Origin: a virus
Strand: one strand, 5' to 3'
Virus record (IMG/VR): IMGVR_UViG_3300042542_004592
Location: 1 to 28,972 of that record
DNA length: 28,972 bases
Shown: positions 1-28,972 of the stretch, in pieces
Position numbering within the stretch: the stretch's first letter is position 1
Layout: every line of letters begins with the position of its first letter
Notes under the pieces: model-generated
What the model was told of the DNA's origin: nothing
The model's database searches: none
Seen by the model: only the letters and a program-made list of their open reading frames with translations
Translations under genes and position numbers: made by a program

Positions 1-779
1 CAGGAACAGTTAATGTTTCTGGTTCGATAGTCACAGCTAATCTCTCGAACAATCCATACTTCTTAGCCAATGTGTTTCCAAACGACATTGTCACTGTTAA
101 TGCAGAATCGCGAAATGTTGTTACTGTTTCGTCAACGCAGCTCTCGTTGAATGCTGCTGTAAATAGTGCAGCTTGCACTCAAACTGCAGTAATTACTCGC
201 TCAAATGCTGAGTTTAATATTCAGTTCTCTCCTCATGGTGGTCATGGATCTAATCCATTCGAGGAACTAGGGTGTCACACCTTAATGATTTCTACGGAAT
301 TGGTTAGATCCGAAAACGAAACAATTCCAGTAAGTCAGGTCGCCCAACTATTTGACTTTAATCAAGTTTCGATCATCCAGGATCCAATATATCGATTTGC
401 GAATAATACGACTCAATACGCAAATTCTAACAATTTAAGAGCAACGACTCGTTTGTTTGTTGCTGATCCAGGTGTATCGAACTTCGTGCAAGACGAAACT
501 GTTTATGTTGGTTCTACCGTTATCAATGCATCTGGTGTTGCTAATGTTGCTCACTGGGATCCAAACGATAACTTTTTGTATATAAATAATATAACTGGTA
601 CTTTTGCCGTCCAAGAAGCGATAAAAGGCGAATCTTCAGGGATTTCTATTCCAATCATAGAAATTGCCAACTCGGAAATTAAGTCATTTAGTGGTACTTT
701 GTTATATACTGAGAATCGCAAAAATGTTGTTCGACTAGACAATCAGATCGACCAGATTAAAATTATCCTATCATTCTAG
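1..779 (+). CDS. Baseplate wedge subunit gp8-like protein, C-terminal part (5' truncated)
   Basis: The reading frame is open from the left edge (first whole codon at position 3) to a TAG at 777-779, so the true start lies outside the window. The GTG at 72 is only an internal codon. The visible part is about 258 residues. It contains a PHGGHGSNPFEELG segment, a run about removing a non-zero 'I..DP' and 'ANSNNLRATT' stretch, and a C-terminus of the type LLYTENR...DQIDQIKIILSF. These match my memory of T4-like gp8 homologues, which form part of the baseplate wedge with gp6, gp7 and gp10. The position directly upstream of a DUF4815 tail gene fits that role. The assignment rests on remembered family patterns, not on a search. 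No signal peptide, membrane segment or coiled coil is apparent in the visible part. Confidence 0.6.
   Translation, partial: GTVNVSGSIVTANLSNNPYFLANVFPNDIVTVNAESRNVVTVSSTQLSLNAAVNSAACTQTAVITRSNAEFNIQFSPHGGHGSNPFEELGCHTLMISTELVRSENETIPVSQVAQLFDFNQVSIIQDPIYRFANNTTQYANSNNLRATTRLFVADPGVSNFVQDETVYVGSTVINASGVANVAHWDPNDNFLYINNITGTFAVQEAIKGESSGISIPIIEIANSEIKSFSGTLLYTENRKNVVRLDNQIDQIKIILSF
581..588 (+). promoter_or_regulatory. Possible T4-type late promoter inside the gp8-like gene
   Basis: The octamer TATAAATA, identical to the T4 late promoter core recognised by gp55-type sigma factors, lies about 200 bases before the DUF4815 gene start. It falls within coding sequence (codons for Tyr-Ile-Asn), so it could be chance in AT-rich DNA. 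It could serve the downstream tail genes, which have no other promoter-like sequence close to them. Confidence 0.3.
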
Positions 780-789
780 GTAAAAAGAC

Positions 790-3700
790 ATGGAATTTAA
801 TATTGAACCGTATTATGATGATTTTGATGATAATGCGCGAGATAATAACTATATGCGCATTCTCTTCAAGCCAGGAAAGGCAGTCCAGGCTCGTGAACTC
901 ACACAGATGCAGTCTATTCTGCAAAATCAGATTAAGCAATTCGGTGACCATGTTTTCCAAGACGGTTCCCCAGTTATTGGTGGTAATTTAACTCTCGATA
1001 ACAAAGTTCGACACATCAAGCTCCTAGAAACTTTTAATAATGTCGATATTGAAATCGAAGATTTTGATCGCAAGGTTGTTCGAAACACTTCAGGATCAGT
1101 TCAAGCAAAAGTTCTTGCAACATACTTTCCAACCGACGGCATTCCTACTCTTGTTGTTAAGTATTTGACTGGTCTTGAATTCCAAGACGGTGATGTGATT
1201 AAAATTGCTGGATCAACCACACAAGCCCAGTTAATTGCTTCTAACGCTAGTGGTCAAGCCACAGTTGTTTCTATTAACGAAGGTGTGTTCTATGTCGACG
1301 GATTCTTTGTTCAAGTCTCTGATCAGACAGTTGTCGCAGCGGCTTATGATGTAACTGCGAATGTTAAGATCGGACTTGAGATTAATGATACAATTGTTGA
1401 TAGTGAAATTGATACGACCCTATTAGATCCTGCTCAAGGATCATTTAACTATCAGGCTCCAGGCGGCGATCGCTATCAGTTTAATCTAACACTCTCAACT
1501 CGCCCACTTGATTCTATCATTGACGAAGCGCAATTTTTTGAATTAATGCGTCTTGAAAATGGTATTATCACCAAACAAGTCAAATATCCAATCTATGCAG
1601 AGTTAGAAAAAACTCTTGCTCGTCGCACCTTCGACGAATCTGGTGACTATACTGTTCGCCCATTCCGCGCATCCGTAATGGATGGCACTGATGCAAATAA
1701 CTATACAATCATCATTGAGCCAGGAAAAGCATATGTTAAGGGTTTTGAGTTCGAAACCCTCGGACAAGTTAAGATTGATGTTGAAAAACCAAGAAGCGCA
1801 GCTGATGTAAAATCAATCGTTGATGTTGATGTTGATACCTCTTCTGGAAATTATCTTTATGTGACATCTATCGTCTCTCCAGGACAAGGCAATGCATTTA
1901 TTAACATTGCTGCCATGGAAAAGGTTGATATTCACTGCGGTACTGCAACACAAATCAATGTCGGTCTCGGCAGTTCTGCTGCAAATGGATTTATCTATCA
2001 GAATACAAAAATTGGTACAGCAAGAGTTCGCGACTTTGTTCGCGAAGATAATAGCACTGAATCAATTGTCGACAGTAATGGTATATACAGAATTTATTTG
2101 ACAGATGTTAATATTGTCCCTAAAGTGTTGCGTGCCGCTGGAACACACACTTCAAGTACGATCAATGTTGCCTCTGGTCAATTTATGCCGAGAACAAATG
2201 GATTGTATTCGAATGTTTCACTAACAATTCTTCCAATTAAACTAGATGCAGTTGATAATGTTTATGCAGCATATGCTAACGCATTTAATGTGAATGCAAA
2301 CGCTAGTGGAACATTTGCAGGTAAGATCTCTGTTGGTGATATTATTCGTGTTGGCGACTTTGCAAAAGAAGTTGTTAGAGTTGATACAGGAAATCTCGTC
2401 GTTAACTCAATATTCTCTTATGCATTGGCAAACTCTGCATCAAATCCACTGCTTGCATATAAACAAACTGCACACACACAAAATGTTGGTGGGCAAACAA
2501 GAACTATTGCAAACTCGTGGTGGCAATCAAATTATGCCACTCTTCAATTAGATCGTCCATTTGATAATCTAGGTGTGCCAGATTCAAATACGGTATTCCA
2601 ATTAAACTTTGGTGTAGATGACGCTGAGTGTATAGTTTCTGGTCTTGCCGTCGCAAATTCATTGCTTGCAAATGTTAATACAGCAATGAATGTTGCCATT
2701 GATTCGAAACTCATCAGCGGCGATGTTGTATTGTCTGAACCACAAGACAAGGTGTTCATTTACCAGCTTCCTGGAACATTTGTTGCAAGAACATCAATCA
2801 ATAATGTTGATTATGAGCACGACAAGGCTATTTTAAATAAAACAGTTTCGGTCGGTTCTCCTGGTGTCTTCATTATCGGTGCAGGTGATCTCTCAACAGC
2901 AACAATTCCGTGGTCAGGAACAACAAGCTCTATTCGTCAAAACCTTGTGATTGCAGTTCGCGATAATGGTGGTTCAACTACTCCGAATGGTGCAATATTA
3001 AATCTTACATCAGCGAATGTGACTGTCACATCAAGCCAGATTACAATTGATACTGGTGATGCTTTATTACAATCAATTGATGCAATTATTCGTGTTAAGG
3101 TTAATGATGCTGAAGATCTAATTCGCACAAAGACATATTATGCAGATTCCTCTTTTAGCGCAGATCCGTTCACATACCCATCATCAAACGCTAGTCAAAA
3201 TACTGAGGTTTCCATAACAAATCTTGGACATGTTGCATCACTAAATCTTGCAAATGGTTTAATTTGGCTTTCAAATCCAACATATAACGCTGTCCGTCCA
3301 GGCGATTCAATTTCATTGTTCCTTCCAGATGTGGTAAAGGTCAATAAAGTTCTCATGGGCAACACAACGCATTATCCAGATGAGGATAATGTTGAAGACA
3401 TTACTGAAAGATTTGTTTTTGACTATGGTCAGCGCGACGACAAATATGACCATGCAAAAATAATCTTGAAGCAGGGCTACAGTACACCTTCTGGTAAACT
3501 CCTTGTTCATGTAAACTTCTACCACCACATTTATTCTTCTACGAATAAACTATCATTCTTCGGTCCGTCTTCATATGGCGCAGATCAATATGACGATAAT
3601 TTAATTCCAGTATATACAGATACAAATGGAAACATTTTGTATCTACGAGACTGTTTAGATTTCCGTCCATCTCGACCAGTTGGTGATGTTGCAGATACAT

Positions 3701-5292
3701 TCAATGTTCCAAACTTCCCGCAACCAGATTCAACAACTGAGTTGTCATTTAATTATTACCTACCTCGTATTGACAAACTTGTATTGTCAAAAGATAAAGA
3801 GTTCCGAGTAATTAAGGGTAAGTCTGGAGTTATTCCATCTATTCCAAAGGATGACGATGACGCAATGACCATGTATACATTGCGCTTGCCTCCATATGTT
3901 AATGATGTTCAAGATATTCGAACAGAATATAATGAAAATCGACGCTTTACTATGAAAGACATTTCAAGTATTGATAAAAGAGTACAAAAACTCGAGTTCT
4001 TTGTCTCGCTAAACAATGTTGAAAATCTAGCCATGAATGATAAGACATTGTACGAAGATAACACAGAAAAAGAAAAGTTTGGTATTGTTGGTGAAAACTT
4101 CCGCAACTTCTCGATTGCTGACTTTAAAGATCCAGGATTTAGTTGTGCGCTTGATCAAGGTTTCTTAACACCAAGAACAACTACATTACCGCTTGCATTT
4201 AAGAATAAAGTATTGGCTGATATGAAGTTGAATAAGAAAACAATTTCATTGAACTTCACAGAAACACCAGCAATTTCTCAAAACCTTGTTTCAGATAAGG
4301 CGGTATCTGTACAACCATTCTTGTTTGGTCAGTTCAATGGCATTGTAGAAATGGCTCCAGAAACTGATTTTTGGACTGACAATCAACTCAAGCCAGAAAT
4401 TATTACTGTTCCAGAAAGAGTTCGCATTGAACACACGACAGTAATTAAAGAAACGATTATTGAAAAACAACCACAAATTACAATTGAGCAGATCTTTCCA
4501 ACAAGAAATGTGGAAACGATCATCATTCGTGAACCTGCGGTTCTTCCACCGTCACCTTTACCACCTGATGAGATTATTGTCAAGCATCCACCTCCACCAA
4601 TTATTGTTGATCCACAACCAGTGGAGCCACCTCCACCAGCTCTTCCACCAGAGCCACCACCACTACCATGGGAACCGCCACCACCTCCACCACCTCCACC
4701 AGAGATCATCGATATCGGTGTTCCCCCAGAGGTGCCGATTTGGATTCCAATCGAACCACCACCTCCAGAACCAGAGCCAGTGGTTGTTGTAAAACAGCCA
4801 ATTCGCGCTGGTGGTGGCGGCTGTGTTGTTCTAGAAAGTTTTGTTCCTCTTATTGAGCAAAAACTTTACAATGGTAATCCTGTCACGCAAGCATATATGC
4901 TCATGGATGGTATGGATATTCTTCTTGCTAACGAAGTCTCGCTTGAAACTGTCGTTGGTAAGGTTGTTCACAGCGGAATTGAATGGCAACCATGCGTAAG
5001 AATTACAACTGAATGTGGAACATCTCTCGTCTGCTCAACAACCGCTCCAATACCAACCTTAAATAATGGTGTGATGAAAGCACCAAATTTGATTGGGCAA
5101 ATGATTGGCGTAAATAAAGACAATGAGTCTGCTTGGAAAGAAGTTGTAAGTGTTGAATACCTCGGTGAGAAATTTGTTCGTGGTATCGATACTGGAAACA
5201 ATAGTTTCTGGGCTGGTGAAACTGAGGGAGCATATATTCTCCACCATAATATGCGATTCGAGTATGACGATTTAGAATTTAAAAAGAAATGA
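790..5292 (+). CDS. DUF4815-type tail/baseplate protein with proline-rich linker and C-terminal Hint domain
   Basis: This is a 1500-residue virion protein. Residues 1-80 carry the DUF4815 signature seen in T4-like phages (YYDDFD, ILFKPGKAVQARELTQMQ, LQNQIKQFGDHVFQDGS). The middle is a long series of beta-rich, Asn/Val/Thr-rich segments expected of a baseplate-attached fibre. Residues about 1248-1340 are extremely proline-rich and include nine prolines in a row at 1296-1304. Residues 1345-1487 look like a Hint (hedgehog/intein) fold: GGGG then Cys1345, a CSTTAPIPT block at 1415-1423, a late strand with FWAG, and a terminal His-His-Asn at 1485-1487, followed by 13 residues. The start is ATG at 790, preceded by a CTAGG element. 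The next gene is in the same frame after a single TGA. Structural function is likely; whether the Hint domain cleaves is unknown. Confidence 0.8.
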   Translation: MEFNIEPYYDDFDDNARDNNYMRILFKPGKAVQARELTQMQSILQNQIKQFGDHVFQDGSPVIGGNLTLDNKVRHIKLLETFNNVDIEIEDFDRKVVRNTSGSVQAKVLATYFPTDGIPTLVVKYLTGLEFQDGDVIKIAGSTTQAQLIASNASGQATVVSINEGVFYVDGFFVQVSDQTVVAAAYDVTANVKIGLEINDTIVDSEIDTTLLDPAQGSFNYQAPGGDRYQFNLTLSTRPLDSIIDEAQFFELMRLENGIITKQVKYPIYAELEKTLARRTFDESGDYTVRPFRASVMDGTDANNYTIIIEPGKAYVKGFEFETLGQVKIDVEKPRSAADVKSIVDVDVDTSSGNYLYVTSIVSPGQGNAFINIAAMEKVDIHCGTATQINVGLGSSAANGFIYQNTKIGTARVRDFVREDNSTESIVDSNGIYRIYLTDVNIVPKVLRAAGTHTSSTINVASGQFMPRTNGLYSNVSLTILPIKLDAVDNVYAAYANAFNVNANASGTFAGKISVGDIIRVGDFAKEVVRVDTGNLVVNSIFSYALANSASNPLLAYKQTAHTQNVGGQTRTIANSWWQSNYATLQLDRPFDNLGVPDSNTVFQLNFGVDDAECIVSGLAVANSLLANVNTAMNVAIDSKLISGDVVLSEPQDKVFIYQLPGTFVARTSINNVDYEHDKAILNKTVSVGSPGVFIIGAGDLSTATIPWSGTTSSIRQNLVIAVRDNGGSTTPNGAILNLTSANVTVTSSQITIDTGDALLQSIDAIIRVKVNDAEDLIRTKTYYADSSFSADPFTYPSSNASQNTEVSITNLGHVASLNLANGLIWLSNPTYNAVRPGDSISLFLPDVVKVNKVLMGNTTHYPDEDNVEDITERFVFDYGQRDDKYDHAKIILKQGYSTPSGKLLVHVNFYHHIYSSTNKLSFFGPSSYGADQYDDNLIPVYTDTNGNILYLRDCLDFRPSRPVGDVADTFNVPNFPQPDSTTELSFNYYLPRIDKLVLSKDKEFRVIKGKSGVIPSIPKDDDDAMTMYTLRLPPYVNDVQDIRTEYNENRRFTMKDISSIDKRVQKLEFFVSLNNVENLAMNDKTLYEDNTEKEKFGIVGENFRNFSIADFKDPGFSCALDQGFLTPRTTTLPLAFKNKVLADMKLNKKTISLNFTETPAISQNLVSDKAVSVQPFLFGQFNGIVEMAPETDFWTDNQLKPEIITVPERVRIEHTTVIKETIIEKQPQITIEQIFPTRNVETIIIREPAVLPPSPLPPDEIIVKHPPPPIIVDPQPVEPPPPALPPEPPPLPWEPPPPPPPPPEIIDIGVPPEVPIWIPIEPPPPEPEPVVVVKQPIRAGGGGCVVLESFVPLIEQKLYNGNPVTQAYMLMDGMDILLANEVSLETVVGKVVHSGIEWQPCVRITTECGTSLVCSTTAPIPTLNNGVMKAPNLIGQMIGVNKDNESAWKEVVSVEYLGEKFVRGIDTGNNSFWAGETEGAYILHHNMRFEYDDLEFKKK
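4822..5250 (+). other. Hint (intein-like) domain coding segment
   Basis: This segment encodes residues 1345-1487 of the DUF4815 protein. It starts with a Cys after four glycines and ends with HHN, as in block A and block G of inteins and BIL domains. About 143 residues is a normal size for a Hint domain without an endonuclease. Two deviations are visible. The block-B position usually held by His (T-x-x-H) appears to be Ala1419 in CSTTAPIP. The residue after the terminal Asn is Met, not Cys, Ser or Thr. Protein splicing is therefore unlikely; N- or C-terminal self-cleavage, or a purely structural role, remain possible. Confidence 0.65.
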
Positions 5293-5310
5293 TTTCTAGG
5301 AAAAAAGAAC

Positions 5311-8300
5311 ATGATTAAAACAGAGTTTGGAACAGTAGTTGTCGATACAAATCTTGTGCCATATATGCGCACAAGAGATATCGAATTTACTGGTAGAAAT
5401 CTAAAGCCAGGTAAGATAGCATCAATCTTTTTTGATGACATTGCAGTAAATCGATTTTGTCAGGTTGCAAATAAGATAGAAATTGACGCAAAGAAAGTTA
5501 TTGCTTTCTCGTCAAATTCTTCTACTGCACCTACTTCTGGGCAGATAGTTTACCAAGGAACTTCAAATGCATCAAATACATTTTCTGCAATTGTAGACAC
5601 TTACTTTTCTGGAAATAGTTCTTTTGTTCTTCGCTCTCAATCAGGCAATTTTGACCCTTCTGCCTCAATTTTCGTTGAGAATGGATCTTCTGTCACATAT
5701 GCAAATCTATCAATTATCAGTGCTACTGAATATGATAATTCTGACTCTTTCTATCCAGGCGAGGGTGTAATCGCTACTGGTGCATTAGGCGACAAAGTGT
5801 TTGCGAAAGTTATCGCAACAAGCGGTGACGATGTTGTTTATCTAAATCAAAATTTCCACAACTTAAATGTTGTGGCGACTTCTGGATCAACTCTAGCAGA
5901 TTACTCATCAAAGTTTAGAGTTGGTGACCTCGTATATCAAACAGCTGATGGTGCAGCAAGATATGATCTTGCAGCATTCCGTGCACATATTGAGTATATT
6001 AATTTAACAGACGGAAGAATTGCTTTAAGACCAATTGATGGCTATATGCTTGCCAATGCTACAAGCACAAGCACGAATGCAAATGTCAGATTGTGGTGTA
6101 TTACTGATACTGCTTCACCAAAACCACTTCATATTCAAACATTTAATGAAACAGGATTCCCAGTTGGTTCTTATGTTAAGAGTGTTGCAAACTCTGCAAA
6201 TATTAAGATCACATCATACACTCATACCTCTGGTGTTCTTGCAAATACATTAAATTCTGGATTGACGCAAGTATTGCTTCCAACCAGTGCAAACACCTCA
6301 GGTGCTGCTGGCAATTTGATTTACTTTACTTCTGGAACATCAGCTGGATCTTTAAAACTAATTACAGCTGTAAGTGGAAGAACTGTAACTCTTGATTCAG
6401 CACTTGACCTAGATTACTCTTCAAATACACATTATTCTATCGGCAACTTTGTTGTCGATGACACCAGCTGTTTAGCTGGCGTGTTTCAGGTTCCAGCATT
6501 CCCTGGATTTAAATTTAAGACAGGTAATCGTGTTCTAACAATTACTGATACTTCTACAGTTAATGATCCAGATTACGCAATGCGTGCCGCTGGTTCGTTT
6601 ATGTCGAGTGGTATTCTAAAAACAACACAGCGAATTCAAACAACACCAACACTTCAGCCAATGCCTGAGGTTGATGCTGATGCACTAATTCGTCCTGTTG
6701 CTCCGTCAGAGCGATCATATAATAGTGATGCTGTAAAGAATCCAACAACTGCGTCTACTGGATCAACGACACCTCGTATTAATCTTGGCGATGGTTTGTC
6801 TCAGACATTCTTTACACCAAAACCAAAAATTAATGCGAATAAACAAGACTACGGTATGTTCGTAACTTCTGTAGATCTATTCTTTAAGAGCAAGCCATTG
6901 ACATCACTTGGTTCAATGCAGCTTCCAATTACATTGAAGATTGCAGAAGTTCAAAATGGTTATCCAACAAAGAACTATCTTGCCGCTAAAACAATTCAGT
7001 GTAAAGATGTTAAGATTTCTAATGTTCCAAGCACAGGAAACTCAGCAACGGTTACAAAGTTTACTTTCGATGATCCAGTGTTCTTAGAACCATCTCGAGA
7101 ATACGCACTCGTTCTTGGATCTGACTCTCCAGATTATGAGGTATTCATTGCAGAAATTGGTGCCGATGTTCTTGGTGTAACACCAGCTCGACGCATTTCT
7201 GAACAGCCATATGCTGGTTCATTCTTCCGCTCACAAAACTCATCAACTTGGACACCATATCAAAATCAAGATTTGATGTTTGTGATTAATAAGGCTGTAT
7301 TCCACAACTCTGGTGATGGTACTGCTCAGTTTGCGCTAGACTCTGCTCCAGAAGCAAACAACTATGTTGATAAAGTTATTTTGCTTGCTTCTGATCTTGA
7401 TTTCCCTGTTACCGATCTTTCATATAGCCTCCGTGGAATATATGCAAATGGTAGCGGCACAACTCAAGAGGGTGCAAGCGGTGTTGAATTGACTAAATTC
7501 TCGCCACTTGAATATGGCGCATTACTTGATAAGTCAAATAAGACTTCTATCAATCGCCGTAAGTTGCTCAAGGGAGATGCAAATAGTTTTATATTGAGTT
7601 TAACGATGTCTACACCAGACCCAGACATTTCGCCAATTGTAAACATTGAAAGACTTGGTTTGACAGCATCGAAGTATCTCGTCGATAATGCAGGTATCCC
7701 AAATACAACCATCTCTCTATTAGGTTATGGTACTGGATATAATGCAACAATAACTGCAGCAAATGTTTCTAATGCACAAGAAAATGTATTTGGAACTAGT
7801 GTTTCTACACTAGTAACAAATGCTGCACTATATCGCCAATATATCTTTGCTAATAACGCAACTATTGGTTTCTATGCAATCAATATTGCTGGTGGCGGTG
7901 GCTCTGGTGCAACTGGTTTCGCTGTTGCAAATACTGACGGTCAAAATACTGTCAACTACGTTGTTATTACCGATCCAGGCAGTGGCTATCTAACTACTCC
8001 AACAATTCAAATCGTATCTGGTAATGCTACACCAAACGCGAATGCAACAGCAGTTATTGCTGGCGAGACAGGTAAGTCTGGCGGTAATATTCAAGCCAAA
8101 TATATTAGTCGCGAAATCGTTCTTGAAGATGGATTCGAGTCTGGTGACATGAGAGTGTTTATGGACGCAATTCGCCCAACAGGAACAGATATTAATGTTT
8201 ATTATAAGGTTAAGTCTGTAGAAGATAACGATCGTTTTGCAGATAAGAGCTGGCAGTTAATGCAAAAGGTAAAAAATACATTTTCTAAGAGCGCAAGATC

Positions 8301-8487
8301 TTTAATTGGATTAGAGTTTAGACCAGATCTGCTTGAAAATAGACTCGCTTATGTCGAAAATGGAACAACTTATCCGCTCGGCGGTAAATTTAAGTCGTTT
8401 GCTGTTAAGGTCGTCTTAACAACAACCGATGCATCATTAGTACCAAAGATTAGAAATCTTCGTGTGATTGCAACTCCAGAGGGTTAA
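5311..8487 (+). CDS. Large tail/fibre structural protein (T4-like, DUF4815-associated type)
   Basis: This 1058-residue protein starts with a segment (IPYMR-like VPYMRTRDIEFTGRNLKPG, then FFDD) that I recall from big tail proteins of T4-like cyanophages. Residues about 399-412 hold FKFKTGNRVLTITD, related to the RFRTG-type motif of those proteins. Residues about 491-700 form a jelly-roll-like module beginning LGDGLSQTFFTPKP. The C-terminus (DGFESGDMRVFMDAIRPTG, then INVYYKV and VPKIRNLRVIATP) also matches that group. A glycine-rich turn lies near residues 860-880. Start ATG 5311 is preceded by TTCTAGGAAAAAAGAAC. The gene is in frame with the previous one, separated only by TGA and six sense codons, so the two may once have been, or may by readthrough be, one polypeptide. 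It is probably a baseplate or proximal fibre component. Confidence 0.7.
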   Translation: MIKTEFGTVVVDTNLVPYMRTRDIEFTGRNLKPGKIASIFFDDIAVNRFCQVANKIEIDAKKVIAFSSNSSTAPTSGQIVYQGTSNASNTFSAIVDTYFSGNSSFVLRSQSGNFDPSASIFVENGSSVTYANLSIISATEYDNSDSFYPGEGVIATGALGDKVFAKVIATSGDDVVYLNQNFHNLNVVATSGSTLADYSSKFRVGDLVYQTADGAARYDLAAFRAHIEYINLTDGRIALRPIDGYMLANATSTSTNANVRLWCITDTASPKPLHIQTFNETGFPVGSYVKSVANSANIKITSYTHTSGVLANTLNSGLTQVLLPTSANTSGAAGNLIYFTSGTSAGSLKLITAVSGRTVTLDSALDLDYSSNTHYSIGNFVVDDTSCLAGVFQVPAFPGFKFKTGNRVLTITDTSTVNDPDYAMRAAGSFMSSGILKTTQRIQTTPTLQPMPEVDADALIRPVAPSERSYNSDAVKNPTTASTGSTTPRINLGDGLSQTFFTPKPKINANKQDYGMFVTSVDLFFKSKPLTSLGSMQLPITLKIAEVQNGYPTKNYLAAKTIQCKDVKISNVPSTGNSATVTKFTFDDPVFLEPSREYALVLGSDSPDYEVFIAEIGADVLGVTPARRISEQPYAGSFFRSQNSSTWTPYQNQDLMFVINKAVFHNSGDGTAQFALDSAPEANNYVDKVILLASDLDFPVTDLSYSLRGIYANGSGTTQEGASGVELTKFSPLEYGALLDKSNKTSINRRKLLKGDANSFILSLTMSTPDPDISPIVNIERLGLTASKYLVDNAGIPNTTISLLGYGTGYNATITAANVSNAQENVFGTSVSTLVTNAALYRQYIFANNATIGFYAINIAGGGGSGATGFAVANTDGQNTVNYVVITDPGSGYLTTPTIQIVSGNATPNANATAVIAGETGKSGGNIQAKYISREIVLEDGFESGDMRVFMDAIRPTGTDINVYYKVKSVEDNDRFADKSWQLMQKVKNTFSKSARSLIGLEFRPDLLENRLAYVENGTTYPLGGKFKSFAVKVVLTTTDASLVPKIRNLRVIATPEG

Positions 8488-8490
8488 TTT

Positions 8491-8718
8491 ATGGAAGTCA
8501 GGGCAAGGGTTAAAGAAAATCCTGATTTTGTGAAAGATGAGAGAGGAATTGCGGTTTTAAATACAAACAAAGCAGCTGTCTCAAAACACGAATTAAAGAT
8601 GGCGGAGTTGCGCCGTCAAAAGCAAATAGACGACGACCTAAATAACCTGAAGTCTGAAGTTTCAGACATTAAGGGTATGCTTTCCCAAATTTTAAAAGCC
8701 GTTAGTGGCGAGAAATAG
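8491..8718 (+). CDS. Small coiled-coil protein of unknown function
   Basis: This 75-residue protein has no recognised catalytic motif. Its first half is charged (NPDFVKDERGIAVLNTNKAAV). The second half is a likely coiled coil, with heptad-spaced Leu, Ile and Met in LRRQKQIDDDLNNLKSEV and on to MLSQILKAV. Similar short proteins with an 'NPDLVRDE..GAVINTNK' start are, as I recall, common between tail genes of T4-like cyanophages. It begins 3 bases after the previous stop behind a GAGGG ribosome-binding sequence, and ends 2 bases before the next gene, so it is translated with the tail operon. It may be a small virion or assembly protein, but its function is not known. Confidence 0.7.
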   Translation: MEVRARVKENPDFVKDERGIAVLNTNKAAVSKHELKMAELRRQKQIDDDLNNLKSEVSDIKGMLSQILKAVSGEK

Positions 8719-8720
8719 AC

Positions 8721-11639
8721 ATGGCAAATACAGTTAATGTAGGAATTACAACTAGTGCATGCACCTTTAATCAGTGGCGCATCACCGACAATCTCATGGC
8801 AAACGATGTCAACGAGATTGCTCGTGGCGACTTCATTAAAACTAGAGGAAGCATTGAACTAACAAATGGCAAAATCTTACTATCCAATTCTTCTGGTGGT
8901 GTTATTCTTGATGTTCGTGATGATACGAACATCGACGGAACACTTACCGTAAAAGATATCGAAGTTGATAACTCAACTGGTCACGTCTATGTTGATGCTG
9001 GCGATATTCGGTTCTTTCGTATGGGTTCGGCTGATCGTTTTTGGAGTAACACCAACACGACATTCTTCTGCGCAAATGTTTCTGTAACTAATGCCGAATT
9101 CGGAACATTAAATGTTAATAATCAATTAACAACTATCAACACAACAGTTTATAATATTGCGAATACAAGTTTACAGGCAACGATGAATGTTCATCCTGCT
9201 AATACTTGGTTCTTTGGCGCAAATGTGAATGTTCAGAATACTGGTTCTGGATCTCTAAATGTTTACAATCGATTGACTCATGTCAATTCTGGTAATGTAT
9301 ACATCGGAAATAACGATCCTGTTTCTAAGTTCATCGTCGAGTCGCAAAATGCGATCTTCTTCGGAACAAATGTTGTCATTTCAAATACGACCACTGGTAC
9401 ATTTAATGTTGATAATCGAATTGTATTCGTTTCGTCACCAAATGTAATCTATTCGAATACACATTCAAGTGCAAGATTCAATGTGTTCCCAAATACATTC
9501 TTCCATGGCGGCGAGGTCAACATTGCAAATACTGCAATGACAACGACATTCAATGTTCATGCTCAGAATGCAAACTTCTTTGGAACCAATGTTAATATTT
9601 CTAATACGACTGTCGGCGGCACATTCAGCGTTAACTCAAATACCTTCCTCACTGCGGCAAATGTTACATTTGCAAACATCGGTTCAGGCGGTACAGTTAA
9701 TGTTGCAACTAATACAAACTTCTTTGCTGCTAATGTGCTTGTATCAAATACAACTGTCGGCACATTGAATGTTGATAATCGTCTCGTTGCAATCAGTGCA
9801 CCAAATACGATTATATCAAATACTCATGGTGATGCGCGATTTAATGTCTATCCAAATACCTACTTCTTTGGTGGGCATGTTAATATTGCGAATGTTTCAC
9901 AGGGTGCAACATTTAATATCACTCCAAATACTTTTATACTAGCAAATGCAAATCAGTTTGGAACACTTAATGTAACAAACAATGTTGCGGTTTATAACCT
10001 TGCTGTGAGCAATAATGCAACTATTTCTTGGAATGTGACTGCTGGTAATGTTTATGTTAATGGAAATACTAGCACTGGTAATTTAGAATCGCGTGGAAAT
10101 GTCACAGCAGTTGATACGATTAGCGTATCTAACACAACGACTGGCAATGGTATTATTGCAGCAAGTGCAAATATTTACGGTAATAATATCGTAGCCAAGG
10201 CAAATGTTCTTGGAACCAATGCAGTATTGACGCAGAATACAACCTCTGGAAATGTCATCGCTGCGAATGTAATTGTTTCTCAAGTTATTACAGTATCTAA
10301 TGTAACTACTGGAAACGGTGTTGCTGTTCAATCTGCAAACATCTACGGTAATAACATAATTGCGAAAGCAAATTTTGCTGGTTCGAATGCAGTATTAACT
10401 CAAAATGTTTCTGCTGGAAACATCGCAATCACGCAAAATACGACGACAGGAAATTTAGTCGTAACGCAAAATACAAGCAGTGGTAATGTTTCTGCTGCGA
10501 ATGTAATTGTTTCTCAAGTTATTACAGTATCTAATGTAACAACAGGTAATGGTGTTGCTGTTCAATCTGCTAATGTTTATGCAAATAACTTTGTTGCTAA
10601 GAATAATGTTCTAGCGCCACAAATTAATGCAACAACTAATCTAAACACTGCTTACCTATATGTTTCAACTCTCACGAATGTTTCGTGCGCTAATATCACT
10701 ACACTATTTGTTCAAGACCTAACAGTAACCAATCCAATTGCTGCTCCTGCAGAAACTAGCGGATCAGCATATCGCCTTCGTGTCGGTCAAGGATCAAGAG
10801 AAGATGGCTACTTTGGATTAAATCTTGGTTCTACTGCAAACGGAAATGCATGGATTCGTTTCGATACTTCAGCTGGTAATGTATGGCGTGTAACTGCAAA
10901 TAGCACTGAGGGAACTTACTATACTATCTTAACTAGTCAAAATCTTTCTGATTCAATTACTACAACTAATTCTACAAATGCAGGATCTTTGACCGCAGTT
11001 AAGAGCGCAGCTGATATTGCGAAGAATGCTTATGCTTCTTCTAATCTTGCAGCAAATACTGTTGCAGTTTACGCAAATGATACAGTTGTTCTTGAAAAAT
11101 CTAATGTCAACTTCAATAACTCTGCATCAATTAATGTTGCTGCTGGTGCTCATGGATCATTCAGTAATCGTTCCAATGTTGCGTTCACATTAAACACTGC
11201 ATCGATATCTTCAGTTGGTACGCTCACAACACCAACTACTCTTGCGACAAATGTGACAGTTTCTCAGAGCCTTAATGTTTCTGGAAATATTACTGGCACA
11301 TTGAAGTCAACAAAGGATTACTTAAACACTTCAACTGTTTCTGGTGCAGTAAGTGTTAACTTGAATGGTGGAAACTGGTTTAAATATACACTATCAGGAA
11401 CACCAACCTTCACCTTTGCAAATGCTCCAGCCTCTGGAACTGCAATGACCGTAACACTACTTGTGTTGCAAAATGGTACTGGTGGTTACACGCCAGCATG
11501 GGGTAATACAATCTACTGGGCTGGCGGTCTCGTTCCTCCAGCATCTACTGGAGCAAATAAACTTGATATGTGGACATTTACAACAACTGATGGCGGATCT
11601 TCGTTTATCGGAACATTGGCTGTTAAAGACGCGAGATAA
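8721..11639 (+). CDS. Tail fibre protein with beta-repeat shaft and shared C-terminal tip domain
   Basis: This 972-residue protein has a distinct N-terminal region (about 1-110) that could attach to the baseplate. A long shaft follows, made of degenerate repeats of about 20-25 residues of the pattern NTxFFxANVxxxNTxxGTxNV, suggesting a trimeric beta-helix or beta-spiral. From about residue 455 the repeats change to SGNVxAANVIVSQVITVSN-type units, with two nearly identical copies. The C-terminal 112 residues (861-972, LKSTKDYL to AVKDAR) include GGYTPAWGNTIYWAGG and form a domain also found at the end of the 24315-26438 gene. That suggests a common tip or receptor-binding/trimerisation module. 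The start ATG follows the previous stop by two bases, with GGCGAG upstream. Confidence 0.75.
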   Translation: MANTVNVGITTSACTFNQWRITDNLMANDVNEIARGDFIKTRGSIELTNGKILLSNSSGGVILDVRDDTNIDGTLTVKDIEVDNSTGHVYVDAGDIRFFRMGSADRFWSNTNTTFFCANVSVTNAEFGTLNVNNQLTTINTTVYNIANTSLQATMNVHPANTWFFGANVNVQNTGSGSLNVYNRLTHVNSGNVYIGNNDPVSKFIVESQNAIFFGTNVVISNTTTGTFNVDNRIVFVSSPNVIYSNTHSSARFNVFPNTFFHGGEVNIANTAMTTTFNVHAQNANFFGTNVNISNTTVGGTFSVNSNTFLTAANVTFANIGSGGTVNVATNTNFFAANVLVSNTTVGTLNVDNRLVAISAPNTIISNTHGDARFNVYPNTYFFGGHVNIANVSQGATFNITPNTFILANANQFGTLNVTNNVAVYNLAVSNNATISWNVTAGNVYVNGNTSTGNLESRGNVTAVDTISVSNTTTGNGIIAASANIYGNNIVAKANVLGTNAVLTQNTTSGNVIAANVIVSQVITVSNVTTGNGVAVQSANIYGNNIIAKANFAGSNAVLTQNVSAGNIAITQNTTTGNLVVTQNTSSGNVSAANVIVSQVITVSNVTTGNGVAVQSANVYANNFVAKNNVLAPQINATTNLNTAYLYVSTLTNVSCANITTLFVQDLTVTNPIAAPAETSGSAYRLRVGQGSREDGYFGLNLGSTANGNAWIRFDTSAGNVWRVTANSTEGTYYTILTSQNLSDSITTTNSTNAGSLTAVKSAADIAKNAYASSNLAANTVAVYANDTVVLEKSNVNFNNSASINVAAGAHGSFSNRSNVAFTLNTASISSVGTLTTPTTLATNVTVSQSLNVSGNITGTLKSTKDYLNTSTVSGAVSVNLNGGNWFKYTLSGTPTFTFANAPASGTAMTVTLLVLQNGTGGYTPAWGNTIYWAGGLVPPASTGANKLDMWTFTTTDGGSSFIGTLAVKDAR
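10260..10540 (+). repeat. 47-bp direct repeat pair in fibre gene
   Basis: Positions 10260-10306 and 10494-10540 are identical over 47 bases, starting GCTGCGAATGTAATTG. They encode the repeated AANVIVSQVITVSNV segment. The flanks diverge in third-codon positions, so the copies reflect a recent internal duplication or gene conversion. The 234-base spacing is in frame. Confidence 0.85.
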
Positions 11640-11644
11640 TCGCT

Positions 11645-13891
11645 ATGCCAAGACCGTTTGAGTTAAATAAAACATGGATAGTTGGACCGTCTAGAGGCAC
11701 AACTACATTTAATGCTCCAGGAAGCATTACAATCGACTATGGTCGCCATGTTGCTAAAGTTTCAGGTCGTGGTGGATCTGGAAACTCACCAGTAGCATCT
11801 GCTTGGGTTACAAATTATAATACCAATTATAATGTTGCTTATCCAATTGCAAATCAACCAGCTACTGCTTGGACAATTACATACTCACCAAATTATAATG
11901 TCATCTATCCAATTGCAAACAGACCAGAAGCCACTCGACCAGCAACAACTTGGTCAATCAACTATAACGCTGGTGTTTATCCGATTGCAAATAGACCAAT
12001 CGCAAATCAGCCAGCAACAGTGTGGTCAACAAACTATAATACAATCACATATCCAATAGCCAACCAACCAGCAACTGCTTGGGTTACAAATTATAGTACC
12101 AATTATAATGCAATCACATATCCAATAGCCAACCAACCAGCAAATGCATGGGCGACTAACTATAACACCAATTATAATACAATCACATATCCAATAGCCA
12201 ACCAACCAGCAAATGCATGGGTAACTAACTACACTATCAACTATAATGCTCTCACATATCCAGAAGCCACTCGACCAGTAACCGCATGGAGTACGAACTA
12301 CAATATTGCAAATGGTCCAGAAGCCACTCGACCAGCAGACGCTTGGACGATTAATTACAATTTAATTTATCCAGAACAAGCTCGTCCAATAACTGCATGG
12401 ACGACTAATTATAATGCATTAACATATCCAGTCACTGCATATAATGCTGGTAATCGACCAGCAGACGCTTGGTCAACTAACTACAACGTTGTTTATCCAG
12501 AAGCAGGTCGCCCTGCCACTGCATGGGTAATTAATTACAACACTAATTATAATTCACTTGTTTATCCTGAAGCAAATCGACCCGTAAATGCATGGGCGAC
12601 TAACTATAACACTAATTATAATGCAATTGTTTATCCAATTGCTAATCAGCCATCCACAGGCTATAATCCAGCAAATTTTGTATATTGGACAGAAACTGCG
12701 CAAGGAGATAGTTATGGTGGTGTTGCAACACTAACAAATTCTGGCAGCGATCCTAATTGCCCTAGTCCATTTTATAGCGCCCCAAATGGAGATTATTTCT
12801 CTTACGAATGTTTTCCTGAAGGCAACACGGAAACCTTTGCAACTAATTACAATGCTGGCGTTTATCCGATTGCAACTCAGCCAATCGCAAATCAGCCAGC
12901 AACAACTTGGTCAATCAACTACAACACTGGCGTGTATCCAATTGGAAATAGACCAGAAGGTTCTAGACCACCAACTGCATGGACAATCAATTATAACGCT
13001 GCTGTTTATCCAATTGCAAATCGACCAGCAACTTCATGGATAATTAATTATGGTGCAACTTATGCTCCTGGTGTTAATCCAATTGCAAATCGACCTGCTA
13101 ATGCATGGACAATTAATTATAATGTCGCAAATGGACCAGAAGCAAATCGACCGATAACTGCGTGGACAATCAACTATAATCTAATTTATCCAATTGCTAC
13201 TCAACCAGCAACTGCATGGATAGTCAATTATAATGCTGGTGTTTATCCAGAACAAGCAAGACCAATTGTTAACCAACCAGCAACAGTATGGTCAACAAAT
13301 TACAATGCTGGCGTTTATCCGATTGCAAATCGTCCAATCGCAAATCAGCCAGCAACAACTTGGTCAACTAATTACAATACTGGTGTGTATCCGATCGCGA
13401 ATCAACCAATTGCCAATCAACCTTCTAATGCGTGGTCAACAAATTACAACACTGGTGTTTATCCAATTGCAAATCGACCCGTAAATGCATGGGCGACTAA
13501 CTATAACACTAACTACAATACAATCACATATCCAGAAGCCAACAGACCAGTTACTGCTTGGACCATCAACTACACTACAAACTATAATGTTGCTTATCCG
13601 ATCGCGAATCAACCAGAGTCTGGTCGCCCAGCAACAACCTATAGCACAAACTACAATGTGGCATATCCGATTGCAAATCGTCCAATCGCAAATCAGCCGA
13701 TAACCGCATACACTCCTGGAACTGTGGGCACTCCAACAACAGTTCTTGGTGTATATCTTCCTGGAGGACCAGTTTCTACAGTTGCTCCTTATGTTCCAGC
13801 AACAGAAGTTGTCTATTGGAGTTTCCCAGACTATCAGACACACCCAGTCTCAGTGCCTCCAGGTGGATATGTTGATATTCAGATTGAATAA
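11645..13891 (+). CDS. Asn/Tyr/Pro-repeat fibre protein, paralogue 1
   Basis: This 748-residue protein has four parts. Residues 1-48 are a head ending in SGRGGSGN. A long repeat array (49 to about 686) has units of roughly 18, 22 or 28 residues of the type ATAWxTNYNTNYNxxYPIANxP, sometimes with EATRP or EAGRP inserted. A non-repeat island at about 339-397 has a Cys pair (C372 in CPSPFY and C389). The C-terminal cap (about 687-748) contains TPTTVLGVYLPGGPV and VPPGGYVDIQIE. Head, island and cap are all shared with the next gene. I do not recognise a named family; the head resembles glycine-rich phage fibre heads with 'YGK...V.GRGGPGN'. A fibre or adhesin role is inferred from position and repetitiveness. 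There is no signal peptide or membrane segment. The start lies 5 bases after the previous stop with only a weak GAGA upstream. Confidence 0.75.
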   Translation: MPRPFELNKTWIVGPSRGTTTFNAPGSITIDYGRHVAKVSGRGGSGNSPVASAWVTNYNTNYNVAYPIANQPATAWTITYSPNYNVIYPIANRPEATRPATTWSINYNAGVYPIANRPIANQPATVWSTNYNTITYPIANQPATAWVTNYSTNYNAITYPIANQPANAWATNYNTNYNTITYPIANQPANAWVTNYTINYNALTYPEATRPVTAWSTNYNIANGPEATRPADAWTINYNLIYPEQARPITAWTTNYNALTYPVTAYNAGNRPADAWSTNYNVVYPEAGRPATAWVINYNTNYNSLVYPEANRPVNAWATNYNTNYNAIVYPIANQPSTGYNPANFVYWTETAQGDSYGGVATLTNSGSDPNCPSPFYSAPNGDYFSYECFPEGNTETFATNYNAGVYPIATQPIANQPATTWSINYNTGVYPIGNRPEGSRPPTAWTINYNAAVYPIANRPATSWIINYGATYAPGVNPIANRPANAWTINYNVANGPEANRPITAWTINYNLIYPIATQPATAWIVNYNAGVYPEQARPIVNQPATVWSTNYNAGVYPIANRPIANQPATTWSTNYNTGVYPIANQPIANQPSNAWSTNYNTGVYPIANRPVNAWATNYNTNYNTITYPEANRPVTAWTINYTTNYNVAYPIANQPESGRPATTYSTNYNVAYPIANRPIANQPITAYTPGTVGTPTTVLGVYLPGGPVSTVAPYVPATEVVYWSFPDYQTHPVSVPPGGYVDIQIE
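11789..13705 (+). repeat. NYN-YPIAN repeat array in paralogue 1
   Basis: This region codes for in-frame tandem repeats with a consensus close to TAW-x-x-NYNTNYN-x-x-YPIANxP. Unit length varies in multiples of three bases (about 54, 66 or 84). The array is interrupted once by the Cys-containing island. Two neighbouring units near 12110-12230 are almost identical at the DNA level. Confidence 0.9.
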
Positions 13892-13909
13892 AACCCAAGA
13901 ATAAAAACG

Positions 13910-13917
13910 AATAAATA
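13910..13917 (+). promoter_or_regulatory. Putative late promoter upstream of paralogue 2
   Basis: AATAAATA differs from the T4 late core TATAAATA only in its first base. It sits in the 78-base gap, 53 bases before the ATG at 13970, and is followed by a strong hairpin that would lie in the 5' leader. Position supports a promoter; identity is inferred from T4. Confidence 0.45.
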
Positions 13918-13920
13918 AGT

Positions 13921-13945
13921 ACATGCTCTGATTGCAGAGTCGTGT
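13921..13945 (+). other. Hairpin in leader of paralogue 2
   Basis: The sequence can form a stem of ACATG/CGTGT stacked on CTCTG/CAGAG, with one bulged T and the four-base loop ATTG. There is no T-run after it, so it is not a standard intrinsic terminator. As RNA it would lie between the putative late promoter and the ribosome-binding GGAAAG, and may protect the transcript or mark its end. Confidence 0.5.
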
Positions 13946-13969
13946 CTTCACGCAAATTTTGGAAAGATA

Positions 13970-16522
13970 ATGCCAAGAAGTACGGATTTAGGTAAAAGTT
14001 GGTTGGGTGGTGGTTCCCGTGGATCGCAAACTTTTAATGCACCTTCCTCTTTAACAATCCCATATGGTCGATATAAAGGGACTGTCACAGGTCGTGGCGG
14101 TTCAGGTAATGCTCCAGTTTCTTCTGCCTGGACAATCAATTACAACACCAACTATAATGTTGCATATCCGATCGCGAACCAACCAGAAGCCGCTCGCCCA
14201 TCTACTGCTTGGACGATCAATTACAATACAAATTATAATGTAGCCTATCCTTTGGCGAATCAACCAGAGGCTGCTCGCCCTTCCACTGCTTGGACGATCA
14301 ATTACAATACAAACTATAATGTCGCGTATCCAATTGCGAATCAGCCAGAAGCCACTCGACCATCTACTGCATGGACCATTAACTATAATGTCGTGTATCC
14401 GATCGCGAATCAACCCGCAACCGCTTGGACGATCAATTATAATACAAATTACAATGTTGCTTATCCATTAGCGAACCAACCAGCAACTGCTTGGACGATC
14501 AATTATAATACCAACTATAATGTGGCATATCCGATTGCCAACCAACCAGAAGCTGCAAGACCAGCCACCACTTGGTCTATTAACTACAATGTGGCATATC
14601 CGATTGCAAATAGACCAGAAGCTGCAAGACCAGCAACTACTTGGTCTATTAATTATAATGTTGCATATCCAATTGCCAACCAACCAGCGAATGCTTGGGT
14701 AATCAATTACAACACCAACTATAATGTTGCATATCCAATTGCCAACCAACCAGCGAATGCTTGGGTAATCAATTACAACACCAACTATAATGTTGCATAT
14801 CCGATCGCGAATCAGCCAGAATCTGGTCGTCCAGCAACTGCGTACAGTATAACTTATAACACGAATTATAATGTTGCATATCCAATTGCAAATAGACCAG
14901 AAGCATCAAGACCTGTGACTGCATACTCAACGAATTATAATGTTGCATATCCAATTGCAAATAGACCAGAACAAGGTCGACCAGTGACTGCATGGTCAAC
15001 AAACTATAATGTAGCATATCCAGTTGCGAACAGACCAGAAGCTGCAAGACCAGTAACTGCTTGGTCAACAAACTATAATACAGTCTATCCAGTTGCAAAT
15101 CAACCAGTTGCAAACTACAATCCAGCAAATAGTTTTAATCATTATTCTAATTCATATATTACAAATGATCTTAATGGTCAGGCATTCTATTACAGCGGTG
15201 CAAATGATCCAGCGCAGCCAGGTTGTCCATCACCGTTCTATTACACAGAAACATTTTATTACTTCTCTCCAGCATTAACACAGGGGTATTATGCTGCATT
15301 TGTTTGCACACCTGTTGGCAATAATGCGAACTATAACACAAACTATAATGTTGCATATCCGATTGCGAATCAACCAATTACTGCATATGCAATTAACTAT
15401 AATACCAATTATAATGTTGCATATCCGATTGCAAATCAGCCAATCACTGCATATACTATTTTGTATAATACAAACTATAATGTTGCATATCCGATTGCGA
15501 ATCAACCAATTACTGCATACACTATTTTGTATAATACCAATTACAATGTTGCTTATCCAATCGCAAATCAACCAGAGTCTGGTCGACCAGTAACTGCATA
15601 TACTATCACTTATAACACCAATTACAATGTTGCTTATCCAATTGCGAATCAACCAGAGTCTGGTCGACCAGTAACTGCTTGGTCAACAAACTATAATGTC
15701 GCTTACCCAATTGCCAATCAACCAGAAGCTGCAAGACCAGTAACTGCTTGGTCAACAAACTATAATACAATCTATCCTGAAGCAAATCGACCAGTAAATG
15801 CATGGACGATTAATTATAACACTAACTATAATACAGTCTATCCTGAAGCAAATCGACCAGTAAATGCTTGGACGATCAACTATAACACCAATTATAATGT
15901 CGCTTATCCAATTGCAAACAGACCAGAAGCCACTCGACCAGTAACTGCTTGGACATCTAATTATAATGTGGCATACCCAATTGCAAACAGACCAGAAGCC
16001 ACTCGACCAGCAACAACTTGGTCAACAAATTACAATACAGTCTATCCTGAAGCAAATCGACCTGTGACTGCATGGACGATTAATTATAACACCAATTATA
16101 ATACTGTATATCCAATTGCAAACAGACCAGAAGCTGCACGACCAGCCACTGCATGGACGATTAATTATAATTCAAATTATAATGTTGTGTATCCAATCGC
16201 AACGCAACCAGAAGCGGCTCGTCCATCAACCGCATGGACTGTCAATTATAACACCAATTATAATGTCGCTTACCCAATTGCCAATCAACCAGAAGCTGCA
16301 AGACCAGTAACTGCATATACTCCAGGAAATGCTGGAACCCCAACCACAGTTCTTGGTGTATATCTTCCTGGCGGTCCTGTTGATCTATCTGGATTTGCTG
16401 GGAATCCTGGCACTGCCCCAACAGTTTCTCCAACTGTCGTCTCATACTATGACTATCCTGACAATAGTAACTATCCAGTGACTGTTCCTCCAGGTGGACA
16501 AGTAAATGTGACGCTTGAGTAA
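13970..16522 (+). CDS. Asn/Tyr/Pro-repeat fibre protein, paralogue 2
   Basis: This 850-residue protein shares its whole architecture with the preceding gene. The head (1-48) ends in TGRGGSGNAP. A repeat array (49 to about 780) uses the unit NYNTNYNVAYPIANQPxAARPxTAW. A Cys island at about 382-450 has C419 in CPSPFY and C446. The cap (about 781-850) has TPTTVLGVYLPGGPV and VPPGGQVNVTLE. Its units are more uniform than in paralogue 1, suggesting younger expansion or stronger homogenisation. The gene begins with GGAAAG about 7 bases before ATG, behind its own promoter-like element, so it may be transcribed separately. No known catalytic motif is present. A fibre or adhesin subunit is the best inference; one copy may be an alternative receptor-binding fibre. 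Confidence 0.75.
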   Translation: MPRSTDLGKSWLGGGSRGSQTFNAPSSLTIPYGRYKGTVTGRGGSGNAPVSSAWTINYNTNYNVAYPIANQPEAARPSTAWTINYNTNYNVAYPLANQPEAARPSTAWTINYNTNYNVAYPIANQPEATRPSTAWTINYNVVYPIANQPATAWTINYNTNYNVAYPLANQPATAWTINYNTNYNVAYPIANQPEAARPATTWSINYNVAYPIANRPEAARPATTWSINYNVAYPIANQPANAWVINYNTNYNVAYPIANQPANAWVINYNTNYNVAYPIANQPESGRPATAYSITYNTNYNVAYPIANRPEASRPVTAYSTNYNVAYPIANRPEQGRPVTAWSTNYNVAYPVANRPEAARPVTAWSTNYNTVYPVANQPVANYNPANSFNHYSNSYITNDLNGQAFYYSGANDPAQPGCPSPFYYTETFYYFSPALTQGYYAAFVCTPVGNNANYNTNYNVAYPIANQPITAYAINYNTNYNVAYPIANQPITAYTILYNTNYNVAYPIANQPITAYTILYNTNYNVAYPIANQPESGRPVTAYTITYNTNYNVAYPIANQPESGRPVTAWSTNYNVAYPIANQPEAARPVTAWSTNYNTIYPEANRPVNAWTINYNTNYNTVYPEANRPVNAWTINYNTNYNVAYPIANRPEATRPVTAWTSNYNVAYPIANRPEATRPATTWSTNYNTVYPEANRPVTAWTINYNTNYNTVYPIANRPEAARPATAWTINYNSNYNVVYPIATQPEAARPSTAWTVNYNTNYNVAYPIANQPEAARPVTAYTPGNAGTPTTVLGVYLPGGPVDLSGFAGNPGTAPTVSPTVVSYYDYPDNSNYPVTVPPGGQVNVTLE
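14114..16312 (+). repeat. NYN-YPIAN repeat array in paralogue 2
   Basis: These are in-frame tandem repeats of about 54, 66 or 84 bases encoding NYNTNYNVAYPIANQP units with optional EAARP or ESGRP spacers. The array is interrupted by the Cys island at about 15113-15320. Long identical stretches occur between units and with paralogue 1. Confidence 0.9.
14654..14802 (+). repeat. Perfect 66-bp tandem duplication
   Basis: Positions 14654-14719 and 14720-14785 are identical over 66 bases, and the next 17 bases (14786-14802) begin a third copy before diverging. The unit starts TATAATGTTGCATATCC and encodes one 22-residue repeat. Perfect identity suggests a recent slippage or unequal recombination event. 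Confidence 0.9.
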
Positions 16523-16556
16523 GTAAAGATCCGTAGAGAAATACTTGATAATTTTT

Positions 16557-16564
16557 CATAAATA
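16557..16564 (+). promoter_or_regulatory. Putative late promoter of the hydroxylase cassette
   Basis: CATAAATA, one base from the T4 late core, lies in the 80-base gap, 39 bases before the ATG at 16603. A good ribosome-binding sequence (GAGGTG) follows just before the start codon. This would drive the enzyme cassette 16603-19638. Confidence 0.5.
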
Positions 16565-16602
16565 GTTTATAATTTGAAGTTGCAATTGTTTTGAGGTGAT
16601 TT

Positions 16603-17205
16603 ATGCCATATCCTGTACAAAAATATGTACGCGAATTGAATCAATTTTGTATCGCAAATGAAGCATTTACGCAAGAAGAAATAGACAAGATCATTGATCT
16701 TGAAGATCTGCAAAAGTTCCAACGAGGTGGAGTTGGTGGCGGTGGTGGCGCAGGTCAAGTAAATAAAAAAGTCCGCGACAGCGATGTTATGTGGATTAAC
16801 CACGAACCAAACTCAGACTGGCTATTCCAAAAATTTGCTCATTTGACAGCGATGGTCAATTATGATCATTTCATGTATGAAATTGACGGATTTGAAAATT
16901 TTCAATATACTGTCTACAAAGCAAAAAATAAGCAGCACTATGACTGGCATATCGATGCTGGCAATACTTATTCCAAATTTGAAAGAAAAATTAGCGCAAC
17001 CATAGTGTTAACCGATCCTGAGGATTATGAGGGTGGTGAATTTCAATGCGTTCTTCATGGTCGTGTCGATGAGCCAATTACAATTAAACCAAAAAGAGGG
17101 GATGCAATTTTCTTTGCCTCTTGGATGCCGCATCGAGTTGCACCTGTGACAAAAGGAACTCGTAAATCTCTAGTGTGTTGGGTGATGGGCGAAAGATCAT
17201 GTTAA
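16603..17205 (+). CDS. 2-oxoglutarate/Fe(II)-dependent oxygenase, prolyl-4-hydroxylase (PKHD) type
   Basis: This is a 200-residue single-domain dioxygenase. The double-stranded beta-helix core carries the iron triad His116-x-Asp118 (in YDWHIDAG) and His177 (in MPHRVAPV), plus Arg187 ten residues later (TRKS), which would bind the 2-oxoglutarate carboxylate. All four key residues are present, so the enzyme is probably active. The family uses O2 and 2-oxoglutarate to hydroxylate side chains, classically prolines, in the cytoplasm. A glycine-rich stretch lies at about 46-54. The gene has a strong GAGGTG site, its own late-promoter-like element, and overlaps the next gene by seven bases. Its neighbours are proline-rich repeat fibres and a Gnt1-like glycosyltransferase, which makes a fibre protein a plausible substrate. 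Proline specificity is inferred. Confidence 0.85.
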   Translation: MPYPVQKYVRELNQFCIANEAFTQEEIDKIIDLEDLQKFQRGGVGGGGGAGQVNKKVRDSDVMWINHEPNSDWLFQKFAHLTAMVNYDHFMYEIDGFENFQYTVYKAKNKQHYDWHIDAGNTYSKFERKISATIVLTDPEDYEGGEFQCVLHGRVDEPITIKPKRGDAIFFASWMPHRVAPVTKGTRKSLVCWVMGERSC

Positions 17206-17936
17206 ATTTGAAAAGAATGTTTGGTAATGAGATTATAGAGTTTTATTGCCATCCAAATCTAGAAGGTGTTATTCCAGAACCAAAAGCGGCGATTAAAAAC
17301 CTTCCAGAATGGTTCAAAGATCTTGCGCCTACTTGTGAGGGACCAGAAGACCAAAGAGACTCATTCGGCAACAAAAATATGAGTGCAAAAAAGTGTTTGC
17401 CAATGCTGGATGCAATGTCTCTTGGATATATGATTCCGCTTGTATCAGATCTTCATATTCGCAGCAATCACGATAACACTCAAATTGAAGTCAAAAACCC
17501 TCCAGGGATAGTTACTTGTGAGTTTCATGATGCAAATCAATTAGGTGGAAAAAACAAATTAGGCATCAAACATGGACATGCACTCAAATTTATCAATCGA
17601 TGGGTGATCAAAACAGCTCCAGGTTGGTCAACTCTTTTTGTACCACCGCTAAATCATTTTGATCAACCATTTACTTGTTTGTCTGGGTTTGTAGACACAG
17701 ATGCATATCCAAAGGAAGTTAATTTTCCAGCGATTTTAAAAATCTATGATGCAGATATACATCTACCCGCAGGGACACCATTGATCACTGCTATTCCAAT
17801 CAAAAGAGATTCATTTTCGAAAAAACCAAAAGTGCGAAAAATGACTGCGAAAGAAATGAAAACTATTGAAAAAATTCAAAACACTCAAGGCATGAGAACA
17901 CACCACTATACATATGAATTGAGAAAGAGGGATTAA
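17199..17936 (+). CDS. DUF6065-like protein, copy 1
   Basis: This is a 245-residue protein of unknown function. I prefer ATG 17199, which overlaps the preceding stop (ATGTTAA), over an upstream in-frame GTG at 17175; ATG 17217 is also possible. Features shared with the next gene are LGYMIPLVSDLHIR, a central glycine-containing HGHALKFINRW stretch, STLFVPPLNHF, and a late segment with ITAIPIKRDS. These fit my memory of the DUF6065 family (PEWF near the start, GW/GY-IP core, 'P..G.P...IPI' end), a predicted beta-rich domain with no known activity. The C-terminus is basic (KKPKVRKMTAKEMK). Coupling to the oxygenase and the GlcNAc transferase suggests a partner in the same modification pathway, but the sequence shows no catalytic motif I can name. 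Confidence 0.65.
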   Translation: MLNLKRMFGNEIIEFYCHPNLEGVIPEPKAAIKNLPEWFKDLAPTCEGPEDQRDSFGNKNMSAKKCLPMLDAMSLGYMIPLVSDLHIRSNHDNTQIEVKNPPGIVTCEFHDANQLGGKNKLGIKHGHALKFINRWVIKTAPGWSTLFVPPLNHFDQPFTCLSGFVDTDAYPKEVNFPAILKIYDADIHLPAGTPLITAIPIKRDSFSKKPKVRKMTAKEMKTIEKIQNTQGMRTHHYTYELRKRD

Positions 17937-17938
17937 TT

Positions 17939-18682
17939 ATGGTTAATTGGTTTCGAAAAAATGATATTGACTTCAAATTTGCTGACACTGTAGAAGGAAC
18001 AGTCTACCCACACTATCCTCCAGTTCTTGCAAAAGAGTTGAAACCTCTTAAGGAACATCAAGAGAGTAAATTTGGTGATTATAGATTTCCTGGTTGCCCA
18101 GGAATGCATGATTATTCCCGTTTAGGTTATATCATTCCAGCATGGACCAATTTTCATATTAAAGCAAACAAAGCAGGAACAGTAGTTATTGCTGGTAGCA
18201 GAGGTGAAGATGCGCTAAAACGAGCAACGATGGTAAAACAACCACAACAAATGGCTCGAGACATAACTGATGGTGCGTATACTCCAGAAGGTGGAATAGA
18301 AAATACAATTTGGAATTGCCCTGGAGCATGGAAAATTCATGGATACGGTAAGGTTTCGTGTTTACTCCTTCCTGCTTTTTTCCATTCTAACTTTTTAGAT
18401 GATCTTTATGTTTATCCTGGAGTTGTTGACTATAATGGATTCACAGTTATTAATTTTATTTTCTCAGCAAAACGACCTTGCGAGGTTGAAATTAAAGCAG
18501 GTGATCCTGTACTGCAGGTAATTCCAATTATCACATCTAAAGATATTGTTGCTTCTTATGGACCAGCAACACAATACGAAAAAGATTACAGTAAAGTGTC
18601 TAAATGGTTTCATGAAACGAATTTTTACAGAAGATATTTTATGGTCCGAAAGAAATTTAAATTGATCAAGGATTTTGAATGA
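17939..18682 (+). CDS. DUF6065-like protein, copy 2
   Basis: This 247-residue protein is a diverged relative of the upstream gene. Corresponding blocks are LGYIIPAWTNFHIK, WKIHGYGKVSCLLLPAFFH, VYPGVVDYNGF and GDPVLQVIPIITS. Sequence identity outside these blocks is low, so the duplication is old or the pair was inherited together. It begins two bases after the previous stop with AGAGGG upstream, and its stop overlaps the next start (ATGA), so it is translationally coupled on both sides. No transmembrane segment or nucleotide-binding motif is visible. Function is unknown; a role in hydroxylation or glycosylation of virion proteins is inferred only from context. Confidence 0.65.
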   Translation: MVNWFRKNDIDFKFADTVEGTVYPHYPPVLAKELKPLKEHQESKFGDYRFPGCPGMHDYSRLGYIIPAWTNFHIKANKAGTVVIAGSRGEDALKRATMVKQPQQMARDITDGAYTPEGGIENTIWNCPGAWKIHGYGKVSCLLLPAFFHSNFLDDLYVYPGVVDYNGFTVINFIFSAKRPCEVEIKAGDPVLQVIPIITSKDIVASYGPATQYEKDYSKVSKWFHETNFYRRYFMVRKKFKLIKDFE

Positions 18683-19638
18683 AAAAGATATTTGTAAATG
18701 TTTGCTCATATAGAGACAAACTACTCGCACCAACTCTTGAGAGCGCCATGGAAAATGAATCTGGTCGCAATCAGATTGTTTATGGCGTTTTTGAGCAAAC
18801 TGCATTAGAGGATAGTTTAAAAACAAAGTATCCGCATCTAGCAACTCACAAACGAGTTCGTTATAAACGAATTGATCCAGAATATTCGGACGGTGTGGTT
18901 TGGGCTCGCGGTATCAATGCGATGCAAATCTATGAAGAAGAGTTTCAATATCAAATCGATTCTCATATGCTCTTTGATAAAGGTTGGGACAATTATCTAG
19001 TTCTTGATTATATGCAAGCCTGTAAAGTTGCAGGACATGATAAAGTTCTCTTGACCTGTGGCACAAAGAACTTTGATCTTGATGGTGATAGAATTACCAA
19101 GCATACATTGACTGACGACATTTCAGTCAATCTTGGATACTATCAATTCGATAAGAATATGAGACTTCATGCCCATGGTCCATGGGTTCCTGCTCGAGAT
19201 GTAGTTGCTCCATCTCGCCACATTTGCGCTGGGAACTTCTTTGCTCCTGCCAAATGGGTCCGCGAGGTTGGATATAATACAAATATCTTCTTCGAAGGCG
19301 AAGAGCAGATGTTCGTCATCAGTTCTTTCGTAAAGGGATATAAGATCTATCATATGCGTCGAGCAAAAGTTTATCACTATCTTCGCTCTTCAAACTACGA
19401 GACGAAACAAACTGTCAACCCAGTGGCAAATGCACATCGACTTCGAATGAATCAAGAAAGATCTGAGAAAGAACTCAGTAATTATCTCTATTCTCTCGAC
19501 GAGGAGCAACTCGAGGCTTTCCGCAAGTATTCGGGTGTCGATTATATAAATAGAAAATTAGAGGAACGAGCACTCTCTAGGCATCTGAAAGCAGATCCGA
19601 GTGTAGAAGTCGATTGGGAAGTTCCAAATAGAGAGTAA
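18679..19638 (+). CDS. GlcNAc-transferase-like glycosyltransferase (PF11397, Skp1 Gnt1-like)
   Basis: This 319-residue enzyme opens with KIFVNVCSYRD, then LAPTLESAMENE and VYGVFEQ, the typical start of the 'Glycosyltransferase (GlcNAc)' family. The metal/nucleotide-sugar motif is probably Asp94-Ser-His96 (QIDSHMLF), followed by GWD. Later blocks are CAGNFFAPAKWVREV, FFEGEEQMFV (about 205-212) and VYHYLRSSNYE. In eukaryotes the founding member, Dictyostelium Gnt1, adds GlcNAc to the hydroxyproline of Skp1 made by a prolyl 4-hydroxylase; bacterial and phage members have uncertain substrates. The start overlaps the previous stop (ATGA). Co-transcription with a prolyl-hydroxylase-like gene makes hydroxyproline glycosylation an attractive inference. 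The C-terminal 50 residues are charged and possibly helical. Confidence 0.82.
   Translation: MKKIFVNVCSYRDKLLAPTLESAMENESGRNQIVYGVFEQTALEDSLKTKYPHLATHKRVRYKRIDPEYSDGVVWARGINAMQIYEEEFQYQIDSHMLFDKGWDNYLVLDYMQACKVAGHDKVLLTCGTKNFDLDGDRITKHTLTDDISVNLGYYQFDKNMRLHAHGPWVPARDVVAPSRHICAGNFFAPAKWVREVGYNTNIFFEGEEQMFVISSFVKGYKIYHMRRAKVYHYLRSSNYETKQTVNPVANAHRLRMNQERSEKELSNYLYSLDEEQLEAFRKYSGVDYINRKLEERALSRHLKADPSVEVDWEVPNRE
19545..19552 (+). promoter_or_regulatory. Possible late promoter inside the end of the GlcNAc-transferase gene
   Basis: TATAAATA exactly matches the T4 late core, 88 bases before the ATG at 19641, within codons for Tyr-Ile-Asn. It could give the following small structural gene its own late transcript. 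Chance occurrence in AT-rich coding sequence cannot be excluded. Confidence 0.35.
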
Positions 19639-19640
19639 AG

Positions 19641-20186
19641 ATGAGTGCAATAAAGAGAGCGAAATTTAAGATATATGAATCGGGTAATTGTTCAGTCTCA
19701 GCAGAAGGCTGCACAATAGCATTCGATAAAGATGCAGCTTTTCAATATTTTCCCTCTAACACAATGAATTACTTGCTGGCTCTCGCAGGGACAACCAAGT
19801 GTACGAATGAAGACAATGATGTTTATCTTGCAAATAATCTTTATACAAATACCTGGTCTTCATATATCGAACCATGGGACTATACAAAATCAGTAAATGC
19901 AAGTGTTATTGACGGAGCATTTGTTCAAATTACTACCGAAAATGTAACAACTTCTCAGTGTACATTTAAAGCAGCGAATGTTGTTAATGAATCGATCTCT
20001 CATACTAGCGATAAGAAAACATTTTTGTTTGTTTACGGAGAGGATTTTCTTGTTAACGGAGAGCAGAAGTTAACAGCAAATTCAAGAAAAACATTCGTCG
20101 ATGTGTACCATGCAGGGAATAATATAACAAAGACGATTACTGCCAATTCTACTCCTGTAACAGTAGTCGTTATCGAAGTAAACTAA
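19641..20186 (+). CDS. Hypothetical beta-rich protein
   Basis: This is a 181-residue protein I cannot assign. It is rich in Asn, Thr, Val and Ser, with predicted alternating beta strands (KIYESGNCSVSAEGCTIAF; VTVVVIEV at the end). It contains four cysteines, two of them near the start. There is no signal peptide, membrane helix or known active-site motif. It starts two bases after the GlcNAc-transferase stop with AGAG upstream, but its composition is closer to the following fibre genes. It could be a small virion decoration or fibre-associated protein, or a substrate or accessory of the preceding enzyme cassette. Confidence 0.6.
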   Translation: MSAIKRAKFKIYESGNCSVSAEGCTIAFDKDAAFQYFPSNTMNYLLALAGTTKCTNEDNDVYLANNLYTNTWSSYIEPWDYTKSVNASVIDGAFVQITTENVTTSQCTFKAANVVNESISHTSDKKTFLFVYGEDFLVNGEQKLTANSRKTFVDVYHAGNNITKTITANSTPVTVVVIEVN

Positions 20187-20214
20187 AAAGACACCATTCT
20201 GCTCTGCGAAACCC

Positions 20215-20229
20215 CTATTTTATAAATAG
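20215..20229 (+). promoter_or_regulatory. Late promoter (TATAAATA) within an inverted repeat
   Basis: The core TATAAATA is at 20221-20228, in a 67-base gap and 25 bases before the last base preceding the ATG at 20254. It is a perfect match to the T4 late consensus. It overlaps the inverted repeat CTATTT-TAT-AAATAG. This is the best promoter candidate in the window and would drive the adaptor-collagen fibre operon. Confidence 0.65.
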
Positions 20230-20253
20230 AGCAATAATAATAGGATTTCATAA

Positions 20254-20589
20254 ATGGCGCAGTTTATAGAATTGGATCTGGACCAGGGTGCAGATTTTAC
20301 CGTTGATCTAGACTTGATTAAGGATGATGGCAGTGTTCTAAACATTGCTAATTACTCATTCACATCCTCAATGCGCAAATCATTCTATTCCTCCTCTGTC
20401 GCAGCTAATTTAACTGTGACAGTTGCAAACACATCAAATGGAAATATTATATTAAGTTTGAATGCAGCTACCACTTCTAACATTAAGGCTGGTCGTTACT
20501 TGTTTGATGTAAAGCAAATAGACAATTCAAGTGTTACAACACGCCTTGTTGAAGGCATTATAACAGTTCTACCGCAGGTAACGAAATGA
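20254..20589 (+). CDS. Small fibre-adaptor-like protein (immunoglobulin/BppU-N-like)
   Basis: This 111-residue protein has a pattern common just before collagen-like fibre genes in T4-like phages: [14 protein letters not shown], a central [10 protein letters not shown], and then LKAGRY-like [12 protein letters not shown] followed by [13 protein letters not shown]. It appears to be a single small beta-sandwich, similar in style to N-terminal domains of baseplate upper proteins. It probably helps attach or assemble the collagen-like fibre. Its stop overlaps the next start (ATGA), so the two are translationally coupled. There is a late-promoter-like sequence 26 bases upstream. The family assignment is by remembered resemblance. 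Confidence 0.65.
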
Positions 20590-23500
20590 CTCAGATTCGC
20601 GTTTCAACAGGTCGTGGTGCGCAAGGTTTAACTGGTCCTCAAGGTCCGTCTGGTCCACAAGGTGCTGCTGGACCAACTGGTCCTTCTGGCGGTCCTCAAG
20701 GTCCACAGGGACCACAAGGTGCTACAGGTCCACAAGGACCACAAGGACCACAAGGTCCTCAAGGACCACAAGGTCCTCAAGGAGCAACAGGTAATACTGG
20801 TCCGCAGGGTCCACAAGGTGCTGCTGGTCCTCAAGGACCACAAGGTGCGACAGGTGCGCAAGGATCGACAGGTTCGGCTGGACCACAAGGACCAACAGGT
20901 CCGCAGGGCGACATTGGACCATTAGGTAATGTGGGACCACAGGGTCTAACAGGTCCACAAGGACCACAAGGACCACAAGGCGATTTCGGACCACAAGGAC
21001 CACAAGGTGCGCTCGGTGATGCTGGTCCACAAGGACCACAAGGACCACAAGGTGCTACAGGTCCACAAGGTCCTCAAGGTCCACAAGGAGCAACAGGTAA
21101 TACTGGTCCACAAGGACCACAAGGTCCTCAAGGAGCAACAGGCAATACTGGTCCGCAGGGTCCACAAGGTGCTGCTGGTCCGCAGGGACCACAAGGACCA
21201 CAAGGTCCTCAAGGACCGCAGGGTCCACAAGGTGCTGCTGGTCCGCAGGGACCACAAGGACCACAAGGTCCTCAAGGTGCAGCAGGTTCTGGCATCACTA
21301 TTCAAGGAACTGTGGCGAATGTTGGAAATTTGCCAGGTAGCGCAGCTGATGGTGATGCATATATCGTTCTTGCTAATGGACATTTATATGTTTATGACAC
21401 CGCAACTCCTGAATGGATCGATGCGGGTCCAATTGTTGGACCACAAGGACCACAGGGTCCACAAGGACCACAAGGACCACAGGGTCCACAGGGTGTAACA
21501 GGTAATACAGGTCCACAAGGACCACAAGGTCCACAGGGCGTTCAAGGCTCACAAGGTGAGATTGGACCACAAGGTCCGCAAGGACCACAGGGCGTTTTTG
21601 GTCCACAAGGACCACAAGGTCCACAAGGGCTTCAAGGTGATCATGGTCCACAAGGTCCGCAAGGACCACAGGGTCCACAGGGTCCACAAGGTGTGTTTGG
21701 TCCTCAAGGTCCACAAGGTGTGGTTGGTGGCACTGGTCCACAAGGTCCGCAGGGTGCGCAAGGCATTCAAGGTTTAACTGGCGAAACTGGTCCGCAAGGT
21801 CCACAAGGACCACAGGGTGTGCAAGGTGCTCAGGGTCCACAAGGACCACAAGGTGTTCCAGGATCAACTGGACCACAGGGACCACAAGGACCGCAAGGTG
21901 TTACAGGTCCACAAGGACCACAAGGTCCTCAAGGAGCAACAGGCAATACTGGTCCGCAGGGTCCGCAAGGTGTTGTCGGTCCGCAGGGTCCACAGGGACC
22001 GCAAGGTCCAACTGGTGCACAAGGTTCTGGTATTACAGTTCTTGGCACCGTCAGCACTGTAGGGAATCTTCCTGGTGGTGCATCAGACGGCGATGCATAT
22101 ATTGTAACTGCTGATGGTCACTTATATGTTTGGAATTCAGGTTCTTCAACTTGGATCGATGCTGGTGCAATTGTTGGACCACAAGGTCCGCAGGGTCCGC
22201 AAGGGTCACAAGGTTCAACTGGTCCTCAAGGTCCACAAGGTGGAATTGGTCCGCAGGGTCCGCAGGGTCCACAAGGACCACAAGGTCCACAGGGACCGCA
22301 GGGTGTCGCTGGCGCAAGAACTTATGATGTAACAAACAGTGGCGCAAGTCATTTTTTGATTGATGGTGCAAATGATCCAACACTCTCATTATTGCGCGGT
22401 TTCACTTATATCTTTGATGTAAATGCATCTGGACATCCATTTTGGATTCAAACTGTTTCTGGTGCATATAGTGCTGGTGATGTCTATAACACTGGCGTTT
22501 CAAATAATGGTGATGATGTCGGTCAAATATTCTTCGAAGTTCCATATAATGCACCAAGCACATTGTACTATGTCTGCCAAAATCATGCAGCCATGGCTGG
22601 TACAATTAATATCAGTGATCTAGGTCCACAAGGACCACAAGGACCACAAGGTCCACAGGGACCGCAAGGACCGCAGGGTCCACAAGGTTCACAAGGTAAC
22701 ACTGGTCCTCAAGGTCCACAAGGACCACAGGGACCATCTGGTGTTTCAGATGTTGCAGGACCACAGGGTCCACAGGGACCACAAGGTCCACAGGGACCGC
22801 AGGGTGTTGCTGGACCACAGGGACCGCAGGGTGTGTTTGGTCCTCAAGGTCCTCAAGGTGATCATGGTCCACAAGGTCCACAGGGACCACAAGGTAATAT
22901 TGGTCCGCAGGGACCACAAGGTCCACAGGGACCGCAGGGTGTGATTGGTCCGCAAGGACCAACTGGACCACAAGGTCCTCAAGGACCGCAAGGCGACGCT
23001 TCTACAGTTCCTGGTCCTCAAGGTCCACAAGGTGTCTTTGGTCCTCAAGGACCACAGGGTGTAACTGGTGCACAAGGTCCGCAGGGTGTGTTTGGTCCAC
23101 AAGGACCGCAGGGACCACAAGGACCGCAAGGATCTCAAGGTATTACTGGTGAAACTGGCGCTGTCGGTCCTCAAGGTCCTCAAGGTCCTCAAGGACCACA
23201 AGGTCCTCAAGGTGTTGTCGGTCCTCAAGGTCCTCAAGGACCAGAAGGTCCACAAGGTCCGCAAGGTATTGTTGGTCCTCAAGGTCCGCAGGGTGTTCAA
23301 GGTAATCTTGGTCCACAAGGTCCACAAGGACCATCTGGTCCACAGGGTGATGCATCAACTGTTGCAGGTCCACAAGGACCACAGGGTGCACAAGGAGATT
23401 CAGTTACTGGTCCTCAAGGACCACAGGGACCACAAGGTGGACTTGGTCCGCAGGGTCCACAAGGTCCACAAGGTCCGCAAGGATCGCAAGGATTAACTGG

Positions 23501-24038
23501 TGATACTGGTCCACAAGGTCCACAGGGACCACAAGGTGCTATAGGTCCACAGGGTCCACAAGGACCACAGGGTGTGACTGGCGATACTGGTCCACAAGGA
23601 CCGCAAGGACCACAGGGCGTTACTGGACCACAAGGACCGCAGGGACCACAAGGTGTTACTGGACCGCAAGGACCGCAAGGTGTAACAGGTCCACAAGGAC
23701 CGCAGGGTCCGATTGGATCAACTGGTGATGCTGGTCCACAAGGACCGCAGGGACCACAAGGTGTTACTGGACCACAAGGACCACAAGGTCCGCAAGGTGT
23801 TGCTGGTCCGCAAGGACCAACTGGTCCAGTAGCAGGGTCTGACACACAAGTCATCTTTAATGATGGTGGCAGTGTTGGTGCGAACTCGAACTTAACATTT
23901 GCAAAAACAACAAGCACTCTCACATCAAATACGATTGTTGCTGCAAATAATGTTGCATATGCAAATACGACTGGGGTTGTAAAGGTTGTTGTATACTATA
24001 ATACAGGAACTGGAACATTAGATACGGTATTCTTATAA
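20586..24038 (+). CDS. Collagen-like tail fibre protein with embedded cupredoxin domain
   Basis: This 1150-residue fibre is dominated by Gly-Pro-Gln triplets from residue 11 to about 1082, so a collagen triple helix is expected. Four globular pieces interrupt or end it. Two related 50-residue modules lie at 235-284 and 481-530 (GTV, NLPG, DGDAYIV, GHLYV, WIDAG-IVG). A cupredoxin-like domain lies at 577-679 with His617 (GHPFWI), Cys664, His667 and Met670 (VCQNHAAM), the ligand order of a type 1 copper site with amicyanin-like spacing. The C-terminal cap is at about 1083-1150 ([18 protein letters not shown]), probably for trimerisation. There is one early phase slip (GPSGGPQ). Start ATG overlaps the previous stop. 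Proline is at the X position of most triplets and Gln at Y. It is a likely receptor-binding or side fibre and a candidate substrate of the hydroxylase. Confidence 0.88.
20616..23834 (+). repeat. Collagen-like GPQ triplet repeats
   Basis: In-frame 9-base repeats encode mainly Gly-Pro-Gln with occasional GVTGDT, GATGNT, GVFGPQ and similar variants. Glycine codons alternate GGT/GGA, proline CCA/CCG/CCT and glutamine CAA/CAG irregularly, so the DNA is less repetitive than the protein. Globular modules interrupt the array at about 21288-21440, 22026-22175 and 22311-22622. Confidence 0.95.
22311..22622 (+). other. Cupredoxin-like domain in collagen fibre
   Basis: This segment encodes residues 576-679 of the collagen-like protein. 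The order His (GHPF) - Cys - x2 - His - x2 - Met matches type 1 copper proteins of the amicyanin class, and the surrounding strands (TYIFDV, IFFEVP, LYYVC, GTINI) match the cupredoxin fold. Copper binding is inferred. Confidence 0.7.
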
Positions 24039-24039
24039 T

Positions 24040-24267
24040 ATGGCAATTACAGAAAAACTTGATAACACAGGAATCCTTTTAGTAAAGGGTGAGTTAGATG
24101 AAGTAACTGGGTCGGCTGTCTCAGCAAATGACACATCATATTTTGCTGCGGAATTTGATGAAGTGACTATTAGTCCAATTAGTGGCGGACTTGCGAAAAG
24201 AATTCATGCAAATGGATTGATTCAGGTCGCCAATTATATTGATGATTATACTTTAAACATAATTTGA
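24040..24267 (+). CDS. Small protein downstream of collagen fibre, unknown function
   Basis: This 75-residue protein (KLDNTGILLVKGELDEVT near the start, YFAAEFDEVTIS in the middle) resembles the N-terminal part of larger fibre-associated proteins I recall after collagen-like genes in T4-like phages. The C-terminal carbohydrate-binding part is missing here. It may therefore be a shortened family member or a stand-alone small subunit. It starts one base after the collagen gene's stop without a clear Shine-Dalgarno sequence, suggesting translational coupling. Its TGA stop lies inside a strong hairpin. No cysteine, signal or membrane segment is visible. Confidence 0.6.
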   Translation: MAITEKLDNTGILLVKGELDEVTGSAVSANDTSYFAAEFDEVTISPISGGLAKRIHANGLIQVANYIDDYTLNII

Positions 24268-24284
24268 TGTGCTACGCATCAAAT
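24262..24284 (+). terminator. Hairpin at the end of the collagen operon
   Basis: A 10-bp stem (one G-T pair) of ATTTGATGTG and CGCATCAAAT encloses a three-base CTA loop and contains the TGA of the preceding gene. No T-run follows, so it is not a textbook intrinsic terminator; it may define or protect the 3' end of the transcript. A promoter-like element overlaps its right edge. Confidence 0.45.
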
Positions 24285-24289
24285 AAATA
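24282..24289 (+). promoter_or_regulatory. Putative late promoter of the heptad-repeat fibre gene
   Basis: AATAAATA, one base from the T4 late core, lies 26 bases before the ATG at 24315 and directly after a hairpin. An overlapping TATAAAAT at 24288 is an alternative core. The hairpin-then-promoter arrangement suggests a transcription unit boundary here. Confidence 0.45.
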
Positions 24290-24314
24290 TAAAATATTTC
24301 TAGAGAAATAAAAA

Positions 24315-26438
24315 ATGGCAAAATTAAAAGACGGCTCGCGAATTTACGGTAATGTCACTATTGACGCTGGCGCATCAGCCGTATCTGTAAATGCAACGAC
24401 GATAAATGCTTCATCGTTTGTTTTATCAAATGGTGTAGATCTTGTCATTCTCTCTCAAACTGGCGGCACTACTTCGAACGATGCCTATGCGCAAGCAAAC
24501 TCTGCTCGCAATCAAGCGAATACAGGTTATGGACAAGCAAATGCCGCATATGCTCAGGCAAACACTGCTCGCGGCACAGCCAATGATGCATATGCACAAG
24601 CGAATACTGCTTATGGTCAGGCAAATAATGGTTATGCTCAAGCGAATGCGGCTTATGGACAAGCCAACGCTGCTTACGGTCAAGCCAACGCTGCTTACGG
24701 TCAAGCGAATTCTGCTCGAGACCAAGCAAATTCTGCTCGCACACAAGCAAATAGTGCTTATGCAGAAGCCAATCTGAAGTTGAATCTAACTGGTGGTTCT
24801 GTCACTGGTGACTTAACCATTTCTGGTAATCTTGTTGTTCAAGGTAATGCAACTACAATCAATGTAAGCAATTTGAGCGTCAATGACTCAATTATTCTAT
24901 TGTCTGCAAATAGCACTGGCGATGCTGCTGATATTGGTTTTGTAGGCAATATCACTCGTGGTGCTACAGCAACACATGTTGGCTTTGTTCGTATACATCA
25001 ACTCAATGAATTCCAAATTTTTGATAATTATGAACTTCAACCAACTAACAATATTATTGATATTGCCAACTATAATTATAGACTTGGCAATCTTCGTGTT
25101 AATGCAATTAATGCTAATAGTGTGCTCATTCTTGGAAATGCCGCAGCAACTCAAGCAAATCTAACACTTGCTCGCGATCAAGCGAACACTGCTCGCACCA
25201 CAGCCAATGATGCATATGCTCAAGCAAATACCGCAAGAGATACTGCAAATGCTGCGTATGCGCAAGCAAATACTGGTTACACTCAGGCAAATACTGGTTA
25301 TGCTCAAGCGAATGCGGCTTATGGACAAGCCAACGCTGCTTACGGTCAAGCGAATGCAGCATATAGCACTGCGAATACAGCCAACACAACGGCAAATCTG
25401 GCATATGCTCAAGCAAATTCAAATTATCAACCTGCTGTAACTCGCCTTGATGTTACGAACAACGGCGCAGGTGCATATCGGTTTGATCAGTATGGTGCTG
25501 CTGTTGATAACCCATCACTTTATGTTCGTGCTGGCGAGACGATTGCATTTAATTTAAACAATGCTGGACACCCATTCGCGATTCGTGTTTCATCTGGTGG
25601 TTCAAACTATGACACTGGACTGACTCATGTTGCAACTGATGGAACAGTAAGCACTGGTTCTTCTGCTCAAGGCAAAGTTTCTGGCTCATTATACTGGAAA
25701 GTTCCTTATGAACTTGGTGGAAACACTTATGTTTATCAGTGCACTATTCATAGTGGAATGGTTGGTAACATTGTACTTGAACCAAATGGAACAATCGCAT
25801 ATGCTCAAGCCAATACAGCGAGAAATCAGGCAAACACTGCCCGCACAACTGCTAATGATGCTTATGGTGCTGCTAATACTGCCCAAACAACAGCACAAAA
25901 TGCATATGGTCAAGCAAATACTGCTTATGGACAAGCGAATGCCGCTTATGGTCAGGCAAACACTGCACGAACCCAAGCAAATACTGCTTATGGTCAAGCA
26001 AATGCAGCATATGCCCAAGCAAATTCTGCGTATGCTCAGGCAAATAATGCTTATGGTGCTGCTAACAATATTATTAGCGGCACAACTTCTATTACATTGA
26101 AAGCATATAAAGATTTCTTGCAAGCCAATACGAATGTTAACGCTGCAAATACTTGCGACTTATCAGTATCAAATTACTTCCGCGCTGTAATGACAGCCAG
26201 TGCTCAATTCACCTTTATCAATGCTCCATCTTCTGGTACTGCTCAGCAATTCTCATTGTTGATTATGCAAAATGCTACAGGTGGCTACTCACCAACATTT
26301 GCGAATACAGTGTACTGGGCGGGTGGATCAATTCCTCCAGCAACGACTGCAGCAAATTCTCGTGACTTGTGGACCTTCATCACTTATGATGGTGGTTCAA
26401 CATATTGGGGTACATTGACGATGAAGGATGCGCGATAA
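24315..26438 (+). CDS. Heptad-repeat tail fibre with cupredoxin domain and shared C-terminal tip
   Basis: This is a 707-residue fibre. Residues 1-55 (LKDGSRIYGNVTIDAG) are a beta-rich head. Three arrays of the heptad AYxQANx (about 56-154, 278-370 and 494-585) suggest long alpha-helical coiled-coil stalks. Between the first two lies a beta module (about 155-277: GDLTISGNLVVQGNATTI, SIILLSANSTGDAADIGF) common in phage fibres. Between the last two lies a cupredoxin-like domain (about 373-491) with His419 (GHPF), Cys476, His479 and Met482 (QCTIHSGM). Residues 595-707 form the tip domain (GGYSPTFANTVYWAGG...TMKDAR) shared with the 8721-11639 fibre. It follows its own promoter-like element. It is probably a trimeric tail fibre; receptor specificity cannot be read from the sequence. 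Confidence 0.82.
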   Translation: MAKLKDGSRIYGNVTIDAGASAVSVNATTINASSFVLSNGVDLVILSQTGGTTSNDAYAQANSARNQANTGYGQANAAYAQANTARGTANDAYAQANTAYGQANNGYAQANAAYGQANAAYGQANAAYGQANSARDQANSARTQANSAYAEANLKLNLTGGSVTGDLTISGNLVVQGNATTINVSNLSVNDSIILLSANSTGDAADIGFVGNITRGATATHVGFVRIHQLNEFQIFDNYELQPTNNIIDIANYNYRLGNLRVNAINANSVLILGNAAATQANLTLARDQANTARTTANDAYAQANTARDTANAAYAQANTGYTQANTGYAQANAAYGQANAAYGQANAAYSTANTANTTANLAYAQANSNYQPAVTRLDVTNNGAGAYRFDQYGAAVDNPSLYVRAGETIAFNLNNAGHPFAIRVSSGGSNYDTGLTHVATDGTVSTGSSAQGKVSGSLYWKVPYELGGNTYVYQCTIHSGMVGNIVLEPNGTIAYAQANTARNQANTARTTANDAYGAANTAQTTAQNAYGQANTAYGQANAAYGQANTARTQANTAYGQANAAYAQANSAYAQANNAYGAANNIISGTTSITLKAYKDFLQANTNVNAANTCDLSVSNYFRAVMTASAQFTFINAPSSGTAQQFSLLIMQNATGGYSPTFANTVYWAGGSIPPATTAANSRDLWTFITYDGGSTYWGTLTMKDAR
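24480..26063 (+). repeat. AYxQAN heptad-coding 21-bp repeats (three arrays)
   Basis: Units of 21 bases encode AYGQANA/AYAQANT/ARxQANT, in three arrays at about 24480-24770, 25160-25425 and 25800-26063. A 57-base stretch is identical at 24629-24685 and 25295-25351, showing exchange or recent duplication between arrays. Confidence 0.9.
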
Positions 26439-26441
26439 ATA
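26434..26441 (+). promoter_or_regulatory. Putative late promoter of the glycosyltransferase cluster
   Basis: GATAAATA, one base from the T4 late core, overlaps the stop codon of the fibre gene and lies 27 bases before the ATG at 26469. It would transcribe the downstream glycosyltransferase and oxygenase genes. Confidence 0.4.
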
Positions 26442-26468
26442 GGTTAAATTATCTTTTGTGAGTTTGTT

Positions 26469-27464
26469 ATGAAAATCCATGTACTGGTAAATCCTCGCAA
26501 TCCAACAGGGTTGATGAATCGTGTGGACCCATTTGCTGTCCACGCATACAAATATATCAAACATTTATCGCCGCATTTCCATATGATTCATTATGGAGTT
26601 CCAGGCGCGCAAGTTGATTGCGAGCATATTGATATTCCAACATTACCAAAAGAAATAAAGCGATTCAATGAACTTGCTGGCGAAGAAATTCGCAAGAGAG
26701 CAAGCGATGGTGATTTGATTGTTTGTTTCTTTGGCGTTGACAATCAACTCGCATGTGAGATGAATCCAAACTGCAAACCAGTTGAACCTTCTATTGGATA
26801 TAGAGCCAATGGCATCTTTGCGCCATATCGTGTGTTTACTTCATATGCAAATATGCATATGTTTTATGGCGAGCGCGGAATGCTCATGAGCCCTTCTTGG
26901 TTCGATGATGTAATTGGTAATCCATTTACAATCAGTGAATTTGAGTACAATGAAAAGAAAGACGATTACTTTTTATTTTTGGGTCGAGTATGCGAAGAGA
27001 AAGGTATTCATCTTGCAATTCAAGCAACAGAAAAGATGGGTAAAAAACTTATCATTGCTGGTCCTGGATCGCTCAAAGCATTGGGATATGAGAAAGTTCC
27101 AGATCATGTTGAGGTCTTTGGTGTTGCTGATGCAGAACAACGAAAACATCTATTAAAAAATGCAAAGGCATTGATTGGTTTGACGCATTATGTTGAGCCA
27201 TTCGGCAATATGATCATTGAGGCTAATCTATCAGGCACTCCTGTAATTACAACTGATTGGGGTGCATTTCCAGAGATTGTTCTTGAGGGACAAACAGGAT
27301 ATCGTGTGCGAGATTTTAAATCCCTATTAACTGCAATTGAGAGTATTGATAAGATTGCTTCATTTGATTGTAGAGAATGGGGATTAAATTTCTCTGATGA
27401 GGAGATCCACGATCAACATCGTCGATATCTAGAAAAAGTTATAAAGAATAAATTCTATGAATAA
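26469..27464 (+). CDS. GT4-family glycosyltransferase
   Basis: This 331-residue enzyme is of the GT-B, retaining GT4 type. The C-terminal Rossmann half is clear: FLGRVCEEKGIHLAI (about 170-184), KLIIAGPG, AKALIGLTHYVEPFGN, and the E-x7-E pair Glu243 and Glu251 with PVITTDWGAFPE, typical for nucleotide-sugar binding. The N-terminal half, which binds the acceptor, is short and diverged, as is usual in phages. It transfers a sugar from a nucleotide donor in the cytoplasm; donor and acceptor are unknown. The next gene overlaps it by eight bases. Being next to fibre genes and other sugar enzymes, it may extend a glycan on virion proteins or modify host surface sugars. Confidence 0.85.
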   Translation: MKIHVLVNPRNPTGLMNRVDPFAVHAYKYIKHLSPHFHMIHYGVPGAQVDCEHIDIPTLPKEIKRFNELAGEEIRKRASDGDLIVCFFGVDNQLACEMNPNCKPVEPSIGYRANGIFAPYRVFTSYANMHMFYGERGMLMSPSWFDDVIGNPFTISEFEYNEKKDDYFLFLGRVCEEKGIHLAIQATEKMGKKLIIAGPGSLKALGYEKVPDHVEVFGVADAEQRKHLLKNAKALIGLTHYVEPFGNMIIEANLSGTPVITTDWGAFPEIVLEGQTGYRVRDFKSLLTAIESIDKIASFDCREWGLNFSDEEIHDQHRRYLEKVIKNKFYE

Positions 27465-28209
27465 TCTTTTTATTGTCGGGTCATCGATTCAAACACGCAA
27501 TGCGCCATTGACATATAGCCCTGTTCGCACAATCTTTTCTAGCGAAGAAAGATTTCGTCAAACAATCTTTACTGTCAATTCAATACAAGCTGCATTTCCA
27601 GAGGCAAAAATAGTTGTTGTTGATTCATCAGACATCTATAAAGAATATCAAGACACATTTCGCTTCTTTAAGAACACTGAGTTTATACCACTAAAAGAAT
27701 TAGATCAAGAAGCATTTGAAATTGTTAATACGCATCCGAATAAAAGTTTATGCGAATCTTTGTTATTAAATACCTTCTATAAGAAGTTTAGAAAAGAAAT
27801 AAAACAATATGATTATGTGATTAAAACTTGCGGAAGATACTTTTACTTTCATTTAAATGATGCGCTGTTTAATGTTGAAAATTTAAACAAATTATTTTTC
27901 AAACGACCGCTTAATTTCAACTGGGATGATTCTTGGAACTATTCATTTATTGATCGTCGAACAGAACAAAATAACAATCGCATACATCAATATTGCACGG
28001 TGTTATATGCATTCGGCGGCACTCAATTAGATAAAATGATTGATATAAATGAAGCAACAATTCATTTGCTAAATCAAGCCCCAATGAAACATTATGATAT
28101 TGAAACTTTGTCATATTACTTTACTCGTCCATATGAAAAAGATGTTATTGAAACAGACTGGATAGTTTGCGGATGGGATGGGACTTCTGGTCGATTTATG
28201 TATTACTAG
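27457..28209 (+). CDS. Putative glycosyltransferase-like protein of unknown activity
   Basis: This 250-residue protein has no fully canonical motif. Its pattern resembles phage and bacterial sugar-transferase-like hypotheticals: a start with SSEERFRQTIFTVNSI, an Ala-Lys-Ile-Val-Val-Val-Asp-Ser strand (about 50-57), YDYVIKTCGRYFYF (118-131) where KTCGRY could be the nucleotide-binding edge, and a terminal GWDGTSGRFMYY. It overlaps the GT4 gene by eight bases and is followed 7 bases later by a second oxygenase gene. The setting supports sugar transfer. A clear DxD is not visible, so the donor site is uncertain. Confidence 0.6.
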   Translation: MNNLFIVGSSIQTRNAPLTYSPVRTIFSSEERFRQTIFTVNSIQAAFPEAKIVVVDSSDIYKEYQDTFRFFKNTEFIPLKELDQEAFEIVNTHPNKSLCESLLLNTFYKKFRKEIKQYDYVIKTCGRYFYFHLNDALFNVENLNKLFFKRPLNFNWDDSWNYSFIDRRTEQNNNRIHQYCTVLYAFGGTQLDKMIDINEATIHLLNQAPMKHYDIETLSYYFTRPYEKDVIETDWIVCGWDGTSGRFMYY

Positions 28210-28216
28210 GTGAGTT

Positions 28217-28774
28217 ATGAAAACAAATTTAATTGTTACTGACGATTTTTATCAAAACCCAGATGGTGTGCGAAGTTATGCATTGTCTCAACCATTTGAG
28301 GTGTCGGGAAATTATCCTGGAGTAAGAACAAAACCATATCTTCCAGACGATCTAAAAGATGCAATTCAAAAAATCATCTTTAATGTTGGAGGGCAGATCA
28401 CCGATTGGATGGAATATTCTGGCTATACTGGAGCATTTCAAATTTGCACTGCGAAAGATCGCACTTGGATTCATGCTGATAGTTATAATTCTTGGGCTGC
28501 TGTGTGCTATCTAACACCGAATGCGCCTCTCTCTGCTGGAACTGCTCTGTATCGATATAAGGAAACGGGCGACTATTTCAGAGCAGATAACACTGCTCCT
28601 CATTTTGATGGCTATGACTATACAAAGTGGGATATGGTAGATTATGTGGCGAACAAATATAATCGAATCGTGATGTATCGCGGAAACCTTTATCATGCCT
28701 CATTGGACTATTTCGGAAACAATCTCGAAAACGGAAGATTATTTCAAACCTTCTTTTTCAACACAGAATACTAA
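28217..28774 (+). CDS. Second 2OG/Fe(II) oxygenase-like protein (DUF6445-type)
   Basis: This 185-residue protein has a plausible dioxygenase iron triad: His86-x-Asp88 in TWIHADSYN and His160 in LYHASLDYFG, with Arg174 (NGRLFQTFFF) as the possible 2-oxoglutarate-binding residue. The spacing fits the DUF6445 group, which I recall as related to 2OG oxygenases. It is distinct from the PKHD-type enzyme at 16603. The start ATG follows AGGTGAG, and its stop overlaps the next start (TAATG). It sits among glycosyltransferases, so a hydroxylation step next to sugar attachment is a reasonable inference. Its substrate is not known. Confidence 0.7.
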   Translation: MKTNLIVTDDFYQNPDGVRSYALSQPFEVSGNYPGVRTKPYLPDDLKDAIQKIIFNVGGQITDWMEYSGYTGAFQICTAKDRTWIHADSYNSWAAVCYLTPNAPLSAGTALYRYKETGDYFRADNTAPHFDGYDYTKWDMVDYVANKYNRIVMYRGNLYHASLDYFGNNLENGRLFQTFFFNTEY

Positions 28775-28972
28775 TGAAAATTTTACATGTGATATTTTCT
28801 TGCAATCGTTTGCAATACCTAACGAAGACTCTAGATTCTCTTAAAAATCTAGATTATGGAAATCATGAGGTTACTCGCCTTATCGTCGACGATTACCCAA
28901 GAACTCGAAATGACTCAATCTTTCAGTTGCTCGCGAAAACTCATAAAACACTTTTATGGTTGAACACCGAAA
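28774..28972 (+). CDS. GT2-like glycosyltransferase, N-terminal part (3' truncated)
   Basis: The ATG at 28774 overlaps the previous stop, and the frame stays open to the right edge (66 codons). The start MKILHVIFSCNRLQYLTKTL and the LIVDDYPRTRND segment are typical of GT-A, family 2-like transferases, where the Asp-Asp after a beta strand takes part in nucleotide-sugar binding. The rest of the gene lies outside the window, so the catalytic DxD region and acceptor domain cannot be seen. It continues the sugar-enzyme cluster. Confidence 0.6.
   Translation, partial: MKILHVIFSCNRLQYLTKTLDSLKNLDYGNHEVTRLIVDDYPRTRNDSIFQLLAKTHKTLLWLNTE

Follow-up and report, generated by a model that had tools for sequence, protein, structure and literature searches.

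The steady partner of the prolyl-hydroxylase-like oxygenase (P4H) encoded in the window, by which we mean the whole 28,972-nucleotide stretch of viral DNA analysed, is the proline-rich YN..P repeat protein encoded upstream of it and not a collagen-like fibre, and in the clade to which this enzyme belongs the linkage is near-obligate. We lean, if modestly, towards the reading that this phage cassette modifies a fibre-like protein by prolyl hydroxylation of the repeat protein, followed by capping with a sugar or perhaps with sulfate. On the protein encoded directly upstream, the P4H would hydroxylate prolines within the tandem repeats, the new hydroxyl would be capped by the PF11397 glycosyltransferase (GT) in the window, or perhaps by a sulfotransferase-like enzyme in some relatives, and the two DUF6065 proteins that accompany the P4H would possibly have the task of holding or presenting the repeat protein, or else take a nucleotide or nucleotide sugar as substrate. 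An earlier, sequence-only reading of this DNA had proposed a hydroxyproline O-glycosylation system for phage fibres, an interpretation that is partly supported by the present analysis. The features concerned are the following:

11645..13891, + strand: proline-rich NYN/YPIANxP repeat protein, first paralogue, putative fibre; 748 aa, 11.4% Pro, C-terminal domain in alignment A8
13970..16522, + strand: proline-rich repeat protein, second paralogue, putative fibre and candidate substrate; 850 aa, 11.2% Pro, 43 NYN and 28 YP[ILVE]A[NT][QR]P motifs
16545..16573, + strand: promoter-like site 5' of the P4H gene, 11/12 consensus matches; contains CATAAATA
16603..17205, + strand: prolyl-4-hydroxylase-fold 2OG-Fe(II) oxygenase (P4H), 200 aa, assigned by PF13640, phrog_61, residues and fold
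17199..17936, + strand: DUF6065 protein a, predicted dUTPase-like fold; PF19541 at 33.5 bits, phrog_7084 at 162 bits, structure model
17939..18682, + strand: DUF6065 protein b, diverged paralogue; phrog_7084 at 51 bits, without a Pfam match
18679..19638, + strand: PF11397 glycosyltransferase (GT), 319 aa; 90.9 bits, cut-off 21
19641..20186, + strand: small conserved gene between GT and collagen, matched in 9 of the 10 loci L001-L010 at 27-97% identity; no match in Pfam and PHROG profile searches
20254..20589, + strand: phrog_1084-type protein, also matching phrog_3304 (L-shaped tail fibre assembly)
20586..24038, + strand: GPQ collagen-like fibre, an inconsistent partner of the P4H; PF01391 at 391 bits

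The coordinates and domains confirm that the hydroxylase and the transferase lie, as first proposed, in one coupled cassette between YPIANxP repeat fibres and a collagen fibre. Packing is dense, with start/stop overlaps: the ATG of DUF6065a (17199) overlaps the P4H stop, and that of the GT (18679) overlaps the DUF6065b stop. The genes separating the P4H from the GT are the two DUF6065 paralogues, and two further small genes separate the GT from the collagen gene; all four were absent from the first description. The four enzymes show dN/dS values of 0.03-0.19 against loci L001 and L004, one dS being saturated, and are under purifying selection. Within the promoter-like site, CATAAATA closely resembles the T4 late motif; the scan, which reports a consensus match only, returned 50 sites versus 22 expected, an excess that arises because the region is repeat-rich. 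Pfam matches of the repeat protein to Phage-MuB_C and a BAHCC1-like Tudor domain were judged to be chance matches to repeats and were rejected.

The oxygenase matches PF13640 at 66.4 bits (cut-off 27) and phrog_61 at 134.6 bits. Its Fe(II) triad HxD...H (H116, D118 and H177) and the basic residue for 2-oxoglutarate past the distal His (R187) are invariant in 49 aligned sequences including that of the window, in keeping with the key residues ascribed to it from the outset. A structure model (pLDDT 89.6) has 4iw3 as its best PDB match (Z 21.1, rmsd 2.7, 181 residues aligned), lies near Trichoplax PHD, PHD2 and an algal P4H (Z 19-20) and is close too to the PKHD-type PiuC (Z 18.0), which by sequence is the nearest solved relative. 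Sequence and model together identify the protein as a prolyl-hydroxylase-fold 2OG/Fe(II) oxygenase, for which hydroxylation of peptidyl-proline is the probable activity.

To define the gene neighbourhood we listed 221 loci, dropped two that were pieces of the window itself (L011 and L012) and used shared exact 800-mers to sort the rest, with the window, into 92 groups; the window was then counted apart, which gave 93 units. Fifty-five units qualified by carrying a P4H above 150 bits, a DUF6065a above 200 bits and at least 500 nt of upstream sequence, many of the others being distant DUF6065 relatives without a P4H above 150 bits. The groups have ancestry in common and do not count as independent events. 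A further 24 whole records were hand-picked for testing exceptions and are not a sample.

The C-terminal domain of the repeat protein was found within 3 kb upstream of 62 of the 64 P4H copies above 150 bits, and for the remaining two copies the contig begins just 88 and 218 nt upstream. None of 13 weaker copies (23-150 bits), one of them cut by a contig end, had the repeat domain beside it, and profiles found no repeat domain in regions from three phages, cultured or single-cell, whose P4Hs score 131-139 bits; the linkage thus belongs to one P4H clade. Where the P4H is followed by DUF6065a (55 groups), the distance from repeat domain to P4H is at most 300 nt in 52 and about 1.4 kb in three. 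Because the two repeat-domain profiles (A8 and A9) derive from repeat genes at loci that bear a P4H, there is some circularity in the upstream count, and less of it in the converse and whole-record counts. In the converse direction, a search by repeat domain returned 115 loci in 60 groups, many of them on the same contigs, and a P4H lay within 400 nt downstream in 55 of the 60. The co-occurrence of hydroxylase and repeat gene, a survey of which the sequence-only reading had suggested, is borne out in both directions. We also fetched records by another fibre domain (A10, derived from fibre genes, 12 in all, of which 11 belong to cassette loci and the one in L340 adjoins a repeat gene), and searched 48 of 80 whole with A8 but not A9: both genes were present in 30, the repeat domain only in one, the P4H only in none and neither in 17 (Fisher p 4e-12), a joint presence that partly reflects genome closeness because these records are fragments.

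Duplications follow the same pattern. Four genomes encode both the repeat protein and the P4H twice, with 42-50 nt between every P4H and its own preceding repeat domain, and in all four the GT comes after the first P4H. A jumbo phage (G005) encodes the repeat protein, the P4H, DUF6065a (283 bits) and DUF6065b (158 bits) consecutively. Exceptions occur on both sides: members of one population (G061-G063) carry extra P4H homologues, at 143.6 and/or 47.6 bits, without an adjacent repeat-domain match, and in three large phages (G001, G004 and G005) a repeat protein of reduced length (299-371 aa) is encoded with no P4H adjoining, the G004 record having no P4H match anywhere. The best structural match, 4iw3, shows the P. 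putida P4H bound to EF-Tu, which suggests that the phage enzyme might instead modify a host protein such as EF-Tu; pairing with the repeat protein, duplicated pairs included, is not expected of a host-directed enzyme, and we consider such a target very improbable. The repeat protein would be the P4H substrate and, presumably, a virion component.

The gene preceding the P4H has a median of 11.5% Pro versus 4.1% in 589 other ORFs, and in 34 of 52 loci it is the most Pro-rich non-collagen ORF. Across 33 repeat proteins Tyr varies widely, from 1.2 to 17.4% of residues, while Pro keeps to 8.6-25.1%; Asn makes up 7.8-20.5%. Asn is thus about as abundant as Pro, and it is enriched two residues either side of Pro, as might be expected if the oxygenase hydroxylated Asn in the NYN/YN repeats. 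The predicted P4H fold, however, groups with prolyl hydroxylases, and it is by Pro content that the preceding gene stands out, so that we find asparaginyl hydroxylation improbable and infer that Pro is the modified residue.

The placing of Pro speaks against the collagen-like fibre as substrate. Hydroxyproline of collagen is formed in the Y position of Gly-X-Y (PMC3368898), and the window collagen has Pro in X in 190 of its 279 triplets and in Y in one; over 37 collagen-like ORFs of cassette groups, Pro occupies Y in 89 of 6340 triplets. Among the 36 groups with enough flank, a collagen gene is near the cassette in 22 and absent from -6 to +8 kb in 14. A tail collagen that is hydroxylated and glycosylated would fit the position of the collagen gene, which in the window and in many relatives follows a few genes downstream, and PMC9301287 discusses collagen tail fibres alongside viral P4H; given the Y-position counts and the inconsistent neighbourhood, we nevertheless think this substrate improbable, and we rejected collagen as the main partner. 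Of the fibre substrates first suggested, the repeat protein stands, as a near-obligate neighbour of the P4H, and collagen, which co-occurs in some groups and is missing from others, is a poor candidate.

The transferase was first described as Gnt1-like, and its PF11397 match agrees with this; Dictyostelium Skp1 Gnt1 belongs to the same family. D94-S95-H96, which may act as a DxD-like metal/nucleotide motif, is invariant in 33 sequences. A PDB sequence search gave no credible relative, and in one scan of bacterial genomes the sole match, at 49% identity, was on a contig of 4.4 kb labelled Chitinophagaceae. The GT would act on hydroxyproline, and the sugar could be GlcNAc. The anticipated co-occurrence with the hydroxylase held in 46 of the 55 qualifying groups, and also in a distant set (L082) with a P4H, two DUF6065 genes and a PF11397 GT at 96 bits, where a YN/P repeat ORF without a match to the repeat family's C-terminal domain lies two genes ahead of the GT.

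The GT is missing from nine of the 55 groups, one of which (L071) extends 1620 nt past DUF6065a. Whole records of seven of the nine (G002 and G010-G015, but not L075 or L151) gave no GT match, nor did jumbo phage G005. These absences favour the view that hydroxylation of the repeat protein is an end in itself, with the GT and sulfotransferase-like enzymes having other residues or a host glycan as their targets. Against it, five of the nine groups without a GT have a sulfotransferase-like gene next to the P4H, and in five groups (L028, L029, L031, L032 and L035) a second P4H is immediately followed by the GT. We therefore regard hydroxylation without capping as unlikely, and continue to prefer hydroxylation followed by capping.

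DUF6065b is present in 52 of the 55 groups, which were selected for DUF6065a, and is thus commoner than the GT. DUF6065a matches PF19541 above its cut-off of 26.6 bits; DUF6065b was assigned through phrog_7084. The DUF6065a model (pLDDT 87.3) is predicted to have a dUTPase-like fold. By VIA the match is to 3h6x (Z 10.1, rmsd 3.3, 120 of 245 residues aligned), and dUTPases make up all of the best 50 rows listed; Foldseek gave a probability of 1.00 and a best E of 2.9e-4, with low TM-scores by query length (0.25-0.40). No sequence match was found among PDB chains. A stretch that resembles motif III (V165, D166, T167, D168 and Y170) of the five catalytic dUTPase motifs is invariant in 46 sequences, and the remaining motifs were not recognised by eye. 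The protein thus shares a predicted fold with the dUTPase/dCTP deaminase superfamily, but differs from it in having one motif-like stretch only and no PDB sequence match. Because dUTPases are commonly trimers, the DUF6065 proteins might hold or present the repeat protein. Alternatively they might be nucleotide enzymes, supplying for example a special nucleotide or nucleotide sugar: the fold and the invariant VDTD.Y stretch are consistent with this, and, outside the cassette, the relatives in cyanophage S-RIM4 and in the haloviruses HF2 and Serpecor1 have ribonucleotide reductase genes nearby. However, the pair is retained with the P4H where no GT was found, the other motifs were not seen, the region inspected in Synechococcus phage Sf-CH8 shows no annotated nucleotide gene, and a common fold proves no function, so that we hold this role to be possible but rather doubtful. 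Our literature search, which covered mainly open-access papers and no bioRxiv preprints, gave no paper on DUF6065, a family that now gains a predicted fold and a genetic context.

The closest known parallel is the Skp1 pathway of Dictyostelium, in which the hydroxylase PhyA acts before glycosylation of the hydroxyproline (PMC3515798). The cassette resembles it in combining a P4H-fold hydroxylase with a PF11397-type GT, together in the groups counted above, and differs in being phage-encoded, in its likely repetitive, fibre-like substrate and in the DUF6065 pair; some phage relatives differ further, with a sulfotransferase-like gene in place of the GT. The phrog_61 oxygenases of marine phages, described as structurally like human EGLN3 in PMC12774648, share family and prolyl-hydroxylase fold with the window P4H, but in the three such regions inspected (P-SSM7, ACG-2014a and AG-345-E15) a profile search over about 6 kb gave neither the repeat domain nor DUF6065 nor the GT. 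The P4H of chlorovirus PBCV-1 (5c5t, fold match Z 18.5) is likewise virus-encoded but comes from an algal virus; hydroxyproline in viral proteins has been reported, judging from a title cited in PMC9301287. Mycobacteriophages carry glycans on the C-termini of capsid and tail-tube subunits (Freeman et al. 2023, cited in PMC12619734), a likeness in that virion proteins are glycosylated; the cited passage of PMC12619734 names no hydroxylase step.

In a 2022 survey of Baltic viruses P4H genes were abundant and their viral use "remains cryptic" (PMC9301287). For one P4H clade, the Pro-rich repeat protein with which it is paired is now a concrete candidate substrate, which makes the question testable with few genes. 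The same literature search returned no report of prolyl hydroxylation combined with glycosylation of phage fibres. More tentatively, we may be looking at a widespread, apparently undescribed island of T4-like and jumbo phages, in which a Pro-rich repeat fibre travels with its own P4H and DUF6065 pair and is finished by a PF11397 sugar or by sulfate, so that the fibre would bear a coat linked through hydroxyproline, as Skp1 or the proteins of plant cell walls do. If so, phages would decorate their fibres via hydroxyproline, possibly affecting fibre stability and receptor choice, and an oxygen-dependent step would be added to phage assembly.

Among 50,697 phage records the GT and DUF6065b had no match and the repeat domain none above chance level, and no cultured carrier of the set was found; the P4H and repeat gene pair, usually with a GT nearby, is carried by many uncultivated aquatic phages. 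As a separate observation that bears on the host, the cultured phage ranking first for the DUF4815 protein is Pelagibacter phage Mosig, at 36% identity over 54% of the query.

The cassette around the prolyl-4-hydroxylase-fold 2OG/Fe(II) oxygenase (P4H) lies entirely on the + strand and is composed as the sequence-only reading had described it, with profile scores agreeing for P4H and for the PF11397 glycosyltransferase (GT), although the DUF6065 pair between them had been missed. The window, a virus record 28,972 bases long, contains baseplate wedge and DUF4815 genes at its left end, and the phage is presumably T4-like.

Genes of the cassette
11645-13891, +, first proline-rich NYN/YPIANxP repeat protein, putative fibre (gene call)
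13970-16522, +, second repeat protein (gene call)
16603-17205, +, P4H (PF13640, 66.4 bits; phrog_61, 134.6 bits)
17199-17936, +, DUF6065a (phrog_7084)
17939-18682, +, DUF6065b, its paralogue (phrog_7084)
18679-19638, +, GT (PF11397, 90.9 bits, cut-off 21)
19641-20186, +, gene of unknown function
20254-20589, +, phrog_1084 protein
20586-24038, +, collagen-like fibre

The IMG/VR relatives of GT, DUF6065a, DUF6065b and P4H were collected and grouped, giving 55 qualifying units, each with DUF6065a after a P4H that scores over 150 bits and with 500 nt or more of upstream sequence. The C-terminal domain of the repeat protein family (repeat domain) was found no more than 300 nt upstream of P4H in 52 of the 55; in loci L052, L058 and L181 it lay about 1.4 kb upstream, with a sulfotransferase-like gene and another gene between. 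When every P4H copy above 150 bits was considered, 62 of 64 were preceded by the repeat domain at a distance of up to 3 kb, the remaining two having just 88 and 218 nt of upstream contig, whereas the domain accompanied none of 13 copies at or below 150 bits (one truncated by a contig end). The link is thus sharp and a property of one P4H clade, and this linkage lends good support to the earlier pointing to the proline-rich repeat protein. Among 52 groups with P4H directly followed by DUF6065a, the gene preceding P4H had at least 8% proline in 49 (median 11.5% versus 4.1% in 589 other ORFs) and was the most proline-rich non-collagen ORF in 34, while in several of the remaining groups a paralogous repeat gene outranked it.

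The converse search with the repeat domain yielded 115 loci in 60 groups, 55 of which had a P4H starting within 400 nt downstream. In L270 the contig ends 150 nt past the repeat gene, where P4H positions 2-34 could still be matched (17 bits); P4H lies 1448 nt downstream in L338, 636 nt downstream in L341 and on the opposite side of the repeat gene in L336. The L340 repeat copy has no P4H beside it, but the same 271 kb phage encodes a second, longer repeat protein directly followed by P4H. As a control, another fibre tip domain was used to retrieve 80 loci, of which the 48 records of at least 13 kb were searched whole: 30 contained both genes, one the repeat domain only (G004), none P4H only and 17 neither (Fisher p = 4.2e-12). 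Both genes occur twice in G032, G034, G048 and G058, where each of the two P4Hs lies 42-50 nt past a repeat domain of its own.

Several other results speak against a strict one-to-one rule. In a single population (G061-G063), additional P4H homologues scoring 143.6 and/or 47.6 bits have no adjoining repeat-domain match; G001, G004 and G005 encode a shorter repeat protein (299-371 aa) without adjoining P4H, G004 having no P4H match; and weak P4H homologues occur without the repeat domain in G017, G018, G019, G022 and G023. Neither the repeat domain nor DUF6065 nor GT was seen in the viewed regions of P-SSM7, ACG-2014a and AG-345-E15, whose P4Hs score 131-139 bits. In jumbo phage G001 (271 kb) the P4H sits at the record end, beyond which there is no sequence. 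Jumbo phage G005 (226 kb) has consecutive genes for a repeat protein (749 aa, 17.6% proline), P4H (191 bits), DUF6065a (283 bits) and DUF6065b (158 bits), with no GT match. Separately, a second pair, consisting of a weaker P4H (144 bits) and a DUF6065 gene (165 bits), lies on the opposite strand in the L163 group; it adjoins a collagen-like ORF and lacks the repeat domain.

Residues H116, D118, H177 and R187 of P4H are unvarying across an alignment of 49 sequences. Its AlphaFold2 model (pLDDT 89.6) matched Pseudomonas putida P4H (4iw3; Z 21.1, rmsd 2.7, 181 aligned), Trichoplax PHD (Z 20.2), human PHD2 (Z up to 19.6), an algal P4H with a (Ser-Pro)5 peptide (Z 19.0), PBCV-1 vCPH (Z 18.5) and Dictyostelium PHD (6t8m; Z 16.9). 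The PKHD-type PiuC is also near (Z 18.0) and is the top match by sequence, so the fold speaks for a proline substrate without proving it. The likeness of phrog_61 enzymes to human EGLN3 has already been published (PMC12774648).

Proline (8.6-25.1%) and asparagine (7.8-20.5%) are abundant in all 33 repeat proteins analysed, and glycine or alanine after proline, and asparagine at its -2 and +2 positions, exceed composition-based expectation. Tyrosine ranges from 1.2 to 17.4% and was therefore rejected as a general target; the predicted prolyl-hydroxylase fold favours proline. The collagen part of the sequence-only reading is not well supported. Collagen hydroxyproline is formed at the Y position of the triplet (PMC3368898), and proline occupies X in 190 and Y in 1 of the 279 Gly-X-Y triplets of the window, and X in 3559 and Y in 89 of 6340 triplets from 37 collagen-like ORFs of cassette groups. 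Of 36 groups whose flanks cover -6 to +8 kb, 22 have such an ORF in that range; collagen is better seen as a neighbour in some of these phages than as the probable target. We consider the repeat protein the probable substrate of P4H and, with somewhat less assurance, prolyl hydroxylation the likely reaction.

The predicted fold of DUF6065a (pLDDT 87.3) is dUTPase/dCTP-deaminase-like (3h6x; Z 10.1, rmsd 3.3, 120 of 245 residues aligned); Foldseek gave probability 1.00, yet TM-scores by query length of just 0.25-0.40, and no PDB chain matched by sequence. Its 52 matches among phage-collection records comprise 49 of haloarchaeal viruses (30-34% identity) and 3 of cyanophages (25-26%). Ribonucleotide reductase genes lie near the relative in haloviruses HF2 (L225) and Serpecor1 (L226) and cyanophage S-RIM4 (L431); the cyanophage case slightly raised our estimate that DUF6065 proteins are nucleotide enzymes, a reading we still find rather unlikely. 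In Synechococcus phage Sf-CH8 the relative sits among hypothetical and photosystem genes, and no P4H annotation was present in these four regions.

GT is present in 46 of the 55 qualifying groups. Among the nine without it, GT was unmatched in the whole records of seven (L052, L066, L067, L071, L073, L077 and L143), and a sulfotransferase-like gene directly adjoins P4H in five (L052, L066, L067, L071, L143); neither gene was seen in L073, L075, L077 and L151. PF03567 scored above cut-off in L052, L071, L143, L058 and one L181 gene and below it in L066 and the other L181 gene, the L067 assignment coming from a profile made in this analysis. In groups L028, L029, L031, L032 and L035, GT directly follows a second P4H and not the DUF6065 pair. 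In the distant set L082, a PF11397 GT (96 bits) occurs together with two DUF6065 genes, a P4H (PF13640, 55 bits) and, two genes ahead of GT, an ORF of YN/P repeats (7.5% proline) that does not match the repeat domain; at that position the similar L093 carries a glycine-rich ORF. That putative hydroxyl-modifying enzymes recur next to the hydroxylase agrees with hydroxylation and subsequent capping. The pathway first proposed is plausible, and we give the full hydroxylate-then-glycosylate route about an even chance.

In the groups of L029/L030, L031, L032 and L035, one genome holds two repeat-protein/P4H pairs, of which one precedes GT and the other the DUF6065 pair. A GT relative (49%) occurs on a 4.4 kb contig (L423, DOMR01000007.1) filed under a Chitinophagaceae bacterium; the contig may come from a phage and have been binned with bacterial sequence. 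A conserved trio lies downstream (26469-28774) and might extend the glycan: a glycosyltransferase of GT4 type, a gene of 250 aa with no family assignment, and a DUF6445 protein weakly matching phrog_274, a PHROG also matched by P4H.

The four enzymes showed dN/dS of 0.03-0.19 against L001 and L004 (one dS above 4, saturated). Positions 25202-28623 are 99.2% identical to L049, versus 67.6% for 16043-19580 against the same contig (L021), consistent with exchange of cassette and fibres on a shared background; this places a mosaic boundary inside the AQAN fibre gene. Cupredoxin-like inserts occur in the collagen (22314-22625; weak rusticyanin match, E 0.16) and AQAN (25437-25790; PF00127 18.3 bits, under the cut-off of 21.2) fibres, both with H...C..H..M, which we take to be a type-1 copper ligand pattern; a search for this motif matched ORFs in 79 fetched loci, many redundant.
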